IMG/VR virus record: IMGVR_UViG_3300042384_000211
Coordinates: 62,001-126,000 of that record
Strand: one strand, 5' to 3'
Length of the DNA stretch: 64,000 nt
DNA from: a virus
The position numbers and the translations under genes were made by a program. The notes beneath the pieces were generated by a model, which saw only the letters and a list, made by a program, of their open reading frames with translations, had not been told where the DNA came from and searched no databases. Within the stretch, counting starts at the first letter, position 1; every line of letters begins with the position of its first letter. This document shows positions 1 through 64,000 of the stretch, piece after piece.

Positions 1-194
1 TAGTTAATTTGAACTGCACGTTGAACATGGCAGTGATTTGCACCACCATTCATGTTTTTAACCAATTGTTCGGCCGCACCTTGATAAGGAGCATCTACCA
101 CAGTGGTATAGTTACTAGGACCCGAACTCATCCAAGCACCACCTTCATTAATATTATTAGTAAGAACTTTATATGTAACTTCAAATCTTGGCAT
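1..194 (-). CDS. Hypothetical phage protein, 3' part cut by window edge
   Basis: The reading frame opens with ATG at 194-192 behind a good ribosome site (AGGAGAT) and runs off the left edge without a stop, so only about 64 N-terminal residues are visible. They begin MPRFEVTYKVLTNN and contain no motif I recognise. A consensus sigma-70 promoter at 230-258 points at it and lies between it and clpP, so it probably has its own early transcript. Function unknown. Confidence 0.7.
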   Translation of the reverse strand, partial: MPRFEVTYKVLTNNINEGGAWMSSGPSNYTTVVDAPYQGAAEQLVKNMNGGANHCHVQRAVQIN

Positions 195-229
195 TTTTAT
201 CTCCTGTTGTTTAATTAACTTACAAACCT

Positions 230-258
230 ATTATACAATCATTTAACCATTTTGTCAA
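230..258 (-). promoter_or_regulatory. Sigma-70 promoter, consensus -35/-10
   Basis: Minus strand TTGACA (258-253), 17-base spacer, TATAAT (235-230). It uses the same GGTTGACA...GGTTAAATGA core as promoters near 1.6, 2.7, 3.9 and 41.2 kb. It drives the truncated gene at 1-194. Confidence 0.85.
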
Positions 259-264
259 CCAAAA

Positions 265-885
265 TTAGCGTTTAGTAATAACCTCATCTGCTAGACCATA
301 TGCTACTGCTTCGTCGGCACTTAAGAACGTATCAAACTTCATTGCTTCGTAAAGTTCATCATATGTTTTGCCAGCCGTGTTATGACGTGCATATAGTTCT
401 GTTAAGCGTTTGTTAATGCGCACTGACTCTTCAAAGCTACGTTTAGCATCTTCAAACTGTAGATCTTGTACGTGTACTGAACCACGTGTGCCCGGAGTAC
501 CCGAACTAACACGGTGAATCATTGTACGTGCTTCTGGCAATACAATACGCTTGCCTGCGGCTCCTGCTTGAGCTAAGAAACTACCCATTGAACATGCTTG
601 TCCAAGTACAATAGTTGATACATCACATTTAATAAACTGCATTGTATCATAAATTGCTAAGCCAGCAGTTACGCTACCACCCGGGCTATTGATGTAAAAC
701 AAAATGTCTTTCTCTGGGCTTTCGCTTTCTAAGAACAGCATCTGCGCTACAATTAAACTAGCAGTATGCTCGTTAACATCAGTATCCAACATGATGATAC
801 GATCTTTAAGTAAGCGTGAATAAATGTCGTAGCTACGTTCGCCTTGACTTGTACGTTCTACTACCATTGGGACTAAAGTTGACAT
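265..885 (-). CDS. clpP: ATP-dependent Clp protease proteolytic subunit
   Basis: This 206-residue protein is a ClpP serine protease subunit, which forms a 14-mer chamber that degrades proteins fed by a Clp ATPase. The catalytic triad is visible: Ser99 in GQACSMGSF, His124 in TMIHRV and Asp185 in [11 protein letters not shown]. The [14 protein letters not shown] segment is typical of the family. The His-Asp distance is about 12 residues longer than in E. coli ClpP, so the handle region carries an insertion. No propeptide is obvious. No ClpX or ClpA is seen here, so it presumably works with a host unfoldase. A phage ClpS at 29619-29924 suggests an altered Clp system. It is the last gene of a small operon after a DksA-like gene and a 40-residue ORF. 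Confidence 0.93.
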
Positions 886-995
886 GTAATTCCTTTTGTT
901 GAAATAAATCTACCATTGGTATCTCTTGGACGCATCCGTGCCCAAAACGATTTTGGTGATAGTGACATTAATTTTTTATAATCACTTAATAACAT
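873..995 (-). CDS. Small basic hypothetical protein, 40 aa
   Basis: A 40-residue ORF (starts [10 protein letters not shown], ends ITCQL) lies between the DksA-like gene and clpP. It has a strong ribosome site (AAAGGAGCAAT) and overlaps the clpP start by 13 bases in another frame, which suggests translational coupling. Residues 14-29 are rich in Arg and Lys. No homologue recognised. The ribosome site and the tight operon fit are the evidence that it is real. Confidence 0.6.
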
Positions 996-1008
996 ATTGC
1001 TCCTTTAT

Positions 1009-1260
1009 TTAATGACGTTCCTGACGCTCTTTACAAAAAACACAAAGACGCACACCTGGAATTGCAAGACGTCGTGCTAGCGGAATCTCATCACCGCATT
1101 CTTCACACTCTTCTGCACTGGGTTCTGCGGCTTGTTTAGCCAATTGACGTCGAACATTAGCAATAGCATTCATGTTATTATGAATAGCATGAAGTTGTCC
1201 CATTTCTGCTTCTTCTTCATTATTATACGAGAAATCGTCTTGCAAGTCTAGTTCTTTCAT
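1009..1260 (-). CDS. DksA/TraR-type zinc-finger protein
   Basis: An 83-residue protein with a C-terminal four-cysteine zinc finger (CEECGDEIPLARR...CVFCKERQ), the hallmark of the DksA/TraR family. Short TraR-like members act in the RNA polymerase secondary channel and mimic ppGpp/DksA effects on host promoters. The N-terminal half is acidic then helical and could enter the channel, but this is family knowledge, not shown here. It is the second gene after the promoter at 1630-1658 and the first of a run through the 40-residue ORF to clpP. With the omega subunit at 17112-17363 it makes two likely RNA polymerase-directed proteins. Confidence 0.85.
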   Translation of the reverse strand: MKELDLQDDFSYNNEEEAEMGQLHAIHNNMNAIANVRRQLAKQAAEPSAEECEECGDEIPLARRLAIPGVRLCVFCKERQERH

Positions 1261-1275
1261 TTACTTTCCTTCTAA

Positions 1276-1596
1276 TTAGTCGGCACGTGAACCAGCATAA
1301 GCACGGAAGCCATATTTAGTTAATACGTCCGCATAAGCACGTGCACCTTCTTCTAACACATCCATACTTTGACCATGGTAGTTACCTGGGCTCCACAAGT
1401 TCAAACATTTAGGACGATAGTCTTTCTTAAAACCAACACCAAGTAAGCCTTTAGCTTCTGTTGAGTTAGTACGGTCTACGTACACGTTAACCCAAGCAAA
1501 ACCACAGTAGGCCATTTCGCCGTGTGTTTTAAGAAAAGCGTTTTGAGCGTTAGTTGCTGCTGTTTGTGCTTCGTTGTGAATAGCTTGAAAGTTCAT
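1276..1596 (-). CDS. Conserved-looking hypothetical phage protein
   Basis: A 106-residue soluble protein (MNFQAIHNEAQTAATNAQNA...) with no recognised domain. It starts at an ATG behind CAGGAGCAATAA, part of a repeated promoter-leader cassette, and is the first gene downstream of the consensus promoter at 1630-1658. Position and promoter suggest early expression. It is aromatic and glycine rich in the middle (YCGFAWVNVYVDR), which suggests a compact fold. Function unknown. Confidence 0.75.
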   Translation of the reverse strand: MNFQAIHNEAQTAATNAQNAFLKTHGEMAYCGFAWVNVYVDRTNSTEAKGLLGVGFKKDYRPKCLNLWSPGNYHGQSMDVLEEGARAYADVLTKYGFRAYAGSRAD

Positions 1597-1629
1597 TTAT
1601 TGCTCCTGTGTTGTTAGTGTATGTGTAAC

Positions 1630-1658
1630 ATTATACATTCATTTAACCAAAATGTCAA
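1630..1658 (-). promoter_or_regulatory. Sigma-70 promoter, repeated leader module
   Basis: Minus strand TTGACA (1658-1653), 17 bases, TATAAT (1635-1630). It is followed by a leader (ACACTAACAACACAGGAGCA) that recurs nearly unchanged near 3.85 and 41.2 kb. Confidence 0.9.
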
Positions 1659-1702
1659 CCAAAATCTTACATACTCCAATATGTTCAGTTGTATAAAATT
1701 TG

Positions 1703-1710
1703 TATAAATA
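1703..1710 (+). promoter_or_regulatory. T4-type late promoter TATAAATA
   Basis: An exact TATAAATA box lies 19 bases before the ATG of the endonuclease gene at 1730, with an AAAGGAG ribosome site in between. Confidence 0.65.
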
Positions 1711-1729
1711 ATACTACAAAGGAGTCAAA

Positions 1730-2347
1730 ATGTCAACTATTCCGTTCAGTTATTATCTCTATCATAGACTAACAGGTCTAAAATATTATGGCATTAAACA
1801 TGCTAATGGTTGTAATCCATCTGATCTGTGGACTAAATATTTTTCTTCTTCAATCAGAGTAAAACAATTAATTACAGAATACGGCAAAGATTCGTTTGAT
1901 GTAAAGATACGCAAAACATTTAACTCGTCGCATGACGCATTGATTTGGGAACATAAAGTTTTACGTAGACTCAACGCATCACAAAACCCTACATGGATTA
2001 ATAGACATAACGGTGGTAACAAATTTCGTTCCCCAATATCTCACACTGATAAAACTAAACAATTAATTTCTAAAAAAACTAAAGGAAGAAAATTCAGTGA
2101 TGACCATCGCAAAAAAATTAGCGAGGCATCGTTAACAGACAGAAAACATCGTAAACAAGCAGGATGGAAAATGCCACTAACTGCTGTAGACAACATGTTG
2201 CTGACTCGTCAACGGAAAATAGATTCTGGTGAAATCAATCCATATTCCACAGAAAGAAATGCTAAAATGGCCCTTTCAAAAACAGGAAAAAAACGTAAAT
2301 ATTTGCCCGATGGAACATTTATTATGATAGATCCTAATAACTTATGA
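1730..2347 (+). CDS. Putative GIY-YIG-type homing endonuclease with NUMOD3 motif
   Basis: This 205-residue protein begins YYLYHRLTGLKYYGIK, resembling the first strand of a GIY-YIG nuclease, and continues in a Lys/Arg-rich tail. The tail contains a NUMOD3-like DNA-binding motif (GRKFSDDHRKKISEAS) and a later repeat-like helix. This is typical of free-standing phage mobile endonucleases. It is on the plus strand among minus-strand genes, has its own late promoter, and its last 6 bases overlap the end of the gene at 2342-2626, all consistent with an inserted selfish gene. The catalytic Arg and Glu were not assigned with certainty. Confidence 0.7.
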   Translation: MSTIPFSYYLYHRLTGLKYYGIKHANGCNPSDLWTKYFSSSIRVKQLITEYGKDSFDVKIRKTFNSSHDALIWEHKVLRRLNASQNPTWINRHNGGNKFRSPISHTDKTKQLISKKTKGRKFSDDHRKKISEASLTDRKHRKQAGWKMPLTAVDNMLLTRQRKIDSGEINPYSTERNAKMALSKTGKKRKYLPDGTFIMIDPNNL

Positions 2348-2626
2348 TGACCAATAAGTTTCTGATGCTACTGAACAGTAGTAAGGAGTGTTAACACTTT
2401 GACGAACAGGTTTACCCGACATCAAATTAGTAACATTTTCATACTTTTCAATATTGGCACGGAAGTCACTAATTTCTGCTACAGCAAAATCTTCTTTACG
2501 ATAGCCCATTTTGGCCATACGTGTTAAGAACGCTTTAGCGGCGGCTTCTGTAGCATAGTATTCTTTACCGTATGCTTTAGCTCGTATTGTTTTAGTTGTT
2601 TCTTTGTTGTAGACTACGTATGCCAT
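2342..2626 (-). CDS. Hypothetical early phage protein
   Basis: A 94-residue protein (MAYVVYNKETTKTIRAKAYG...) transcribed from the consensus promoter at 2659-2687, with an AAGGAAGAAC ribosome site. The central segment (YATEAAAKAFLTRMAKMGYRKEDFAVAEISDF) looks like a small alpha/beta fold. No family recognised. Its 3' end touches the convergent endonuclease gene by 6 bases. Confidence 0.7.
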   Translation of the reverse strand: MAYVVYNKETTKTIRAKAYGKEYYATEAAAKAFLTRMAKMGYRKEDFAVAEISDFRANIEKYENVTNLMSGKPVRQSVNTPYYCSVASETYWSS

Positions 2627-2658
2627 TTGTTCTTCCTTATTAACAGTTTATGTATAGC

Positions 2659-2687
2659 ATTATACAGTCATTTTACCAAAATGTCAA
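2659..2687 (-). promoter_or_regulatory. Sigma-70 promoter
   Basis: Minus strand TTGACA (2687-2682), 17 bases, TATAAT (2664-2659). The -35 box overlaps the stop region of the upstream gene at 2684. It drives 2342-2626. Confidence 0.9.
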
Positions 2688-2917
2688 CCAAAATATTTCC
2701 AAAGTAGGCCAGCAAGTGCTGTGGCCATCATAATACCATTAACCACAATCAAGCTAGCTTTGCCCCAACGTATGCTGACTATTAACCAGCATAGACCACC
2801 AAAACATAGTAGGATCGGACCTTGTGGGTAGTAGCCTAGGCTATTGACGGCAGTGCCTAGAATTAGAATAGCAGTACCAATCCATTCTAGCCACTTATTA
2901 ATGCTGTCATTTTCCAT
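2684..2917 (-). CDS. Small integral membrane protein
   Basis: A 77-residue protein with three likely membrane segments (WIGTAILILGTAVNSLGYY, GPILLCFGGLCWLIVSI, LIVVNGIMMATALAGLLW). The start codon overlaps the stop of the preceding gene (TAATG), so it is translationally coupled. The hydropathy suggests an inner-membrane location. It could modify the membrane during infection, but no motif supports a specific role. Confidence 0.7.
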   Translation of the reverse strand: MENDSINKWLEWIGTAILILGTAVNSLGYYPQGPILLCFGGLCWLIVSIRWGKASLIVVNGIMMATALAGLLWKYFG

Positions 2918-3099
2918 TAGGCCAATGCCCCGTCTTCAACAAATTCCAATTCCATTAATGCTTCCTCTACTGAGTCAAACCCACAGACATCATAGCACGT
3001 GCGATAGTGTTTAACATAGTAGGGGCCTGCACCCGGACTTGCATTTGTATCGATACCAACTTCACCAATACCTTTAATTTGTTTAATCATTTTATCCAT
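2917..3099 (-). CDS. Small hypothetical protein
   Basis: The start is placed at ATG 3099 (MDKMIKQIKGIGEVG) because AAGGAGAATAGC precedes it. An upstream in-frame start at 3135 has no comparable site. The 60-residue product has an acidic C-terminus (SVEEALMELEFVEDGALA) and two cysteines in the middle. It sits in a coupled chain from 3819 down to 2684. Function unknown. Confidence 0.65.
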   Translation of the reverse strand: MDKMIKQIKGIGEVGIDTNASPGAGPYYVKHYRTCYDVCGFDSVEEALMELEFVEDGALA

Positions 3100-3109
3100 G
3101 CTATTCTCC

Positions 3110-3538
3110 TTACCAAGAACTATTATAAAATACACGTAAGCCTAAGAACAACTGACTACGTGCTTCTCGAATAAACTTCAAGTCATCTTCACGATAGTAA
3201 TCATCTGCAGGATCACCAAAGAAGAACCCACTGGTACCTGGTAGAGCACCATGCTCAATGTCCTCTTCTAACATGTCAATATCTTCCCAGGTCAGTTCAA
3301 GCTCGATACCATTGAACGTTTCGTCGTCGTTGTTATCGCGCGGGCACCCCTTGCTCTGCCAAAGTTCTTCCATCCAACCATGCAAGTTGGGGTGTTTGCG
3401 CCAATAGGCAATTTCAATTGGTTTGGTTACTTTGGCGTTAACGTAGTCACCAGTTTCTGGATCAAAGTCGCCGTCGGCCCAAAACTCTTTTTGTTGCCCT
3501 TCTCTGGCGGCAACGTAAGCATACATGTCTAAGCCCAT
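3110..3538 (-). CDS. Conserved phage protein of the MGLDMYAY type
   Basis: A 142-residue acidic protein starting MGLDMYAYVAAREG and containing EIAYWRKHPNLHGWMEELW. Both segments are signatures of a protein seen in many phages and some bacteria, of unknown activity. The cluster of acidic and aromatic residues suggests a soluble enzyme-like fold, but no catalytic motif is recognised. The start codon overlaps the upstream stop (TAATG), so it is co-translated with 3538-3819. Confidence 0.75.
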   Translation of the reverse strand: MGLDMYAYVAAREGQQKEFWADGDFDPETGDYVNAKVTKPIEIAYWRKHPNLHGWMEELWQSKGCPRDNNDDETFNGIELELTWEDIDMLEEDIEHGALPGTSGFFFGDPADDYYREDDLKFIREARSQLFLGLRVFYNSSW

Positions 3539-3819
3539 TAAGCGGCCTTCCTTTCGTCTTTCATCATGTTAAACATAATGTACTTGGCAACGTTCATATA
3601 TTGACGAGCACGGTTAGCAGTTTCTGGACTTACCCATCCATCTTTATTAAACTCTGGGTCCATGATCTGTTGTGCATCACTTAACATACCAGCAGCAAAC
3701 ATCAACTCTGTACCTGGAAAAGCCTGTGTAGCCACAAGGTGTTTAACAGAACCTTCCGTCATACCGTATGCTTGTATTTCCCAATCTAAATCAGCTTGTG
3801 TTTTAATTGTAGTTGTCAT
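3538..3819 (-). CDS. Hypothetical early phage protein
   Basis: A 93-residue protein (MTTTIKTQADLDWEIQAYGM...) behind GGAGCAAAAT, first gene after the consensus promoter at 3852-3880. Predicted mostly helical. It heads a four-gene coupled operon (3819 to 2684). No domain recognised. Confidence 0.75.
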   Translation of the reverse strand: MTTTIKTQADLDWEIQAYGMTEGSVKHLVATQAFPGTELMFAAGMLSDAQQIMDPEFNKDGWVSPETANRARQYMNVAKYIMFNMMKDERKAA

Positions 3820-3851
3820 ATTTTGCTCCGTGTTGTTAGTTTATGTGTAAC

Positions 3852-3880
3852 ATTATACAGTCATTTAACCAAAATGTCAA
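3852..3880 (-). promoter_or_regulatory. Sigma-70 promoter, repeated leader module
   Basis: Minus strand TTGACA (3880-3875), 17 bases, TATAAT (3857-3852), followed by the shared leader. It is back to back with a plus-strand late-type box at 3893-3900. Confidence 0.9.
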
Positions 3881-3892
3881 CCAAAATTTTTT

Positions 3893-3900
3893 AATAAATA
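3893..3900 (+). promoter_or_regulatory. Late-type promoter AATAAATA, 5 bases from ATG
   Basis: TTAATAAATACTGTT runs directly into ATG at 3906. The spacing would place the transcript start at or near the start codon, and no ribosome site is present. Confidence 0.6.
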
Positions 3901-3905
3901 CTGTT

Positions 3906-4988
3906 ATGAATAATTCAATACACGTATATGCTGATACTGATGTTGCCGAGTGGCACGTTAATACACTTAATCATAGTCAGATTATAGTTTATAGAGATCT
4001 GGAAGAATTTAAACTAGTATCTGTTGCTGAAAAGAAACATGCAGTATTTCATGCATGTTTTCCTTACTATTCTGACGCTGAAAATGCTATAGATAGAGTA
4101 ATATTAGAATTATTAGATCACTGTATAACGATAACAGTCTTAGTGTTAGAAGTACATACTCCTATTGTTGATTTTATGAATAGATTTCAGCAACCACAGA
4201 TGCGATATATTGTTTGCGGATCAGTTGAAGGAATAGTGACATATCCGTGGATGGGCTGGTTTGCTACTACTAGCACGTTTTATAAGACCAGTAATGTTCT
4301 AGATCGATTGACCCCATATGAACCAAAACCTAAATATTTTGATATACTATTAGGTCAGCCAAAACCACATAGAGATAGAGTATATCATTATATAAAAAAT
4401 AATAATTTAGATAGTCAAGTAACAATGACCTATTTATTAGACCATTGGACTAAATCGATTAAGGCACACGGAGATGATGGGTTCATACTTGACGAGCCCG
4501 GATTAGTTGCGCCCAACGAAGAGTTTAATTGGACTGTTACTACAGTGAACTATTATGGTCAGCCTATGAGCCTAAGTCAGGTTGTACCTATTCAAATTTA
4601 TAATGAAACTGCTTATACTGTAATTGCTGAAACTAATTTAGAAAATCATTATACATTTTTTACTGAAAAAACATGTAAGCCTATACTAGCAGAACGTTTG
4701 TTTATTATGCTAGGTGGGCAATATTATCTACGTAACTTGCGCAGTCTAGGATTTCAAACGTTTGATGGGATCATCGACGAAAGTTATGATCTGGAACCAG
4801 ACGGCAATCAACGTTGGGCTATGGCCATAGAACAAATGAAGTATCTATTCAAACAACCGCAGGCTGATATATTGGCCAAAGTTAAACCTATTACAGAACA
4901 TAACAGACGAGTGATATTAGAAACCGATTGGATGGGCATGTTAGGAGACTCTCTTAGAAATTTTATCACCAGCAACAACCGGCCTTAA
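3906..4988 (+). CDS. Glycosyltransferase-like protein (GT10-like C-terminus), paralogue 1
   Basis: Start placed at ATG 3906 (MNNSIHVYADTDVAEWHV), directly after the late-type box. The longer reading from 3843 crosses the opposite-strand promoter. The 360-residue product has a C-terminal block TEKTCKPILAERLFIMLGG followed by LRSLGFQTFDGIIDESYD. A TEK motif followed by a hydrophobic strand is a feature of GT10-like glycosyltransferases. The same block occurs at 11062-12189 and 62320-63345, so this is a three-member family. The sugar donor and acceptor cannot be read from sequence. Possible targets are phage DNA, virion proteins or host surface sugars. Confidence 0.6.
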   Translation: MNNSIHVYADTDVAEWHVNTLNHSQIIVYRDLEEFKLVSVAEKKHAVFHACFPYYSDAENAIDRVILELLDHCITITVLVLEVHTPIVDFMNRFQQPQMRYIVCGSVEGIVTYPWMGWFATTSTFYKTSNVLDRLTPYEPKPKYFDILLGQPKPHRDRVYHYIKNNNLDSQVTMTYLLDHWTKSIKAHGDDGFILDEPGLVAPNEEFNWTVTTVNYYGQPMSLSQVVPIQIYNETAYTVIAETNLENHYTFFTEKTCKPILAERLFIMLGGQYYLRNLRSLGFQTFDGIIDESYDLEPDGNQRWAMAIEQMKYLFKQPQADILAKVKPITEHNRRVILETDWMGMLGDSLRNFITSNNRP

Positions 4989-5011
4989 ATACAGTACAAG
5001 GAGATTTATCA

Positions 5012-5251
5012 ATGATTAAATTTATCAAAAACTTATTTGGCTTTGGATCTGCAGATGCCTACACGCCAAAAGAAACAGTTAGGGAAGCTACGTCACCTAA
5101 GCCGGCTAATAAAAAACGTCGCCCATATCGTGGCAACAAAGTTAAACCAGCATTAGTCACCGAAGGTAAAACTAAAGGTAGTAACAATACAGTTAAACCA
5201 GCACAGGTTGCCAAAGTAAAATCACAAACGCCAGCACCTAAAAAGAAATAG
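5012..5251 (+). CDS. Lys-rich basic small protein
   Basis: A 79-residue protein behind CAAGGAGATTTATCA. The first 15 residues are hydrophobic (MIKFIKNLFGFGSA), the rest is a low-complexity, highly basic tail with repeated KPA and VKPA units. The tail could bind nucleic acid or an acidic surface. A TTAAATA late-type box precedes it, and a terminator follows. Function unknown. Confidence 0.7.
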   Translation: MIKFIKNLFGFGSADAYTPKETVREATSPKPANKKRRPYRGNKVKPALVTEGKTKGSNNTVKPAQVAKVKSQTPAPKKK

Positions 5252-5263
5252 TATTAGCTCAAC

Positions 5264-5288
5264 AAAAAGCACCTTGCGGTGCTTTTTT
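5264..5288. terminator. Bidirectional intrinsic terminator
   Basis: Perfect stem AAAAAGCACC / GGTGCTTTTT with a TTGC loop and a T run on each strand. It separates the plus-strand basic protein gene from the minus-strand gene ending at 5288. Confidence 0.9.
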
Positions 5289-5518
5289 TACGATGTTAAT
5301 TTGTACCAAATGAACTCTTCATCAGTCATATATTGATTTAATACCACTGGATCTTCTCCAGCTGGTCCGTGGATAAATCTAACGCCGTGATAATATTTCT
5401 TCCACCAAACGCTTACACCACTATCCATCTTAGCAGGCAACCAAGCAAACTTTGTTACCCATTGCCAATTGCTGTCCCACATACTTCCCCAATAATCAGT
5501 GTACCCTGTACCCATCAT
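5288..5518 (-). CDS. Trp-rich hypothetical protein downstream of uvdE
   Basis: A 76-residue protein with an unusual density of Trp and Tyr (DYWGSMWDSNWQWVTKFAW). Its ATG overlaps the uvdE stop (ATGA), so it is translationally coupled to the repair enzyme. No family recognised. Confidence 0.7.
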   Translation of the reverse strand: MMGTGYTDYWGSMWDSNWQWVTKFAWLPAKMDSGVSVWWKKYYHGVRFIHGPAGEDPVVLNQYMTDEEFIWYKLTS

Positions 5519-6552
5519 AATATTCCTAAATCAATTGCACGTTGATGTAAACTAAAACTTGCTAGATTTTTACCCTTGCTCTCGCACATGATATCTGCCC
5601 ATGCTAGATGTTCCAATGCCCAGTCGTTAACTGCAGTGTTCCAATAGAAGTCACTGTGTGCTCGCAGTTTGCTTTTCTTGTAGCCCTGTTCTAATAATAA
5701 ATTATAATCAGGTTTTACCTCAACATCATGATCAACGAGATAATCTTCACGACTAATGCTATAATGTACAACAGGACGGACGCCACGCCAAGCATCCAGA
5801 ATGCGTTGGATACGCGAGTCCGTAGCGTTGATATATTCCCCCTCACGAACAAAATGGTGATGGACATCGAGCACAATAGGAATACCATGATCGCTAAGAA
5901 CAAGACAGTCGTCCAGGCCATGCTTCATTTCCTCATTTTCGATAGTTAAGGTATTTCGTGCTTCGACACTTAGTCGGGGGTATACATCGCGTATGCCCTG
6001 TGCGCCACGTCGACCTGCGATGTGTACGTTGCATTTAAAGTCTTGGAATCGTTGACCATAGCCCATCCAACGGATCATGTCCGCATGGTACTCAAATTCT
6101 TCTATACTTCTGTGAACAATGTCGTCATTATCACTTGCAAGTACTGTGAATTGACCAGGGTGAAAAGATAAGCGCACATCAAGCCTACGAGCAAGCTCAC
6201 CCACCTTACCCAGGGCCTGCTCGCAATAACTAATGACATCAGGCTTGCGCCAAAAATAACTCCAATCAGACTGAGTGTATACTGGTAATATATCAGAGCT
6301 GATACGAACCATCCTAAGGTTGCCATTTAATGTTCCAATTCGTTCTATTAACTTACGTGTTGATTCTATGTTACCTACCATTAGGTCCCATAGTTTTTCT
6401 TCGGCAACTTCCTTAGTTTGGCGGTTAAGCCATGCTACTGTTGTACTGCCAGTGTTATACTGTTTAGCATCATCTGTGGGTTTAATACCAAGAACCTGAT
6501 CTGGGCTATCGATCCACTTGCAGGCAAAGCCAATGCGTTTTGTAGTATTCAT
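5515..6552 (-). CDS. uvsE: UV-damage endonuclease (UvdE/UvsE family)
   Basis: A 345-residue TIM-barrel endonuclease of the UVDE family, which nicks DNA 5' to UV photoproducts and starts excision repair. Family signatures include RIGFACKW near the N-terminus, DVRLSFHPGQFTVLAS, FKCNVHIAGRRG, LTIENEE, and IPIVLDVHHHF with metal-binding His and Glu residues. Length fits the family. The ATG at 6552 lies exactly 6 bases after the TATAAT of a perfect sigma-70 promoter, so an early, probably leaderless transcript is predicted. Repair of sunlight damage fits a surface-water phage. Confidence 0.92.
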   Translation of the reverse strand: MNTTKRIGFACKWIDSPDQVLGIKPTDDAKQYNTGSTTVAWLNRQTKEVAEEKLWDLMVGNIESTRKLIERIGTLNGNLRMVRISSDILPVYTQSDWSYFWRKPDVISYCEQALGKVGELARRLDVRLSFHPGQFTVLASDNDDIVHRSIEEFEYHADMIRWMGYGQRFQDFKCNVHIAGRRGAQGIRDVYPRLSVEARNTLTIENEEMKHGLDDCLVLSDHGIPIVLDVHHHFVREGEYINATDSRIQRILDAWRGVRPVVHYSISREDYLVDHDVEVKPDYNLLLEQGYKKSKLRAHSDFYWNTAVNDWALEHLAWADIMCESKGKNLASFSLHQRAIDLGIL

Positions 6553-6558
6553 AAAGCT

Positions 6559-6587
6559 ATTATACTACCAAACTATTATTTTGTCAA
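6559..6587 (-). promoter_or_regulatory. Sigma-70 promoter for uvdE, leaderless geometry
   Basis: Minus strand TTGACA (6587-6582), 17 bases, TATAAT (6564-6559), then AGCTTT and ATG at 6552. No room for a ribosome site. Confidence 0.88.
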
Positions 6588-6591
6588 GTGA

Positions 6592-7641
6592 TTATTCTAT
6601 AATACCAAACTTGGCCCAGCGATGTCCGCCTAGGCAAACCCATCCTATAGGTGATCCAACGTCGGGAAACTCATTCCATGCTATTTGACCACGGACTCCT
6701 TCGATATTAGGAACTTTCTTAACTGAACTCATCAACGTTTCGCCAACGGTTATACTATTAACTCTAACACCACCGTCGACATCACACACAATATTATCTT
6801 TGCTGTTTACTCCAATTACCAGTTCTTGCCTACGAGGTAATCCTATATATCCACGATCCCGTCCTCTCTTGTTAGCAACAATTTCAACTTCTTCATCCCA
6901 AACTGCCAGCGCAGCACTAGGGTCTAAAGTGTTAACTCCCACACGTCCTTTGGTTACATACAATGTTTCACTGAGTAGATTTTCGCCGGAGGATTGAAAA
7001 TCACGAACAACGCCTAATTTTTGAATATTAGTATCAACGATATGATAGCCAAGTTGATTGCCCTTGACTACTTCTTTGCCGCCTTGCGTAATTTTATCTA
7101 GATCAAGTCCTTCTGTTTGTATGCGGCTGAAGACAGTATCTGTAAATCCTTGGAAGAATTCTGTATTAAGATTATCGCGTACAGTTTTTTCTGTAGTTAT
7201 AACTAATTTTTTAAAAGCAGGTGAATCAGAGGGAATATCACCGTTGATTATTAAATCCCCTTCAACAACTAATTTTCCTTTGATAGTGGCTTCAGGTGCC
7301 CAAAGTGCCCCTTCAAATGCAGTAGCATGATCCATAATGGTCATTTGGACACTTGTGGCAAGATCTTCTATGCCGGTGCTGCCAAACTTTTCAATTATGC
7401 CGCCACTAACTTGATCTCCAGTAAGTTTTAGCCCGCTAAAATTTATGCTAGAATGCAGAATGCTGCGTTCTGGAAATGACTGCAGTTGGATTAGGCTATT
7501 TACCTTAGATTCAACTATCTTATCAATAAGAGGTTTAATTTCAAGTTGACTTAATTGGCGCTGTAAACTTTGTTCTAAATCTGCTTTGAGCGATTCCAAT
7601 AATGCAGCCACGATTGGCTGCAGTTGTTGATTGATATCCAT
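6592..7641 (-). CDS. Fibre- or baseplate-type virion protein
   Basis: A 349-residue protein. The N-terminal 50 residues are helical (QLQPIVAALLESLKADLEQSLQRQL) and could trimerise. The middle has beta-repeat character (EATIKGKLVVEGDLIINGDI), and TKGRVGVNTLDPSAALAVWD resembles the shaft-to-tip repeat of T4-like tail fibre proteins. It ends in GWVCLGGHRWAKFGIIE. No chaperone or peptidase motif is seen. The neighbours are not structural, so a fibre or baseplate role is inferred from repeats alone. Confidence 0.6.
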   Translation of the reverse strand: MDINQQLQPIVAALLESLKADLEQSLQRQLSQLEIKPLIDKIVESKVNSLIQLQSFPERSILHSSINFSGLKLTGDQVSGGIIEKFGSTGIEDLATSVQMTIMDHATAFEGALWAPEATIKGKLVVEGDLIINGDIPSDSPAFKKLVITTEKTVRDNLNTEFFQGFTDTVFSRIQTEGLDLDKITQGGKEVVKGNQLGYHIVDTNIQKLGVVRDFQSSGENLLSETLYVTKGRVGVNTLDPSAALAVWDEEVEIVANKRGRDRGYIGLPRRQELVIGVNSKDNIVCDVDGGVRVNSITVGETLMSSVKKVPNIEGVRGQIAWNEFPDVGSPIGWVCLGGHRWAKFGIIE

Positions 7642-7659
7642 ATTATTCTCGAGTGTAAA

Positions 7660-8391
7660 TTAAAAACTAATTGATATTACATGCTCATAATTTTTTCTAA
7701 TGAGACTTTTATACATTAAATTCTTGTGTACTAAAAAATTCTTAGCACCTGCGTCTATGCTAAATTTAGCCATTTGTTTAAAAAACATAGCGCGACGATT
7801 AAACGGGCCGTACATTTTACTAACATTTCCCTGCAGTTCGTAGACTATGGTAGTCCATGCATTTCTGTCATTATAATCATAGTTATGATATTCTAAGAAT
7901 ATCTTATGTTCATTGTGATTGTGTACTACCAACGGTTGACTGAATTCTCGATCTTTGAAATCTTGATTCTTATAATCGCGTAAGGTTGTAACAATAAGAT
8001 CTTTAGCTAAACTTGCTAATAATTCTATAGATTGACGCTGTTCATCTTCAGTTTTAGCAAAGGTAAAATATTCATCACCAGCAACTACCCAACTAAATTG
8101 TTTTTTGTATTGTGCCAAGTCTGCAAAATTTATCAAAGTATATTTGATACCTTGTTTATTAAGATATTCTTTAGTTTCTTCGTTCACTTCTGTAACAAAT
8201 ATTTGTTTGTTCGTAACGCCTAGGATTAATCCACTAAAGCCCACAAATAGAATACTGTTGGAATCGATGTTATAGTGTTGAGATATAGAGCTAATAATTT
8301 CTTGCTTTTTCGCTATAATATCTTGTCGCTTTGGATTGAAATCTAACGCATTAACTGATATATTTGTATAAGTTTCATAACTGTAAGGCAT
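7660..8391 (-). CDS. Hypothetical protein, Rossmann/methyltransferase-like N-half
   Basis: A 243-residue protein. ISQHYNIDSNSILFVGFSGLILGVTNKQIFVTEV has strand-loop-helix hydropathy like the first unit of a Rossmann fold. It continues YTLINFADLAQ and FSWVVAGDEYFTF, plausible for a SAM-dependent methyltransferase but lacking a clear GxGxG. A GCTAAATA late-type box lies upstream. It precedes the fibre-like gene with an 18-base gap. Function uncertain. Confidence 0.55.
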   Translation of the reverse strand: MPYSYETYTNISVNALDFNPKRQDIIAKKQEIISSISQHYNIDSNSILFVGFSGLILGVTNKQIFVTEVNEETKEYLNKQGIKYTLINFADLAQYKKQFSWVVAGDEYFTFAKTEDEQRQSIELLASLAKDLIVTTLRDYKNQDFKDREFSQPLVVHNHNEHKIFLEYHNYDYNDRNAWTTIVYELQGNVSKMYGPFNRRAMFFKQMAKFSIDAGAKNFLVHKNLMYKSLIRKNYEHVISISF

Positions 8392-8422
8392 ATTATTTCC
8401 ATGTGTTACAGATATTTAGCTG

Positions 8423-9337
8423 TTATTCTCTAATTAAGTCTAAGGTAACACAGTGGAATCCACCGCCAAGTGTTCTAGCATGGCGCATCTGTAAGGGTAT
8501 GGTAGTAAATCCTGCACGCTCTAAATCTTCAATGAGTTTATACTGTTGTCGATCAACAATAACTGTATTAGGATCTACACTTAACATATTCATTCCAATC
8601 CATTTGCTAGCGTAAGGATATTGATAAAAGTCTTGAGCTTCTACATCAGCAACCCATAGCTTAGTCCAACCATCAAATGCACGTGGGCAATTTTGAGGTG
8701 TTACTCTGCTGGCATTTAATGCCACAAAGCCTTCTCGTAAAGGAGTAATAGTGCTGTCAATGTGTACTCCGCTGTAGAAATTGCAGGTCTCAATAGTAAT
8801 GTCTGGTAGTTGCTGTTGTAGCCAATCGGCCGCTGGTTGATTACCACTGTCGCTTAACAAGTACAGCCAAGTGCGGCCTAATCGTGACACATTAGCCGCA
8901 TCCATAACCATGCCCTGCCCGCGTGGCATATGATGTACACTGCCAGCATAGTCTAAGACAAAATCTAATGCTTCAATTTCTTGATCTCTACAAGGATACA
9001 TCATTGCAGGATCAATGACACGGTCACCTGCTATTAGTAATCTATCACGAGGGCAATAGTTATACATACCTTTGCGAGCTACAAAATCTAAGTCATGCGG
9101 GCGATATACAGTTATACCTAGTTTAGTTAATACATCAGCTAGATCCTGTAGATCCTCGTTGGCTTCATCTATGATATGTTGGGGGACTGCACCACTAGGT
9201 ACAGGAGTTTCCTTCCATAGAGTTTTTTCTCCCTCTTTGGCAAACACTGGATCATTTGAGGGCCAGTTAGCATTAGTAGCTGAACCAACTACTACGCTTT
9301 TTAATTTGCCCCATTCGTTATTACTGTTTATTTTCAT
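8423..9337 (-). CDS. Amidinotransferase / arginine deiminase family enzyme
   Basis: A 304-residue member of the guanidino-group modifying superfamily. The catalytic His lies in SGVHIDSTI and the nucleophilic Cys in GGGFHCVTLDL near the C-terminus. NEWGKLKSVVVGSA at the start is typical of glycine and inosamine amidinotransferases. Such enzymes move an amidino group from arginine to an amine such as glycine or an aminocyclitol. Its ATG overlaps the stop of the oxygenase-like gene upstream (ATGA), which is itself coupled to a nucleotide-sugar dehydrogenase, suggesting one pathway, perhaps a modified sugar or cyclitol. Substrate cannot be assigned. Confidence 0.85.
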   Translation of the reverse strand: MKINSNNEWGKLKSVVVGSATNANWPSNDPVFAKEGEKTLWKETPVPSGAVPQHIIDEANEDLQDLADVLTKLGITVYRPHDLDFVARKGMYNYCPRDRLLIAGDRVIDPAMMYPCRDQEIEALDFVLDYAGSVHHMPRGQGMVMDAANVSRLGRTWLYLLSDSGNQPAADWLQQQLPDITIETCNFYSGVHIDSTITPLREGFVALNASRVTPQNCPRAFDGWTKLWVADVEAQDFYQYPYASKWIGMNMLSVDPNTVIVDRQQYKLIEDLERAGFTTIPLQMRHARTLGGGFHCVTLDLIRE

Positions 9338-9828
9338 ACGTGTCCTGTAACTTGTAGTGTATATCTTGGCGTTAATCCTAAATTGGCTGCCATGTGTGGT
9401 GTATCATAAGGCCAGATAACACAAAATCCTCGAGGCCACTCTACTACAGGGTTACCATCTAATTCTAAGTAGTGTCCACTAGCCCAGGGTTCTAAAAATA
9501 CAACGGCTCTACGAATTGCATGCTCTTGCTCCTGCAGATTGTATACTTCAACATATCTTTTGTAGGTGTCTTGATGAGTGGGCAATACAGTGCCAGTGTC
9601 CATACGATAGTAGCTGGTGCCGATGTCTTTCCATCCTAACGTGATAAAATGTTCTACAAACTTGTGATTCCAACTGGGTTGCTGTTTACGCATATCGCAC
9701 ATAGCACCAGTAAACTTAGGACTGTATCCCTGGGCTAGCCACTGTCGAGTATCGTCAGTATTGTTAAATGGTTCTTGAACGTAGTCTAGCTGTTTATATT
9801 CATCGTCCCAAAACGGATTAATTATCAT
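9334..9828 (-). CDS. 2-oxoglutarate/Fe(II) oxygenase-like protein
   Basis: Start placed at ATG 9828 (MIINPFWDDEYKQLDYV), which overlaps the end of the dehydrogenase gene by 11 bases. The longer reading to 9876 overlaps it by 59. The 164-residue product has an HxD pair (LPTHQDTYKRY), a distal His (TPHMAANLG) and an Arg in PRYTLQVTG, matching the iron and 2-oxoglutarate ligands of Asp/Asn hydroxylase-like oxygenases. It may hydroxylate a sugar, amino acid or protein side chain. Its place between the dehydrogenase and amidinotransferase suggests a small-molecule substrate. Confidence 0.7.
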   Translation of the reverse strand: MIINPFWDDEYKQLDYVQEPFNNTDDTRQWLAQGYSPKFTGAMCDMRKQQPSWNHKFVEHFITLGWKDIGTSYYRMDTGTVLPTHQDTYKRYVEVYNLQEQEHAIRRAVVFLEPWASGHYLELDGNPVVEWPRGFCVIWPYDTPHMAANLGLTPRYTLQVTGHV

Positions 9829-11059
9829 GTAATCGGGTGTTTCCGTAATGTATAACTTTATAGTTAGAGTTTTCAAATTTACGCCAAGGATCTAAGATCA
9901 CACTCTGCGGGCCCGGCACAAAATATAATTGTTGCACTGTCTGCTCACCTGTGTATCCATAAGTAATTTGTCTGTTATGTGCTAGCAATACTACTGCATC
10001 AGTACCATCATAAATTAAATCTCCTGTTAACGGATCGCTGTAGCTGAACTCTGCACCTAATTCTTTAAGGTAATGTCCGATTAGCAAACTGTAACTACCA
10101 TCTAGATAATCCACGTCGGGCTTGTAGGCTTTTCCGTGTATAACAATCGGCAGACTATGTTCATTACTCAGATTTTTAAGGTACACAGCAAGATTCTCTG
10201 CTTGCTTTTCACGAGCGTGCATGACTGTGTCAAATATGTCGTAGCCCAAATCTAAATTCTCAGCTAGCCAACGCAGGGCAATGTTGTCACGTGGATGGCA
10301 AGGTCCTGCATCACCCATGCCTGCTGTTAGGTACTTTTTACTGACAATACGCATAGTTGCATTTGATAGTGCATCTGTAACAACATCAACATTAATGTTA
10401 CCACTTTTTACTGCAACATCTTGTATCATGTTTACCAGTCCGACTTTGGTACTGATAAATGTATTGTAGAAAATTTTGATAGCTTCTGCTTCGTCCCAAG
10501 TGCCAATAGCGTAGCGCGGATCGTTTTCCATAAGGGGTGCGTAGAAGTCACGCAATAACTGTGCATCACCAGTTAGACTACCATCTTCAGTGCCGACAAT
10601 AATCATTTCTGGGTTGACCATATCCCATTCAACACTGCCCATGGCGATAAGATATGGATTGTAGATAAAACGTGCATTGGTAATATGTTGGCGTAGGTCA
10701 CGACGTGTTGTGCCAGGAAGCACTGTACTAATTAACACCACAAGCTGATCCGGTGTAGCATATTGGTTGATATCTGCCAGCACTTGACGTACGATAGTGT
10801 AATCGAAATCTTTATTAGGCAAATGTGTAATTGGTTGTGACCCATCATAAATTGGGTCGTGCGGTGTTTGTACTGCTACAAACACAATATCTTTGTTTCG
10901 AACTGCTGATTCTAGCGTATCAGATATTGTGATCTTATCACTGACTCGTGGGTAAATATCATAGCCAGTAACGTCATAGTGAGTAGACATTACTTCTGCG
11001 CAGGCTAGCCCGAGTTTACCGATTCCGATGAATCCTACTTTTTTTAATTGAGACGACAT
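9818..11059 (-). CDS. Nucleotide-sugar (UDP-glucose type) dehydrogenase
   Basis: A 413-residue NAD-dependent dehydrogenase that oxidises a UDP-sugar C6 alcohol to the acid. It has the N-terminal NAD motif (VGFIGIGKLGLACAEVM), a central dimerisation helix region, and the catalytic Cys in GDAGPCHPRDN. HGKAYKPDVDYLDGS marks the C-terminal UDP-binding domain. It has a GGAGCATTA ribosome site. Its ATG at 11059 lies only two bases from the ATG of a divergent glycosyltransferase-like gene. Uronic acid supply for capsule or a phage-directed glycan is a reasonable inference. Confidence 0.88.
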   Translation of the reverse strand: MSSQLKKVGFIGIGKLGLACAEVMSTHYDVTGYDIYPRVSDKITISDTLESAVRNKDIVFVAVQTPHDPIYDGSQPITHLPNKDFDYTIVRQVLADINQYATPDQLVVLISTVLPGTTRRDLRQHITNARFIYNPYLIAMGSVEWDMVNPEMIIVGTEDGSLTGDAQLLRDFYAPLMENDPRYAIGTWDEAEAIKIFYNTFISTKVGLVNMIQDVAVKSGNINVDVVTDALSNATMRIVSKKYLTAGMGDAGPCHPRDNIALRWLAENLDLGYDIFDTVMHAREKQAENLAVYLKNLSNEHSLPIVIHGKAYKPDVDYLDGSYSLLIGHYLKELGAEFSYSDPLTGDLIYDGTDAVVLLAHNRQITYGYTGEQTVQQLYFVPGPQSVILDPWRKFENSNYKVIHYGNTRLHDN

Positions 11060-11061
11060 TA

Positions 11062-12189
11062 ATGCTCCAAATTAATCATGCTTACGAATTTTTAAATAGA
11101 ACTATTTTTAAAAAATTAGCTCTTTATACCTTACCAAACGGTGTGTATCCATCCGGTGATGTAAAGGATTACAATGAATTTGATATACATGTATTTAACT
11201 ACTCTGTTGACTTCAAAAAAATATTTTTGTATGATCAAGAACCTGTGATAGAACCGTTTGCGACTGCCTTGCTTAACATTGCAAACCCCAGGGGACTGGA
11301 TATTCTAGCAACAAGTGAAAAATCCTCGTTAGTTGATAACTTATGTATTAGCCGTTCGTTACCAAAATTGTATTACTTTTGGCACGGTTTCGCAGCATTA
11401 GATTGGTATCGTGGGTTCTATGCTCTAAACTATAACAAGCAGATCGTTAAAAAATATACATATGATTATATAACATTTAATCGATTGGTATCAAATGATC
11501 GTAGCTATCGTTGCTACTTTGTTAGCCAATTAGCCGCAGAAATGCTATTAGAACACGGCCAAGTCAGCTTTGGCCTAACTACAGAACAGGCCAGTTGGCA
11601 AGAAGAAATTACTAATCCTTACACTAAACTATCAGCTAAGGCTGTCGAACACATTAAACTACACCTGCCTAGCACACCTTTTATCATTGATAAAGAAAAT
11701 GTATTAGGGGGAGCCAGTGCAGATATTCCTCGCTGTGCTGACAACAGTTTTTGGCATATAGTTACAGAAACTGTGTTTTACTATGACAAACTACACCTAA
11801 CAGAAAAGATATTCAAACCTATTGCAATGAAACAGCCGTTCATGTTACTGGCCGCACCGGGCAATTTAGCCTACTTGAAAAGCTACGGATTCAAGACCTT
11901 TGACAGTATCATTGACGAAAGTTATGATCTTATACAAGATCCAGACCAACGTACAGAAGCAGTAGTCAAACAGTTAGCCTGGTATTGTGCATTAACAGCA
12001 GAAGAAAAACAACAGGTTATAGAGGCTATAGCGCCAATCGTAGAGTACAATTTTCATCATTTCTACGGTGAATTTAAGCATATTATAACTAGAGAATTGT
12101 TAGATAATTGTAAGGCTTTGTTCAAAGAAATAGACTACGATGACAGCACTGTAGCCTACGAAGATATTCATCACGTGTTGACTAACTAA
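11062..12189 (+). CDS. Glycosyltransferase-like protein, paralogue 2
   Basis: A 375-residue protein with the shared C-terminal block HLTEKIFKPIAMKQPFMLL, LKSYGFKTFDSIIDESYD and RTEAVVKQLAW. The N-terminal half is divergent from the other two members, as expected if it sets acceptor specificity. The start is beside the divergent dehydrogenase start and I see no good ribosome site, so initiation is uncertain. A role downstream of the UDP-sugar dehydrogenase fits the location. The family assignment rests on the TEK block and is moderate. Confidence 0.6.
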   Translation: MLQINHAYEFLNRTIFKKLALYTLPNGVYPSGDVKDYNEFDIHVFNYSVDFKKIFLYDQEPVIEPFATALLNIANPRGLDILATSEKSSLVDNLCISRSLPKLYYFWHGFAALDWYRGFYALNYNKQIVKKYTYDYITFNRLVSNDRSYRCYFVSQLAAEMLLEHGQVSFGLTTEQASWQEEITNPYTKLSAKAVEHIKLHLPSTPFIIDKENVLGGASADIPRCADNSFWHIVTETVFYYDKLHLTEKIFKPIAMKQPFMLLAAPGNLAYLKSYGFKTFDSIIDESYDLIQDPDQRTEAVVKQLAWYCALTAEEKQQVIEAIAPIVEYNFHHFYGEFKHIITRELLDNCKALFKEIDYDDSTVAYEDIHHVLTN

Positions 12190-12203
12190 TTTATTTAAAC
12201 TCC

Positions 12204-12211
12204 TATAAATA
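12204..12211 (+). promoter_or_regulatory. T4-type late promoter TATAAATA
   Basis: Exact TATAAATAC 27 bases before the GTG start at 12239, with an AAGGAG ribosome site in between. It heads the plus-strand membrane protein and lipase operon. Confidence 0.7.
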
Positions 12212-12238
12212 CTTGTATAATAATTCAAGGAGTAGACT

Positions 12239-12520
12239 GTGGGCGACATATTCAAAATCATCGGAGACCTAGGGTTTCCTATCGCAGTAGCATTAGCAGG
12301 CGGCTATTTTGTTTACCTAACAATCAAATTACTACTACAAGGTGTACTAGGTAGTATCAAAGGCATGGCCGGTATCATCACAGCATTAGACAATCGCGTT
12401 AAAACAATGAATCATGAAATTATCAGAATAGACACACAAGTTAGTTCAGCACTAGGACTACGCCCCGACCTTGAAAGAATAGCCAGAGCCGACGGAAAAA
12501 CAGATGCTCGGAGAGATTAA
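12239..12520 (+). CDS. Single-span membrane protein with coiled-coil tail
   Basis: A 93-residue protein starting at GTG behind CAAGGAG. One membrane segment (FPIAVALAGGYFVYLTIKLLL) is followed by a heptad-like helix (ALDNRVKTMNHEIIRIDTQVSSAL). It is clearly similar in plan to the last gene of the same operon (13993-14316), so the pair are paralogues flanking a lipase. Size and topology resemble holin-like or BhlA-like proteins, but a holin role is only inference. Confidence 0.7.
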   Translation: MGDIFKIIGDLGFPIAVALAGGYFVYLTIKLLLQGVLGSIKGMAGIITALDNRVKTMNHEIIRIDTQVSSALGLRPDLERIARADGKTDARRD

Positions 12521-12681
12521 TGTTTAAACTACCTCATCAGGAATGGTTGGAGCAACAACCAAAGCACACACAAGAATGGCTTAAGAAACAATCTATCTGG
12601 AATGACACTGATATAATTAAAGCATTTGCTTTTGGAGTATTTGTTGGATTAATAATAGGAGTAGTATTATGTCTGCAATAA
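12520..12681 (+). CDS. Small membrane peptide, 53 aa
   Basis: A 53-residue ORF whose ATG overlaps the upstream stop (TAATG) and whose 3' end overlaps the lipase start by 13 bases. The first 30 residues are polar and Trp/Gln rich (HQEWLEQQPKHTQEWLKKQ). The C-terminus is one membrane helix (AFAFGVFVGLIIGVVLCL). The double overlap strongly supports real translation. Possibly an anchor or accessory for the lipase. Confidence 0.7.
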   Translation: MFKLPHQEWLEQQPKHTQEWLKKQSIWNDTDIIKAFAFGVFVGLIIGVVLCLQ

Positions 12682-13445
12682 ACATGCGCCCGTTTACTGA
12701 GCAGGCTTGGTTGTTTGCTAAGATTAGTGAACTTGCTTACTTAGATGAAAAGGAAGGTCGAGCGGCATTTAAAGAACTTGGGTTTAAATCAACCCTAATA
12801 GATGTTAAAGGTAGTCAAGCATATTGGTTAGAAAACAAAACTGACTTAGTTATTGCCTGCCGTGGCACACAGCCTACAGAGTTTGCTGATATTGCCAGTG
12901 ACTTAAAAGCCCGTCCAGTAAAAAGCAACTCAGGTGTAAAATGGATCCATCGTGGATTTAAAGAAAGTGTAGATAACATTTGGCCCGAACTAAAAGATCT
13001 TGCCGATGATCACGGTAAGACACGTACAGTATGGTGTACAGGGCACAGTCTAGGAGCCGCAATGGCCACATTAGTTGCTTATCGTCTACAGTATTCAGAA
13101 GATTGCCCTAGTCCACAGGCTTTGTTTACCTTTGGTAGTCCAAAAGTTGGCACTAAAAATTATATTAACAAAATTGAAGCAACAGGTGTACTACATTTCC
13201 GCTTTGTTAACAATGCCGATATCGTAGCACGTGTTCCACCTTGGCCATACAAACACTTTGGTGGTATGTATTATATGAATCACTATGGTCACTTACGTGC
13301 TCCAACAGCGTGGCAGGTAACTAAAGACGTGTGGCGTGGATTCTTAGTAGGACTTAAACGTCGAGAAATCAACTTCTTTACCAATCACAGCATTACACGC
13401 TATGCCGAAATCTTAGAGCGTTGGAAAAATGGGGACAATGGATAA
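12669..13445 (+). CDS. Class 3 lipase (alpha/beta hydrolase)
   Basis: A 258-residue Lipase_3-type enzyme. The nucleophile elbow is CTGHSLGAAMATLVAYRL, VIACRGTQP is the oxyanion region, and NNADIVARVPPW with a later His (YYMNHYGHL) supply the rest of the triad. The family cleaves acyl esters of glycerides and phospholipids. No signal peptide is visible. The operon of small membrane proteins suggests it acts on the inner membrane, for lysis or lipid remodelling. Next gene overlaps its stop (TAATG). Confidence 0.85.
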   Translation: MSAINMRPFTEQAWLFAKISELAYLDEKEGRAAFKELGFKSTLIDVKGSQAYWLENKTDLVIACRGTQPTEFADIASDLKARPVKSNSGVKWIHRGFKESVDNIWPELKDLADDHGKTRTVWCTGHSLGAAMATLVAYRLQYSEDCPSPQALFTFGSPKVGTKNYINKIEATGVLHFRFVNNADIVARVPPWPYKHFGGMYYMNHYGHLRAPTAWQVTKDVWRGFLVGLKRREINFFTNHSITRYAEILERWKNGDNG

Positions 13446-14002
13446 TGGCTTTACATGATACAGTAATTAAAATGGTAACACGTCAGAAGAAAGACGTAGT
13501 TGAAGAGGACGTTTCAGCTACAGAAAAACTTATTAAAAGTAAAGCTGGTCTAGTAATTAATATCTTTGCGGCATTGTTAGCATTCAACATGTGGCTACAA
13601 GGCAGTCTTAATAGCAAGGTAATGAACAACACTATACAGGCCAACGACATCTGGGCTTTTTATCAAGCTAAAAGTATTAAGCAAACACAGTATGAGCTAG
13701 CCGCACAACAAATTACAGATCCTGCTAAAGCTAAAAAGTTTACTGATAAAGCTGCAAGTTATGAACTAGGTGAAGAAGGCAAACCAGCACTATTCAAACA
13801 GGCCAAGGCATTAGAAGCAGATCGTGATCATTATAAACAACAATTACCTTGGGTAGGTTATGCTTCAACAGCATATCAACTAAGCATTGTATTATTGTCA
13901 GCAAGTATCTTAAGTGTTAGTATGGCTTTGTTCTGGGGTAGCTTTTTTATGGCAGGTGCAGGCATATTCTTAATGTTACAAGGGATTTTATTATGGATGT
14001 AG
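13445..14002 (+). CDS. DUF4337-like membrane protein
   Basis: A 185-residue protein starting at ATG 13445, coupled to the lipase stop. It has an N-terminal membrane segment (AGLVINIFAALLAFNMWL), then NDIWAFYQAKSIKQTQYELAA, a signature of DUF4337 proteins, a helical hairpin, and two C-terminal membrane segments (YQLSIVLLSASILSVSMALFW, FFMAGAGIFLMLQGILLW). Function of the family is unknown. Its place between a lipase and a holin-like protein suggests a membrane complex. Confidence 0.7.
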   Translation: MALHDTVIKMVTRQKKDVVEEDVSATEKLIKSKAGLVINIFAALLAFNMWLQGSLNSKVMNNTIQANDIWAFYQAKSIKQTQYELAAQQITDPAKAKKFTDKAASYELGEEGKPALFKQAKALEADRDHYKQQLPWVGYASTAYQLSIVLLSASILSVSMALFWGSFFMAGAGIFLMLQGILLWM

Positions 14003-14316
14003 TAGATTTAGTAAACAAATATGGCTTTCCCATTGTTATGGCAGTGGGCATGGGATTCATCATCAAATTCGTATTCGAATGGGCCACAAAAGAGGTAAAA
14101 CCAGTCATTTCAGACGCAAATACTGTGCTTATTGCCTTGATTGATCGCATACGTATGTTAGACAACGATTTAATACGTTTGAATCAAAAAGTAAACACTG
14201 TGTTACATCTACGTGGTAAGACAATTGAATTTGAACGTGTAGAAGCCGAGAAAGAAATTAATAAAGCACATTTAAAGAATGAAGACGATAAAACTGCAAG
14301 TGGTGGCAGTGACTAA
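13993..14316 (+). CDS. Single-span membrane protein with coiled-coil tail, paralogue of 12239
   Basis: A 107-residue protein starting inside the end of the DUF4337-like gene (10-base overlap). One membrane helix (YGFPIVMAVGMGFIIKFVF) precedes ALIDRIRMLDNDLIRLNQKVNTVLHL, which matches the plan of 12239-12520 (GFP-hydrophobic-then ALDNRVK...EIIRIDTQV). The C-terminus is acidic and charged. It ends 4 bases into the convergent carboxypeptidase gene. Holin-like by shape only. Confidence 0.7.
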   Translation: MDVVDLVNKYGFPIVMAVGMGFIIKFVFEWATKEVKPVISDANTVLIALIDRIRMLDNDLIRLNQKVNTVLHLRGKTIEFERVEAEKEINKAHLKNEDDKTASGGSD

Positions 14317-15104
14317 TCAACATTAATATCGCTGTTGCTAACTGTTACAGCGATTTTTTGTGCTTCTGGAAAACGTGTACGAGTATTTTTACTACCAAGC
14401 AACACAATCACACGTTGTCCTAACTCAGTATCAAGTAGCATAACCACACAACCGCCACTTTCATTTATATAACCTGTTTTACTTACTCTTACATCATTAC
14501 TATTTCTAACCATTGGATTGGTGTTGCCAAATTGCCACCAACGACGTTTAACTTTGATACTTACATTAGGTTTACCACTAGCTTCGGTAATCTCTGTATA
14601 TTCGTTTGCGGCTAGGACTAATTTACCTAAATCACGGGCATTACTCACATTGCCTGCGTCTAATCCTGTAGGGTCGGCAAATGTGGTACTTGTCATGCCT
14701 AATACAAACGCAATATGATTCATTTCAGCTATACAACGAGCTAGACCACCCGGATAATTTGCGCCTAATGTATATGCGGCAAAGTTATCACTCTTGACAA
14801 TAGCAAGATCAATTAATTCACCACGAGTCAGCTGTTTAACGCTGCGCGGTAACCGAGTGTGATACTTATTAACCATTCTACGATCAAGTGTGATCATTTC
14901 ATCTAAGTTTTGGTTGGCATCTAACACCACCATCACTGTCATTAGTTTAGTAATGCTGGCAATAGGCTGTACACGATCAGCATTCTTTTCTAGTATAACT
15001 TCGCCTGTGTTATCTGCTACTAAAAAACTTTTAGCAGTAATAGGCTTTGCTACTACTGCGGTGCAGAATAGTAGCAGTATGATGAAACTACTTGCTCGTA
15101 GCAT
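14313..15104 (-). CDS. D-alanyl-D-alanine carboxypeptidase / endopeptidase (S11, PBP7-like)
   Basis: Start placed at ATG 15104 (MLRASSFIILLLFCTAVVA), which gives a clean signal peptide and has GGAA seven bases upstream. The 263-residue product has the three active-site motifs of S11 penicillin-binding proteins: SITK, SDN (KSDNFAAYTLGA) and KTG (SKTGYINESGG). These enzymes trim or cut peptidoglycan peptides in the periplasm. It overlaps the cyclase gene by 17 bases. Possible roles are lysis, wall remodelling or blocking superinfection. It faces the lipase operon. Confidence 0.9.
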   Translation of the reverse strand: MLRASSFIILLLFCTAVVAKPITAKSFLVADNTGEVILEKNADRVQPIASITKLMTVMVVLDANQNLDEMITLDRRMVNKYHTRLPRSVKQLTRGELIDLAIVKSDNFAAYTLGANYPGGLARCIAEMNHIAFVLGMTSTTFADPTGLDAGNVSNARDLGKLVLAANEYTEITEASGKPNVSIKVKRRWWQFGNTNPMVRNSNDVRVSKTGYINESGGCVVMLLDTELGQRVIVLLGSKNTRTRFPEAQKIAVTVSNSDINVD

Positions 15105-17100
15105 GATATGTTCCATCAAAATTTGCAGGAACACCCTGTTCCATACGCTCAATCATTAGTTCATAATAATGTTTAATATCAACATCATCGTTGTTGACTA
15201 ATTTTTTAGCCCATACAATAGCCTTGCCCCACGAACCTCGAGTATATTCTTTGCGATACTCTTCGTGCATATACAGATTAGTACGACCAACTGTATAAAT
15301 GTCAAGACCAATTGTTTTACCTTTAACAGCAATGTTATCTAGCCATACTACAGGAAATGCATCTTTACAATACTCAGCAGTTTTAGGACCAATGATTAGT
15401 AGGACACCATATGATTTAGTCTGTCCTTCTAGTCGAGCCGCTGTACTTACACTGTCACCTAATACGTCATAGCCAAACTTGCTCTTAGCACCAATGTTAC
15501 CAATTAAGGTTTCACCAGTGTTGACACCCGCACCCATACCAACTGGCGGACGACCACTGGCTACAAGTTCTACGTTAAAGTCCTCAATGGCTTTGATCAT
15601 TTCAAGTGCTGTCTGTACAGCAGTCTTGGCGTGATTAGCATCATCTAATGGAGCACCGTGTACGTGTAGTGACGCATCACCAATGAACTTAATCAGAGTA
15701 CCGTCGTTCTTAAGTACAGGAATACTCAGTGCTGTCATGTAGTCGTTCATGATCTGTGTGAGACCTTCTACATCATCTCCAAAACTTTCACCGAGTGTAG
15801 TAAAGCCACGTAGGTCAGTCATAACAATTGATAACTCTCGACGTTCACCACCTAACTTAATTAAGTCTGGATTCTTTTGCAAGCGTTCAACAATAGTAGG
15901 GTTAACATAACTACCAAATTGTTTCTTGATCTGTTGTTTCTGTAGGAACTCTGATACAAACTTAACGCCGTAAGCATGTAGCATAACTAGAACTATGCCT
16001 GCCGTTGGTACAATAGCATCAATTAAAAATTTGTAGTGCGAGAACAGGTACATACTAGCAGGAATTAAACTAGCAGTTAATACAATACCTACACCAAGTC
16101 CTACATAGACCCAACGGCTTAAGAACAAGATGATCAAACTGATAGCGATAAGTGCCAACAGTTCAGCACCAGGTGCCCAATCGGGACGTTCAATGTTTAC
16201 ATTGTTGGCTAATGTGCCAATTACAGCGGCCTGCATATCTTGAGGCCACACGTTACCTTTACTTGTTGCTACAGGATTATTAGTACCTGCGGCTGTAGTG
16301 CCCACAATAACAATATTGCCACCAAAATCGTCGGGCAAATCAACTGCCGATACTTGACGATTAGTCTGACTCCAGTCTACCCAGATACGTCCTTGACTGT
16401 CTGTACTGATAGGATTAAAGCCAGGAATACGCATCTTCTCTACACCTTGCGCATTTAACTTAACTTGGAAAGTATTAGTGTTGACTAAGACTCGCAGAAC
16501 TTCTAATGGTATACTAGGATATACATTATTGTCGTAGCCCACAAACAATGGCAGTCTACGGTTAACCCCGTCTATTTCTGGAAATGTGTTAGCAATACCA
16601 ACACCAACAGCATTCTGCTCTAAACTAGGAATGTTAGCAATGATGCCTGGATATTGTACAATAGTGTCAATGTACTCTGAGCCAATAACAGCACTACCTG
16701 GCTTACGTGGAATATTCTTAGTTGCTTGGCCGGGCATGTTGGTTAAGATAACAGGAAAGTCTGTTAATGCTTCAGCAAGGTAAGCATCACCACCTTGTCG
16801 ATCAGTCTCTGGCATCATAACAGTCCAAACAACCAGACCAGCATTATGACTATACAGGTCGCTGATCAGGTCTGCGTAAACATCACGTTTGAATGGCCAC
16901 TGTCCAAACTTGTCTAGAGTGGCTTCATCTATGTTTACAGTGTAGATATTATTTTCTACCGGGGGTTGACTGGTAATAAGCTGATCAAAATATCGTAATT
17001 TAACGCTTTCTACAAACGTAGGACCAGTAATAGTAATACCGACAATCAGTGCTAGGGTTAGGACCGCAGTCCAAGGTGAGAGTAAGATTTTTTTAAGCAT
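15088..17100 (-). CDS. CHASE2 sensor adenylate/guanylate cyclase (class III)
   Basis: A 670-residue membrane cyclase. An N-terminal anchor (WTAVLTLALIVGITITGP) is followed by a periplasmic CHASE2 domain (about 30-310), three membrane helices (about 320-395) and a class III catalytic domain (about 420-600). Metal Asp residues are in IVMTDLRGFT and FIGDASLHVHG. The usual Asn of the GDxVNxAAR motif is Ser (VLGDSVSTAARLE), while the Arg is kept, so activity may be reduced. It would make cAMP or cGMP in response to an extracytoplasmic signal. Expression seems late: a AATAAATA box sits exactly 5 bases before the ATG. Confidence 0.88.
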   Translation of the reverse strand: MLKKILLSPWTAVLTLALIVGITITGPTFVESVKLRYFDQLITSQPPVENNIYTVNIDEATLDKFGQWPFKRDVYADLISDLYSHNAGLVVWTVMMPETDRQGGDAYLAEALTDFPVILTNMPGQATKNIPRKPGSAVIGSEYIDTIVQYPGIIANIPSLEQNAVGVGIANTFPEIDGVNRRLPLFVGYDNNVYPSIPLEVLRVLVNTNTFQVKLNAQGVEKMRIPGFNPISTDSQGRIWVDWSQTNRQVSAVDLPDDFGGNIVIVGTTAAGTNNPVATSKGNVWPQDMQAAVIGTLANNVNIERPDWAPGAELLALIAISLIILFLSRWVYVGLGVGIVLTASLIPASMYLFSHYKFLIDAIVPTAGIVLVMLHAYGVKFVSEFLQKQQIKKQFGSYVNPTIVERLQKNPDLIKLGGERRELSIVMTDLRGFTTLGESFGDDVEGLTQIMNDYMTALSIPVLKNDGTLIKFIGDASLHVHGAPLDDANHAKTAVQTALEMIKAIEDFNVELVASGRPPVGMGAGVNTGETLIGNIGAKSKFGYDVLGDSVSTAARLEGQTKSYGVLLIIGPKTAEYCKDAFPVVWLDNIAVKGKTIGLDIYTVGRTNLYMHEEYRKEYTRGSWGKAIVWAKKLVNNDDVDIKHYYELMIERMEQGVPANFDGTYHATSK

Positions 17101-17105
17101 AAGAT

Positions 17106-17113
17106 TATTTATT
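17106..17113 (-). promoter_or_regulatory. Late-type promoter AATAAATA, 5 bases from cyclase ATG
   Basis: Minus strand AATAAATA then ATCTT then ATG (17100). The box overlaps the rpoZ stop codon. No ribosome site between. Confidence 0.55.
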
Positions 17114-17363
17114 ATCTGCTTTGACGTAATCGATCTAAATATTCTCGGCCAATCTTACCCTCTTCAAGTTCTTGCAGTGCAGCACTAACAGTACGATTAC
17201 GGTATTTTAGGTTTGAATCAGCATTCTGTGCAATACGTCTAGTAGACTCAATCTCACGTGCTCGTGTAGCGGCAATTAAAATCATTTCAAATCTATTACC
17301 CCCTACATTAACCAATGCCCGATCTACGTCAATTTCTGTGCCTAATTTATCGATGTAACTCAT
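17112..17363 (-). CDS. rpoZ: RNA polymerase omega subunit
   Basis: An 83-residue omega-type protein. GGNRFEMILIAATRAREIES matches the conserved N-terminal helix that binds the beta' subunit, and TVSAALQELEEGKIG matches the next conserved helix. Length fits bacterial omega (about 70-95). Omega helps assemble RNA polymerase and is needed for ppGpp response at one site. A phage copy could replace host omega to alter promoter use. It has its own sigma-70 promoter with -10 at 17396-17401 and a GGAACAGC ribosome site, suggesting early expression. Confidence 0.88.
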   Translation of the reverse strand: MSYIDKLGTEIDVDRALVNVGGNRFEMILIAATRAREIESTRRIAQNADSNLKYRNRTVSAALQELEEGKIGREYLDRLRQSR

Positions 17364-17395
17364 TGCTGTTCCTTATATTGTTTAATAGTACAACT

Positions 17396-17424
17396 ATTAT
17401 ACAGTCGTTAGAAATAAAAGTCAA
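17396..17424 (-). promoter_or_regulatory. Sigma-70 promoter for rpoZ
   Basis: Minus strand TTGACT (17424-17419), 17 bases, TATAAT (17401-17396), ending in the same ACGACTG/TATAAT context as the other early promoters. Confidence 0.85.
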
Positions 17425-17427
17425 GAG

Positions 17428-17491
17428 AAAGCCCACTTAGTTGGCTTTTTAATTGTATTTTTAAATGGCGACAATAAGAAAAATTTATAAG
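17428..17491 (+). repeat. Diverged direct repeat, left copy
   Basis: A weak hairpin (AAAGCC / GGCTTT) followed by TTTTTAATTGTATTTTTAAA, then TGGCGACAATAAG and an A/T tail. A second copy in the same orientation is at 18543-18605. The two copies bracket cytochrome c and ahpC, and each lies ahead of a plus-strand gene. Confidence 0.75.
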
Positions 17492-17548
17492 CAGTAGGCA
17501 TGACTGTTTCATGAAGTCAAGAGAAATTTAATCAAATATATTTTAAGT

Positions 17549-17556
17549 GTTAAATA
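17549..17556 (+). promoter_or_regulatory. Late-type promoter GTTAAATA for cytochrome c
   Basis: GTTAAATACTATGC matches the extended T4 late pattern (TATAAATACTAT) except for two bases, 32 bases before the ATG, with a GAAAGG ribosome site between. Confidence 0.5.
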
Positions 17557-17588
17557 CTATGCAAGTCCAACTTTTATGAAAGGTTTAT

Positions 17589-17885
17589 ATGAAATTAATC
17601 TTAACAGTATTATTATTAGGTAGTTGTATTACAGCAAATGCTAATCAAGCACTAGCACAAAAAAGTGGTTGTCTGGCATGTCACGCAGTTGATCGTAAAA
17701 TCATAGGACCATCATATCAAGATGTTGCTAAGAAATACAAAGGTCAAGACGTCGAAGCAAAATTAGTAGACAAGGTTAAGAAGGGTGGTAGCGGAGTATG
17801 GGGTCCCATGCCTATGCCAGCACACAGTCCACAGGTTAAAGACGAAGATATTAAAACACTTGTTAAATGGGTGTTAGCGCAGTAA
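17589..17885 (+). CDS. Periplasmic class I cytochrome c (c551/c552-like)
   Basis: A 98-residue protein with a signal peptide (MKLILTVLLLGSCITANA), one haem c site (Cys28, Cys31, His32 in GCLACH) and a likely Met ligand in GPMPMPAHS. KIIGPSYQDVAKKYKG is typical of small proteobacterial cytochromes c551/c552. It would carry electrons in the periplasm after export and haem attachment by host Ccm. A signal peptide plus an intact haem site argues for function. Together with PqqA 1.2 kb away it suggests support for a quinoprotein dehydrogenase chain. It ends at a bidirectional terminator shared with ahpC. Confidence 0.92.
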   Translation: MKLILTVLLLGSCITANANQALAQKSGCLACHAVDRKIIGPSYQDVAKKYKGQDVEAKLVDKVKKGGSGVWGPMPMPAHSPQVKDEDIKTLVKWVLAQ

Positions 17886-17886
17886 T

Positions 17887-17912
17887 AAAAAGCCCCTTAA
17901 TTGGGGCTTTTT
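17887..17912. terminator. Bidirectional intrinsic terminator
   Basis: Perfect stem AAAAAGCCCC / GGGGCTTTTT with loop TTAATT between the convergent cytochrome c and ahpC genes. Confidence 0.93.
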
Positions 17913-17916
17913 GTTT

Positions 17917-18483
17917 TTATAGTTTACCAACTAGGTCCAAACTTGGTGCTAGTGTAGCACTACCTTCTTGCCATTTAGCCGGGCATACTTCACCCGGATG
18001 TTCACGTGTGTATTTTGCCGCTTTAACTTTACGTAATAGTTCTTTTGCATCACGACCAACACCACCTGGATTAATCTCAATAATCTGTACTACGCCATCT
18101 GGGTCAATAACAAATGTACCACGGTCAGCCAGGCCTTCTAAAGGAATAAGCACACCAAACTGTTCACTTAGCTGATGATTAGGATCACCAATCATTGTAT
18201 ATGTGATGTTACGGATTGTGTCTGTAGCATCTGCCCATGCTTTGTGTACAAAGTGTGTGTCTGTGCTTACGCTGTATACTTCTACACCTAATGCTTTAAA
18301 GTCACTAGCGTATACGTCTTGCAAGTCTGCTAGCTCTGTTGGGCAGACAAATGTAAAGTCTGCTGGATAGAAAAACACCACTGACCAATGGCCTTTTAAA
18401 TCTTGCTCTGTTACTTCTACAAACTGACCTTGACGATATGCTTGTGCTTTGAACGCTTGTACTTCTTTACCGATTAAACTCAT
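17917..18483 (-). CDS. ahpC: Peroxiredoxin, alkyl hydroperoxide reductase subunit C
   Basis: A 188-residue typical 2-Cys peroxiredoxin. The peroxidatic Cys is in [16 protein letters not shown] and the resolving Cys in [13 protein letters not shown]. Length matches bacterial AhpC (187). It reduces hydrogen and organic peroxides in the cytoplasm and needs AhpF or another reductant, not seen in this window. The sequence is close to proteobacterial AhpC, so recent host capture is plausible. It has an AAGGAGAAGTAA ribosome site, and shares a terminator with the cytochrome c gene and a repeat-flanked segment. Confidence 0.95.
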
Positions 18484-18542
18484 TTACTTCTCCTTATTAA
18501 ATTGTTAATGTACATATATTATATATTAAAATTTTTAATAAA

Positions 18543-18605
18543 AAAAGCCCGATTAATAGGTTTTTTTAATTGTATTTTTTAATGACCGCAATAAGTTTTG
18601 TTTAT
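18543..18605 (+). repeat. Diverged direct repeat, right copy
   Basis: AAAAAGCCCGATTAATAGG then TTTTTTTAATTGTATTTTTT, AATGACCGCAATAAG and a TTTATA end. It aligns along its length with 17428-17491. The hairpin is degraded in this copy. Confidence 0.75.
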
Positions 18606-18623
18606 AGGTTATGAAGTAACAAT

Positions 18624-18631
18624 GATAAATA
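18624..18631 (+). promoter_or_regulatory. Late-type promoter GATAAATA, 5 bases from ATG
   Basis: GATAAATA, then ACTGT, then ATG at 18637. The spacing matches the other predicted leaderless late genes. Confidence 0.55.
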
Positions 18632-18636
18632 ACTGT

Positions 18637-19104
18637 ATGAAACATATACATCACATCTTACCTCAATACCTAGGCGGCACTGACGATCCTAGTAACCTAA
18701 TAGAACTTACTGTAGAAGCTCACGCAGAAGCGCATCGCTTATTATACGAGCAACACGGCAATTGGCAAGACTATTGTGCGTGGCAAGCATTGTCCGGACG
18801 TATTGGGCAAGAAGAAATATTAAGGATGAAACAAGGTATGGCTAATAAAGGTAGAAAGCGTACACCAGAACAGATTGAAAATATTAAAGCAGCCGCAAGG
18901 AAACGAGTCGAAAGACATCGCGCTGATGGTACATTAGAACGTGCAGCTATTAAGCAAAGTGCATCAATGAAGGGAAAAGTAAAATCTGAAGAACATATAG
19001 CTAATTGGGCGGCTAGTCGAAAAGGGCATGCGGTATCTGAAGAAACACGAGAAAAAATAAGAAAGACATTAGCAGAAACTAGAGCCAATAAAAAAGCTCT
19101 ATAA
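18637..19104 (+). CDS. HNH endonuclease with NUMOD3 repeats
   Basis: Start placed at ATG 18637 (MKHIHHILPQYLGGTDD). An in-frame ATG at 18622 is also possible. The 155-residue product begins with an HNH-type core (HHILP...DDPSNLIELTVEAHAEAHRLLYE) seen in many phage homing nucleases. Two or three NUMOD3-like helices follow (GRKRTPEQIENIKAAARK, GKVKSEEHIANWAASRKG, AVSEETREKIRKTL) that bind DNA. It is a free-standing mobile gene beside ahpC and pqqA. The transcription terminator overlaps its last codons. Confidence 0.85.
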   Translation: MKHIHHILPQYLGGTDDPSNLIELTVEAHAEAHRLLYEQHGNWQDYCAWQALSGRIGQEEILRMKQGMANKGRKRTPEQIENIKAAARKRVERHRADGTLERAAIKQSASMKGKVKSEEHIANWAASRKGHAVSEETREKIRKTLAETRANKKAL

Positions 19105-19114
19105 AAGAGCTTTT
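19092..19114. terminator. Bidirectional intrinsic terminator
   Basis: Stem AAAAGCTCT / AGAGCTTTT, loop ATAAA, T-rich on both sides. It lies between the convergent HNH gene and pqqA. Confidence 0.85.
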
Positions 19115-19132
19115 ATTATCATGTGTTAAATC

Positions 19133-19204
19133 TTAACGATTCATTACATAAAGAGTCACTTCAAAACCGAAACGCATTTCTGTTGCTGCTGGTGTAGTCC
19201 ACAT
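19133..19204 (-). CDS. pqqA: Coenzyme PQQ precursor peptide PqqA
   Basis: A 23-codon ORF with a strong ribosome site (CTAGGAGAATTATT). It starts MWTTPA and carries R-x-G-x-E-V-T-L-Y near its end, the signature of PqqA, where Glu15 and Tyr19 are cross-linked by PqqE and become pyrroloquinoline quinone. The length of 23 residues, MW start, Pro5 and the NR C-terminus all match the classic 23-24 residue form. No pqqB-E is in the window, so host enzymes would mature it. A leader of about 60 bases contains GTATAAGTACTAG, close to the late promoter pattern. Neighbours are an HNH gene and a terminator. Too short for chance-free statistics, but every functional position fits. Confidence 0.85.
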   Translation of the reverse strand: MWTTPAATEMRFGFEVTLYVMNR

Positions 19205-19351
19205 AATAATTCTCCTAGATAAAAGTCTAAAACAACGTTGTGTTGTTACTAGTACTTATACATATAATAACACCAATATGGCCTAAATAACATACGTAAA
19301 ATCATTAAAGACCGATAATTTTCTTGCGATTAGTTTAGATTGCTATATCTG

Positions 19352-19525
19352 TTATTTTTTCAAACACTGTGCGTGTACTTTAAATGTATCAAATTTTAAC
19401 CAATAGGTCAATGATTGTTTAGCATCTTCACATTGCGTTTCATTGGCAAATTCAAGTGTAACCTTGCCCGGTATATCTTTTGGGTCAGTTATGTTTACCA
19501 CTAGTATCAATAGTATCCAACTCAT
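19352..19525 (-). CDS. Small secreted or membrane-anchored protein with two Cys
   Basis: Start placed at ATG 19525, which overlaps the stop of the phosphoesterase gene (ATGA). The 57-residue product has a short hydrophobic start (MSWILLILVVNITD) and two cysteines (ETQCEDAKQ, HAQCLKK) that could form a disulfide outside the cytoplasm. This layout is common in small phage proteins of unknown function. The 147 bases between it and pqqA hold only a possible pqqA promoter. Confidence 0.65.
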   Translation of the reverse strand: MSWILLILVVNITDPKDIPGKVTLEFANETQCEDAKQSLTYWLKFDTFKVHAQCLKK

Positions 19526-20289
19526 TGGATTATGTGATTCCAGTAGACTATAGCCCAACGCCCATCGTCGTGTTCAACAAGCGCACTACAACTTTCTACC
19601 CAGTCACCATCGTTCATATAGATCATACCGTTGGGCATGTGTTTGATTTCCGGAGTATGTATATGTCCGCAGATTACACCATCGTATCCACGTTTGGCCG
19701 CATAGTCAGTTAGATTAGTTTCAAATTTAAATACAAAGTCTATTGCTTTCTTAACTTTATGTTTGAGATACTTACTAAGACTCCAATAGCCAAATCCCAA
19801 CTTACTTCTGCAGTAGTTAAAATAGTTGTTAAACCATAAAGCTACATCGTAGGCCTTATCACCTAAAAATCCAATCCATGGTGCTAACCTAGTAATACCA
19901 TCAAACATATCGCCGTGTGTAATTAGAAACAATTCTCCATCTACACTGCGATACTCTGCTTGATTAACAATACGTATACGGCCTAGACTAAAATGATGTT
20001 GTACCAGAGGACGGAGGAATTCGTCATGGTTACCGGTCACATAGGTTACATTACATCCTCGTTTACTGTAGCCTAGTATTCGTCGAATAACATTAGTGTG
20101 CGATTGTTTCCATGCCCACTTGTTCTGTTGTATCTTCCACCCATCAATGATGTCACCTATTAGGAATAGATTATCACAGGTGTGATGTTTGAGAAAGTTA
20201 TTCAGCAATTCAGCTTTAGCATCTTTAGTGCCAAGGTGAAAGTCAGATATACAAATTGTTTTGTATCTAATTAAGGGAACAGTGACCAT
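19522..20289 (-). CDS. LpxH-like calcineurin-fold phosphoesterase
   Basis: A 255-residue metallophosphoesterase with all family motifs: DFHLG, LIGDIIDGW, VTGNHDEFL, ITHGDMFD and GHIHTPEI. The order and spacing resemble the UDP-2,3-diacylglucosamine hydrolase-like group, which hydrolyses the pyrophosphate of a lipid A precursor, although many relatives act on other substrates. KYLKHKVKKAIDFVFKFE is a basic amphipathic stretch that may touch the membrane. It is flanked by two tiny membrane peptides, so a membrane substrate is plausible. Substrate not certain. Confidence 0.85.
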   Translation of the reverse strand: MVTVPLIRYKTICISDFHLGTKDAKAELLNNFLKHHTCDNLFLIGDIIDGWKIQQNKWAWKQSHTNVIRRILGYSKRGCNVTYVTGNHDEFLRPLVQHHFSLGRIRIVNQAEYRSVDGELFLITHGDMFDGITRLAPWIGFLGDKAYDVALWFNNYFNYCRSKLGFGYWSLSKYLKHKVKKAIDFVFKFETNLTDYAAKRGYDGVICGHIHTPEIKHMPNGMIYMNDGDWVESCSALVEHDDGRWAIVYWNHIIQ

Positions 20290-20360
20290 ATGCCAATGGC
20301 CGCCATGATCGCTAATATACCACTAATTTCTTTTACAGCTTCTATAAAAATCTCAAACAT
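20271..20360 (-). CDS. Membrane mini-protein, 29 aa
   Basis: A 29-residue ORF (MFEIFIEAVKEI then ISGILAIMAAIGIWSLF) with a TAGGAAAAACT ribosome site. It overlaps the start of the phosphoesterase gene by 19 bases. It is a single hydrophobic helix. Supported by ribosome site, coupling and the otherwise unexplained gap. Confidence 0.55.
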   Translation of the reverse strand: MFEIFIEAVKEISGILAIMAAIGIWSLFP

Positions 20361-20371
20361 AGTTTTTCCTA

Positions 20372-21799
20372 TTAGAAGTTGTACTGCAATTGCACACGTA
20401 GGGCATCTGCTTTAAAGTTAGCATAGTCTTGTTTTGCTATTGTAGTAGCAGTTGCTCCTGTTACTAAATTGCTACGGTTCATCATATGATAGTAAGCCAC
20501 AAGTTCAACTTCTGGAGCAATTTGCCATTCAGCTCCTATCTCCCAATCGTTAACCTTGTTCATCGGTGAGTTAGTTTCTGCTTTTGACGCACCATCAAAG
20601 TATTGCCATCTAACAAATGGAATTAAAGTACCATTAGTATCTAACACTTTGAAGTTGTCAATCTTATACATAGTTTGAATGTAGCCACCGTTTAAGTTAG
20701 TTTCTTTGATAATACCATCAGTGCTAGCAGTAGTATCTAAGCCAGGAGTTTTACCCCAGTTCCACTCACCTTGTAGACCTAATGGCTGTGGGTACATCAT
20801 AAAACTTACACCCACACGTTGATCTTTAAAACCAGTTGTGTTGCCTGCTTCTAATGTTGGTGTTTTAGTTGCGTAAACATTGTTGCCCATATTTTTTCTA
20901 TATGCACTACCTGTTCTTACATACTTGCCCGAGTAACCTTGTACACCAGCTTCGTAGATTTGACCGCTTTCGGTTTTCCATGGGTAAGTAGCACGTGCCA
21001 CAACGTGGTAGTTGTCATTACGATCTTGTTGGTTAGCACCTTGACCATTATAAACACCCAAGGCAACCATACCGTAGTTACCCGAATGTTTTAAACCGCC
21101 GTCTTGAATTTCTTTAAAGAGCTTTTGAACGTTGTCCGGTGTGTAGTAATAAAACGCACCCAAATCACGCTCGTCACGTACTGCACTATTAAATGCGTCA
21201 GCGCGATCAAGTGCTAGACGATTTTGTGAAGATTGTAAGTTTTCAAAGCCATATGGTACTTTACTTTGTCCAACACGAACGCGGTGTACTTTGTCTTTGG
21301 TCAAGTTAACATCACCATAAGCATCACGCAGTTGCGCTACGTTACCTGTGGTACCTGCTGTACTAGCAAAGTCAGGTTGAATATAATAATCCAAACGCTC
21401 ACCAGCTGAACCAGAAATGATCACACGTGCTCGACGGATAAGAAAGTTTTTGTCTTGATCAGCAAGAGAGTTTTTATTACCTACAGATCGATCTGACCAA
21501 AGGTTGACTCCTTCGTCACCACTAAGCATAGTAGTATTGCGCACTTGTAAATAGCCACGAATGTTCATTTTACTAGCCGCATGTACAGTGGTATCTTTTT
21601 CTTTTTTAACTGCGCCTATTTCACCAGTATGGCCTTTGTTTAGCAGTGCGCCTTCTTCTTCTGTAAGTACACCTTTCATAACCAGTGCATTAACAATGTC
21701 TGTGGTACTGTCTGCGTGAGCTTGTTTTAATCCTGCCATTGATAGTGCAAATGCTATTACTACATAATACATTATTGATTTAACTTGTTGTATGGTCAT
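20372..21799 (-). CDS. Outer-membrane porin, OprO/OprP type
   Basis: A 475-residue protein with a signal region (IAFALSMAGLKQAHA), a short N-terminal helical segment, and then alternating beta strands (MNIRGYLQVRNTT, FLIRRARVIISGSAGERLDYYIQPDFA) ending in LRVQLQYNF, a terminal aromatic suited to BAM insertion. The pattern is that of phosphate- or polyphosphate-selective porins OprO/OprP. It would increase anion uptake through the host outer membrane. It starts at ATG 21799 behind AAGGGGAATATTA. A phage porin could feed phosphate for DNA synthesis, but selectivity cannot be read here. Confidence 0.88.
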   Translation of the reverse strand: MTIQQVKSIMYYVVIAFALSMAGLKQAHADSTTDIVNALVMKGVLTEEEGALLNKGHTGEIGAVKKEKDTTVHAASKMNIRGYLQVRNTTMLSGDEGVNLWSDRSVGNKNSLADQDKNFLIRRARVIISGSAGERLDYYIQPDFASTAGTTGNVAQLRDAYGDVNLTKDKVHRVRVGQSKVPYGFENLQSSQNRLALDRADAFNSAVRDERDLGAFYYYTPDNVQKLFKEIQDGGLKHSGNYGMVALGVYNGQGANQQDRNDNYHVVARATYPWKTESGQIYEAGVQGYSGKYVRTGSAYRKNMGNNVYATKTPTLEAGNTTGFKDQRVGVSFMMYPQPLGLQGEWNWGKTPGLDTTASTDGIIKETNLNGGYIQTMYKIDNFKVLDTNGTLIPFVRWQYFDGASKAETNSPMNKVNDWEIGAEWQIAPEVELVAYYHMMNRSNLVTGATATTIAKQDYANFKADALRVQLQYNF

Positions 21800-21888
21800 T
21801 AATATTCCCCTTATATATATTATTTAAACACACAAAGATTACAGTAATGTTACAAATAGATTAAATTTTTAATACACATAGCCAAAAT

Positions 21889-21910
21889 AAAACCCGCCTC
21901 AGCGGGTTTA
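21889..21910 (-). terminator. Intrinsic terminator
   Basis: Stem AAACCCGC / GCGGGTTT with loop CTCA, followed on the minus strand by TTATTTTGG. It lies downstream of the small gene at 21925-22086. Confidence 0.88.
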
Positions 21911-21924
21911 TTGTTTTGAAGTAG

Positions 21925-22086
21925 TTAGATCCTAACCACTGACCACTTACCATTGAACGGCTTACCTTCGGCCTTGTGTTTCAGTATCTTCGTAAACTCT
22001 TTTTTCTTAAGTTTAACAATGGTTTCTGTATCATGGTCGAGACAAGCACGATATAACTTAGTGAGTAATTTACTCTGTTTCATCAT
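21925..22086 (-). CDS. Small basic protein, 53 aa
   Basis: A 53-residue ORF starting MMKQSKLLTKLYRACLD with an ideal ribosome site (AAGGAGGACATC) and a terminator right after it. It is basic (KLKKKEFTKILKHKAEGK) and ends KWSVVRI. Its own terminator plus the upstream porin terminator make it a single-gene unit between the two porin genes. A small regulator or nucleic-acid binding role is possible. No family recognised. Confidence 0.75.
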   Translation of the reverse strand: MMKQSKLLTKLYRACLDHDTETIVKLKKKEFTKILKHKAEGKPFNGKWSVVRI

Positions 22087-22157
22087 GATGTCCTCCTTGT
22101 GTACTATTTACACTAATTGTTAAAATAAAAGATTACAATTTAGATTACATATAGATT

Positions 22158-22184
22158 AAAAAAGCCCCAGTTAAGGGGCTTTTT
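22158..22184 (-). terminator. Intrinsic terminator of the porin gene
   Basis: Stem AAAAAGCCCC / GGGGCTTTTT around AGTTAA, 25 bases past the porin stop. Confidence 0.9.
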
Positions 22185-22208
22185 AATTATTAGACTAAGA
22201 AGTAAATC

Positions 22209-23420
22209 TTAGAAGAATAAGATAGCACCTGCTGATACTGAACGTGATTTACCTTCTGCACCGTTTTGTGCTTCTGATTTAACGTCTGAGTATTCAGCAA
22301 CTAAGTTCACGTGTTTTGTGAGTGGGTGATAAGCACCAACAGTCCACATTTCGTTTTTCGAAACTAAAGCTGTAGCTGTTTCGCCACTGTTACGATCTAA
22401 TTTACTTTGACCATAACTTAGACCAAGTTTGGTAGCAGTAGGCAATGTGTATGTACCTTGCACGTAGCCGCCATTTGAATCACGACGTTTACCTGTAGCA
22501 TCAAAGCCGTCTAGTAATTGTAGTGAACGGCCAATACCTTTACCATCAAAGTAGTAAGCAGTTAACCCGTATGGACCAGCAGACAAGTTTGTACCAACGT
22601 CCCATGCATAAGCACGGCTGTCGGCGTTAGCACCAGATAGGCCTTCAACTTTTTGTGAAATAGCACTTGACCAAACTTTAGCAGCAATAGGGCCTGCTAG
22701 TGAGTAAGATACTTTACCTTCGAATGCTGGTTGAGCGCCGCCACGTCCTGTTGAAGTAGCTGAAGCAGCTTGTACACCTGCTGTTACTGCATTTAAGTCA
22801 GCTGTTTGAGCATTCCATGCTTGTGTTACACCAGCAGTGAATTGGAAGCCGTCGAAGTTTGGTGATGTGTAGGCAACTTGTGATTTCCAGTCAGCGTACA
22901 TATAACCAGTCCCAATACGACCTAACGTTGTTGTGTTACCAGCTAGTGCACCAGCGCCTGCACCAACACCCAGCAATGTCATGTCGTTAAGGATTGCATC
23001 AGAAGCGTAGATACCTAAATCTTTACCTAGTTTTACACTACCCCATGATTTATCACCGATGGTTAAGAATGCTTGACGATTTTCTTGGTTAGCTGTTTGA
23101 ATACCGGCTTGTGTTGTAGAAGCACCCGGATTGATAGCAATTGTAAAACCGATGTCTAGATCATTTTGACGTGACTTACCAGAAACTGATAATACGTTTG
23201 GTAATAAACCAGTTGTGATATTTGATTCGTTACGTTGACCTGTAGCATTAGGTCCACCTAGACCACCAACTACTGCACTGCCTGTGCCGCGTGTGTTTGT
23301 GTAGTAAGCGTTTACAACGCCACCGATGTCTAGTGTCCAATCACCAGCTGGAATTTGAATGCCAGCGTGAGCAGTTGAATACATACTTGCTAATAATGTT
23401 GCTAATAATAATTTCTTCAT
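22209..23420 (-). CDS. Gram-negative general porin (betaproteobacterial type)
   Basis: Start placed at ATG 23420 (MKKLLLATLLASMYSTAHA), giving a perfect signal peptide and an AAAGGAG site upstream. The earlier in-frame start has neither. The 403-residue product is a trimeric-porin type barrel: GDWTLDIGGVVNAYYTNTRG near the N-terminus, many 10-residue strands, and a C-terminal SAGAILFF with terminal Phe. Betaproteobacterial porins have this layout. It has its own strong promoter region and terminator, so high expression is likely. It may replace host porins that act as phage receptors or improve solute uptake. Confidence 0.9.
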   Translation of the reverse strand: MKKLLLATLLASMYSTAHAGIQIPAGDWTLDIGGVVNAYYTNTRGTGSAVVGGLGGPNATGQRNESNITTGLLPNVLSVSGKSRQNDLDIGFTIAINPGASTTQAGIQTANQENRQAFLTIGDKSWGSVKLGKDLGIYASDAILNDMTLLGVGAGAGALAGNTTTLGRIGTGYMYADWKSQVAYTSPNFDGFQFTAGVTQAWNAQTADLNAVTAGVQAASATSTGRGGAQPAFEGKVSYSLAGPIAAKVWSSAISQKVEGLSGANADSRAYAWDVGTNLSAGPYGLTAYYFDGKGIGRSLQLLDGFDATGKRRDSNGGYVQGTYTLPTATKLGLSYGQSKLDRNSGETATALVSKNEMWTVGAYHPLTKHVNLVAEYSDVKSEAQNGAEGKSRSVSAGAILFF

Positions 23421-23467
23421 TACGATACTTCTCCTTTTATTGGATAACACTAATATGTTATACTATC

Positions 23468-23496
23468 AGTGTATAGTATTTATAATGATGTGTCAA
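23468..23496 (-). promoter_or_regulatory. Dual promoter: sigma-70 boxes over a T4-type late box
   Basis: Minus strand TTGACA (23496-23491), 17 bases, TACACT (23473-23468). Inside the spacer is TATAAATA (23484-23477) followed by CTATACAC, a full late consensus. The porin gene could be read early and late. The gap from here to 23572 shows nothing else. Confidence 0.7.
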
Positions 23497-23571
23497 CCTT
23501 TTGTTGTTTTTTGATAACATTGTTGTAAAAATACAACAGTTATTAATACCGTTACAGTATCGATTCTGCTG

Positions 23572-24927
23572 TTATTGCCCTTGTATTACAGTTATTGCCT
23601 GACAGGCACTAGCGCAACTACTATTAATACTGTAAAACTGTTGCACTGTACCTTGCTGATTTAAGTTTAAACTTCTAGCACCTGCTCCACTTAGAGTAAT
23701 GTCAGCCATGTGTGCAGCACTGCCCTGTTGAGTTATGTCTACTGTCTTATTACCGCCACTTACTGTCAAATCTAAGTGGTGATTGCCTGCGTCTTTCTGC
23801 AAGACCGAGACTGTATTAGCATTATTGTTAACTGTCGCGTATACACCCTTGGCGCCGCCTGTACTCTGCTGGATAACATCAACGTTATTATTGTTACCGA
23901 GAATATTTAAATCGGTATAGTTTGCAACAGTTGACGCTGTACCAGATTGGGTTATATCAACTGTATTTGAACTACCATTTCCGTAGTAGTCAACATAGTT
24001 ATTTCTTGTGCCGGTTTGATTTACCACAATGGTATTGTTGTTGCCTATCTGTTCAATGTACACCTGACTGTCCTGTGTTGTCCTATTGATAAAGGCCTGC
24101 ATAGAAGCTGATTTTTCAACGTCTATAGAAAAGGCGGCTGAACTACCGCCACAACATAAACTAGGAGCAACTGGTTCTGCAGGTGGAGCAGTAGACCCGG
24201 CATTAGGAGCCACAGCACCAAATGTCTGCCCATTCAATGCAGTAGTGCCCTGAATTTCATCTATAAACAACATCGGGCTTAGTGCTGTATCACCAAGATT
24301 AAATGAGGCAAATCCTAATATGTACGTACCAGTTTCTGGCACTGTAAAGCGAGCCTGTTGCCACCCAGTTGAACCATAAGAACCTGTAGCATAGTTACCT
24401 GTACCAGGATTAGTAAATCCCAGTAGAGCATAGCGTTGTTGACTGTTGTTTAAGTTAGGAGTAATACCACCATTGGTAGCATGTGTCAGAGTCATCATAC
24501 TGCCGTCATTAAAGGGTGTATAGTCCGTACTTAAATAATTCCAACCAAATGTATATGTGGTTCCTGCTTGTAGAGATATTTCTCGTTTGATCCAAGAAGC
24601 ATTAGTAGGAGTAGCATTACCACCACCTCCATTTTGACTTTGAAATGTTAAGTAGTTTCTTATGGCTGTATTTTCTACTGAAGTTAATCCTAACTGAGTA
24701 GTGGCCGTATTGAACTGCACACTGCCTGTGGGTTGAAGACGACCCATCTTTGTACCATAAGGATTCACTGTCCAATTCTTTCCGCCACCGGGACTGACAC
24801 TGGTAGTGCCCAATACTGTAACATCACCGCCGCTTGCGGTCCAGCCAGTTAAATTGCCAGACTCAAACCCCAACTGGGCCAGAGCATTATTACATATGAA
24901 TAACATAACAAGTGCAATTAATCTCAT
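23572..24927 (-). CDS. Secreted beta-rich domain fused to curlin repeats
   Basis: A 451-residue protein with a signal peptide (LIALVMLFICNNALAQ). Residues about 18-235 form a jelly-roll-like domain (LGFESGNLTGWTASGGDVTV, TYTFGWNYLSTDY, ...GTYILGFASFNLGD, FIDEIQG) like carbohydrate-binding or anchor domains. Residues about 285-451 hold curlin-type repeats (N-x-x-x-V/I-x-Q-x-G): VYIEQIGNNNTIVVNQTG, NTVDITQSG, KTVDITQQG. It would be exported by CsgG and co-assemble with the curlin at 26016, giving the fibre a binding head. Its ATG overlaps the fecR stop (ATGA). Confidence 0.8.
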   Translation of the reverse strand: MRLIALVMLFICNNALAQLGFESGNLTGWTASGGDVTVLGTTSVSPGGGKNWTVNPYGTKMGRLQPTGSVQFNTATTQLGLTSVENTAIRNYLTFQSQNGGGGNATPTNASWIKREISLQAGTTYTFGWNYLSTDYTPFNDGSMMTLTHATNGGITPNLNNSQQRYALLGFTNPGTGNYATGSYGSTGWQQARFTVPETGTYILGFASFNLGDTALSPMLFIDEIQGTTALNGQTFGAVAPNAGSTAPPAEPVAPSLCCGGSSAAFSIDVEKSASMQAFINRTTQDSQVYIEQIGNNNTIVVNQTGTRNNYVDYYGNGSSNTVDITQSGTASTVANYTDLNILGNNNNVDVIQQSTGGAKGVYATVNNNANTVSVLQKDAGNHHLDLTVSGGNKTVDITQQGSAAHMADITLSGAGARSLNLNQQGTVQQFYSINSSCASACQAITVIQGQ

Positions 24928-26012
24928 CTGCGTAACACTCCAGAATTCTGTTTAATACGCACTACATTACCACCCGGATCACCCGAACCAATTATAGCCG
25001 AAGCTATGTTGTCATCATGTGTAATTTCAATCGAAGTATTACTTTCGTAGCCCTGTGTTTTAACTTCAGCATAGTGATCTTCGCTTTGGCGGAACGCAAC
25101 GCCTCGACCACGTGCTTGAATAGTATCACCGTCGGGTCGTTCCCATCTCACACAGATATTAGTTGTTGGATTACAACCGGTTTTGCCGCTATCGAAACTG
25201 TAAGGTAGTACCACAGCCTTAGCGTCGGGTTCGTTGTCCATACGCTGTGACATTTGACTGACCTGTATAGCTTCCAATTCTTCTTGTTCTAGTTCGCGTT
25301 TACTTTTTGCCGCGTCTTTACTAGCTCGAATAATTTCTGGCGGGCGAGCAATAATAAGACTGTTGCCAATCTTACCTTCAACTGTATTAATAATAACCGG
25401 AGGACTAGGCATCATGTTAGCACTGGTTACATAGGTACCTTCAAATGCTTTGTCTAGGGTAACTATGCCAGCAAGTGTACTGACTTCAATCTTGCCTACT
25501 TTACATAAGTTTTCTTCTAGCTCGTATTCTTTGATCTTTTCGCCTTCTTTACAGCTAGGTACAAGAATTACTAGACTCTGCCCTGCTTCGTCTACAGTCA
25601 TGTTAAAGTCTGTACCTCGAACAGCAATTGATGCTGTGGGGGTTTTAATGTCTACTCGTTGTGGATTATTTTTAGCAATTTGTCCACTGGCATAACGTAC
25701 TGTGCCCATACCTACTTTAAGAGCTAGCTTGCCTGCATCGGATTTTTTAGGATCAAAAACAAAGTCGTCTATCATTAGTCGACTGTTTTCTGTTATTTTT
25801 ACTTTGGTGTCATCTTTAAATGTAATGTTGCTAACACAGCCGCCTGTAACATAGGTATCCATACTTTCTATGGCGGCACCTTTATTACCAGGCAGGGTCT
25901 GTTTAGCACGCTCTATTGAGCAAGCGGTACCTTTAGTATCGCTTACTGTCCCAATGCCCGCCCATGCGTTAGTAACTGCTACTAAGCATGCTATTGCAAG
26001 CAATAGTTTCAT
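24924..26012 (-). CDS. FecR-domain exported protein
   Basis: A 362-residue protein with a signal peptide (KLLLAIACLVAVTNAWAG) and a FecR domain, including MGTVRYASGQIA and VDIKTPTASIAVRGTDFNM, the family hallmark. The C-terminus ends in an isolated curlin-like strand (GNVVRIKQNSGVLRR). FecR domains in exported proteins often go with surface-polymer or secretion systems. It lies between two curlin genes, 3 bases after one and overlapping the other, so it is part of the amyloid operon. Possible role: periplasmic scaffold or chaperone for the fibre subunits. Confidence 0.8.
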   Translation of the reverse strand: MKLLLAIACLVAVTNAWAGIGTVSDTKGTACSIERAKQTLPGNKGAAIESMDTYVTGGCVSNITFKDDTKVKITENSRLMIDDFVFDPKKSDAGKLALKVGMGTVRYASGQIAKNNPQRVDIKTPTASIAVRGTDFNMTVDEAGQSLVILVPSCKEGEKIKEYELEENLCKVGKIEVSTLAGIVTLDKAFEGTYVTSANMMPSPPVIINTVEGKIGNSLIIARPPEIIRASKDAAKSKRELEQEELEAIQVSQMSQRMDNEPDAKAVVLPYSFDSGKTGCNPTTNICVRWERPDGDTIQARGRGVAFRQSEDHYAEVKTQGYESNTSIEITHDDNIASAIIGSGDPGGNVVRIKQNSGVLRR

Positions 26013-26015
26013 TGA

Positions 26016-26801
26016 CTATCTCACTATTGCTGATACTGGACTTACTATAGCGCCGCTACTCGAACGAACAGTAATTGTATTATTATTACCGGTTGTGCTG
26101 ATATTAAATGTAGTATCATTTGTACCTTGTTGCTGTGTAGTAATACTGTTAAAATCACCTGTAGTTGAGGTAACTAAACTATGACCAGCACTACCTGCAG
26201 CATCAATTTGTTGTATATTGAATATGTTGTTACTACCACTAATAGTGTTGGTAATATCAGCGTTGCTAGTAGTTACAGTAGTGGTCAATTGGTTACTACC
26301 ACCGTTAATAGTAGTTGATAATGCATTATCACTACCAACAATATTAGTAATCAACATATTAGTACTACCAGTAACAGTTTCAGTAACAGTATTACGCATA
26401 CCATTAGTGTTAGTATCACCGATTGTAAGTTTGCTTTGATTACCGTCACCAGTTAGAGTACTTGTAAAGCTATTATTTCCACCTTTGATGTTGTACTGTG
26501 ATTGGTTATCATCGCCGGTTTGTGTAATAGTAACACCGTTATTGCTACCGTTAATTGTAGCATAATTACTTGTACTAGGTGCTGTTACTGTTAATGTACT
26601 TAGACCTGTTGCGTCAACTGCTACACTACCAGCAATACCACCAACATCGTTTGTGCCGCCGACTTGTTCAATTGTAACAATATTGGTGCTACCTAATTGT
26701 TCAATGTAAACACGGTTAGGTCCTGTTGGACCTGCGGCCATCAATGATGTTGATAACGCTAAAAACATCATACTTACTGTTGCTTTTAAATTATATTTCA
26801 T
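26016..26801 (-). CDS. Curlin-repeat amyloid subunit (CsgA/CsgB-like)
   Basis: A 261-residue exported protein with a signal peptide (TVSMMFLALSTSLMA). The rest consists of repeats rich in Asn, Gln, Thr and Gly with the pattern N-x-x-x-I-x-Q-x-G (VYIEQLGSTNIVTIEQVGG, NNGVTITQTGDDNQSQ, NIFNIQQIDAAG, NNTITVRSS). These form stacked beta-turn units in functional amyloid. Downstream of csgG with an AAGGAGCACGACG site after a small palindrome (GGATTTTAAAAATCC). Later repeats lose Q and G positions, so some may be non-amyloid. Confidence 0.85.
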   Translation of the reverse strand: MKYNLKATVSMMFLALSTSLMAAGPTGPNRVYIEQLGSTNIVTIEQVGGTNDVGGIAGSVAVDATGLSTLTVTAPSTSNYATINGSNNGVTITQTGDDNQSQYNIKGGNNSFTSTLTGDGNQSKLTIGDTNTNGMRNTVTETVTGSTNMLITNIVGSDNALSTTINGGSNQLTTTVTTSNADITNTISGSNNIFNIQQIDAAGSAGHSLVTSTTGDFNSITTQQQGTNDTTFNISTTGNNNTITVRSSSGAIVSPVSAIVR

Positions 26802-26834
26802 CGTCGTGCTCCTTGGATTTTTAAAATCCTATTA

Positions 26835-27701
26835 TTATTTTATTGTTTCTAACAGCGGGTATGTTATACCATCTGTTTGTACTACAGGCTTAGGTTCTTC
26901 TTTGTAAGACCAATGCCCTTTACGAACCCCTTCTCGAATAGTAGCAATCACGGCCGCTTTTACTGCTAGGCTTGTTGCTTTATTGATACTTTCATTGATA
27001 CTCATACCAGTTTCAGCTTCGACGGCTTTTGTGCCTTCTTCAACAAACTTTAATACACCAAGTTTGTCCATGTAGCTTAATACTGTTTTAGTAACTGTTA
27101 CAGTTGTTAATACTTCACCTGTATTAACACTTACTGTTCTTAATGTAACCGTTACTGTATCACTTTGGTATTGCGTTTGTGCGCCAATACCTAGTATACG
27201 AACACCACTACCACCCGTAAGCAGGTTACTATCGTAGCCTGTTATACTTCCTTCAACAATAACACCAGCAAACATCATTGGTGGTAATGCCTTAGCTTCA
27301 CGACCTTGATATTGTTCACGCATCTGACGAATCATCTGACGTTCTTTAATCAAATTGTCTAACCCTACACGTTCTAACACAGTAAACCAACGTTGGTCGC
27401 CTACATCTTGTAGGGCGCCAATTAGGTATGCTTCTGCACCTTGCGATACTGCTGTACTAAAACTAGCCACGTTGGGTACATTTTTACGCTGTCCGGTTTT
27501 ATCTAAGAAACTATATACTGCTACCGGAACGGGGCCGCCGCTCGGAGGTAATACCTTATTCTCTGGTTTAGTAAAGTATGTTTCACGTACTATCTCAGGT
27601 TTATCAAATTGCTCACTTGTTATTTGTTCACGGATAGCACTACTTGTTGCACATCCTGTTAACAGTGCGGTTATTAATAAGGATATAAGTGTTTTATTCA
27701 T
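26835..27701 (-). CDS. csgG: Curli secretion channel lipoprotein CsgG
   Basis: A 288-residue CsgG homologue. Signal with lipobox (LLTGCATSS), then the diagnostic segments PVAVYSFLDKTGQRKNVPN, FSTAVSQGAEAYLIGAL, RWFTVLERVGLDNLIKERQ, GVIVEGSITGYDSNLLTGGSG, TQYQSDTVTVTLRTVSVNTGEVL and a Cys-free C-terminus. In E. coli CsgG forms a nonameric outer-membrane pore for curli subunits. All regions are present, so it should be functional. It follows csgF with a 9-base gap in one operon. Phage-encoded secretion pores of this type are not widely described. Confidence 0.92.
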   Translation of the reverse strand: MNKTLISLLITALLTGCATSSAIREQITSEQFDKPEIVRETYFTKPENKVLPPSGGPVPVAVYSFLDKTGQRKNVPNVASFSTAVSQGAEAYLIGALQDVGDQRWFTVLERVGLDNLIKERQMIRQMREQYQGREAKALPPMMFAGVIVEGSITGYDSNLLTGGSGVRILGIGAQTQYQSDTVTVTLRTVSVNTGEVLTTVTVTKTVLSYMDKLGVLKFVEEGTKAVEAETGMSINESINKATSLAVKAAVIATIREGVRKGHWSYKEEPKPVVQTDGITYPLLETIK

Positions 27702-27710
27702 GTATATTCC

Positions 27711-28208
27711 TTAAAAATAAAATGAGCCTGCAGGCACTTTCATTGTTGTAATATTATTAACGTTAGCTAGGTCCTGTATAGTGATGATAATTAACCCATT
27801 ATCATTACCTGCACCCAAACTCCATTGAATACTATTTCCGCCTAAGTTTGGAATATTACCGCATACTACACCCGCTGTAGTACAAGTAGCACCTTCTCCA
27901 AACATACTGTCAGTTAGTTGTTTAGCCAACTGACTATAAATTCTTGATTCCAGATTAGCAATAAAGCGTGCCTGCGGAGTATTAAGTGCAGCAGATTCTG
28001 CTTTATCTCGAATAGCTTCTGCGGCAGATTCGCGCTTGTCTTTTGCTTGATCCTCTAATTGTTTAATCGTAAGGGCATGTATACCAAATCCTTGTCCGTG
28101 AAATGCCGGACTATTAAAGGTGTGTACCATTTCTGCGGCCTGCGCAATATTAGCGCCAGCAGTTAGCACGACGACCATTAAAAGATTGTAGAACATAGAT
28201 TTAATCAT
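27711..28208 (-). CDS. csgF: Curli assembly factor CsgF
   Basis: A 165-residue exported protein. The signal (LLMVVVLTAGANIAQA) is followed by EMVHTFNSPAFHGQGFG, like the CsgF N-terminus that plugs the CsgG pore. The C-terminal part LESRIYSQLAKQLTDSMFGE and LIIITIQDLANVNN also matches the CsgF pattern. CsgF couples secretion to nucleation at the cell surface. Its ribosome site (AGGGG) is inside the 3' arm of an 11-bp hairpin, so translation may be regulated by RNA structure. No csgE was recognised in the window. Confidence 0.82.
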   Translation of the reverse strand: MIKSMFYNLLMVVVLTAGANIAQAAEMVHTFNSPAFHGQGFGIHALTIKQLEDQAKDKRESAAEAIRDKAESAALNTPQARFIANLESRIYSQLAKQLTDSMFGEGATCTTAGVVCGNIPNLGGNSIQWSLGAGNDNGLIIITIQDLANVNNITTMKVPAGSFYF

Positions 28209-28213
28209 GTGAA

Positions 28214-28243
28214 AGCCCCTGTTAGTATTATTTAACGGGGGCT
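28214..28243 (-). promoter_or_regulatory. Hairpin sequestering the csgF ribosome site
   Basis: An 11-bp stem (AGCCCC and GTTA arms, one G-T pair, 8-base loop) between the upstream gene and csgF. The AGGGG ribosome site is in the stem, 7 bases from the ATG. The loop side carries TTAAATAATACT, a weak late-type box. It could be a terminator for read-through or an attenuator. Confidence 0.65.
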
Positions 28244-28279
28244 CATTGATAAATTATAGTGTATTATTACTTAACCGTT

Positions 28280-28606
28280 TTAGTCGGATACTACTGCTTC
28301 TGCTTCGTTAATACGTCTGATAATTTCTTCGTAAAATGTATCTACCTCACCACCAAATTTACCTATTAGATAATTAGCAGCATCTCGACAGTAACTATAC
28401 TGTTTAGACTGGTATCCGTTAATAAACTCATGATGTAATTTAACCCACGATTCTAATTGTGGCATGTCAGTTAGCGTTATTTTATCTGCAGGTATAACAC
28501 AAAATACTGCCAATGGTTGGCCTTCGACATCTATTGTTTCTAGATCTAGTACTGTGTATTTTTCTCGGAGTTTTCCTGCATTTTCTTTACCGAATATAAT
28601 TTCCAT
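28280..28606 (-). CDS. Hypothetical phage protein
   Basis: A 108-residue soluble protein (MEIIFGKENAGKLREKYTVLDL...). A helical C-terminus (YCRDAANYLIGKFGGEVDTFYEEIIRRINEAEAV) and a beta-rich N-terminus are visible. It starts directly after the stop of the exonuclease gene (TAA then ATG), so it is co-translated. Proteins of this type occur in T4-like cyanophages, as far as I recall, without known function. Confidence 0.65.
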   Translation of the reverse strand: MEIIFGKENAGKLREKYTVLDLETIDVEGQPLAVFCVIPADKITLTDMPQLESWVKLHHEFINGYQSKQYSYCRDAANYLIGKFGGEVDTFYEEIIRRINEAEAVVSD

Positions 28607-29143
28607 TTATCTTTTCTCCGTAATGCCTGCTTGTTTGTACACATATTGTACTGCCTGTGCTTGACTTACTGCGTCTTCTAATGCATTGTGTAGGCCTGCT
28701 TTGTTCTTTTCACGTGGGTCACCTAGACTACTTAATAAGGTGCGACTGTCTCGAATCTGCCAAAACTGCCACGGACATGGTAAGCCCATCTGACGATATA
28801 GGTTCTCTAAAATAACAATGTCAAACACAGGACCCTGTGCCCAGATATTATCTGCCCCTACTATAAATCTATTTAATTCTTTTGAAAACTGTTCTAACGA
28901 GATACGATTACCTTCACCAAGTGCTTCTTCACGGACATCTTCTGCTTGATTACCCCACCAAGCAATAGTATTATCATCAACGTGACGCCCTAAGGTGATT
29001 TGCTCATCGATGTCAATACGGAAGTAGATACCGTCTACAATGTCATTTTGATTGTAAGGACTAAACTTGCAAGCACCAAATGTACAGATAGTAGCATCTG
29101 GGCGGGTTGACAAAGTTTCCAAATCGATCATTATATCGGACAT
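28607..29143 (-). CDS. DnaQ-type 3'-5' exonuclease (DexA-like)
   Basis: A 178-residue exonuclease. Exo I is MIDLETLSTRPDATI, Exo II is near AQGPVFDIVILENLYR, and Exo III has HNALEDAVSQAQAV, the RNase T/DnaQ order (DxE...D...HxxxD). Comparable to T4 DexA, a nuclease for host DNA or RNA 3' ends. It overlaps the cytidylyltransferase stop (TAATG). A free-standing enzyme without a polymerase domain. Confidence 0.87.
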   Translation of the reverse strand: MSDIMIDLETLSTRPDATICTFGACKFSPYNQNDIVDGIYFRIDIDEQITLGRHVDDNTIAWWGNQAEDVREEALGEGNRISLEQFSKELNRFIVGADNIWAQGPVFDIVILENLYRQMGLPCPWQFWQIRDSRTLLSSLGDPREKNKAGLHNALEDAVSQAQAVQYVYKQAGITEKR

Positions 29144-29622
29144 TATTTGTCACCTTTCAATAATTTTACAGTTTCAGCATGTGCTACACGTTTACGCAAA
29201 CTTGAACTAGAGAAACTGTGATCGCGACCATTAAACACTAGTTCAATGCCACGCACAAAACATTCTGCTTTTCCGGTAAACTCACTGTGCTCATATTCTA
29301 CACCTAGGATACGTACATCTAACGGCAATATTAATAACAGGTCAATTAGGTCTTGTTCTGTTTGATAGATTGCAACTTCATCTACATAACGACACGCGGC
29401 TAATTGGATCTGACGTTCAACAATACTTTGAATAGGTTTATTCTTAGTATCAGGACGGTCGATAGTTGGATCTGTTTGTAGGCCACAAATTAGGTAATCG
29501 CAGTGATTTTTAGCTTCACTTAGCATGGCTATATGCCCGGCGTGCAACATGTCAAAGGTACTAAAGGTTATGCCAATTTTTTTACCATCGGCTTTGAGTT
29601 CTTTGATTTTGTTAAAGATCAT
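29143..29622 (-). CDS. Cytidylyltransferase-family nucleotidyltransferase
   Basis: A 159-residue protein with the HxGH motif (TFDMLHAGHIAML), IVERQIQLAACRYVDEV, and a C-terminal SSSSLRKRV in place of ISTT. These are features of the glycerol-3-phosphate cytidylyltransferase/RfaE-C/PPAT superfamily, which activates alcohol phosphates or sugars with CTP or ATP. The substrate is unknown. Its start overlaps the clpS stop (ATGA). It could activate a lipid or sugar for the phage surface-sugar genes. Confidence 0.82.
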   Translation of the reverse strand: MIFNKIKELKADGKKIGITFSTFDMLHAGHIAMLSEAKNHCDYLICGLQTDPTIDRPDTKNKPIQSIVERQIQLAACRYVDEVAIYQTEQDLIDLLLILPLDVRILGVEYEHSEFTGKAECFVRGIELVFNGRDHSFSSSSLRKRVAHAETVKLLKGDK

Positions 29623-29924
29623 GCATCTGGCTCTAGTTTAATCACCAAAGGAAATCCATTAGTGCGAGCTAACTGTGTAACTTCTACACCTTTTTGTTCT
29701 GCCATTTCGTAGGGCAAAACTGCTACTGCGGCTGACCCTTCATCATGAATCTTTTTAGTTATTTCTGAAGCTGTGTCGGCAGAATGATTGAACACTACCA
29801 TAAGGCTTTCAATAACAAATTCCATAGTAGTTACATTATCGTTGAGATACAGCACTTTGAACATAGGAGGTTCTTTCACACCCATATTTACCTGTGGCTT
29901 TACTCTGGTTACGGCTTTGCCCAT
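29619..29924 (-). CDS. clpS: ClpS adaptor protein
   Basis: A 101-residue ClpS. PPMFKVLYLNDNVTTMEFVIESLMVVF matches the conserved core (YKVLLLNDDYTPMEFV), with TEITKKIHDEGSAAVAVLPYEMAEQK in the usual place. ClpS delivers N-degron substrates to ClpA/ClpP. The canonical Asp of the binding pocket appears as Asn in LNDN, which may change preference. With phage clpP at 265-885 it suggests control of targeted proteolysis. ATG coupled to hsp20 region, 63 bases downstream. Confidence 0.88.
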   Translation of the reverse strand: MGKAVTRVKPQVNMGVKEPPMFKVLYLNDNVTTMEFVIESLMVVFNHSADTASEITKKIHDEGSAAVAVLPYEMAEQKGVEVTQLARTNGFPLVIKLEPDA

Positions 29925-29987
29925 ATATGCTTCTCTCTATTTGTGTTGATAATAGGTGGAGTTTCCTCCACCCTTATAGTTATTATA

Positions 29988-30452
29988 CTATTTTTCGAAT
30001 GAAATTGCAACCTTTTGTCTAACTGGCTCAGGTATAAATTGAACCAATTTAACTGTTAGGATGCCATTTTTAACGTGCGCTGAGTTGACTTCTACTCCTT
30101 CAGCAAGTTTGATACGTTTGACAAAATCACGAGCAGCGATACCACGATGAATGTACTCTACTGGATTTTCGCGTAATTCTTCAAATGCCTCTTCTAAGCT
30201 AACTTCACGGTTAGTGCCACGGATAACTAATTCACCGTTTTCGATTTCTACATCTAATTCGTCTTCAGCAAAACCAGCTACTGCTAGTTCAATAGCGTAG
30301 TTATTTTCGTTTAGTTTAATTAGATTAAACGGTGGGTAGCCACTGTCCTTACCACGTTGCTCTAAGTGTTGCAGTTGTGCAAACAAATCATCAAAGCCAA
30401 TAGCAAATTTATAGATGCTAGGGATATCAAGGGTTGTGTAAACTTGTTTCAT
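29988..30452 (-). CDS. Small heat-shock protein (Hsp20/IbpA)
   Basis: A 154-residue Hsp20. The alpha-crystallin domain is about residues 40-140: YPPFNLIKLNENNYAIELAVAGF, LVIRGTNREV and IAARDFVKRIKLAEGVEV, ending KNGILTVKLVQFIPE. Such proteins hold unfolded substrates for DnaK. Its ATG overlaps the dnaK stop (TAATG), so the two are one unit. The N-terminus (DIPSIYKFAIGFDDLFAQL) matches the IbpA type. Confidence 0.92.
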   Translation of the reverse strand: MKQVYTTLDIPSIYKFAIGFDDLFAQLQHLEQRGKDSGYPPFNLIKLNENNYAIELAVAGFAEDELDVEIENGELVIRGTNREVSLEEAFEELRENPVEYIHRGIAARDFVKRIKLAEGVEVNSAHVKNGILTVKLVQFIPEPVRQKVAISFEK

Positions 30453-32371
30453 TATTTACTCTCCTTGTTAACTTCTGTGAATTCAGCATCCACAACACCA
30501 TCTTGCGCATCCGTTGGTGTCTGCTGACCCGGCTCAACTGTTGCTGACTCTTGTGCTTGTTTAGCTTGGTAGATTGGTGCTACTGGTTCTGCTAATTTTA
30601 CCATTGCTGATTTAATTGCTTCTGCATCATCACCTTTAATGGCTTCTTCTACAGCGGCAATAGCATCATTGATTGCAGTATGTTGTTCAGCAGTTACCGA
30701 GTCACCAGCTTCTTCTACAGTTTTCTTAACATCGTGAACCTGTGCTTCAGCTTGGTTACGTGCATCAACTAATTCACGCAATTTTTTATCTGCATCGGCA
30801 TTAACTTCTGCATCCTGTACCATTGCATCAATTTCTTCTTCAGTTAAACCTGAGTTAGCTTTGATAGTAATCTTGTTTTCTTTGCCAGTTGCTTTATCTT
30901 TAGCACTTACTTTTAAGATACCATTAGCATCAATGTCAAGAGTAATTTCAATTTGTGGTTGACCACGACGTTGCGGTTCGATACCTTCTAAGTTGAACTG
31001 GCCAAGTACTTTATTGTCTTTGACAAACTCACGCTCACCTTGTGCTACCATAACAGTAACAGCTGGTTGATTGTCCTCTGCTGTAGAGAATGTTTGGCTT
31101 GCTTTGGTAGGAATGGTTGTATTTTTCTTAATCAGCTTGGTCATAATACCACCCATTGTTTCAATACCCAATGATAGTGGAGTTACGTCTAGTAACAATA
31201 CATCAGTTTTATCGCCGCCTAGTACAGCACCTTGAATAGCCGCACCGACTGCTACAGCTTCATCTGGGTTAACGTCTTTACGTGGAGCCTTACCAAAGAA
31301 TGCTTCAACAGCTTCTTGTACTTTAGGCATACGTGTTTGACCACCGACTAAGATAACATCGTCAATGTCACTAATGCTAATACCAGAGTCTTTAACAGCA
31401 ATCTTACATGGATCAATTGAACGTTTGATTAAATCTTCAACTAGACCTTCAAACTTGCTACGTGTTAGTTTAACTGATAAGTGTTTAGGACCAGTAGCAT
31501 CAGCAGTAATGTATGGTAAGTTTACATCTGTCTGTGTTGAACTTGACAATTCAATCTTAGCCTTCTCAGCTGATTCTTTAAGACGTTGTAAGGCCAGCAT
31601 GTCTTGTTTTAAGTCAATGCCAGATTCTTTCTTAAACTCGTCTACCAAGTATTCCATAATACGTTGGTCAAAGTCTTCACCGCCTAAGAATGTATCACCA
31701 TTAGTTGACAATACTTCAAATTGTTTTTCACCGTCGATGTCACTGATTTCAATAATACTAATATCAAATGTACCACCACCTAGGTCATACACAGCAATCT
31801 TACGGTCTTTTTTATCACCTTTATCGCAACCAAATGCTAGTGCAGCCGCAGTTGGTTCGTTGATAATACGCAATACTTCTAAGCCTGCAATACGACCTGC
31901 ATCTTTAGTTGCTTGACGTTGGCTGTCATTGAAGTAAGCAGGTACTGTAATAACTGCCTGCGTTACACTGTAACCCAAATAGTCTTCTGCTGTTAATTTC
32001 ATTTTGCGCAGAACTTCTGCTGAAATTTGTGGAGGTGCTAGTTTGTCACCGTTGACTTCGACCCATGCATCACCATTTTCGTTTTTAACGATTTTGTATG
32101 GCATTAGGTCAATGTCTTTTTGTACTGCTGGCTCGTCAAACTTACGACCAATTAGTCGTTTGCTGGCGTAGATTGTGTTTTTTGGATTAGTAACTGCTTG
32201 GCGTTTAGCACTAGCCCCCACAATGATTTCATCGCCGTAGGCAACGATACTTGGTGTAGTACGAGCACCTTCGTTATTTTCAATTACACGTGATTTATTG
32301 TTTTCAAGAATTGCGACGCAACTATTTGTAGTTCCAAGGTCTATGCCCAGAACAGGTGATTTTCTTGTCAT
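30452..32371 (-). CDS. dnaK: Hsp70 chaperone DnaK
   Basis: Start placed at ATG 32371 ([17 protein letters not shown]) behind AAAGGAGAAATAT. The longer reading adds a hydrophobic extension with no ribosome site. The 639-residue product has all DnaK signatures: [56 protein letters not shown], the substrate-binding domain ([17 protein letters not shown]), and a C-terminal lid with a short acidic tail. No phage grpE or dnaJ seen here, so host co-chaperones are expected. It forms an operon with hsp20. A GATAAATA box lies about 70 bases upstream. Full-length DnaK is rare in phages. Confidence 0.96.
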
Positions 32372-32464
32372 ATATTTCTCCTTTAAGTTAAGCAAGAATA
32401 AATTAATTACGAACCCTATTATAGGCATTCGTATTACTATTTATCATTAAAGTATAACACTTCT

Positions 32465-33214
32465 TTATTTTTTTGTCAACAATTTTTGCCACTTTTCTCT
32501 ATTATAATTAGTTTTACCGTGGCAGGCTTTACATAACGGAATAAGATTTTCTAATAGATTATTTGTTTTATTGTAATCTATATGATGTATATCTAATTCT
32601 TCTGTTACAGTATTACATAGTTGACAAGTCAGATTATGTGCTTCTTTAATTTTATATTTTAATTCTTTATTAAATTCTAAACCGTATTCGCCATTGGATA
32701 TTCCGCCCAGCCAATTTGGATGATTTTCTTTCTTGGGTGTATTTTGTGTTTGCTTTTCTTTTTGCTCAGGTGTATATGCCCATTTGCCTTGTTTGGTTTC
32801 TCTGAGATGTTGTTTGGTTTCTTCGGAATGAGTGTGTCCGAAAAATCCATTATTTTCGCCAAGCCTGGCTTGGGGATTTTCTGCCAGATATTGCGTTAAA
32901 CTTTTACTAATTTTTTCAGCAACACCCGGAAAAGTCGAAGGATTATTAGTAGATGATAACTCACTCATCTTTTTCCTAAATTCAGCAGCAAATTCTTCAC
33001 CTACTCGTTGTTCCCACGAGATTGATTTTTGCCAATATTTGTGACATTCACGAGAACAGGCGAGTTTTCGCCTGTCTGTTGTCACAGGAAGATTGTAATC
33101 TTCACTGTTTTTATCGCCTATCATTCTTATTGGGAAGTGATTATTACATTGGGGATTAATACATTTTTTATTTTGAATGTATGTATATTTTCTATCGAAG
33201 TTAAACTTAGCCAT
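32465..33214 (-). CDS. HNH homing endonuclease
   Basis: A 249-residue endonuclease. An N-terminal zinc-finger-like region (KCINPQCNNHF...ACSRECHKYW), a NUMOD3-like helix (GHTHSEETKQHLRETKQGKW), and a C-terminal HNH domain (LTCQLCNTVTEELDIHHIDYNKTNNLLENLIPLCKACH). It lies between rpsU and dnaK, likely an insertion. AT-rich composition and Lys bias are typical of mobile nucleases. Confidence 0.93.
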   Translation of the reverse strand: MAKFNFDRKYTYIQNKKCINPQCNNHFPIRMIGDKNSEDYNLPVTTDRRKLACSRECHKYWQKSISWEQRVGEEFAAEFRKKMSELSSTNNPSTFPGVAEKISKSLTQYLAENPQARLGENNGFFGHTHSEETKQHLRETKQGKWAYTPEQKEKQTQNTPKKENHPNWLGGISNGEYGLEFNKELKYKIKEAHNLTCQLCNTVTEELDIHHIDYNKTNNLLENLIPLCKACHGKTNYNREKWQKLLTKK

Positions 33215-33269
33215 ATATTTTTCCTGGTGCTAAGTTTATTTATCAGTTCTAAGTCAATACCTATTATTC

Positions 33270-33506
33270 TTAATAAAGTTTTGCTGGTAAGTGTTGGCTA
33301 GATAGTTTCTTTTTCCAACGTTGTTTTGCAGCTGCTTTTTTGCGTTTTTTAGCCACAGTTGGTTTTTCATAAGATTCGCGATCACGCAATTCTTGTAACA
33401 ATCCAGAATCTTGAACTTTCTTTTTTAATTTACGAATAGCTTGCTCTACGTTGTCGTTTTTAACGTAAACAGTGCATCCATAGACTTGTGTATTATCGAG
33501 TGACAA
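33270..33506 (-). CDS. rpsU: Ribosomal protein bS21 homologue
   Basis: A 78-residue bS21-like protein starting at TTG 33506 behind AAGGAAATTTAA. CTVYVKNDNVEQAIRKLKKKVQDSGLLQELRDRESYEKPTVAKKRKKAAAKQ shows the S21 helical pattern and basic C-terminus. S21 sits near the anti-Shine-Dalgarno end of 16S rRNA and affects initiation on some mRNAs. Phage S21 could favour phage mRNAs, including ones without a Shine-Dalgarno sequence. A TATAAATA late box at 33528-33535 drives it. Confidence 0.92.
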   Translation of the reverse strand: MSLDNTQVYGCTVYVKNDNVEQAIRKLKKKVQDSGLLQELRDRESYEKPTVAKKRKKAAAKQRWKKKLSSQHLPAKLY

Positions 33507-33527
33507 ATTAAATTTCCTTAGGTAAAA

Positions 33528-33535
33528 TATTTATA
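33528..33535 (-). promoter_or_regulatory. T4-type late promoter for rpsU
   Basis: Minus strand exact TATAAATA 21 bases before the TTG start, with AAGGAAA between. The box lies over the stop of the next gene (33531). Confidence 0.65.
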
Positions 33536-33836
33536 CTTCTTGTGGAGTTGCATCAAAATTTTGAAAATAATCTAATAAATTATTTACTTGTAGATTATTA
33601 GTGTCCTTAACCAATGTGCAGTCTAAATTATCATTAATATCATTTAACCAACTTGAATCATCTATATCTTGTTTGTACAAGTAAACATCATAATTTTTAG
33701 CACTAACTTTACAAAACATGCCTATGTTAATAACATCGTCAGTGTCTGCATCAATTATTAGGACTGTGTGACTATTTGGTGACTTTGGTTCAATGCTAGG
33801 GTGAGTTATAAATCTACTGTTTGTTTGGTGAGTCAT
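33531..33836 (-). CDS. Hypothetical phage protein
   Basis: A 101-residue acidic protein. HTVLIIDADTDDVINIGMFCKVSAKNYDVYLYKQD resembles the first strand-loop-helix of a response-receiver or sigma-factor-like fold, but no receiver Asp-Lys pair is convincing. It overlaps the end of the large membrane protein gene by 23 bases. Function unknown. Confidence 0.6.
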   Translation of the reverse strand: MTHQTNSRFITHPSIEPKSPNSHTVLIIDADTDDVINIGMFCKVSAKNYDVYLYKQDIDDSSWLNDINDNLDCTLVKDTNNLQVNNLLDYFQNFDATPQEV

Positions 33837-35394
33837 TTAGATACCTTTGAATTTGCTCTTGTTCTGTATCGGTAAGTAATTCGATATCATACTCACCAAG
33901 GTCAATCTTTTCAATAAGATGTTTGATATATAGCTGATCATAGGCAAATTGATCAGTTTTTTCTTTGTCTACTTCTATCCACTTTTTATCGTTCCATTTA
34001 TACAGACGACTGGGCAAATAGTCCACACGCAGAAATATATCTCCGCGCTGGGGTGCATCCGGAAACGCTGTACCAAACCCTGCTTGTGCGGCCATGGGTT
34101 CTTGATCTGTAATACCAAAGTCCGGAATAGTTACTGCGTTAGTATTATATCCCGATACTATTGGCTCTGGATCATCTGCAGGAGGAGGCACAGGGCGAAT
34201 TGGTTGCGGGTCGTATTGGCTGTTATCGATAGCAGTTTGTGCCCACATTTCCTCACCTTCAAGTACAGGAATATCTAAAGGATCTTCAACAGAAGATTCT
34301 TCTTCAACTTCTTGTTTAGGTACAAAGCCGTCAGTTCCAGCAAACTTAAACCACGATACTGGACTTTTTAGGTATGCTTGTGTGCTAGCATAGTTGTCTG
34401 GTAAGAGATCTTCTTTAGCATCTAATTCTTTGGCTACTTCTTTACCGTGAGCAAAAAACTCTTCCGGTGTGTCAAACAAATGTTCGGACATTTCCATATT
34501 CTGGTCTACTCCCGATTGTTTTCTAATTTCTTCTATATCAGGAAAGTCTGGTTCATATGGTGGCCATGCTTCACTGGTAGGTTGCCAAACTTGTTGCCAC
34601 CCCTCACGTTGCTCTTTTTCTTTAGGTTTATTTTTATCTTCACGAGACCATTGAATAGTCTGCTCTGCGGCTAAGATTAAGATAAGTGCCAATGGATCAA
34701 ATACAAACACTAATAAGATAATTACCCAACGGACAGCACGTTCTAGTAAGTTCGCATCTGGGTTATCACCGTAGATAAGTGCGGCTATGTAACGGATAGG
34801 TCCGACTTCTGCTTCAATCTTACGATTTTGTGCGGCCAGAGGAGCACGTTCTGCTTGTAATGCTGATATATTCTTTTGTGCAGCTGTGATGTCTGCTTGT
34901 AGGCTTTTACGTTCTTTGGCTTGATTCTTGCGAATCTGCACAGCACGATTAGCACCTCGGTCGTCTGTGGTACGACCCAACATTTGGTCCACTTGTGCGG
35001 CCATTTGTTGTAGGGCTCGTTTGTTTACGCTGATATTATCCTGTTCTGTTTTAATCTTTTCATCTAAGATCTGCACCTGAGCGGCACTATCGCCTACCGT
35101 AATGTTTTGATCCATGTGGGCTTTGCTCAAAAATCCGAAGATCCCCATTGAGGTAATCAGCATCAGCACTAAAATGGCAGGAACAAGATAAAGTTTAAAT
35201 TGTATGTTAGCACGATGCCAAAATTTGTGTAACCATACAGTAGCGGCAATTTTACCTACTTCTAGTACAGCACCCATAATGATAATAGGCACTACTGCCG
35301 CGGCAAAAATAGCTGTTAATCCAGCTATGGAATAGTATGCGGCCACGGCTGAAATGCTTAAAGCCACTGCTAAGATGAATAATCCAAATAACAT
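33814..35394 (-). CDS. Large membrane protein with long coiled coil
   Basis: A 526-residue protein. Four or so membrane segments in the first 90 residues (MLFGLFILAVALSISAVAAYYS, GLTAIFAAAVVPIIIMGAVLEVG, FKLYLVPAILVLMLITSMGIFGF) precede a coiled coil (about 100-200), then another membrane region (AVRWVIILLVFVFDPLALILILA) and a Pro/Glu-rich soluble tail. The tail ends in RGDIFLRVDYLPSRLYKWND. Similar membrane proteins of unknown function are known from T4-like cyanophages, as I recall. A weak promoter (TTGACT, 17 bases, TAAACT at 35424-35452) and a AATAAATA box lie upstream. Confidence 0.7.
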   Translation of the reverse strand: MLFGLFILAVALSISAVAAYYSIAGLTAIFAAAVVPIIIMGAVLEVGKIAATVWLHKFWHRANIQFKLYLVPAILVLMLITSMGIFGFLSKAHMDQNITVGDSAAQVQILDEKIKTEQDNISVNKRALQQMAAQVDQMLGRTTDDRGANRAVQIRKNQAKERKSLQADITAAQKNISALQAERAPLAAQNRKIEAEVGPIRYIAALIYGDNPDANLLERAVRWVIILLVFVFDPLALILILAAEQTIQWSREDKNKPKEKEQREGWQQVWQPTSEAWPPYEPDFPDIEEIRKQSGVDQNMEMSEHLFDTPEEFFAHGKEVAKELDAKEDLLPDNYASTQAYLKSPVSWFKFAGTDGFVPKQEVEEESSVEDPLDIPVLEGEEMWAQTAIDNSQYDPQPIRPVPPPADDPEPIVSGYNTNAVTIPDFGITDQEPMAAQAGFGTAFPDAPQRGDIFLRVDYLPSRLYKWNDKKWIEVDKEKTDQFAYDQLYIKHLIEKIDLGEYDIELLTDTEQEQIQRYLNDSPNKQ

Positions 35395-35461
35395 AGTTAA
35401 TTATTTATTGAGTTGTATCTGATAGTTTAACATGGTAGTTTATATTAGTCAAGAGTTTTGG

Positions 35462-38400
35462 TTAAACTCTAGTAACCATGACAATAGTTGATGGACTAGC
35501 AGGTACAGGTGGTACAGTGCCGGATCCAGTTTTGGCTGCAATACCCTGTAGTGATATATGGCTATCAAGACCGACCCACATCAATTGATAGTAGTCACCT
35601 GAGGTAATAGTGCCATCAATAAATGGACCCACCGCACAGATATAGCCGTTGACCGAGCCCTGTGCCGGTAGAGAAAAGTAACTGGCGCTTTGAGCAATAT
35701 CACTACCATTCTTACGCAACCATACTGCCACTTTGTTTGTTTTATTATCAGTGTTTTGAAATTGTAGGCTGTAGTCAAGTTTATAGCTACCGTTAGCTGA
35801 GAATGTGATACGGTTACCACTGGCAATAGTCACACCAAGGTTGCCATAGGTGTTGGCAATAGGCACAGTGTTAATGATGGCCAAGTTAGCATTTTGTGTG
35901 ACTGTGGTATTATCCCAGAAACTGCCAAAGTATCTAATATTACCCGTGCTACTGGCCTGTAGGTTAGCAATGTTGGCAGTGATAGCATTGATTTGATTTG
36001 ATTGTATGGTGTTAGCCGATGTCCAGTTATTAGTAACTGTAGATATTTGACTGTCAACATAGCCTTTCATCGCCACGTTGGCATTGGCAACATTACTGCT
36101 CCACGCATAGATAGCAAGGTTGGCAGGTGTAAATGTAAATGCTCCATTAGACAATGTTAAACTTTCAGTGCCCGGGCTAGCAGTTGTGACACTTAGGTAA
36201 CTATTGACATTGGCATTACTGTAAGCATAACTAGGAAGTTCTGTCAGGTATCTACCACTGGCTACAATATAGTTAGTGTAGACGTTGGCATTGAATATAC
36301 CGTGGCTAGTTGTACGAACATAGTTGGCTGTGACATTACCTGTGACATTTAAGTTTACTAAATTACCCACTGTGGTTAAACTACTGCCTATGACTGTGGA
36401 ATTCAAGTAAGTGCCTGTTAGTAGACTAGCGTTGGCACCGATCTCAATGTTAGTGACACCATCAAATAAGGTGCCATTAATAGTAGCACCTGGATTTAGA
36501 CGATCAGCATAGCTAGCACGATTGGCGTACAGGTTATTAACTTTGGTAGTGCTGGCAATAACTAAAGGTGCTGTACCAGTAGCAACAGTTGATATAATTT
36601 GAACGGATGTGGTTAAACTAGTATTACTAAATGTAGCTATAACATCATTGGCTGCTCCGCCACCGGCAATAAACTTAACAGTGCGCCCCGGAGTGTTGGT
36701 ACCAATGGTTAGGTTACCACCAGGTGCACTGGTGTTGCTGAGATTTCCTTGTATGTACAGGTAAGCATCATTCTTGTTAGTGCTGGTGCCTAGACTGTTA
36801 ATGGGATTAGTATTGTCAAAGTTACTGCCATTGATGCCCATGTCCACATAGAATTCTGTGTCGCTTCCATTGTTGCTAGTGGCGATGAAATCAGTGCTGG
36901 CAACAGTTCCAGGGCTTAGGTTTTGGTGGACAATCTGTGCGTAGCTGTTAATACTGTCAAATGCTTGTATACTAGCGTCAGGGAAATTGTAGCCTGTATA
37001 GAATCCGCCAAATCGTCCTGTGCCAGCAATATCAATATTACCAGTTATCCAGGCATCTGTGGTCATTATGTGTTCAGTTTGAAATCCAGTGGTTGCGTCT
37101 GTGTACCAGTAGTCGCCATGAACACCAGTAGTACTATAGAGTAAGCTGCGACGATAGCTTTCTAAGACATTGCCAAGAACAATGCCGCCGCCGTTGATTT
37201 CTGTGCTTGATGTTGAGTTGTTGGCTAGGTATAAAATCTTACCAAATACTGTAGCACTAGTATTATAAGTTAAATTACCCAAAACATTCATATTGTTTAC
37301 AGTAACGTTACTGAATGTTGGACTTGAGTTGGCAGCAATTTCTTGTGCTAGTTGTAAGCGTAGATTATTGCTGCCAGTGTCTGTAATGGTTAGGCTGTAG
37401 CTGTCACTGGCCAGAGTGTGTACATCCGAGGTATCTAAACTAACATTACCATAGTAACTACCCGGATTTTGGAATCCTACACCAGTGGTGATTTTATTTA
37501 CATTGTCACTGGGAACCCATGCTGTATCCTGGAATGAATCATCGGCAAATGTAATACCACCCAATCCAGTTCCACCTTGTGCGACACTAGGTATAACTAG
37601 ACCACCATGACTTAGCATTAATCCTTTATATTCTACTCCAGTCCCGCCTATTTTTTGACTGAATATTTCAATATGCCCTGCTTGAGAAGTAGCGTTGAAT
37701 GTTTCATCTGCAACGAACAACATTCTAGCACTTGATGTAGTAGGTAATCCTGTTGGGGTAGTAGCATTCGCATAGCCAGCAGCAGTTATAGTTAATATAT
37801 TATCACCTGCTTGCAAGACTGCTGGTGCGGCAATAGTGCCACGGAATCTACGACCAATAAGACTGACTGGTAAAGGAGCATAATCTCCAAAACTATCAAA
37901 TGTAAGCAATGGTGGAATATTATGTTTATTAGTGACGTGTACTAAACTACCACCTGCTATTTGTGGCACAGCGTAGGTCTCACTGTTGGTATCAGCAGTA
38001 ATACTCAATGCCGTTTTACCAATTGCGAGATCAGGTATACTAATAGTGGTCATACCATCACGGTTAACCCCAAATGATGGATTACCTGTCTCACCACTTA
38101 TTACTTGAATAGGTCTATTGAATACTATATTGCCTGTAGCAGTTGGTATACCAATGACAATATCTCTGGTAGGATCAGTAATTTTAATGGTATTATCGTG
38201 TAAAGTGAATTGACCAACAACTAATCCTGCTCCGCCAGCAATAACAAAGTCGCCATCAATTGCTGTCAATCGTAAATCAATGCCCAATGTTTCATCTTGT
38301 ACAAATATAGAGCCCGCACCCATCCATAGTCGTTTAAAACGTTTAGTTGGTGTGCCTAAGTCATATATGTCATTTTCTATCGGAGAAATTGTACCGTGAG

Positions 38401-39238
38401 TAATAACCCTGGCGTTTGCTCCAACCGATAATGAAATATCAGTACTAACTGCTGTGGCTATTGTCATACTAGCATTAACTATCGGACGGACTGTGTATAT
38501 GGTTTCACCGGGAGTTGGTAGAATCATCGGCACTGAAAAAGGAATGGTCTTATCGGTAATAATAATATTAGCATACATACCTACGCCAACATATAATATA
38601 TTGCTGTAGGCAGGTACATTAACTCCAGATATAACATCTTCAGATTCGAGCTGAGGAAGGGGATTGGTTGAAAATTGATACACGCACCATCCTGTGCCTG
38701 TTCCCGAAATACCATTTGGCAGACCATAATCACCCGCTGCTAAATTATCACTTTCGCTAGTGCTATAATCAACCACATAATCTAATATTAAGTTATCTAC
38801 GATAACTTCAATACTAGCAGATTGTTGAACTAAACTACCAACGGGCAATTTAAGATTTGGAACTGATACAAATCCACTACCTGCTGGTAGTAAAGTTATA
38901 TCACGATCCGCTATCTTGCCGCCAATGGTTTCATCTGTGATGTACAAATTGCCTAGGTTTAAATTACCAGTGATTGACGTTGTGTTTAGATAGTTAGCAA
39001 CATTAACATTACTATAAGGACCAATGTTATTAACTGTTAGGTAAGAAGCTACATTAGAGTTGCTGTAATTACCGCTGACTCCTTCACCGGCAATAATAAT
39101 ACCACCAGGCGTTGTGCCATCGCTGATTCTAATTGTTTGTGTAGTACTATCGTACCAAAGACGATCGGTTTCTCCGATACGAGTGGTACCATCATCTTGG
39201 TTGCGTCTACTTGTGAATAAATCTTGCGTGAAAGCCAC
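35462..39238 (-). CDS. Giant tail-fibre protein
   Basis: A 1,258-residue fibre protein starting at GTG 39238 behind GGAGAAATTCC. The N-terminus (MAFTQDLFTSRRNQDDGTTRIGETDRLWYDSTTQTIRISDGTTPGG) is the phage fibre N-domain. The body repeats YSNSNVASYLTVNN / NVANYLN and GNVTANYVR units with beta-prism-like strands. It ends SLQGIAAKTGSGTVPPVPAS and a beta-rich tip (TPNSYGNLGVTIASGNRITFSAN type). Adhesin of the virion. Internal Asn/Thr/Ser-rich repeats make it recombination-prone. Confidence 0.85.
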   Translation of the reverse strand: MAFTQDLFTSRRNQDDGTTRIGETDRLWYDSTTQTIRISDGTTPGGIIIAGEGVSGNYSNSNVASYLTVNNIGPYSNVNVANYLNTTSITGNLNLGNLYITDETIGGKIADRDITLLPAGSGFVSVPNLKLPVGSLVQQSASIEVIVDNLILDYVVDYSTSESDNLAAGDYGLPNGISGTGTGWCVYQFSTNPLPQLESEDVISGVNVPAYSNILYVGVGMYANIIITDKTIPFSVPMILPTPGETIYTVRPIVNASMTIATAVSTDISLSVGANARVITHGTISPIENDIYDLGTPTKRFKRLWMGAGSIFVQDETLGIDLRLTAIDGDFVIAGGAGLVVGQFTLHDNTIKITDPTRDIVIGIPTATGNIVFNRPIQVISGETGNPSFGVNRDGMTTISIPDLAIGKTALSITADTNSETYAVPQIAGGSLVHVTNKHNIPPLLTFDSFGDYAPLPVSLIGRRFRGTIAAPAVLQAGDNILTITAAGYANATTPTGLPTTSSARMLFVADETFNATSQAGHIEIFSQKIGGTGVEYKGLMLSHGGLVIPSVAQGGTGLGGITFADDSFQDTAWVPSDNVNKITTGVGFQNPGSYYGNVSLDTSDVHTLASDSYSLTITDTGSNNLRLQLAQEIAANSSPTFSNVTVNNMNVLGNLTYNTSATVFGKILYLANNSTSSTEINGGGIVLGNVLESYRRSLLYSTTGVHGDYWYTDATTGFQTEHIMTTDAWITGNIDIAGTGRFGGFYTGYNFPDASIQAFDSINSYAQIVHQNLSPGTVASTDFIATSNNGSDTEFYVDMGINGSNFDNTNPINSLGTSTNKNDAYLYIQGNLSNTSAPGGNLTIGTNTPGRTVKFIAGGGAANDVIATFSNTSLTTSVQIISTVATGTAPLVIASTTKVNNLYANRASYADRLNPGATINGTLFDGVTNIEIGANASLLTGTYLNSTVIGSSLTTVGNLVNLNVTGNVTANYVRTTSHGIFNANVYTNYIVASGRYLTELPSYAYSNANVNSYLSVTTASPGTESLTLSNGAFTFTPANLAIYAWSSNVANANVAMKGYVDSQISTVTNNWTSANTIQSNQINAITANIANLQASSTGNIRYFGSFWDNTTVTQNANLAIINTVPIANTYGNLGVTIASGNRITFSANGSYKLDYSLQFQNTDNKTNKVAVWLRKNGSDIAQSASYFSLPAQGSVNGYICAVGPFIDGTITSGDYYQLMWVGLDSHISLQGIAAKTGSGTVPPVPASPSTIVMVTRV

Positions 39239-39249
39239 GGAATTTCTCC

Positions 39250-39576
39250 TTAGCCTTCTAGTGGCTCATCTTCGTCTGCTGCAATCGCAGTCGACAACCC
39301 TGCGTTTTGTTTGATTATATCAAGTTCATCTGGTTCCTCATCGTCGACAGGAGCATAAACTGAATCTACTCCGTGTGCTTTTTTAGCCAACTCAATTTTT
39401 TGTTGTAGTGGCGGAACCATAACTCCCAATTCATTATCAGCCACAGGAGTTTCTGTAGATTGGTCTTGTGCAGTATCACCATTATTGATGTTTACTACCA
39501 CTGGTTGCTGTTGAGCTTCATGCTCTTCTGCATCTAATAAATTAAGTATATTGCGTAATATTTCTGCTGTTTTCAT
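39250..39576 (-). CDS. Acidic phage protein
   Basis: A 108-residue protein (MKTAEILRNILNLLDAEEHEAQQQPVVV...) with a hydrophobic N-terminal helix and an acidic tail (DDEEPDELDIIKQN...AADEDEPLEG). A GATAAATA box sits 6 bases before its ATG. Similar acidic proteins lie beside virion genes in other phages, sometimes as scaffold or chaperone. Role unknown. Confidence 0.65.
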   Translation of the reverse strand: MKTAEILRNILNLLDAEEHEAQQQPVVVNINNGDTAQDQSTETPVADNELGVMVPPLQQKIELAKKAHGVDSVYAPVDDEEPDELDIIKQNAGLSTAIAADEDEPLEG

Positions 39577-39589
39577 AATATGTATTTAT

Positions 39590-39850
39590 CTATTCCCATG
39601 GTCGGCCTGTGATCAATACATTGCCATCAACGATGTTATCAACAACAACATTACCTACATATTTTGTTGGCAAAATGCTGATATTGGCTGTGTTTAATGT
39701 ACGATAAAATGGCTGACTAGTATTGGCCGACCCACTAATTGTGCCATCAATGGCTACTATTTTGCCTTGACGTTTGGCTTCTGCAATGTCGAGCTTGCTT
39801 TCTTGTTTAAGCTGTTTAGTTAATAATGTAGATATTCCGTTTGCTGACAT
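39590..39850 (-). CDS. Hypothetical virion-associated protein
   Basis: An 86-residue protein (MSANGISTLLTKQLKQESKLDIAEAKRQGKIVAIDGTISGSAN...) of the type found next to fibre genes in T4-like cyanophages. A GCTAAATACACT box lies upstream with AAAGAGAATAG. Short length and central hydrophobic strands suggest a connector or cap. Function not known. Confidence 0.65.
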   Translation of the reverse strand: MSANGISTLLTKQLKQESKLDIAEAKRQGKIVAIDGTISGSANTSQPFYRTLNTANISILPTKYVGNVVVDNIVDGNVLITGRPWE

Positions 39851-39880
39851 AACTATTCTCTTTAGTGTATTTAGCTACCT

Positions 39881-40159
39881 TTACAGGCTGCAACTACTTC
39901 TTGCACCACCATTGTGTTCTACAACTGTGACTGCACCAGGTTCGTTGACTGCTAATACAGCTATACAACTGCATCTGACTGGCAATCGTAGCTCTAAAGT
40001 TTCACCTGCACGTAGGACTGCACAGTTCTTGTTATTGGCCACGGGATTTTCACCTACGACCCAGTAGATACTGACACTGGCGTAGACTCGCACTGTGCCC
40101 TTTTTAAGTTTAGGACTCTGCTGACTAACTGAAGTTGCTGACAATGAATATGCTGCCAT
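39881..40159 (-). CDS. Hypothetical virion-associated protein
   Basis: A 92-residue protein with beta-strand alternation (KKGTVRVYASVSIYWVVGE, CSCIAVLAVNEPGAVTVVEHNGG). It is preceded by an exact TATAAATA box at 40179-40186. It may be a small structural component. No enzyme motif seen. Confidence 0.65.
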   Translation of the reverse strand: MAAYSLSATSVSQQSPKLKKGTVRVYASVSIYWVVGENPVANNKNCAVLRAGETLELRLPVRCSCIAVLAVNEPGAVTVVEHNGGARSSCSL

Positions 40160-40178
40160 AATATATCTCGTAAACTAA

Positions 40179-40186
40179 TATTTATA
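40179..40186 (-). promoter_or_regulatory. T4-type late promoter
   Basis: Minus strand exact TATAAATA, 19 bases before the ATG at 40159, right after the terminator at 40196-40215. Confidence 0.7.
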
Positions 40187-40195
40187 GTCAAAATA

Positions 40196-40215
40196 AAAGG
40201 CTCCGAAGAGCCTTT
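40196..40215. terminator. Intrinsic terminator
   Basis: Stem AAAGGCTC / GAGCCTTT, loop CGAA, followed on the minus strand by TATTTTG. It ends the early unit upstream at 40244 and separates it from the late genes. Confidence 0.85.
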
Positions 40216-40243
40216 GGTTAGGTTAATAATAGGGTTTCTCGAG

Positions 40244-40453
40244 TTATATATTACGCACTGCGTATTCTGAAATCTTACGTTCAATCATACCAGGGATACT
40301 CAGCGCAGGCCATTCAAGTTCAAACGGGCAAGGTGTATCTCCCCACGAACCAGTTGTGATAAACTGTTTGTAAACTGCCAAGTCTGCTTTCTTAGTTGGG
40401 TCAAACTTGCGTTTTACAAAAGCATTTTGCATCGAATAAAGTGTATTAACCAT
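40244..40453 (-). CDS. Hypothetical early phage protein
   Basis: Start set at ATG 40453 (MVNTLYSMQNAFVKRKFDP), which has GGAA six bases upstream. Two earlier in-frame ATGs (40465, 40483) are possible, but the 40483 one abuts the -10 box of its promoter and could not be on the transcript. The product (69 residues) has an N-terminal basic helix and ends AVRNI. No family recognised. Confidence 0.6.
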   Translation of the reverse strand: MVNTLYSMQNAFVKRKFDPTKKADLAVYKQFITTGSWGDTPCPFELEWPALSIPGMIERKISEYAVRNI

Positions 40454-40483
40454 TGCTTGTTCCATTGTGTTAGTGTTTAACAT

Positions 40484-40512
40484 AGTATACAGTCCTTTTT
40501 AATAAAAGTCAA
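40484..40512 (-). promoter_or_regulatory. Sigma-70 promoter
   Basis: Minus strand TTGACT (40512-40507), 17 bases, TATACT (40489-40484). The -35 overlaps the stop codon of the gene upstream. Confidence 0.75.
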
Positions 40513-40682
40513 TATGTTTCTTTGGTAATGTAAAATTCAGTAGTAGGATACTTTTCTTTAAATTCGTCAGTAGCAACGTATTGATTTAACCCAGTCATAT
40601 TAAAGAATTGTTTATGGAATGCTGTCTTGTGTGTTTCTTTAACTGATACTGTTAGGTATACCGAAGTTGCTTTGCCTGCCAT
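40509..40682 (-). CDS. Small hypothetical protein, 57 aa
   Basis: A 57-residue ORF (MAGKATSVYLTVSVKETHKTAFHKQFFNM...) with a strong ribosome site (AAGGAGAACTAAT). It begins 2 bases after the gene at 40684. Mixed alpha/beta character, ending EFYITKETY. Function unknown. Confidence 0.7.
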   Translation of the reverse strand: MAGKATSVYLTVSVKETHKTAFHKQFFNMTGLNQYVATDEFKEKYPTTEFYITKETY

Positions 40683-40683
40683 A

Positions 40684-40887
40684 TTAGTTCTCCTTATTGT
40701 TATCGCGTTCGCGTAAAATTACTAAAATAGCCTGTGACATCATTTCTAATTCAACATTATTAAACTCGAACTCTTCCAACCAATTGATGCAGTTGGTAAT
40801 AGCAGAGTCCTCACCTTGAATTGCAATGTCAGCATCAAAGATTGCCTGACTGATATTATTAGTAATAATCATATCATCAATATTCAT
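40684..40887 (-). CDS. Hypothetical early phage protein
   Basis: A 67-residue protein, acidic, helical (AIFDADIAIQGEDSAITNCINWLEEFEFNNVELEMMSQAILVILRER). Its ATG overlaps the upstream stop (TAATG). No known family. Confidence 0.65.
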   Translation of the reverse strand: MNIDDMIITNNISQAIFDADIAIQGEDSAITNCINWLEEFEFNNVELEMMSQAILVILRERDNNKEN

Positions 40888-41159
40888 TATACTGCCTCCA
40901 ACATACTAGCTGGTACACGATACGCACCTAGTGGAGTATCTACAACAATATTTTTAATAGCAAGTTTGCGCACTGTGCCTGTGATTGTTTGGCCGCTACG
41001 TGAGCTAGCAAAACGAACTTTGTCACCAACAGACAAGCTACGTTTAGTTGCTTTGCCTAAGTTTAAACGAGCATACTTAACAGCATCAATAATGCTGGCT
41101 AATTCTTCGCTGGTAAAAGTACCTTGAATTAAAGCAGTAGTAATTTGTTTAGCGTTCAT
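40887..41159 (-). CDS. KOW/SH3-like small protein
   Basis: A 90-residue protein. An N-terminal helical half precedes SVGDKVRFASSRSGQTITGTVRKLAIKNIVVDTPLGAYRVPASML, which has the strand pattern of a small SH3/KOW-like barrel, often nucleic acid or protein binding. First gene after the consensus promoter at 41193-41221 and the shared leader. Function inferred weakly. Confidence 0.65.
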   Translation of the reverse strand: MNAKQITTALIQGTFTSEELASIIDAVKYARLNLGKATKRSLSVGDKVRFASSRSGQTITGTVRKLAIKNIVVDTPLGAYRVPASMLEAV

Positions 41160-41192
41160 TTATTGCTCCTGTGTTGTTAGTGTATGTATAGC

Positions 41193-41221
41193 ATTATACA
41201 GTCATTTTACCAAAATGTCAA
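41193..41221 (-). promoter_or_regulatory. Sigma-70 promoter, repeated leader module
   Basis: Minus strand TTGACA (41221-41216), 17 bases, TATAAT (41198-41193), followed by the same leader as near 1.6 kb. Confidence 0.9.
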
Positions 41222-41613
41222 CCAAAAAGTGCTAATTCCTGCAATACTTCATCAAATTCTTTAGCATAACTGTATGGTAGACCTAACTTGTAGCAGATGT
41301 AATCACCACCGTACATTTTATCTGAGTCTGTAAGAGCCAAACCTTCAACAATCCATCTAATAGATTGTTTACGTGAGTTACTAATTGACTCTAAAGAAGT
41401 AACATGTTTTTCAAAACTAGCGATTGCCTGTTGTTCACGGGTTTGTTCTTCTTTGACTGCAACATCAAGTTCACCCAATAAACGTTCCCAAATCAACTGT
41501 TTGCCTGCGGCATCAATGTTGGTCCATTCTTCCCAAAAGTATTCATCTGGGCGTGAACCACGTGCATCTTTGTGCAGGTCGCTAACTAGGTTTTCATCAA
41601 ATGTATATGTCAT
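41218..41613 (-). CDS. Hypothetical early phage protein
   Basis: Start placed at ATG 41613 (MTYTFDENLVSDLHKDARG), with GGAG six bases before it. The longer start at 41625 contains this ribosome site. The 131-residue product is acidic and helical (IDAAGKQLIWERLLGELDVAVKEEQTREQQ...). It is driven by the promoter at 41646-41674. Function unknown. Confidence 0.7.
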   Translation of the reverse strand: MTYTFDENLVSDLHKDARGSRPDEYFWEEWTNIDAAGKQLIWERLLGELDVAVKEEQTREQQAIASFEKHVTSLESISNSRKQSIRWIVEGLALTDSDKMYGGDYICYKLGLPYSYAKEFDEVLQELALFG

Positions 41614-41645
41614 AGTGTGCTCCATTGCTTTAGTGTATAAGTGCT

Positions 41646-41674
41646 ATTATACAGTCATTAGACCAAAAAGTCAA
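41646..41674 (-). promoter_or_regulatory. Sigma-70 promoter, divergent pair (left)
   Basis: Minus strand TTGACT (41674-41669), 17 bases, TATAAT (41651-41646). Back to back with the plus-strand promoter at 41688-41716. Confidence 0.85.
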
Positions 41675-41687
41675 CCAAAATATTCTA

Positions 41688-41716
41688 TTGACTTTAGAGT
41701 AATATGAGTATATAAT
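41688..41716 (+). promoter_or_regulatory. Sigma-70 promoter, divergent pair (right), leaderless geometry
   Basis: TTGACT (41688-41693), 17 bases, TATAAT (41711-41716), then ACAAGT and ATG at 41723. It heads a seven-gene operon. Confidence 0.88.
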
Positions 41717-41722
41717 ACAAGT

Positions 41723-41950
41723 ATGAAAATCCTATTAGAACACGAAGGCAAGCACTTAGTAATGAGTGTTGTGCATAATGACAGTCACGCCGACGATATG
41801 CGTTGGGATATCTTTGTCAACGACATGGCAGAAGAACTAGCCCATAGAAAGGGTGTTAAGCGTATGAGCTATAGCACTTGGCACTGGGATGAACGTAAAC
41901 ACGTTGAAGCAGAAGAATATATCACATACTTTTATTTGAAGCACGAATGA
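41723..41950 (+). CDS. Small early protein, C-terminal TxFxLK family
   Basis: A 75-residue acidic protein (MKILLEHEGKHLVMSVVHND...), ending AEEYITYFYLKHE. The end shares the pattern E/D-x-x-T-x-F-x-L-K with 41947, 42371 and 44193. It is the first gene after a promoter spaced exactly for a leaderless transcript, with no ribosome site. The next gene overlaps it by 4 bases. Function unknown. Confidence 0.75.
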   Translation: MKILLEHEGKHLVMSVVHNDSHADDMRWDIFVNDMAEELAHRKGVKRMSYSTWHWDERKHVEAEEYITYFYLKHE

Positions 41951-42150
41951 AGATTAGCATTAAACAATTAACCTATCCTGAGATCGATCAGCGTATGCAG
42001 TGGCTTGAGAATAACGTTGGCCCACGTAGGTATGTGCTACATAATCAAACAGGCGGACATGGATGGTGGTATTACAGTCCTGATAGAGTTATAGAAATAG
42101 AAAATGAGCAGTGGGCCACGATGTTTTTGTTAAAGTTTAGTAGTAGATGA
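41947..42150 (+). CDS. Small early protein, C-terminal TxFxLK family
   Basis: A 67-residue protein (MKISIKQLTYPEIDQRMQWLENNV...), C-terminus IENEQWATMFLLKFSSR. Its start overlaps the upstream stop by 4 bases. It has a His/Gly/Trp-rich turn (GGHGWWYY). Same family signature as 41723, 42371 and 44193. Function unknown. Confidence 0.75.
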   Translation: MKISIKQLTYPEIDQRMQWLENNVGPRRYVLHNQTGGHGWWYYSPDRVIEIENEQWATMFLLKFSSR

Positions 42151-42374
42151 AAATAACCATGCAGGAGTTTGAGAAATTTGAACAAGAGTTCATATTTGAC
42201 TTAATTAAAAATCCACACTATCGTCTCGGGCAGGCAGTTATTAACACCTATCCCAAGATCAGTCGTAGTATGGAAGATGATGGTGACCTTGGTTATATGC
42301 AATGGCAAGAATTGTGGGAGTGTAAAGATCGTAAACGTGTATTAGAGATAATTGATTGGTATATTATTAAATGA
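42147..42374 (+). CDS. Small hypothetical early protein
   Basis: A 75-residue protein (MKITMQEFEKFEQEFIFDLIKNPHYRLGQAV...), helical, with a WECKDRKRVLEIIDWY end. It does not share the TxFxLK ending. Overlaps both neighbours by 4 bases in an operon. Function unknown. Confidence 0.7.
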   Translation: MKITMQEFEKFEQEFIFDLIKNPHYRLGQAVINTYPKISRSMEDDGDLGYMQWQELWECKDRKRVLEIIDWYIIK

Positions 42375-42607
42375 GTTTACTAGACGGTGCTAACGGACGT
42401 AGGTTTATCGCCTCGGGTCCATTTGATGACGAAATGCCTTGGCACTATCTTGTTATTGCTGATATTAGTTATTGGCTAAAACATGAACCAGAGATCTATG
42501 CGTGGATGGATGATAATTTACCTAGAGGCAGGTTACACCAACAGGGTATGACTTTGGAATTTGAAACTGATGAACAAGTAACTTTGTTTGTCTTGAGGTG
42601 GGCATGA
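42371..42607 (+). CDS. Small early protein, C-terminal TxFxLK family
   Basis: A 78-residue protein (MSLLDGANGRRFIASGPFDDEMPWHY...) ending ETDEQVTLFVLRWA. The C-terminal pattern matches 41947 and 44193. Its stop overlaps the methyltransferase start (ATGA). Function unknown. Confidence 0.75.
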   Translation: MSLLDGANGRRFIASGPFDDEMPWHYLVIADISYWLKHEPEIYAWMDDNLPRGRLHQQGMTLEFETDEQVTLFVLRWA

Positions 42608-43722
42608 TAACAGATTTACATCGTACTTGGGGAGTAGTGCAGTACGCAACTCAACCGCAGTTTACCTGCTACGAATCAGTGCAGGATCGATTAGACACCT
42701 ATACAAAAGAACAGTATCTTAAAGATCCAGAAGCAACGGTACAGCAGGTGTTTGACATCTATCGTAGCATTAACATTACGCCGATTGTTTATTACACAGA
42801 AGAAGGATTAATAGCTGCTATTAAAGATTTGTCTGAGACTGTTACAAATAGTGTTAAGAATAATGTTATCAACTTAGGCAACAATCAAGGACAGGGTATT
42901 AATAGATTCTTGTTCCCAAATATGATGACTGCCGAACCCAAAGGTCGTGGCAGTAATAGTCTTAAAGATCGCTTCTTAAATGATGCAAAATTACGTCGTG
43001 CTATCAATTTATGCTTTGAATACAGAGAAGGTAACAATCTAGTTAGCCCAACTGCACTGCGTCGTGCTTTGGAGTTAGTCACAGGTGAGAATGTACAGAA
43101 CTTTAAGAGTTTAAATGCACGTGCTATCGTAGAACACTTATGCCCTGTGCTATGGGGCAATGTCTATGACTACAGTGCGGGCTATGGCGGACGCATGCTG
43201 GGTATAACAACCAGTAACATGCGTTATAACTACCAATGTATCGATCCTAACACAGAAACAGTCAAGCACTTAACATACTTGAGCGAGTTAATAGAACAAG
43301 CAGTGGGTAATCGTGGATTAATTACACAGGCAGTTAGTGAAGAATACGAACCTGTTGATGTCGACCTTGCGTTTAGTAGCCCGCCATACTTTAACCTAGA
43401 AAAGTACAGTGATGAACCAACACAGTGCATGGTTCGTTATACTACATTAGATGAATGGTTTGAGGGCTATGTTGTGCCCACTATGCGGAACATCTACAAA
43501 GGCTTAAACCCAGACGGTGTGTTTGCTACTAACATTGCAGACTACAAGTCATATGGTAATAAAGAATACTTTGTATGCGAACGTTGGATCGCTACTGCCG
43601 AGAAGTTAGGCTTTAAACATTCGGGCACGATTAAGATGATGCTTAACACTCGCCCAGGTGTAGGCAACGATAAGACTGCTGGGCGTGAAAAATGGGAGGG
43701 AGTATATGTCTTTACAAAATAA
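42604..43722 (+). CDS. DNA methyltransferase (N4-cytosine or N6-adenine)
   Basis: Start placed at ATG 42604, which overlaps the stop of the previous gene. The 372-residue product has the SAM motif I DYSAGYGGRMLG and the catalytic motif IV FSSPPYFNLEKY in the order of amino-methyltransferases, with ASSxPPY-type chemistry. The N-terminal 190 residues have no motif and may bind DNA. No restriction enzyme is nearby, so it is likely an orphan enzyme that protects phage DNA or alters host regulation. Target base not determined. Confidence 0.87.
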   Translation: MITDLHRTWGVVQYATQPQFTCYESVQDRLDTYTKEQYLKDPEATVQQVFDIYRSINITPIVYYTEEGLIAAIKDLSETVTNSVKNNVINLGNNQGQGINRFLFPNMMTAEPKGRGSNSLKDRFLNDAKLRRAINLCFEYREGNNLVSPTALRRALELVTGENVQNFKSLNARAIVEHLCPVLWGNVYDYSAGYGGRMLGITTSNMRYNYQCIDPNTETVKHLTYLSELIEQAVGNRGLITQAVSEEYEPVDVDLAFSSPPYFNLEKYSDEPTQCMVRYTTLDEWFEGYVVPTMRNIYKGLNPDGVFATNIADYKSYGNKEYFVCERWIATAEKLGFKHSGTIKMMLNTRPGVGNDKTAGREKWEGVYVFTK

Positions 43723-44200
43723 TACAATATTTTTAGATATGGACGGAGTGGTAGCAGACTTTGATGCTTATGCTAAAAAGGTAGTAGGCTACAGTACATC
43801 AGGTGGCAAAAGGTATCCATTAGAAGATTGGTCTAAGATAGCCGCTAATCCAAGATTTTACTATGAATTAGATATATGCCCTTGGGCCAATCCGTTAGTT
43901 GATGCGTGTGTAGAGTTAGCTGCTGATGTTAAATTTTTAACTGCTATACCCAGAGCTAATGATGTGCCTTGGTGCTTTTCAGATAAAGTATTATGGGCAC
44001 AAGAACGTTGGCCTAATATTCCTGTATGGTTTGGACCATATAGTCAAGACAAACATCATCACTGCAGGACTGGTGACATTCTTATTGACGATCGAGATGA
44101 CAATATTAACGATTGGTGCCGGGCAGGCGGGCAGGGTATACTGTTTCAAGGTGATGTAACCGACACTATCAACAAATTGAAAGAAATAATACGTGGCTAA
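43706..44200 (+). CDS. 5'(3')-deoxyribonucleotidase-like HAD phosphatase
   Basis: Start placed at ATG 43706 (MSLQNNTIFLDMDGVVADF), overlapping the methyltransferase by 17 bases, with GGGAGGGAG upstream. The 164-residue product has the HAD motif DMDGVVADFDAY, the second motif FLTAIPRAN, a Lys in QDKHHHC, and DILIDDRDDN. This matches phage deoxyribonucleotidase-type HAD enzymes that dephosphorylate dNMPs. It fits a nucleotide-pool role with nrdA/B. Confidence 0.85.
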   Translation: MSLQNNTIFLDMDGVVADFDAYAKKVVGYSTSGGKRYPLEDWSKIAANPRFYYELDICPWANPLVDACVELAADVKFLTAIPRANDVPWCFSDKVLWAQERWPNIPVWFGPYSQDKHHHCRTGDILIDDRDDNINDWCRAGGQGILFQGDVTDTINKLKEIIRG

Positions 44201-44459
44201 AACAATCACACTAAGTTTAGACAATTGGCATAAACTTCAAGAGAAGATCGTAGAGGATCATGGTCGTACTACATTACTAATCAGCTGGAGACTACGTGAT
44301 ACTTTGGGATTTACTGCACGCGAGCATATAGATTATGCACATGATGATTGGAAAAAGACTCATACTATTCGGTTGGATTTTTGGGATGATGCTATGCAGA
44401 CTTTGTTTCTATTGAAGTACAGTGATTATCTAAAGACTCAAGATAAGCAAGACGTTTAG
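44193..44459 (+). CDS. Small early protein, C-terminal TxFxLK family
   Basis: An 88-residue protein starting at GTG 44193, overlapping the nucleotidase stop. It ends FWDDAMQTLFLLKYSDYLKTQDKQDV, sharing the QTLFLLKYS signature with 41723, 41947 and 42371. It runs 68 bases into the convergent metallopeptidase gene. Function unknown. Confidence 0.75.
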   Translation: MAKTITLSLDNWHKLQEKIVEDHGRTTLLISWRLRDTLGFTAREHIDYAHDDWKKTHTIRLDFWDDAMQTLFLLKYSDYLKTQDKQDV

Positions 44460-45042
44460 TAATCTTTTTAAGCAGACGTCGCACTATCCAATGGTCCGCG
44501 CCAAATGTTCTACGGTAATTGTCTAAATCTAAACTGGTATGCTGTTTGGTAAGATAAAATCTAACTGCTATGTTTACTGAGAAAGCATCTATTTCATCCA
44601 TCTGACCTAAATATTCTTGATCATCATGTAGTTCGAGGTCTTGCTCAAGACTTCGATATGGTGCAGCTAATCCATAGTTTCTTGCGCGATATTGATAAGC
44701 ATGTTGATATTCGTGGGTCTCTGCTTCGATAATTTCTAATGCCAATTTATCAGCTATTGCAGCTGTTATCAGCCATTTACTGTCTAAAGAATGATTAATA
44801 AACAAAGAAAACCTAATAGGCTTCTCACCTTGCTCATCACGCCATACATCATATAATGCCGCTATGGTAAAGTCGCCGGCGGCTAACACAGTGCTGTAGG
44901 CAACGTCAAGTTTAATTTTATGTCGTTTATTGAGAAACTTGCCCAGACGTCGAGTAAATTTTTTAGGAGTTGTAGTTAATCCAGCATGCTGTCCTAACCA
45001 ATGAGTAATTATATTATACTCAATGATTGGGTCTATTAGCAT
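44392..45042 (-). CDS. Putative zinc metallopeptidase
   Basis: A 216-residue protein with ALEIIEAETHEYQHAYQYRARNYG, an E-x-x-H-E-x-x-H zinc-peptidase-like motif (HEYQH) near residue 115. It lacks a signal peptide. It overlaps the convergent plus-strand gene by 68 bases. The start couples to the structural gene upstream (TAATG), so a prohead or virion maturation protease is one option. A metal-binding but non-proteolytic role is also possible. Confidence 0.65.
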   Translation of the reverse strand: MLIDPIIEYNIITHWLGQHAGLTTTPKKFTRRLGKFLNKRHKIKLDVAYSTVLAAGDFTIAALYDVWRDEQGEKPIRFSLFINHSLDSKWLITAAIADKLALEIIEAETHEYQHAYQYRARNYGLAAPYRSLEQDLELHDDQEYLGQMDEIDAFSVNIAVRFYLTKQHTSLDLDNYRRTFGADHWIVRRLLKKITKRLAYLESLDNHCTSIETKSA

Positions 45043-46586
45043 TAACTTCCGCCGAGTAAAGCACTGGCACTGCCTAAACTGTTGATAGATCCAGCACTTG
45101 GTAAGTTTTTAAAAGGAGTTTCACCAAAATTCGGAGGCTTAATACCATTGGCCATCATTAAAGATTTGTTTTTACCTTCTGCTAGACTTGCTACAATAGC
45201 ATCGCCATAATGACTGTCTGTATTGGCCATAGTTTTTAGTATATCAGCAACACCACCAGATCCGGCAGATCCGATAGAGGCCGCGCCATACTTGTGTAGG
45301 CCAGTAGCAAATGTTAGACTTGTACTTAAGTTGGTTCCTGGTAAACTAGATAAGTCTATCCCAACGTTGCCCAACAATACCTGTGTCTTAGTTAACGAAT
45401 TCTCTAAAGCAGTAATCTGTGCTGGTGTTATATTATTTCCAGATGCAGCTAAAGCTGCCAATTCTGGGCCGCCACTAACTGCATGAGTAAAATCGGTGAT
45501 ACTAGGCAACCCATCAGCACCATTTAAAGACGATACCCCAAATCCACTGCCTGTTAGATTTTTTATGTCGGGTGCTAGCCCAGCTGTAAATGAGGATAGA
45601 TCAGATGCAGCAGAATTCAATTTAGGTATACTGGGTATTTCAATATTGTTTAACATTCCTGCTGCAGCTGAAGGACTAGGAAAGCTAGCACCAAGATCGC
45701 TAAATTTAGTTGCTATACCCGACAGTCCGCCAGTTAGTCCTGCTACTGAACTAGGGCCAGCAAGTTTAGTAATGTCAGTTAGATCATTTAAATTTTGAAT
45801 ACCACCTGGAGGATTAATTCCCAATTGACCTGTAACATCTTTAAGAATTTTTGGATCACTGATAGAACTTAATGTTTTAGTAATAGTTGCACTGTATACC
45901 GGATCGTCCATGCTGTCTAAATCTACACCATTTGCTGCCAATGCTTGATTTAACCCTGAAAAATTACCAAGTTTAGAACTTTTTAATTTGTCAACTAATC
46001 CAGCAGCTGATCCTATGCTGCTAGGATTAGCCATATCAAAACAAGGGCCTGCCGCAGTCATAGCACTTGCAGCCGCTGATAAACTTCCAAACTGAGAATC
46101 AAGTCCACGAGTAGCCATAGAACTCATGTTAGTAACACCAGACCCAAAATCAGAGAATTTGGAACCTGCTAAAAACTTTTCTACAGATTTGATTTCTGTA
46201 GCATCCTGTATGTGTCCTTGTGCCTGACTAATAATAGCACCAAAGTTACCTAAATTGCTACTTCCGGGAGATCCTGTAACACCCATACTGGACTGTAGAC
46301 TAGTTAAGTTAGTTAATGCGGCGTTGGCACTACCAGCCGATCCACTAATTCCTTCTATCCAGCCTGCTTGAGTACTGTTTGCTAGATTGCTATGGAACCT
46401 TAAATTATCCATTGCACCTGTGACTGTGGGAGCTAACGTTAGAGCTTCACCTTTGTCGATGCCAACCATTGCTGTGAGTGTTGCAGGAGTTATACTACTA
46501 GCAGGAGTAGCTAAACTTAACTTTAAATTTTCAGCAACAACACTGCCAGCTTTTGCTGTTACTAAACTATAGTCTTTTTCGGACAT
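45042..46586 (-). CDS. Ala/Ser/Gly-rich structural protein
   Basis: A 514-residue low-complexity protein rich in Ala, Ser, Gly and Leu (ASSITPATLTAMVGIDKGEALTLAPTV...). There is no signal peptide and no enzyme motif. Leu-x-x-Leu segments suggest helices that bundle into a long particle component. It is coupled to the metallopeptidase-like gene. A virion or internal-capsid protein is a reasonable inference. Confidence 0.6.
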   Translation of the reverse strand: MSEKDYSLVTAKAGSVVAENLKLSLATPASSITPATLTAMVGIDKGEALTLAPTVTGAMDNLRFHSNLANSTQAGWIEGISGSAGSANAALTNLTSLQSSMGVTGSPGSSNLGNFGAIISQAQGHIQDATEIKSVEKFLAGSKFSDFGSGVTNMSSMATRGLDSQFGSLSAAASAMTAAGPCFDMANPSSIGSAAGLVDKLKSSKLGNFSGLNQALAANGVDLDSMDDPVYSATITKTLSSISDPKILKDVTGQLGINPPGGIQNLNDLTDITKLAGPSSVAGLTGGLSGIATKFSDLGASFPSPSAAAGMLNNIEIPSIPKLNSAASDLSSFTAGLAPDIKNLTGSGFGVSSLNGADGLPSITDFTHAVSGGPELAALAASGNNITPAQITALENSLTKTQVLLGNVGIDLSSLPGTNLSTSLTFATGLHKYGAASIGSAGSGGVADILKTMANTDSHYGDAIVASLAEGKNKSLMMANGIKPPNFGETPFKNLPSAGSINSLGSASALLGGS

Positions 46587-46598
46587 ATCTGCTTAATC

Positions 46599-46910
46599 CT
46601 AAATTATAATTCCGCCTGCACTAACTGGTTCAATTCCAGTAGTTGTTTGAATGTAATGATTTTTGATAGCATCAATAGTCACGCTGTGTATCATTACATG
46701 GCCTTTGTCGAGAGTTATACTCTTATTTAAGTCACTGGTAAACAGACTTTGCATTAGGCCTATTCCTTGTTGACTTGGCATTACTGTACATGGTTTACTT
46801 ACTATGAAACTACCTGCATTTTCTTCAATAATTTTAGCAACAATTTCGTCACCGTTAACTAATTTAAAACTTACTACTGTATCTTTTGCGTAACCTTGTT
46901 TCTCAAGCAT
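46599..46910 (-). CDS. Sm-like phage protein
   Basis: A 103-residue protein. TVVSFKLVNGDEIVAKIIEENAGSFIVSKPCTVMP has the strand pattern of an Sm/Lsm-like barrel, as in Hfq. The rest (MIHSVTIDAIKNHYIQTTTGIE) is variable. It overlaps the glutaredoxin stop by 8 bases. RNA binding would be consistent but is not shown. Confidence 0.6.
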   Translation of the reverse strand: MLEKQGYAKDTVVSFKLVNGDEIVAKIIEENAGSFIVSKPCTVMPSQQGIGLMQSLFTSDLNKSITLDKGHVMIHSVTIDAIKNHYIQTTTGIEPVSAGGIII

Positions 46911-47160
46911 TTGTTGCTCCTATGCGTTCTTGAATTTGTTCAGCGTTTAATTTAGCTAAACCTTGATATCCACCTTCTACTAACAAACGACCATTGTTGT
47001 AGATCTGTGGGGCTGTGCGGTGACCCTCATTGATCAACCATTCACGTGCTTCTGGGTCTTCATCGATTTTAATTTCTTCGTAGGCAAACCCATTAGTCTT
47101 TAAGTAGTGTTTTGCTTGATCGCAAAACGGACAATTGTTTTTACTATATACTGTTAACAT
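46903..47160 (-). CDS. Glutaredoxin
   Basis: Start placed at ATG 47160 (MLTVYSKNNCPFCDQAKHYL). The longer reading overlaps nrdB by 170 bases. The 85-residue product has the CPFC active site and a cis-Pro region (HRTAPQIYNNGRLLVEGGYQGL). It is likely the reductant for ribonucleotide reductase next door. Ribosome site AGAGAGAAG. Confidence 0.93.
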   Translation of the reverse strand: MLTVYSKNNCPFCDQAKHYLKTNGFAYEEIKIDEDPEAREWLINEGHRTAPQIYNNGRLLVEGGYQGLAKLNAEQIQERIGATNA

Positions 47161-47170
47161 TTCTTCTCTC

Positions 47171-48271
47171 TTATAATTCTGGTAGTTCATCGTAGTTGAG
47201 AACTTCGGACATTGCTCCCAATACATAGTTAGTGCTTTCGCTTTCTTGTAGAGCTGTTTGTTTCTTACTTGTGTCGCTGTGCTTGTTAAACCAAGGAATA
47301 GGTGTTGTTTTAGGCGCAGGTTGGTTGTAACGTATGCCAATTTGTTTTAGTGCATCAACGGCTGTATAATCAACAAAATCCTTCAAAATATTAGCGTTTA
47401 GACCAATAACTGGGCCCATTTTGAATAGATAATCGGCCCAATCTTTCTCTTCTTTGATAACTGACATATACATAGCGTATACTTCATCTTCACATTCTGC
47501 TTTAATATCAGCAAAGCGTGGGTCTTCTTTGACCACTTGGTTGATCAAGAACGCTGTCCATTCTTTGTGTAGTAACTCATCTTGTAGGATCAAGCTGATA
47601 ATGTTACCGTTGCCGATAAAGATCTTGTTCTCAACCATGGCCAAACTAGTAGCAAACGATACCATAAAGCGGAATGCTTCTAGACCGTAGCTGGCATGTA
47701 GAGCTAACCAGATAGCTTTGATATGTTCTTTTTCACTAACTTGCTCACCTAACTCTTTACGGCAGTTGATTTGATGTAGAGCATCGTAGTAATTGCCAAT
47801 GTTACTGGCCATGCCAACAATTTCTTGTGTATCATGGATAGTGTTGAATACATCTTTAGGCACATTGTAGATGTTACGGATAATATGACTGTAGCTTTTA
47901 CTGTGAATGTTAGTTTCAAAGAAACTCCAGTTACTAATTAAAGCCTCTAATTCTGGTAAACTTACCACCGGTCCAAACACCTGATTAGGCGCACGCCCTT
48001 GCAGACTGTCAAGAGCTGTTTGACGTAGTAGGTTACTGGTAAAGATATGCTTAACTGCATCTGACGCATCTTTGAAGTCGTTTGAATCTTTACTTAGACT
48101 AACTTCTTCTGGTTGCCAAAAGAATCCCCTGGCAGTAGCTTCAAAGTTGGCGATTTTATTATACTTAACTTCCTCAAATCTCTGAATGACCACCGGGCCT
48201 GCTGGATCTAAGAACATCTTACGCTGTAAGTAATTTGACGGGGTACTCAAATCATATTGCTGTCTACTCAT
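47171..48271 (-). CDS. nrdB: Ribonucleotide reductase beta subunit, class Ia-like
   Basis: A 366-residue radical-generating subunit. Metal ligand Asp in SDAVKHIFTSNL, Glu and His in FFETNIHSKSYSHIIRNIY (Tyr of the radical follows), Glu in LEAFRFMVSFA, and Glu-His in DELLHKEW. Compared with the T4 pattern FSETIHSRSY there is one extra residue between the Glu and His in the third motif. It ends in YVLGAMSEVLNYDELPEL, the tail that binds NrdA. A GIY-YIG endonuclease gene separates it from nrdA. Confidence 0.95.
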   Translation of the reverse strand: MSRQQYDLSTPSNYLQRKMFLDPAGPVVIQRFEEVKYNKIANFEATARGFFWQPEEVSLSKDSNDFKDASDAVKHIFTSNLLRQTALDSLQGRAPNQVFGPVVSLPELEALISNWSFFETNIHSKSYSHIIRNIYNVPKDVFNTIHDTQEIVGMASNIGNYYDALHQINCRKELGEQVSEKEHIKAIWLALHASYGLEAFRFMVSFATSLAMVENKIFIGNGNIISLILQDELLHKEWTAFLINQVVKEDPRFADIKAECEDEVYAMYMSVIKEEKDWADYLFKMGPVIGLNANILKDFVDYTAVDALKQIGIRYNQPAPKTTPIPWFNKHSDTSKKQTALQESESTNYVLGAMSEVLNYDELPEL

Positions 48272-48281
48272 ATTTTCCTCA

Positions 48282-48974
48282 TTAATGTTTGTGAAATCTT
48301 GATAATCCCATTGGGTTAGTTTCTTTCTGGCATATAATACAGCATACTTTAGTTTTAGCAGGATTATTATTTATTAAATAATAATCGCCTTGTTCTATTT
48401 GCTGTTGTATCCATTTAGAATGCTCAATACCTCGTTGTTTTTTCCATTCAGGGTCAACAAAATGGTGCGTTCCTGCAGCTACCCTATCCGACGCAACACT
48501 TGTTCCATCTGGGCGTTTTAATAAATTGTGTTTACCTTCTTTTACTAATTTTTTTGTTACAACACCATTTAAGTTTGCTCTTGGTGGATTAGTTACAAAA
48601 TTATGTGTTCCTTCGGCTAATCTTTTATTAGCACCCTCAGTCCCAGCGTGTTTTAATTTTTTAATTGCTTCATCACTATGGCGATATCCCGACTCGTTGC
48701 CTCTACCGCCATCGGTGCGATTTTGTAGTATGCCTGTACCTAAATCCTTGCGTCCGTATTGTTTAATTAGATCTGATTCGTAATCATATGCTTCTTTTTC
48801 TAATAACGATTCCTTAAGTATAACAATTCTATTAGGATCTTTGGGTAGTAAATTAGTTCCGTTAGATCTAGTATGGGATTTCCGGGCCCTGTCTTTACTT
48901 CCTTTGCCAATATAATATGGAGTTAAATCTTCTCTAAGATATGCGTATACATAAAATATATTTTGTTTTAACAT
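48282..48974 (-). CDS. GIY-YIG homing endonuclease between nrdA and nrdB
   Basis: A 230-residue protein with the GIY-YIG core ([27 protein letters not shown]), an acidic catalytic region ([17 protein letters not shown]), [16 protein letters not shown], and several TGTHHF-type repeats. It ends with a Cys-rich zinc-finger-like cap ([11 protein letters not shown]). It sits where other T4-like phages carry mobE-type mobile nucleases between nrdA and nrdB. A GATAAATA box lies upstream. Confidence 0.88.
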
Positions 48975-49053
48975 TGTTTACCTTTAATGGGATTGCAATA
49001 TTATTTATCATTTTACGCTACATATCGTTAAATAGTTACTCATAGTTTACATG

Positions 49054-51378
49054 CTACAATTTGCACCCCTCACAGTCCGATTCGTCATCAAAGTCAATTA
49101 CTTCTAATGGCATATCTGGTATTTCTTCTGCCGCTGCCTTAGCACCTTTTTTATTAATCAATGAGTAGTAAAAAGTTTTTCCACCCCAATACAAAAAGTT
49201 CATTAGGTTTTTAGCAATCAATGTAGTTGGTACTTTACGATCTGCCCAATGCGCCGGGTTGTAGAAAGTATTGGTACTGATACTTTGATCCACATAGGCC
49301 TGTATAACAGCCGCAGTTTTCAAGTAGGCCGCACAGTCAGTTTGTTCCCACATGAGTTGATATTTATTTTTTAACTTGTGATATTCGGGTACAACCTGTA
49401 TAAAACTGCCCGCTTTGGATTCTTTAACCGAAATTAGACTCATTGGCATTTCAATACCGTTAGTTGAGTTAATAACAACTGAACTACTTTCAACTGGTGC
49501 TACTGCCATTAAGGTAGCATTACGTACACCATATTCTTTCATATCTGTACGTAGAGTTTCCCAATCTAATTCTGGAGTAAAGTCTGCTAAATCATTTACG
49601 CCCTTGGCACGTAATTCCCAAGGAAATATGCCTTGGCCATAGCGTGTGTGTTCACTGTGTAGGCAAGCACCACGTTCTTTGGCTAACTCAACTGTGGCTT
49701 CGGTTAGATAGAATGCTTGATGTTCCATCCACGATTTAACTTCTTGTAAGGCATCTGCTTCGCCGTAGCGTAGACTACGTTTTGCATGCCAATAGGCCAA
49801 GTTAGTAATGCCAATGCCCAATGGTTGTAGTTCATCGTTGCTAAGTTTACTTTGTATGCTTAAGAAATCTTGATAGTCTAAGATGTTACATAAGCTACGT
49901 TGTAGGATGCGACAAGCACGTCGCATGTCCTCTGGATTGCGGAAAGCACCCCAATTTATACTACCGAGTGTACACAGGGCAATGCGACCATTGTCGTCAT
50001 CTAAGCGTTTGAATGGCTTAGTGGGTAGTAAAATCTCGCAACACAAATTACTTTGATAGATTGTATGATACTCAGGATCAAAAGGACCTTGATTTTGCAC
50101 GTTGTCAATAAACACTAAGTAGATACGACCGGTGTCTGTACGTTCTTTTAAGATGCCGCCTCTAAATACTTCTTCGGCACTCATAGTTTTCTTACGTAGA
50201 TCCTTGCGCTTTTCGTACTTGACATAGAGCTCTTCGAATCGCTCTGTGTTTTTGTAGAACGCTTCATACAAGTCAGGTACTTCGTTAGGATCAAAGAATG
50301 TGATCATTTCTTTGTTCTTAAAACGTCTCCAGAAGAATGCACTCAGCACCACTCCGTAGTCCATATGGCGTACACGAGTTTCGTCTGTGCCTTGATTATT
50401 TTTAAGTACAATAAGATCATCAAACTGATGATGCCATATAGGATAAAATACTGTTGCACTTGCGTTACGTATACCGCCTTGACTGCAACTACGCAGGTCT
50501 CCGAACCATTTCTTTAAGAACGGAATCATACCTGTGTGCATGATTTCGCCACCGCGGATAGGACTGCCCAATGGTCGTAAGCGTCCAATCTCTAAGCCAA
50601 TGCCAGCACGTTTGCTAGCATACTTGGCCATCATTTCTCCTGAAGCAAATATGCTATCAAGATCATCATCACTACGAATGAGTACACAACTACTAAACTG
50701 TTTAGTGGGTGTGCCCAAGCCAGCAAGCACAGGTGTAGCAAGAGTGAAAAGACCATCGCTAGCAGCATTGTAATATTCCTTAATAAATTTCATACGAGCA
50801 CTATTGGGCTCTTCTCGGTGCATAACTGTTGCTGCGGCAATCATGTAACGCACCTGCGGTGTTTCATATATTTGTTTAGTACTGCGGTTACGCACAAGGT
50901 ATTTCTCGATTAACTGTTCAATCGCAGCATAGCTATATGACTCATCTTTTTCATGGTCGATGAAGTCATTCATTTTATTCCACTCATCTTCACTGTACCA
51001 TTCAAGTAGTTCGCTGGTATACAATCCTGTAGCTGAGTTAGTTTTAACAATTTCGTAAAGACTTGGAGGATCGTAGCTACCGTAGACATCTTTACGCAAC
51101 ATACTCAGTCGCTGTTTACCTGCTACGTATTGATAGTTTACATGGCCCACATCTGGATTTGACTCTACATCAATCAAGTCAACAATGGCTCGCAGTGTAA
51201 TTTCGTCAATCTCTCTGGTACTGATGCCGTCGTAAAAATGTGGTTGTGCTTTGATTTCAATCATTGATTGACTGACATCAGCAATACCAGCACAGACTTT
51301 AGTAACTTGAGCTTGCCATTTGTCAACTGCCAAAGGCACTCGTGCTCCACTGCGTTTTGTAACTTGAATAGTACTCAA
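49054..51378 (-). CDS. nrdA: Ribonucleotide reductase alpha subunit, class Ia
   Basis: A 774-residue large subunit. The N-terminal ATP cone (VTKRSGARVPLAVDKWQAQV) is followed by catalytic blocks: FSSCVLIRSD, SQGGIRNASAT, and SNLCCEILLPT with the active-site Cys. The C-terminus DCEGCKL has the mobile Cys pair that accepts electrons from glutaredoxin. It reduces NDPs to dNDPs with NrdB. Length fits E. coli (761). Codon use agrees with neighbours. Confidence 0.96.
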   Translation of the reverse strand: MSTIQVTKRSGARVPLAVDKWQAQVTKVCAGIADVSQSMIEIKAQPHFYDGISTREIDEITLRAIVDLIDVESNPDVGHVNYQYVAGKQRLSMLRKDVYGSYDPPSLYEIVKTNSATGLYTSELLEWYSEDEWNKMNDFIDHEKDESYSYAAIEQLIEKYLVRNRSTKQIYETPQVRYMIAAATVMHREEPNSARMKFIKEYYNAASDGLFTLATPVLAGLGTPTKQFSSCVLIRSDDDLDSIFASGEMMAKYASKRAGIGLEIGRLRPLGSPIRGGEIMHTGMIPFLKKWFGDLRSCSQGGIRNASATVFYPIWHHQFDDLIVLKNNQGTDETRVRHMDYGVVLSAFFWRRFKNKEMITFFDPNEVPDLYEAFYKNTERFEELYVKYEKRKDLRKKTMSAEEVFRGGILKERTDTGRIYLVFIDNVQNQGPFDPEYHTIYQSNLCCEILLPTKPFKRLDDDNGRIALCTLGSINWGAFRNPEDMRRACRILQRSLCNILDYQDFLSIQSKLSNDELQPLGIGITNLAYWHAKRSLRYGEADALQEVKSWMEHQAFYLTEATVELAKERGACLHSEHTRYGQGIFPWELRAKGVNDLADFTPELDWETLRTDMKEYGVRNATLMAVAPVESSSVVINSTNGIEMPMSLISVKESKAGSFIQVVPEYHKLKNKYQLMWEQTDCAAYLKTAAVIQAYVDQSISTNTFYNPAHWADRKVPTTLIAKNLMNFLYWGGKTFYYSLINKKGAKAAAEEIPDMPLEVIDFDDESDCEGCKL

Positions 51379-51396
51379 CTTGATAACCTCTTTATT

Positions 51397-51858
51397 TTAG
51401 TATTTTTCTAATTGTAGATCTTTTGTAGTATAACTGTACAGTAATTGCAACTGCTTTTCTTCTATTAGTTCTGTATTTACTATCTTGTAGGGCCAGTAAT
51501 TAAGAATATATTTTCCATGATCAACACTCACTACGTTGGAGCGAGTTTTTGTCTGATAATCATAGTAGATGTGCAACTCTATGTTGATATCTTTATGACT
51601 ACTGAAGTATATAGTGTACATGATCCCAAGAGCTTTTGCAACATCACAATAGTAGTTTTCGGCTAACAATTCCCAGGGATCTGGCCAAACTTCTGTGCTG
51701 TCGTGCGGTAGATAAAAGGTAACAAATGGAGCTGTACTCCACATTGCATTGACTTCAGCTACAGCCTTGGCCAATGGTAGGTCACTGATCTTATGTCGAA
51801 GGTCTTTCCATTGGGTCAGCCTATCGCTGATCCTAAGCATCCAAAAATTTGCCCACAT
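51397..51858 (-). CDS. Hypothetical phage protein
   Basis: A 153-residue protein, aromatic rich (MWANFWMLRISDRLTQWKDLRHK... TAPFVTFYLPHDSTEVWPDPWELL...). It resembles, by memory, short proteins of T4-like cyanophages near nrd genes, of no known function. 19-base gap to nrdA, 1-base gap to the tail spike gene. Function unknown. Confidence 0.6.
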   Translation of the reverse strand: MWANFWMLRISDRLTQWKDLRHKISDLPLAKAVAEVNAMWSTAPFVTFYLPHDSTEVWPDPWELLAENYYCDVAKALGIMYTIYFSSHKDINIELHIYYDYQTKTRSNVVSVDHGKYILNYWPYKIVNTELIEEKQLQLLYSYTTKDLQLEKY

Positions 51859-51859
51859 A

Positions 51860-53428
51860 TTATATAAACGATCTGATATTGTATTTGATAGTAGCGTTAC
51901 TCAAAGGAGCCGAACTAGGCGTAATGTAGGTTAATGCAGCATTTGTGCCAAATGTAGCAAATCCTAAAATTACGCCTACATCTGTATTTTCGCTGTAGTC
52001 ATCTTCAAATATAACATTGCCGCTGGTCTGTACTATTCGCATACTGCCTACGCGATAATTACCACCTTTAGTAATAGTATAATCTAAAATACTAGTTGTA
52101 TTACTAGTAAAGGTAATCCCTGTGTTAGCAGCCACTGCTACGTTACCTGTTAAGGTAAGTGCATATCCTGGAGAAGATTGTAGTGCTCCACTGGTACTTG
52201 CTGATGTTTGACTTACTGTAGTTGTACTTAATAATTCAACTAACGGTCTAACAGCAATATTACCAGCATCCCTATCAAATAAATCTCCAACACTGTAATT
52301 GTTTGATGTATTCCAGGTAAGTACTGAAGTATTTGCAACATTTCCTACTAGGTCTGTACTGTTGCCCATACCCACTGAACGATAGTGATTAAACACACTA
52401 AATGTAGAGCTAGCATTTGCTGAAAAGATAGCTTGTTTTGCTATGCGATCAAACATACTATTTGTCACACGTATGCTTTGCGGACTTGATGTAGTTGCAG
52501 ATACGTTAAGTCCTTGATGCAGGTTGTCAAAATAGCAATTATTAAAAGCTACACCACGAACATCACCATTTATACTGCCTGCATAAGTGATGTTTGCAAA
52601 ACTACTTTCATTGAAATAAATATTTTGAGTAGTGCTAACTGTGCCTTGCAATCTAACAGCTGCTTTTAAGTTGCCCGATGTTAGTATTGACGAATTTCCT
52701 TCAAAATCAACTCGATTAAAAGAAACAGTGGTTGCACTATCAATGACTACAATATGATCATCTGTCTGATTTTCCAACGACATATCAGTGATATCAATTT
52801 GGTTAGGTAATATAGCACTACTAAATCCTAAACTACCATCACTTTGTCTTAGACTATCGCGTAATTTAATTACTACATTGCTACCAGTAGTATGTTTAAT
52901 AACTGTTGATTGTGCACCGTCACCAAAAATACTAGCGTGACTGGGCAATACTAAACAATTACCTGCTAGGTTGTATATCCCTGCAGGGAAATGTATTCTA
53001 CGTCTAACACCTATTGAATCGTATACTGCACCTAACGGATTGTATATTTGATCAATTGCACGTTGTAATGCAATAGAGTCATCTGTAGACCCGTCGCCTA
53101 CTGCACCAAAATCACGAACACTAATCTGTTCATCTAATTTATGCCCAAAGGTACGCTCAATGAATCCTGTAGCAGTAAGACCTGTTTGACTACCAAAACC
53201 AGATTCGTCACCTTTGAACTGATAAGCTTCAAGAGCTGAAAGAATATCGCTGTTTGCTGTTAGAATTTCAGTATTGCCAATTAACGGTGCGCCTTCTGCT
53301 AAGGTGCCATTACCAATCCAAAGCCTGCGCTCGTCATTACTCCAGCCCATTTCGCCTGAAGCTAATTGCGGTAAGTTTTCCTGTAGGCCTCTGCGTACTT
53401 GTATCTTAGAAATTTGAATTACAGCCAT
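51860..53428 (-). CDS. Tail spike with pectate-lyase-type beta-helix
   Basis: A 522-residue protein. The N-terminal 60 residues (IQVRRGLQENLPQLASGEMGWSNDERRLWIGNG) match phage tail-associated head domains. DFGAVGDGSTDDSIALQRAID is the pectate-lyase 3 start of a beta-helix that runs to about residue 400. Such spikes bind or cut host surface polysaccharide. No clear catalytic acidic pair assigned. Next to nrdA in an otherwise unrelated cluster. Confidence 0.87.
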   Translation of the reverse strand: MAVIQISKIQVRRGLQENLPQLASGEMGWSNDERRLWIGNGTLAEGAPLIGNTEILTANSDILSALEAYQFKGDESGFGSQTGLTATGFIERTFGHKLDEQISVRDFGAVGDGSTDDSIALQRAIDQIYNPLGAVYDSIGVRRRIHFPAGIYNLAGNCLVLPSHASIFGDGAQSTVIKHTTGSNVVIKLRDSLRQSDGSLGFSSAILPNQIDITDMSLENQTDDHIVVIDSATTVSFNRVDFEGNSSILTSGNLKAAVRLQGTVSTTQNIYFNESSFANITYAGSINGDVRGVAFNNCYFDNLHQGLNVSATTSSPQSIRVTNSMFDRIAKQAIFSANASSTFSVFNHYRSVGMGNSTDLVGNVANTSVLTWNTSNNYSVGDLFDRDAGNIAVRPLVELLSTTTVSQTSASTSGALQSSPGYALTLTGNVAVAANTGITFTSNTTSILDYTITKGGNYRVGSMRIVQTSGNVIFEDDYSENTDVGVILGFATFGTNAALTYITPSSAPLSNATIKYNIRSFI

Positions 53429-53456
53429 GTTCTCAACCTTAATCTATATCTTATAT

Positions 53457-54155
53457 TTAGCTAAGACGATAATACTGCTCGACTCTTTCTAGCCACTTGG
53501 CTGTCCACTTTTCCCATTCTGCGCCTTCAACTGTCCAGGTTTGAAATTGTACTGGTTCGTCGGGCTTAGGCGCCACTGCCATTAGAATAACACCTTGTTG
53601 AATGTCCGTTCCGTGAGTTTCGTTGTGTGCTAATCCATATGCGCATAACTGGAGAAAATAGTCTTCAATCCATTCAGTTTTCTTAGGTTTATTAGTCTGT
53701 TTGTAGTCAATAATAGCTGGTTTTGACTTGTAAACACCGCAGGCATCAGTAGTACCAGCATACAAGCCTTCGACGTATAACGGTACTTCTATGCCCCACA
53801 TTTCGTCAACGTGTACAAGGCCGTTTTCTACAATACTCTGCGCCATTCTGTGACTTTGTTGGCTAAAAGGATTAGTGCCTGGTTCACCAATAACACGATC
53901 ATTCTTTACATAGTCTTCTAACCACTTGTGCATACGTGTGCCACGGTTAGCGGCTTCTGTGGTAATTTCCTGTGCTCGAGCTTCACCCACTGACCTACGC
54001 CAGTTTTGTAGGGCTTCGACTTTTTCTCGAGGTTTGGTTTTGTCTAAGATTGTAGTAACACTAGGAACTTTGTTACCGCCGGGGGTAGCGTATAAACGCC
54101 GTCCTTCTACGCTTTCACGTAGGATAGGTGTGTAGTTGTATTTTTGTATAAGCAT
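53457..54155 (-). CDS. RecB-like PD-(D/E)XK exonuclease
   Basis: A 232-residue nuclease. NRGTRMHKWLEDYVKN is the helical start of RecB-type exonucleases, followed by EVPLYVEGLYAGTTDACGVYKSKPAIIDYKQT (the G-x-x-D and D-x-K catalytic residues) and FLQLCAYGLA. Similar proteins occur in cyanophages and pelagiphages. It probably degrades host DNA or acts in recombination. The ATG at 54155 lies 6 bases after the TATACT of a sigma-70 promoter, predicting a leaderless early transcript. Confidence 0.85.
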   Translation of the reverse strand: MLIQKYNYTPILRESVEGRRLYATPGGNKVPSVTTILDKTKPREKVEALQNWRRSVGEARAQEITTEAANRGTRMHKWLEDYVKNDRVIGEPGTNPFSQQSHRMAQSIVENGLVHVDEMWGIEVPLYVEGLYAGTTDACGVYKSKPAIIDYKQTNKPKKTEWIEDYFLQLCAYGLAHNETHGTDIQQGVILMAVAPKPDEPVQFQTWTVEGAEWEKWTAKWLERVEQYYRLS

Positions 54156-54161
54156 ATTATT

Positions 54162-54190
54162 AGTATATAGCAGCCATATACTAAAGTCAA
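54162..54190 (-). promoter_or_regulatory. Sigma-70 promoter, leaderless geometry
   Basis: Minus strand TTGACT (54190-54185), 17 bases, TATACT (54167-54162), then AATAAT and ATG at 54155. The -35 overlaps the upstream stop region at 54192. Confidence 0.8.
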
Positions 54191-54191
54191 C

Positions 54192-54548
54192 TTATTCCGA
54201 AATATGATCTTTTTTAATTTCTCTTACTGGGTCGTTAAACTGTTCAGCAAGGGCATTTTTAATATCAACTCGCACATATCCAACATCGCGTATGTGTAAT
54301 GCTCTACGCCCAATTTCTTCTAATGGAAGATTGTCTATTTTGGCTTTTTTAAAATCATCTTCTAACGACCAAACATATTCGTGATGTTGGATTAGTTGCT
54401 GTATAAGTGTATGCAGTTTAGATATACCCGTTTCGTCCATTTGCTCACTGTAGAATTTAACTTCTTCGGCATTAGCATCGTTGGTTTTACTGCTTTTAAC
54501 TATAGCAATACAATATCGATCAACTATTTCAATGACTGGGAATTTCAT
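54192..54548 (-). CDS. Hypothetical phage protein
   Basis: Start placed at ATG 54548 (MKFPVIEIVDRYCIAIVKSSKTN), because a TATAAATA box ends 5 bases upstream. The 118-residue product is helical (YSEQMDETGISKLHTLIQQLIQHHEYVWSLEDDFKKAKIDNLP). No motif recognised. The longer in-frame start lies inside the promoter and is unlikely. Confidence 0.65.
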   Translation of the reverse strand: MKFPVIEIVDRYCIAIVKSSKTNDANAEEVKFYSEQMDETGISKLHTLIQQLIQHHEYVWSLEDDFKKAKIDNLPLEEIGRRALHIRDVGYVRVDIKNALAEQFNDPVREIKKDHISE

Positions 54549-54553
54549 ATAGA

Positions 54554-54561
54554 TATTTATA
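54554..54561 (-). promoter_or_regulatory. T4-type late promoter, 5 bases from ATG
   Basis: Minus strand exact TATAAATA, then TCTAT, then ATG at 54548. It overlaps the 3' end of iscA. Confidence 0.6.
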
Positions 54562-54877
54562 CAGTAAAGGACTCTCCACATCCACACCGGGCTGATTCAT
54601 TGGGATTGATGAACTCAAACCCTTCGTTGAGTCCTTTACGTTGATAATCAACTTGCATACCTTCTAGATATACTAGGTCTTTGGTAGAAACAATTACTGT
54701 TACTCCTTGCTGATTAATTTCAATGTCGCCTTCAGTAAGAATATCAGCAAACTCTAAAGTATATGCCATACCGCTACAACCCGTAGTACGAACACCTACC
54801 CGCATGCCGATACCTTTTCTACGATTGTCTAAGGCGGATTGCATTTTTTCTGCAGCTATTTTAGTTAGTGTGATCAT
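54557..54877 (-). CDS. iscA: A-type Fe-S carrier protein (IscA/ErpA/HesB)
   Basis: A 106-residue A-type carrier with the three conserved cysteines (Cys34 in TTGCSGMAY; Cys98 and Cys100 in ARCGCGESF), and FINPNESA, a family hallmark. It binds Fe-S clusters and passes them to apo-proteins. Another Fe-S gene (iscU) is 0.7 kb upstream in the same operon. Needs for Fe-S in phage or host proteins during infection are a possible reason. Confidence 0.92.
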   Translation of the reverse strand: MITLTKIAAEKMQSALDNRRKGIGMRVGVRTTGCSGMAYTLEFADILTEGDIEINQQGVTVIVSTKDLVYLEGMQVDYQRKGLNEGFEFINPNESARCGCGESFTV

Positions 54878-54884
54878 TAATTTT

Positions 54885-55535
54885 TTATTTCCCAGGGTTT
54901 AACTGCCTATAAATATTTAAAACGTGCTGTAATTTACCTGTATCATAGTTCGTAATAGACATAAAATTTGCTATTTTATCAATTAATGTTTGACTATCAT
55001 TTATACTACTAAATTTAATTTCAAGTGTACTATCTTTATGCTTTGGGAGAGAATATACCCAATATGAATATTGATGATTATTAGCTAACCAATTTTGTTC
55101 TCCTGTTGGTATAACAGTGCCAGAGCAAAATTCTTCGTAAGTTGGCCAAGATGATCCTGCCAGTTGAGTATATGTATTTTTATCAGTGAGGTCAATTTTT
55201 GTTTTTTTATTTGCCCGGTAAACCATTTCGTTAATATCGTCCGGTGTAAATGTTATATAAATTACTTTTTTGCCTGTTTCAACTAATAACTCTACATTAG
55301 TAAAATGTCCTATTATAACATCTTTATTTGGTAATTTTTTAATAATTATATCTTGGGGCAAACTCGAATTAACATGTATAAAACCGTGAGCTACCGAAGA
55401 GTGCATTGAGCCGTTTTCGTCGGGATAACTTTCACTATTTCCTAGTAAAATACTGCATAGTGCTCCTATTAAATGCCCTCCGCTTCCCGCAGGAAAGCAC
55501 ACAACAATATTTTGGTTTTTCTTATAAGTATTCAT
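54885..55535 (-). CDS. P-loop/sulfotransferase-like hypothetical protein
   Basis: A 216-residue protein. NIVVCFPAGSGGHLIGALCSILLG is a glycine-rich loop between a strand and a helix, like the phosphosulfate or nucleotide-binding loop of sulfotransferases, but without GKS. KVIYITFTPDDINEMVYRANKK follows as a second strand. It lies between the two Fe-S genes. Function uncertain. Confidence 0.55.
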   Translation of the reverse strand: MNTYKKNQNIVVCFPAGSGGHLIGALCSILLGNSESYPDENGSMHSSVAHGFIHVNSSLPQDIIIKKLPNKDVIIGHFTNVELLVETGKKVIYITFTPDDINEMVYRANKKTKIDLTDKNTYTQLAGSSWPTYEEFCSGTVIPTGEQNWLANNHQYSYWVYSLPKHKDSTLEIKFSSINDSQTLIDKIANFMSITNYDTGKLQHVLNIYRQLNPGK

Positions 55536-55552
55536 TTTACTACATTTTATTT

Positions 55553-55825
55553 TTAATTATTTTTCTTACGATAATCCTCTATAGCACTTTTAATAGCGTC
55601 TTCTGCTAGAACACTACAGTGAATCTTAACTGGTGGAAGCGCAAGTTCCTCAGCAATCTCAGAGTTTTTAATCATTTGGGCTTGGTCCAATGTGCGACCT
55701 TTTAGCCATTCAGTGACAAGACTGCTGCTGGCAATTGCACTTCCGCAACCATAAGTTTTGAATTTGGCATCTGTGATGATATTGTTTTCTACTTTTATTT
55801 GAAGTTTCATAACATCACCTGTCAT
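55553..55825 (-). CDS. iscU: IscU-type Fe-S scaffold, C-terminal part (split gene)
   Basis: A 90-residue ORF starting at ATG 55825 (MTGDVMKLQIKVEN). It covers IscU from the GD of the GAPACGD motif to the C-terminus: KFKTYGCGSAIASSSLVTEWLKG (second Cys) and LPPVKIHCSVLAEDAIKSAI (third Cys, LPPVK recognised by the HscA chaperone). It is well conserved with bacterial IscU, so under selection. Its ATG overlaps the stop of the N-terminal ORF (ATGA). Two polypeptides would have to associate to bind a cluster. Confidence 0.88.
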   Translation of the reverse strand: MTGDVMKLQIKVENNIITDAKFKTYGCGSAIASSSLVTEWLKGRTLDQAQMIKNSEIAEELALPPVKIHCSVLAEDAIKSAIEDYRKKNN

Positions 55826-55938
55826 CCGCAAGCTGGGGCACCGACGATTCCGGTCCCAACTTGCGCATTCTCCTTATCTAAAGATCCTACATTTCTTGGA
55901 TTTTCATAATGGTCAAGTACCATTTTTGAATAGCTCAT
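55822..55938 (-). CDS. iscU: IscU-type Fe-S scaffold, N-terminal part (split gene)
   Basis: A 38-residue ORF (MSYSKMVLDHYENPRNVGSL ... then ending in GAPACG and TGA). It matches the first 38 residues of IscU, including Cys37 of GAPACGD, and stops where Asp39 would follow. An 8-base insertion between GCTTGCGG and TGATGTT creates both the stop and an overlapping ATG. RBS AAAGGAAATGTTGT precedes. It overlaps the HNH gene end by 26 bases. It could be a pseudogene fragment, a split but working protein, or an assembly error. Confidence 0.8.
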   Translation of the reverse strand: MSYSKMVLDHYENPRNVGSLDKENAQVGTGIVGAPACG

Positions 55939-56566
55939 ACAACATTTCCTTTGTAATTAAACATTTTGTTCCTTTACTAGAATTTTCTTTAACAGGAATA
56001 AAGTGTAAATTATATATATGTCCCATAACTTTAGGTGGCACATTATTGTCAAATCCCACTCTTACACTATATTTGTGATCTAAGCTATATCCTATTTTGC
56101 TTCTTTTTTCATAATTCTCTAATACTGATAAATCATTCTTCTCTGACCAATAATGAACTTTACGTCTGTATTTTTTAAATTCTGCATAGGCCAGACTGTC
56201 TGGTGGATAAATTTGTCCTTTTGCAATCCTGGTTGCTCTTGCTTTTCTTTTGCTTTCTTCGGATACAATCCTGCCTGTATTACCTTTGGATATTTTTTGC
56301 TTATGAGATTCAGACATTGTCTTTCCTTCCCAATACCCTCTGGCTAAATTGGCTAAACTATTTGGATGGTTTAAGGACACTCCAAACATAGGATTATTTT
56401 CACCTTGTTTAGCTTCACTTGCTTTTTTACGCCATGCATCTGATCTATTATTAGCTGCCCATCTGCGGGAACAAATAGGCCCGCAAAATCTGCGCCTTAA
56501 TTCTTTTTTTCCTGCTTTGGGTAAAATAAATTTATTACTACAACATTCGCAAATTTTTTCTAGCAT
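55913..56566 (-). CDS. HNH-type homing endonuclease next to iscU
   Basis: The start is set at ATG 56566 (MLEKICECCSNKFILPK). In-frame GTG/ATG upstream (56635, 56614) are possible. The 217-residue product has a zinc-finger-like cluster (CECCSNKF...RRFCGPICSRRWAANN), NUMOD3-like helices (MSESHKQKISKGNTGRIVSEESKRKARATR) and a C-terminal YSLDHKYSVRVGFDNNVPPKVMGHIYNLHFIPVKENSSKG, resembling an HNH core. A TATAAATA box lies upstream. It is directly upstream of the split iscU, suggestive of an insertion event. Confidence 0.8.
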   Translation of the reverse strand: MLEKICECCSNKFILPKAGKKELRRRFCGPICSRRWAANNRSDAWRKKASEAKQGENNPMFGVSLNHPNSLANLARGYWEGKTMSESHKQKISKGNTGRIVSEESKRKARATRIAKGQIYPPDSLAYAEFKKYRRKVHYWSEKNDLSVLENYEKRSKIGYSLDHKYSVRVGFDNNVPPKVMGHIYNLHFIPVKENSSKGTKCLITKEMLYELFKNGT

Positions 56567-56635
56567 ATAGGATTCTCGTATTGTTCTATTATTTAGTCCG
56601 TTACGAAATTCCATAAGTGTATTACATAGTAACAC

Positions 56636-56643
56636 TATTTATA
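56636..56643 (-). promoter_or_regulatory. T4-type late promoter
   Basis: Minus strand exact TATAAATA followed by GTGTTACTATG, upstream of the HNH gene. Confidence 0.55.
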
Positions 56644-56660
56644 TGGTAGTGTAAATGATT

Positions 56661-57047
56661 TTAAAATAAAGGAGCGCCACGTGTTTTTGCTGCACGTTTA
56701 GCCATATCGTCGACTGTGTCAACTGGGGTATTTAACGTTTCATCATCTACGTTAGTAGTAGTGTCGACTTCATCTGGTTCTTCGTCGCCCCATGGTTGAA
56801 GTTCTACATATTTACGATTGAAGCTTTTGATTAGATTTTTTACTGCTGAGTTTTCTTTGTTAGCTGCTACCAGTGCTTCGTAGTCGAATGTACGATCTGT
56901 ATTTAACACCATATTGATTAAACTTTGCGTACCGATCTTTGCCGCAGTCGGTACATCTTTATAGCGATTACGAATAACTGTCAGAGCCGTTAGTAAATTC
57001 GACTCTGGAGTATTAGTAGGACCGTGTGCAAATTCGCTTAAGCGCAT
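56661..57047 (-). CDS. Acidic structural-type phage protein
   Basis: A 128-residue protein (MRLSEFAHGPTNTPESNLLTALTVIRNRYKDV...) with an acidic middle (GDEEPDEVDTTTNVDDETLN) and a basic end. Its ATG overlaps the stop of 57047-57730. Similar pairs are known from T4-like cyanophages. Possibly a head or scaffold-associated protein; function not assigned. Confidence 0.65.
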   Translation of the reverse strand: MRLSEFAHGPTNTPESNLLTALTVIRNRYKDVPTAAKIGTQSLINMVLNTDRTFDYEALVAANKENSAVKNLIKSFNRKYVELQPWGDEEPDEVDTTTNVDDETLNTPVDTVDDMAKRAAKTRGAPLF

Positions 57048-57730
57048 TAACGTGTTTCACGGCCTAGTTCTTCTGAACCGCCCACTGCGGCATCAGTAGC
57101 CGCAAAGCCGTCAGTATCTTCCGCGTCCAAATCACTCATTGGTGGCATTTCTGCGCCTAGGCCTGCAGTCATGTCAGGTTCGCCACCAAGGTCCATAGGA
57201 CTGTCAACTTGCTCACCGCTTAAGATACGCACACCTGTGTCAACCCCTTCACGTGCTTGTTGTAGGTTTGTCATTAGAGTTGCTAATGTTTCGCCTACTG
57301 CGTTTTTGAATCCGTCAGCTTGTTCACTGCCGATTTGATCACGGATGCTGTCTAACAGTTGTGGTAATTGTTCATTTTGCATTTTACCAACTTTCTCAAT
57401 GGCATCTTGTACGCTATCAACCATATCTTTAGCAGCCAACAATACTTCTGCATTGCTAACTTCACCTTCTATTAGTCGGCGGCGGTTTTCTTGTAGCCAG
57501 GTACTTAAACCTTCTTGAACTGTTAGTAGTTCCATATAACGTGGATTACGTTCTGCTGTGTGGAAATTATTAGTACGACGAATCTTATTAAGATTAGCAG
57601 TAATAGTTTCGCTTAGACGTTTTGCTTTTGCCATTGATAGATTGTTAAAATCAATAGAAAATCCAAATCGACTTTCCATAAATTTGTTAATTCTTTTAGT
57701 AGATGTCAACGACATTTCTGAGAGTTTCAT
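57047..57730 (-). CDS. Coiled-coil structural-type phage protein
   Basis: A 227-residue protein, helical (LSETITANLNKIRRTNNFH..., LLAAKDMVDSVQDAIEKVGKMQNEQLPQLLDSIRDQIG) with an acidic Gly-rich C-terminus. A GCTAAATATATT box and GGAATTAAAACT ribosome site precede it. Seen beside virion genes in T4-like cyanophages, so a head-associated protein is likely. No enzyme motif. Confidence 0.65.
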   Translation of the reverse strand: MKLSEMSLTSTKRINKFMESRFGFSIDFNNLSMAKAKRLSETITANLNKIRRTNNFHTAERNPRYMELLTVQEGLSTWLQENRRRLIEGEVSNAEVLLAAKDMVDSVQDAIEKVGKMQNEQLPQLLDSIRDQIGSEQADGFKNAVGETLATLMTNLQQAREGVDTGVRILSGEQVDSPMDLGGEPDMTAGLGAEMPPMSDLDAEDTDGFAATDAAVGGSEELGRETR

Positions 57731-57741
57731 AGTTTTAATTC

Positions 57742-58233
57742 CTAAACTTTAATATATTTAGCCAAGTTTTGACTTTTCTTTAATTGTTGCTTAGTCTGCT
57801 CGATGCGAGACATTGTTTCAGTATATTTACTGCTGTATAACCGTAAATCCCAATCATCGTTGGCTTCTTTAGCTTTTTTAAAACGATGTCTGTAAAGTAT
57901 AGCTTCAAAATCCAATCGACTTAATAGGTCATCACCTTCTTTAATTTCTTTAGCTAATACATAATCTTTTTTGTGCATAGCAATACAATAAAATATTGCA
58001 TCTTTTCGTGTAAAAAAATCAAATATCTGTTGATCATTTTCAGTAACCTGCCAACATTTGTCATTGAATTTTTGTATCTTGTATTTATTTCCTACAATTA
58101 ATAAATTCGAACCAATTTGATAACAAAACGGTAAAGGTTGGTTGACTAAGCGAGATAATTCATTTTCTGTAAATCTACGAATTTTCTCAACATCTATTTC
58201 AACCAATGGTTTTTTTGTAGTAGATTTTGCCAT
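57742..58233 (-). CDS. Hypothetical phage protein
   Basis: A 163-residue protein with a basic helical N-terminus, a beta-rich middle (PLPFCYQIGSNLLIVGNKYKIQKF) and a helical Lys-rich C-terminal coiled coil (SSKYTETMSRIEQTKQQLKKSQ). No family recognised. It overlaps the upstream gene by 35 bases. Confidence 0.6.
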   Translation of the reverse strand: MAKSTTKKPLVEIDVEKIRRFTENELSRLVNQPLPFCYQIGSNLLIVGNKYKIQKFNDKCWQVTENDQQIFDFFTRKDAIFYCIAMHKKDYVLAKEIKEGDDLLSRLDFEAILYRHRFKKAKEANDDWDLRLYSSKYTETMSRIEQTKQQLKKSQNLAKYIKV

Positions 58234-58408
58234 CTTGATTAGTACGTAAGAGTACGTCCTTGACTGTTAATTGATTAGCCAATAGTTGTTGTCTCTCATC
58301 AAGTTGGCTTTTTGCAACGGGGCTATCACCTTCAAAATGAGCTAATAGCTCGTGTTCTTCGTTGGTGATAGGTAATAATATGTTATTTGTTAGTTCTACG
58401 ATTTTCAT
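58199..58408 (-). CDS. Small hypothetical protein
   Basis: A 69-residue protein (MKIVELTNNILLPITNEEHELLAHFEGDSPVAKSQLDERQQLLANQL...). A helix-turn-helix-like stretch is possible in LDERQQLLANQLTVKDVLLR. A ACTAAATACTGTTAC late box is upstream. It overlaps the next gene by 35 bases. Function unknown. Confidence 0.65.
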   Translation of the reverse strand: MKIVELTNNILLPITNEEHELLAHFEGDSPVAKSQLDERQQLLANQLTVKDVLLRTNQDGKIYYKKTIG

Positions 58409-58437
58409 ACTGTTAACCTAAGTGTAACAGTATTTAG

Positions 58438-58701
58438 TTAATTGAAAAGACCTTTAGTGATAAATCCAATTAGGCCTGCGGCTAGTACACCAATGACTGT
58501 GGTGAATATACTGATAGTCTGTTTGTTTTGTCCTTCGACTTTAGATGCAAGACTGTTCTTGATGTCTACCATATGTAGCTCAAGTTTGTCTAAACGGTGC
58601 TCTAAATTATCTATTTTAGTTTCCAAGTTATTGTACCTTATGGCACATAATTCAACGTGGGCTTCTAAACTTTCTTTCTCAATATCTGTAGGTGTAGACA
58701 T
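58438..58701 (-). CDS. Coiled-coil membrane-anchored small protein
   Basis: An 87-residue protein. A heptad-rich N-terminal half (NLETKIDNLEHRLDKLELHMVDIKNSL) precedes a C-terminal membrane helix (TISIFTTVIGVLAAGLIGFITKGLF). Shape resembles holin-like or spanin-adjacent proteins. The ribosome site is AGGAAAAGCG. The gap from 58702 to 58797 shows only a AATAAATA box. Confidence 0.65.
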   Translation of the reverse strand: MSTPTDIEKESLEAHVELCAIRYNNLETKIDNLEHRLDKLELHMVDIKNSLASKVEGQNKQTISIFTTVIGVLAAGLIGFITKGLFN

Positions 58702-58797
58702 AATCGCTTTTCCTGTTAGCGATGCTGTTTTATGAGCCTTGATAGTTTGCCTGTTGTGTGCCTTAATATGTGATGATTAGCATCAAATAATATTTAT

Positions 58798-59223
58798 TCA
58801 ATTCGATAGAGTTTTAAAGTATATGTTATTATCTGGTCCACTGGAATAAAATATAGGTTGCAGAAAGTCAGTTGTTTCTGTCAGTCCTGCTATAATAGGA
58901 GTCAATTTAAAATCACTACGCAGTAGGCCAAAAATGTCCGGACCTTTAGTATAAATGTCCTTGTAATCAACTCCCACTACAAAGGTCCATATTTTATGCA
59001 CTCCGGTATAGCTAATTCCAAATTGATAATTTTTAATATCGTCAACAATTATGTCTGTTTTAACTATATTAGGTTGTGTGCGCAGACTAAGAATCTGTAA
59101 GGTTGTTTCCCAGTTGCGTTGTTGATTTCGTTCAATTTCTTTTTTAACAGAATGTACAGTTTGCCCTGTCGGAGTTATGTCTACTAGAGTATAACCTTGA
59201 TATAAATGTAATTGATTAGTCAC
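58798..59223 (-). CDS. Hypothetical phage protein, leaderless GTG start
   Basis: Start placed at GTG 59223 (then TNQLHLYQGYTLVDITPTG), because a TATAAATA box ends 5 bases upstream; an ATG at 59229 would lie inside the box. The 141-residue product is beta-rich (TLQILSLRTQPNIVKTDIIVDDIKNYQFGI). It resembles short proteins of T4-like cyanophages. Function unknown. Confidence 0.6.
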   Translation of the reverse strand: MTNQLHLYQGYTLVDITPTGQTVHSVKKEIERNQQRNWETTLQILSLRTQPNIVKTDIIVDDIKNYQFGISYTGVHKIWTFVVGVDYKDIYTKGPDIFGLLRSDFKLTPIIAGLTETTDFLQPIFYSSGPDNNIYFKTLSN

Positions 59224-59228
59224 ATTCA

Positions 59229-59236
59229 TATTTATA
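59229..59236 (-). promoter_or_regulatory. T4-type late promoter, 5 bases from GTG
   Basis: Minus strand exact TATAAATA, then TGAAT, then GTG. It sits just after the terminator of the preceding gene. Confidence 0.6.
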
Positions 59237-59244
59237 GACAATAA

Positions 59245-59270
59245 AAAAGGCACTGTTAAAAGTGCCTTTT
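59245..59270 (-). terminator. Intrinsic terminator
   Basis: Stem AAAAGGCACT / AGTGCCTTTT around GTTAAA, followed on the minus strand by TTTATTG. It lies 22 bases downstream of the gene at 59293. Confidence 0.9.
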
Positions 59271-59292
59271 AGTTTTAACTAACTAATTTAAC

Positions 59293-59628
59293 TTAGTATG
59301 TAAATGCAACTACAGTTGTACCGCTTACGCCTGAACCGTTAACTGCTGTGTTGCAGTAGCCTTGTAGGCTGTTTGCACCAGCTGAAGCAGCAGGAGCTGC
59401 ACCAGTGATAGCTACACGGAAAGCACCTGCTGCCGGTGTACCTAATAGTTCAATTGAACCAACTTGGCTAATTGCACGTACTAATTTTTCAAAGTCACTG
59501 TCTACAGCTGCATAACCAGTATGAACATCAGATAATGAAACTGTGTAGTGTGTTAAAGTACGACCTGTAATGCTTACGTTACCGCTGTCTGTTGGACGAG
59601 CCCAACCATTTGTTCTTGTTATTGCCAT
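59293..59628 (-). CDS. Small virion-type protein
   Basis: A 111-residue protein (MAITRTNGWARPTDSGNVSITGRTLTHYTVSLSDV...) with an Ala/Gly/Ser-rich C-terminal half ending TTVVAFTY. A strong ribosome site (TAGGAGAAATAAA), its own terminator and a GATAAATA box suggest abundant late expression. A small capsid or tail decoration protein is a reasonable guess. Confidence 0.7.
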   Translation of the reverse strand: MAITRTNGWARPTDSGNVSITGRTLTHYTVSLSDVHTGYAAVDSDFEKLVRAISQVGSIELLGTPAAGAFRVAITGAAPAASAGANSLQGYCNTAVNGSGVSGTTVVAFTY

Positions 59629-59674
59629 TTTATTTCTCCTAATATGTTTACGCTTTCGCGCATACTTTTATTTA

Positions 59675-60916
59675 TCATCTTGACGAGAAATTAATCCTAG
59701 AGAACTCCAAACGATCAACTAATTTAACCGCGCCGCCAGCGTGCCCAATGGCCACAAAACCTTCTGGTGCTGTTACTTTATAACCGTCATTGGTTTTTTG
59801 AAATGTACCGATACCTTCAACTTTGGTCAATTTAGCTAATAGTATACGTTTAAGTTCTATAATACGTTTATACACTGCTAATATACCCAACAATGCATTG
59901 CTGTTGTCTGCTATCCATTGTTCTTTCTCTTTGATCTTAGCTATGCGCCCTTGTGCGGCACGTCCTTCAATGCCACCCGACAGTGTTTCGATGTCTTTCA
60001 TTAACTCAGTTGTGTAATGTGTTACAAACTGTTTTAGGAATTGTGTTGGATCTGTGACCTGTGAACCTTGACGTACCATTTGATTTATGTACGGTTTAAT
60101 ATTACGAGCAAATTCTTTATTAGTTAAAATTATATCAAATCGCTGTTGTCCTACTTTATTCATAGTGTCAGCAGTTGTTTGTAGATATTGTTGTATATTG
60201 GTGTTTTCACTAGGAGTTAGACTAGCAACACCAGTATAATCTTTGTAAGTAGCATCATCAAACCATACGTTAGTGTTTGGTGCAAATGATCCAACGTTTA
60301 CACCAAATGATGCCTGCATAGTAGCTATACTATCTCCGTCGTAGCTAGTATGAAATACAATACCAATTTTAGCACGTGATATACGTTGACCTAGATTGCT
60401 GTTTACTGGTACAGCATAGGTAATAGTGTTGGGCGTAAATACATAACAAAGTTCGTTATCGATTTCAACCGTGGTAACATCACCTTCTGTAAACATTAGG
60501 TCACCTTGTACTACTCCGCCAATGCCCAATTTAGACAAGTATTTCAATGCCTGTGATAACTTGTTAGCCAGCTCTGGTTTGTCACCATAAAAGTCTAAAA
60601 TATCTTCTTGGTCTTTGCATATTTTAGGTTGAGCTTTAGCAAAAACGCTTTTGGTGCCTACGAAAAATTTACTATCTGCAGGATCGATGCCGCAGATGAT
60701 TGCAGGACTACCGTCCCACTTGACTGTTAATTGAGTTGTTGTTCCTACACCGTCAGCTAGCATTTGACGTAGACTTTCTACATAATCTAACGCAGCTTGG
60801 GCTCCTGCATACCCACTGTTAAAGATTAAATCTTCGAGATGTTCCAGGTGTGTATTTTTGGCTGATTCAGTCAGCATCCACGGAGCAGGTTGATTTTTTA
60901 CTTCAAATAGTTTCAT
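59675..60916 (-). CDS. Nucleotidyltransferase/ligase-like protein
   Basis: A 413-residue protein. TQLTVKWDGSPAIICGIDP has a K-x-D-G motif like motif I of ATP-dependent DNA/RNA ligases, where Lys is adenylated. GGVVQGDLMF and AKIGIVFHTSYDGDS could be motifs III/IIIa and IV. The C-terminus (residues 250-413) is helical and differs from known ligase OB domains. In T4-like cyanophages similar proteins lie near virion genes, as I recall. An active ligase, a cap-like enzyme or a decayed ligase are all possible. Confidence 0.55.
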   Translation of the reverse strand: MKLFEVKNQPAPWMLTESAKNTHLEHLEDLIFNSGYAGAQAALDYVESLRQMLADGVGTTTQLTVKWDGSPAIICGIDPADSKFFVGTKSVFAKAQPKICKDQEDILDFYGDKPELANKLSQALKYLSKLGIGGVVQGDLMFTEGDVTTVEIDNELCYVFTPNTITYAVPVNSNLGQRISRAKIGIVFHTSYDGDSIATMQASFGVNVGSFAPNTNVWFDDATYKDYTGVASLTPSENTNIQQYLQTTADTMNKVGQQRFDIILTNKEFARNIKPYINQMVRQGSQVTDPTQFLKQFVTHYTTELMKDIETLSGGIEGRAAQGRIAKIKEKEQWIADNSNALLGILAVYKRIIELKRILLAKLTKVEGIGTFQKTNDGYKVTAPEGFVAIGHAGGAVKLVDRLEFSRINFSSR

Positions 60917-62058
60917 TAGACAGCTACCGATGGGTTAGTTATTGTGTTAGCAGCCATTTGCGCATTTTGTCGGTTTATGGTATATTTGCGTTCAAGCCAA
61001 GCCAGAGCTTTTGGATCTTTAACCACACTATTGCCATCTGCTCCGTACCAATTTCCGTCTTGTTCGTTTTTAGTGACAATATCGCCTGAGTTTAATTTAA
61101 TCTGATTAGGTTGTAGTCCTTGTGGTTTAGGACGCCCGTCTGGGTAAGCCACCCTGCCTGTAAGTTTGTCATATTGCACCTGAAGTTCCTTAGCACGTTC
61201 TGGTTTAATCTTTTCACCTGTGTGGTCATCTCTCCAACTACCGTCTTGGAATCTGCGATAGGTGTACGTGCCAGATGCTCCGATTGCAGTAAGTTTACTA
61301 CTACTAGAATCCCACGACCATTGATCAGGTTGTACTTGTAATTGATATCCATCTACTGGAATGTTTAACTCTGCTATTTTTTTAGCAATTTCTTTTATCT
61401 TGGCATCACGTTTAGTTTTGTCAGCATATAAGCCAGTTTGCGGAATAGCTTTGGCAATTTCAGCCATAGAACTTTTTCTATTTTGTTTAGCACGTTGTAT
61501 TAGTACATCAACAATACGATTATCTTTAGATACTGTATTAGCCATTGTTCCAGCAGGTGCTTGATATCCAGCTACACGCACACCAGACTGGGCTAGTCTT
61601 GAAGCAACATACTCAGCACCCTCTGCAGGTGCTCTATTTTTAACTAATAATTTTTGAATTTCAGCTAATGAAATTGCCGGTACGGCTTCTTCTGCTTCTG
61701 CTACTTGACTCTTAGACCAATTACTGAATGACGACTTAGCCGCAGGCGCAGTTTGCGCTGTTGCCTGACGCTGTTTAATTAAATTTAATGCATCTGCTAG
61801 AGTTTTATCTAAGGCAGCTTTAATTTTAGGATCGTTAGTTAGTGCTTGTTCACCTTGTGCATTACTATATGCGGCTGTTTTACGAATATCATTATAACCA
61901 GCTTGTTGTTTTGCTTTGTTTAGCACACCTTTCATTTGATTAGCTGCGCCGGGCGCAACTACATCACCTAGACCTTTAGCAACCCCACCAGCTACTGCGC
62001 CAGCCATACTACCCAAAGTGCCTAATACACCTTCGTTTAATACTTCTTTAATCTTCAT
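60916..62058 (-). CDS. Large virion-associated protein
   Basis: A 380-residue protein. The N-terminus MKIKEVLNEGVLGTLGSMAGAVAGGVAKGLGDVV is amphipathic, with a Gly/Ala-rich glycine-zipper-like region. The middle is helical, the C-terminus has tryptophan-containing motifs that look like small repeats (YQLQVQPDQWSWDS, DGSWRDDHTGEKI, DGNWYGADGNSV). Its start and stop are coupled to neighbours. An internal head or DNA-injection protein is possible. No enzyme motif. Confidence 0.6.
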   Translation of the reverse strand: MKIKEVLNEGVLGTLGSMAGAVAGGVAKGLGDVVAPGAANQMKGVLNKAKQQAGYNDIRKTAAYSNAQGEQALTNDPKIKAALDKTLADALNLIKQRQATAQTAPAAKSSFSNWSKSQVAEAEEAVPAISLAEIQKLLVKNRAPAEGAEYVASRLAQSGVRVAGYQAPAGTMANTVSKDNRIVDVLIQRAKQNRKSSMAEIAKAIPQTGLYADKTKRDAKIKEIAKKIAELNIPVDGYQLQVQPDQWSWDSSSSKLTAIGASGTYTYRRFQDGSWRDDHTGEKIKPERAKELQVQYDKLTGRVAYPDGRPKPQGLQPNQIKLNSGDIVTKNEQDGNWYGADGNSVVKDPKALAWLERKYTINRQNAQMAANTITNPSVAV

Positions 62059-62296
62059 CTTTCATTTTCCTAATGCCGCGGCTAAATTTCAGTGGGTCCT
62101 GCCCTTTAATTGCGTTCAATAGTCGACGTTCTAATTCGCCTGCTTGCTCGGCATCGTAGTTTTCACGAATGTGATTGATAAGGTTAATAGCACCGTTGAT
62201 AATGTTATTGGCGCGAGATTCTATGAGATTGGCCTTATCCTTATGTACCAGTAGCTCGTCAAGCTCTGTTAGAATACTGCGGGTGCGTTTTTGCAA
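62048..62296 (-). CDS. Small helical hypothetical protein, TTG start
   Basis: An 82-residue protein starting at TTG 62296 behind TTGGAGTAAGACC. Predicted helical (SILTELDELLVHKDKANLIESRANNIINGAINLINHIRENY). A GATAAATATACT box lies upstream. It overlaps the next gene by 11 bases. Function unknown. Confidence 0.6.
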   Translation of the reverse strand: MQKRTRSILTELDELLVHKDKANLIESRANNIINGAINLINHIRENYDAEQAGELERRLLNAIKGQDPLKFSRGIRKMKDED

Positions 62297-62319
62297 GGTC
62301 TTACTCCAATTTAGTATAT

Positions 62320-63345
62320 TTATCGCAAGATAGATTTTATTTTATCATATAATTTATGATCATTGAGATAAGTTTTATTCATGTATTCTAATTTAGAAAT
62401 ATTTCTAATTAATGTAAGATTTTGATTTAATCGATCATAGAATTGTTCCTTAAGTACTATTTGGCGGTCTAAATCATTAATTAAATCTAAATTTCTTAAT
62501 ACTGCTTCTACACATCGTTTTCCTGGATGTTCAATATATTGATAACTATGATCAATGATATCGTCAAATATATCTAATCCAAGTTTAGCGGCTGTTTCAG
62601 CTGACTTCCATCCTCCTACCCAAATTAAAAAATGTCCTGAATATATAGACATAATAGTTTTTTCACTAAGATGATTGCCATTTTCAAAAAATGTGGGTTC
62701 TGTTATTAACGATAGTGTCGCATCTTTAAATAACTGATTATACAAACATTGATCAAAATAAGCAGTATTATCTAACATACTATCATGAAACCCGCTGGTC
62801 CTACGGTCACCCTGGCCTATCCAACGTTTAGCCAGCGTATTTGATGTATCGATAGCATAATCAGTTCCATGTAAAAATTCATCTAAGGCTATTTTATCAC
62901 ATTCGTCAGTTGAATATAATATATCTTGTGGAGACATCAAATTGGCTAATGTAGTTGACAAAATTTGTCTATTAGGTCTGATTTTGTTCATCATGGCGGT
63001 TAACTTTTTTGTAGGCCTAACAGTTGGTACACTTGTCCAATCCGGAAACTTCGTTAAGAACTCTTTAGATTCTGTAATTAAAAAATTATTTGTGTATACC
63101 GCGTGTTCTTTAGAAAAGTCATCAAAACACATATAACTATCAAACACAAAAATTTTTTTAGTATGATCAATATTAGCTGATTGAAATAAATCAAAAATGG
63201 AATTTTTAAAATAAGCTTCTTTACCCTTTATACTTGTTCGTGCATCACTAACTATAGGCATATGATCCTCAACAAATATTATATCACTGTGAACGAACTC
63301 ACTATCTAAAGATGTAGTGTGGGGGAATATTGTAGGATAATTCAT
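62320..63345 (-). CDS. Glycosyltransferase-like protein, paralogue 3
   Basis: A 341-residue protein with the C-terminal block HLSEKTIMSIYSGHFLIWVGG, AKLGLDIFDDIIDHSYQ and RCVEAVLRNLD. The TEK of the other members is SEK here, a conservative change. The N-terminal half is unrelated to the others. A TAATAAATACATTG box lies about 50 bases upstream. Same interpretation as 3906-4988; acceptor unknown. Confidence 0.55.
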   Translation of the reverse strand: MNYPTIFPHTTSLDSEFVHSDIIFVEDHMPIVSDARTSIKGKEAYFKNSIFDLFQSANIDHTKKIFVFDSYMCFDDFSKEHAVYTNNFLITESKEFLTKFPDWTSVPTVRPTKKLTAMMNKIRPNRQILSTTLANLMSPQDILYSTDECDKIALDEFLHGTDYAIDTSNTLAKRWIGQGDRRTSGFHDSMLDNTAYFDQCLYNQLFKDATLSLITEPTFFENGNHLSEKTIMSIYSGHFLIWVGGWKSAETAAKLGLDIFDDIIDHSYQYIEHPGKRCVEAVLRNLDLINDLDRQIVLKEQFYDRLNQNLTLIRNISKLEYMNKTYLNDHKLYDKIKSILR

Positions 63346-63404
63346 ATTGTCTTGTTACCTTAGCTTGAATAGTTATTATTCTAAAAAGCAATGTATTTAT
63401 TAAA

Positions 63405-64000
63405 TCATTCTACTTTTTTAAGTCCAGCCAACATACTTTTAAGTTTACTGCTGTTTACTTCTGCATTGATTTTAGGACTGTCGTCTTTGACTGTAGACCC
63501 AGTTTTGATGTTGTTTAATACATTATTGACATTACGTGTTGCACCAAGATTGTCGCCCGACATATCTTCGCCTTCGTCGGTGATACGCATAGTTTCGATG
63601 TTGTAGGTCAAGTCAATTTTATGTCCTACACCTGTTGAACTACGTGACTTCATACACTGTAGTTGATACTTACCGCGTTCTTTCATAGCACGACTTGTAA
63701 AGATACCAAACACGTTATCAGCTGTGTTGATCTTACTAATACCACCAGCAATATGACTATGGTCAAATTCAATTTCTTCAACGGCACTACGATTCAACTG
63801 TGACGCAGTTACTAGCAAGACATTAAGTTCTTTAGCCAAGTTACGTAGTTCTTCTGCTACATATTTGTCTTTGATAAACTGATCGTTGGGATTAACTTTA
63901 ACACTCACCGGCATGACCAAATCTAAATAGTCTACCATAACAAAGTCCACACGAATACCAGTTTGAATCTGTACTTCTTTTAAGTAACTGCGAATGTCGT
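63405..64000 (-). CDS. Replicative DNA helicase (gp41/DnaB type), C-terminal part
   Basis: The gene runs off the right edge; 198 C-terminal codons are present. FVMVDYLDLVMPV is the Walker B region, LNVLLVTASQLNRSAVE and HIAGGISKINTADNVFGI the H3/H4 region of RecA-fold DnaB helicases, with KGKYQLQCMKSRSS as the arginine-finger region. T4 gp41 is the closest known type. Its presence is a strong phage marker. Confidence 0.92.
   Translation of the reverse strand, partial: DIRSYLKEVQIQTGIRVDFVMVDYLDLVMPVSVKVNPNDQFIKDKYVAEELRNLAKELNVLLVTASQLNRSAVEEIEFDHSHIAGGISKINTADNVFGIFTSRAMKERGKYQLQCMKSRSSTGVGHKIDLTYNIETMRITDEGEDMSGDNLGATRNVNNVLNNIKTGSTVKDDSPKINAEVNSSKLKSMLAGLKKVE

Follow-up and report, generated by a model that had tools for sequence, protein, structure and literature searches.

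A phage curli operon with a candidate late promoter and a modular curlin-repeat protein

Introduction

Curli-type genes have been known in phages since 2020-2022, without an agreed function. What might a phage gain from an operon of this kind? We have analysed a 64,000-nucleotide stretch of viral DNA (positions 62,001 to 126,000 of IMG/VR record IMGVR_UViG_3300042384_000211; hereafter the window) that contains one. Two proposals of function, a pore for uptake or for lysis, assumed that the repeat genes were missing or unrecognised; here these genes are nearly always present. Apparently swapped binding domains and a candidate late-promoter hairpin provide concrete handles on the function of phage curli. 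If the reading that we favour is true, phages render host cells sticky in a phage-specified manner near the end of infection.

The operon and its five genes

The operon lies on the minus strand of a phage record and comprises five adjacent intact open reading frames, as the initial annotation had described. In order of transcription these are:

27711..28208, minus strand: CsgF, 165 aa, exported (PF10614 E 6e-10; phrog_35372 E 5e-32)
26835..27701, minus strand: CsgG outer-membrane secretion pore, a 288 aa lipoprotein with lipobox LLTGC (PF03783 E 8e-49)
26016..26801, minus strand: curlin-repeat protein 1, 261 aa, probable fibre subunit (Curlin_rpt, at family level)
24924..26012, minus strand: exported FecR-domain protein, 362 aa (PF04773 E 1e-10)
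23572..24927, minus strand: curlin-repeat protein 2, 451 aa, with a predicted N-terminal CBM-like beta sandwich, a linker and C-terminal curlin repeats (Curlin_rpt E 3e-4)

The tight coupling that had been noted is borne out, with gaps of 9, 33 and 3 nt from CsgF onwards and then a 4-nt overlap. The profile searches proposed as a check support the assignment of CsgG, CsgF and the repeats of the fusion, while repeat protein 1 alone reaches only E 0.023 against Curlin_rpt; in its aligned family Curlin_rpt is matched in 29 of 38 members. A CsgG profile built from relatives matches solved CsgG (e.g. 3x2r, E 6e-70). In the CsgG tree the window protein lies inside a 44-row all-viral clade (100% SH-aLRT), and a branch with 100% support separates it from 61 bacterial curli sequences. 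CsgE is missing, as was first thought: a search with PF10627 gave no match in the record or in seven related viral records, while the controls (E. coli and two bacteria) matched.

The FecR domain is found in all 30 members of the family of the exported FecR protein, and the region resembles anti-sigma periplasmic domains (6ovk and 4m0h). The structure model contains helices and a run of five strands at the C-terminus. Reading this C-terminal tail as a curlin repeat is weak and a suggestion only; 10% of the FecR tails score at least 5 bits to the curlin repeat vs 0.9% of shuffles, the tail of the window protein itself gives no score, and pLDDT in this part of the model is ~60-69.

Compared with three close relatives, dN/dS is 0.06-0.14 overall for CsgF, CsgG, repeat protein 1 and FecR (CsgF 0.06-0.09 against contigs L003, L005 and L006; repeat protein 1 ~0.09-0.10); these genes are evidently under purifying selection.

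Genomic setting

By its gene content the record is a large T4-like phage, encoding NrdA/NrdB, a UvsW-type helicase, a gp44-type clamp loader, a DnaB-type helicase, a virion protein and an endolysin, and the same layout recurs on independent contigs. The record is partial, and searches of it for terminase (PF03237) and gp23 (PF07068) gave no match; among related long contigs three have gp23 and five have terminase matches. The description of the operon as flanked by phage genes is right for the record as a whole (T4-like replication genes, endolysin and virion protein) but not for the immediate flanks, where the genes are cell-like. Two porins lie on one side. On the other, past a 108-aa ORF and an exonuclease, are a nucleotidyltransferase, ClpS, Hsp20 and DnaK. 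The two ORFs directly upstream of CsgF, the 108-aa ORF and the exonuclease, include no histidine kinase, the 108-aa ORF having no family above cut-off. DnaK proved uninformative as a host marker, since about 70-76% is reached by many genomes of the order. The neighbouring genes discussed here are:

28607..29143, minus strand: exonuclease, upstream of the operon and outside the module (Rv2179c-like E 4e-38; phrog_255 exonuclease E 7e-51)
22209..23450, minus strand: Gram-negative porin (Porin_4) after the operon (PF13609 E 6e-21), with its own upstream TATAAATA at 23477-23484
20372..21799, minus strand: phosphate-selective-type porin (Porin_O_P; PF07396 E 1e-38), with its own upstream TAAATA at -27
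15088..17100, minus strand: CHASE2-adenylate/guanylate cyclase (CHASE2 E 1e-37, cyclase E 1e-17; phrog_35576 E 3e-210)
14313..15152, minus strand: D-Ala-D-Ala carboxypeptidase/endopeptidase-type protein (Peptidase_S11 E 3e-40)

The cyclase is usually the last gene of the phage module, following repeat protein 2 in most relatives. That of the window belongs to the same family, yet it is displaced downstream, with other genes standing between it and the operon. In 7 of 34 loci a Peptidase_S11-type gene lies close to the module, and in several relatives it adjoins the cyclase. We note that an LPS-type enzyme, as well as the two porins, is found near the operon.

Conservation among relatives

A survey of other phages, as had been suggested, located related CsgG on 83 IMG/VR contigs. 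Gene order is kept in 33 of the 34 testable loci (i.e. those that are non-identical and have enough flank), with repeat protein 1 present in all 34 and repeat protein 2 in 33. The broken frames or lost repeats in relatives that the initial annotation named as evidence against its reading did not occur; both frames and repeats are kept.

Contig L002 carries an identical stretch of 20.9 kb (100%), and much of the stretch recurs on L003, L005 and L006, where identity is mostly 84-91%. Since these contigs carry the matching stretch, the window is not a host/phage chimera. The cell-like flanks could be taken to mean that the curli genes are passive passengers or the product of chimeric assembly, but the matching contigs, the low dN/dS, the kept gene order and the GC content (0.406 for the operon vs 0.388 for the window) all argue otherwise, and we reject this reading as extremely improbable.

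The presence of the repeat genes also bears on the proposal that the CsgG/CsgF pore is itself the purpose, serving either as an open channel in the outer membrane through which nutrients are taken up or as a lysis-timing pore, the latter put forward for Melnitz (PMC9004378, PMC7029224). There is no CsgE to close such a pore, the adjoining porins fit the uptake theme, and late expression (see below) would fit lysis timing. However, the proposals relied on absent subunit genes, yet the repeat proteins are almost invariably encoded here, repeat protein 1 is under purifying selection, and both repeat proteins are annotated in the Melnitz record. We consider the pore as an end in itself to be quite improbable.

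Repeat protein 2 has exchangeable N-terminal domains

The curlin-repeat match of repeat protein 2 is above the family cut-off, and an AlphaFold2 model has 14 regular strands at residues 287-449 with pLDDT mostly 80-93. With Foldseek the N-terminal domain matches CBM61, CBM16, CBM4 and gingipain adhesin domains; a jelly-roll/CBM-like fold is predicted here, and confidence in it is low to moderate, with a pLDDT of about 55-89 that falls in loops. This accords with the original description of a curlin-repeat fusion with a jelly-roll-like domain. The N-termini of the window and L003 proteins are not homologous, although their CsgG proteins are 92% identical; that of L003 is PA14, and in contig L050 the domain is F5/8-type-C. 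Across the family an F5/8-type-C domain is present in 18 of 40 members and PA14 in 5 of 40. As judged from these comparisons repeat protein 2 is a modular fusion, in which the curlin C-terminus is kept and the N-terminus (CBM-like as predicted in the window, PA14, F5/8-type-C or other) is swapped between close relatives. Among the roles suggested for the operon, the fused carbohydrate-binding-type domains would favour adhesion or aggregation.

A candidate late promoter within a hairpin before CsgF

One further element lies just ahead of the first gene:

28213..28244, minus strand: hairpin just upstream of CsgF (predicted fold), the 3' arm of which holds the GGGG of the ribosome-binding site

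A TAAATA late-promoter core at 28229-28234 spans the inner stem to the loop of this hairpin, and the GGGG of the CsgF ribosome-binding site (AGGGG) is paired within it. The fold of 28196-28275 has a predicted energy of -17.1 kcal/mol (z -3.4), and none of 200 shuffles was equally good. In 41 of the 51 loci TAAATA occurs no more than 70 nt before CsgF, vs 19% of control ORFs, and a hairpin with z below -2 is found at 49% of CsgF starts vs 10-11% of controls; the relatives in these counts are not independent, so that the enrichment p-values are optimistic. Before the other genes of the module TAAATA is rare (CsgG 0/54, repeat protein 1 1/51, FecR 0/50, repeat protein 2 2/45). The plain count of TATAAATA in the window is at chance level (9 found vs 9 expected), and the promoter argument therefore rests on position across relatives. 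A sigma-70 promoter scan was also at chance level. The CsgF ribosome-binding site is mostly paired in just 19 of 51 loci. A strong hairpin before CsgF is absent from both isolates, HTVC008M and Melnitz. Stem changes across L003-L006, compared by eye, include mismatches and give no covariation support. In the window, the first gene of the operon alone has a T4-type late-promoter core with an overlapping predicted hairpin, and we regard it as a candidate promoter.

The timing suggested by these signals bears on the proposal, made for pelagiphage curli (PMC9599517), that fibres coat the infected cell, mask or block receptors and so exclude competing phages. The porins and LPS-type enzyme near the operon are in keeping with this, since there are then several genes that might change the surface of the cell. 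But exclusion would be most useful early, while both the hairpin and the promoter motif suggest that the operon is expressed late; moreover coating does not need swapped glycan-binding-type domains. We therefore think receptor masking unlikely.

Proposed function

There is, in our estimate, about an even chance that this is a late-switched curli module displaying a glycan-binding amyloid for adhesion or aggregation, the fibre being predicted. On early read-through RNA the hairpin would hide the ribosome-binding site of CsgF and so keep the operon silent. Late RNA polymerase would start inside the hairpin, giving an open message. The CsgG/CsgF pore would secrete repeat protein 1 as a fibre, and also repeat protein 2, which would be an adhesin anchored to the amyloid and would bind a glycan through its swappable N-terminal domain. 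The exported FecR protein may either join the fibre or stay in the periplasm. Near the end of infection this would leave the cell or lysate sticky, so that it holds neighbouring hosts close or attaches to surfaces. Against this explanation, with no CsgE secretion may be poor or ungated. Melnitz-infected cultures showed no clumping in cytograms or TEM, and the repeat genes in Melnitz went unrecognised (PMC9004378).

The secreted repeat proteins might instead act after lysis, sticking to debris or polymers and keeping progeny or debris together. The late expression signals and carbohydrate-binding-type domains suit this reading, and no result separates such a role from adhesion of living cells; but a lipoprotein pore together with CsgF implies that living cells secrete the proteins at their surface, and we judge action after lysis to be rather unlikely.

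To a broader reading we give slightly less than an even chance: T4-like and jumbo phages would use late-switched amyloid display, with a conserved curlin anchor and carbohydrate-binding modules (CBM-like, PA14, F5/8-type-C and others) swapped between close relatives like tail-fibre tips, whereby each phage chooses the adhesion targets of the dying host.

Comparison with known systems

Bacterial curli operons (csgBAC/csgDEFG type) share with the window the CsgG/CsgF secretion pore and curlin repeats. The window differs in having no CsgE and an added FecR protein, and its CsgG lies across the fully supported branch. In T4, genes e and I-TevI have a late-promoter core within a hairpin covering the ribosome-binding site (PMC3014915, PMC2988022), the arrangement predicted here. 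By contrast the predicted hairpin of the window heads a multi-gene secretion operon.

The closest systems are in phages, and the operon of the window is by gene content and order a phage curli (type VIII secretion) module. The statement in the initial annotation that no complete phage curli operon had been described does not stand. Wittmers et al. 2022 (PMC9599517) reported modules that are complete and include CsgA/B, from both podoviruses and myoviruses among the pelagiphages, and the isolates HTVC008M and Melnitz both have CsgF-CsgG-repeat-FecR-repeat-adenylate cyclase in the order of the window. The podovirus form has a histidine kinase before CsgF (PMC9599517); no kinase is annotated there in HTVC008M or Melnitz, both myoviruses, and the kinase is hence no defining feature of the myovirus form.

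The pelagiphage module (PMC9599517, HTVC008M; Zaragoza-Solas et al. 2020, PMC7029224) resembles that of the window in its order of CsgF, CsgG, repeat, FecR and repeat genes, in having an adenylate cyclase and in having no CsgE. CsgG of HTVC008M is 47% identical to that of the window over 72% of the query. The two differ in that the window cyclase is displaced downstream by ~6.5 kb, with porins among the genes in between, that the N-terminus of repeat protein 2 is PA14 in HTVC008M and CBM-like in the window, and that only the window has a strong hairpin at the first gene. Melnitz, a Methylophilales phage (PMC9004378, MZ577097), has the same six genes in order and a CsgG 44% identical to that of the window. 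Its host is a methylotroph, and a host of this kind is suggested for the window too by its porin. The second repeat protein of Melnitz is all repeats, with no obvious extra domain by eye, whereas that of the window has an N-terminal domain. In none of the papers that we read were the swapped fused domain and the apparent late switching of the operon described, and it is the swapped N-terminal domains together with the late-promoter core that seem to be new in the phage curli operon.

The module and its phage context

The window spans bases 62001-126000 of an IMG/VR virus record that is 140,799 bases long and encodes NrdA, NrdB, a UvsW-type helicase, a gp44-type clamp loader, a DnaB-type helicase and DNA ligase, together with an endolysin and a virion protein. 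A search of the record gave no match to terminase or gp23, and it is therefore partial; gp23 is present on related contigs of 353, 329 and 280 kb, and terminase is matched on five related contigs, one weakly. The stretch has 20,864 bases in common with contig L002 at 100% identity, and much of it aligns with contigs L003, L005 and L006, mostly at 84-91%.

The positions of the five ORFs of the operon (CsgF, CsgG, repeat protein 1, FecR protein and repeat protein 2) confirm the coordinates of the initial annotation, and the domains it named were found by domain search. Repeat protein 1 is the weakest assignment of the five, supported by Curlin_rpt matches across its family (29 of 38 members). 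Compared with L003, L005 and L006, four of the genes (CsgF, CsgG, repeat protein 1 and FecR) have dN/dS values of 0.06-0.14; repeat protein 2 was left out because its N-terminus is swapped (see below).

Of 83 viral contigs with a CsgG relative in the scan, 80 were retained. Gene order was counted in 34 non-identical loci, each with at least 8.5 kb beyond CsgG. All 34 contain CsgF, repeat protein 1 and FecR; 33 have repeat protein 2 and the complete order, and 25 the cyclase. We note that in many related loci (L007, L012, L034, L043 and others) the CsgG ORF runs for 380-443 aa before the next gene begins, exceeding E. coli CsgG (277 aa) by about 100-165 aa. Locus L058 has a 1929-aa ORF with 19 matches to a curlin-like pattern, two ORFs beyond repeat protein 2.

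Relation to cellular curli loci

In the CsgG tree the window lies within an entirely viral clade of 44 rows (SH-aLRT 100%), with 61 bacterial curli sequences across a 100% branch. Among 80 loci retained from cellular genomes, our search detected neither FecR nor cyclase adjoining CsgG in bona fide bacterial curli loci; they do occur on some MAG contigs, the majority of them apparently phage sequences placed in bins. The Caulobacteraceae MAG contigs L089 (9519-15539) and L090 have the order CsgF-CsgG-repeat-repeat-FecR-CHASE2-cyclase. The L089 module is flanked by metabolic genes (amidohydrolase, acyl-CoA dehydrogenase), so its location is possibly chromosomal, and it may be a bacterial relative of the phage module.

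Repeat protein 2 and the FecR protein

In the model of repeat protein 2, a repeat region predicted with confidence follows a disordered linker; the N-terminal beta sandwich is of low to moderate confidence. Its Foldseek matches include CBM61, CBM16, CBM4 and gingipain adhesin domains (TM-score normalised by target, 0.40-0.57). Among 40 repeat-2 proteins Curlin_rpt was matched in 23, F5/8-type-C in 18 and PA14 in five (L003, L005, L012, L024 and HTVC008M). Window and L003 are 92% identical in CsgG, 93% in repeat protein 1, 90% in FecR and 69% in the repeat-2 C-terminus, and comparison of their repeat-2 N-termini revealed no detectable homology. Loci L010 and L051 share an N-terminal repeat-2 segment at 82% identity, with repeat protein 1 at 62%. 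Together the two pairs show domain swapping at the N-terminus.

The FecR domain resembles periplasmic parts of anti-sigma proteins. The protein as read from sequence begins with a signal peptide and has no anti-sigma part, so that a role as a classical regulator looks unlikely. Its C-terminal strands weakly resemble curlin repeats.

Signals upstream of CsgF

TAAATA is the core of T4-type late promoters. In 41/51 loci it lies no more than 70 nt upstream of CsgF, compared with 161/854 control ORFs, and within the operon it is nearly confined to that gene (CsgG 0/54, repeat protein 1 1/51, FecR 0/50, repeat protein 2 2/45). This distribution fits a single transcription unit beginning at CsgF. The window copy of the motif extends from a hairpin's inner stem into its loop, and the 3′ arm of that hairpin contains the ribosome-binding site. 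Of the CsgF starts, 49% have a hairpin with z < -2, against 11% and 10% in the controls; the rank-test p values, about 2e-8 and 6e-9, are optimistic as the rows are related. Neither Melnitz nor HTVC008M, the isolated phages with a related module, has a strong hairpin before CsgF, and the only TAAATA upstream of CsgF in HTVC008M is at -11. T4 gene e and I-TevI are under the same hairpin/late-promoter control (PMC3014915, PMC2988022). Putative late expression counts against early superinfection exclusion or early nutrient uptake and would favour a role near the end of infection.

Neighbouring genes and probable host

Genes around the operon and in the record
Window 30452-32428, 29988-30452 and 29619-29924: chaperone/protease genes
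L082 4471-7701 (same record): chaperone/protease genes
L084 16716-18631 (same record): chaperone/protease genes
Window 20372-23450: two porin genes, TAAATA upstream of each

The chaperone/protease set of the record is broad (DnaK, Hsp20, ClpS, a ClpA-type AAA protein, a DnaJ-like protein and GroEL), with a GroES-like ORF seen by eye. A 534-aa ORF (L083, 18163-19767) resembles, by eye only, flavin-dependent tryptophan halogenase. The two porins have no PHROG match, and porins lie near the module in only 3/34 loci; a terminator-like hairpin (21890-21909) separates the two genes. Across 399 genomes from the Massilia order, the best matches to the window Porin_4 (68%, 64% and 57-59%) include several genomes of 1.3 Mb. 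Hexulose-6-phosphate synthase scored above the curated cut-off in all 12 best-matching genomes tested and in none of 18 others. The candidate hosts are thus probably methylotrophs of a Methylophilaceae type, like the host of Melnitz.

Comparison with known phage curli systems

Three papers bear on novelty. Zaragoza-Solas et al. 2020 (PMC7029224) described CsgF/CsgG from pelagimyophages and put forward 'sibling capture'. Buchholz et al. 2022 (PMC9004378) described CsgGF in Melnitz and judged fibre genes absent, contrary to the Melnitz GenBank record, which annotates two repeat proteins. Wittmers et al. 2022 (PMC9599517) presented a complete module that includes CsgA/B, FecR and cyclase, so the initial suggestion that no complete phage curli operon had been described fails. 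The text consulted from these three describes no binding domain joined to the second repeat protein, and 'lectin' and 'adhesin' have zero occurrences in the main text of PMC9599517. With two testable features that are unreported as far as we found, this is a system of known kind, and its gene order is identical to that in the isolates Melnitz and HTVC008M.
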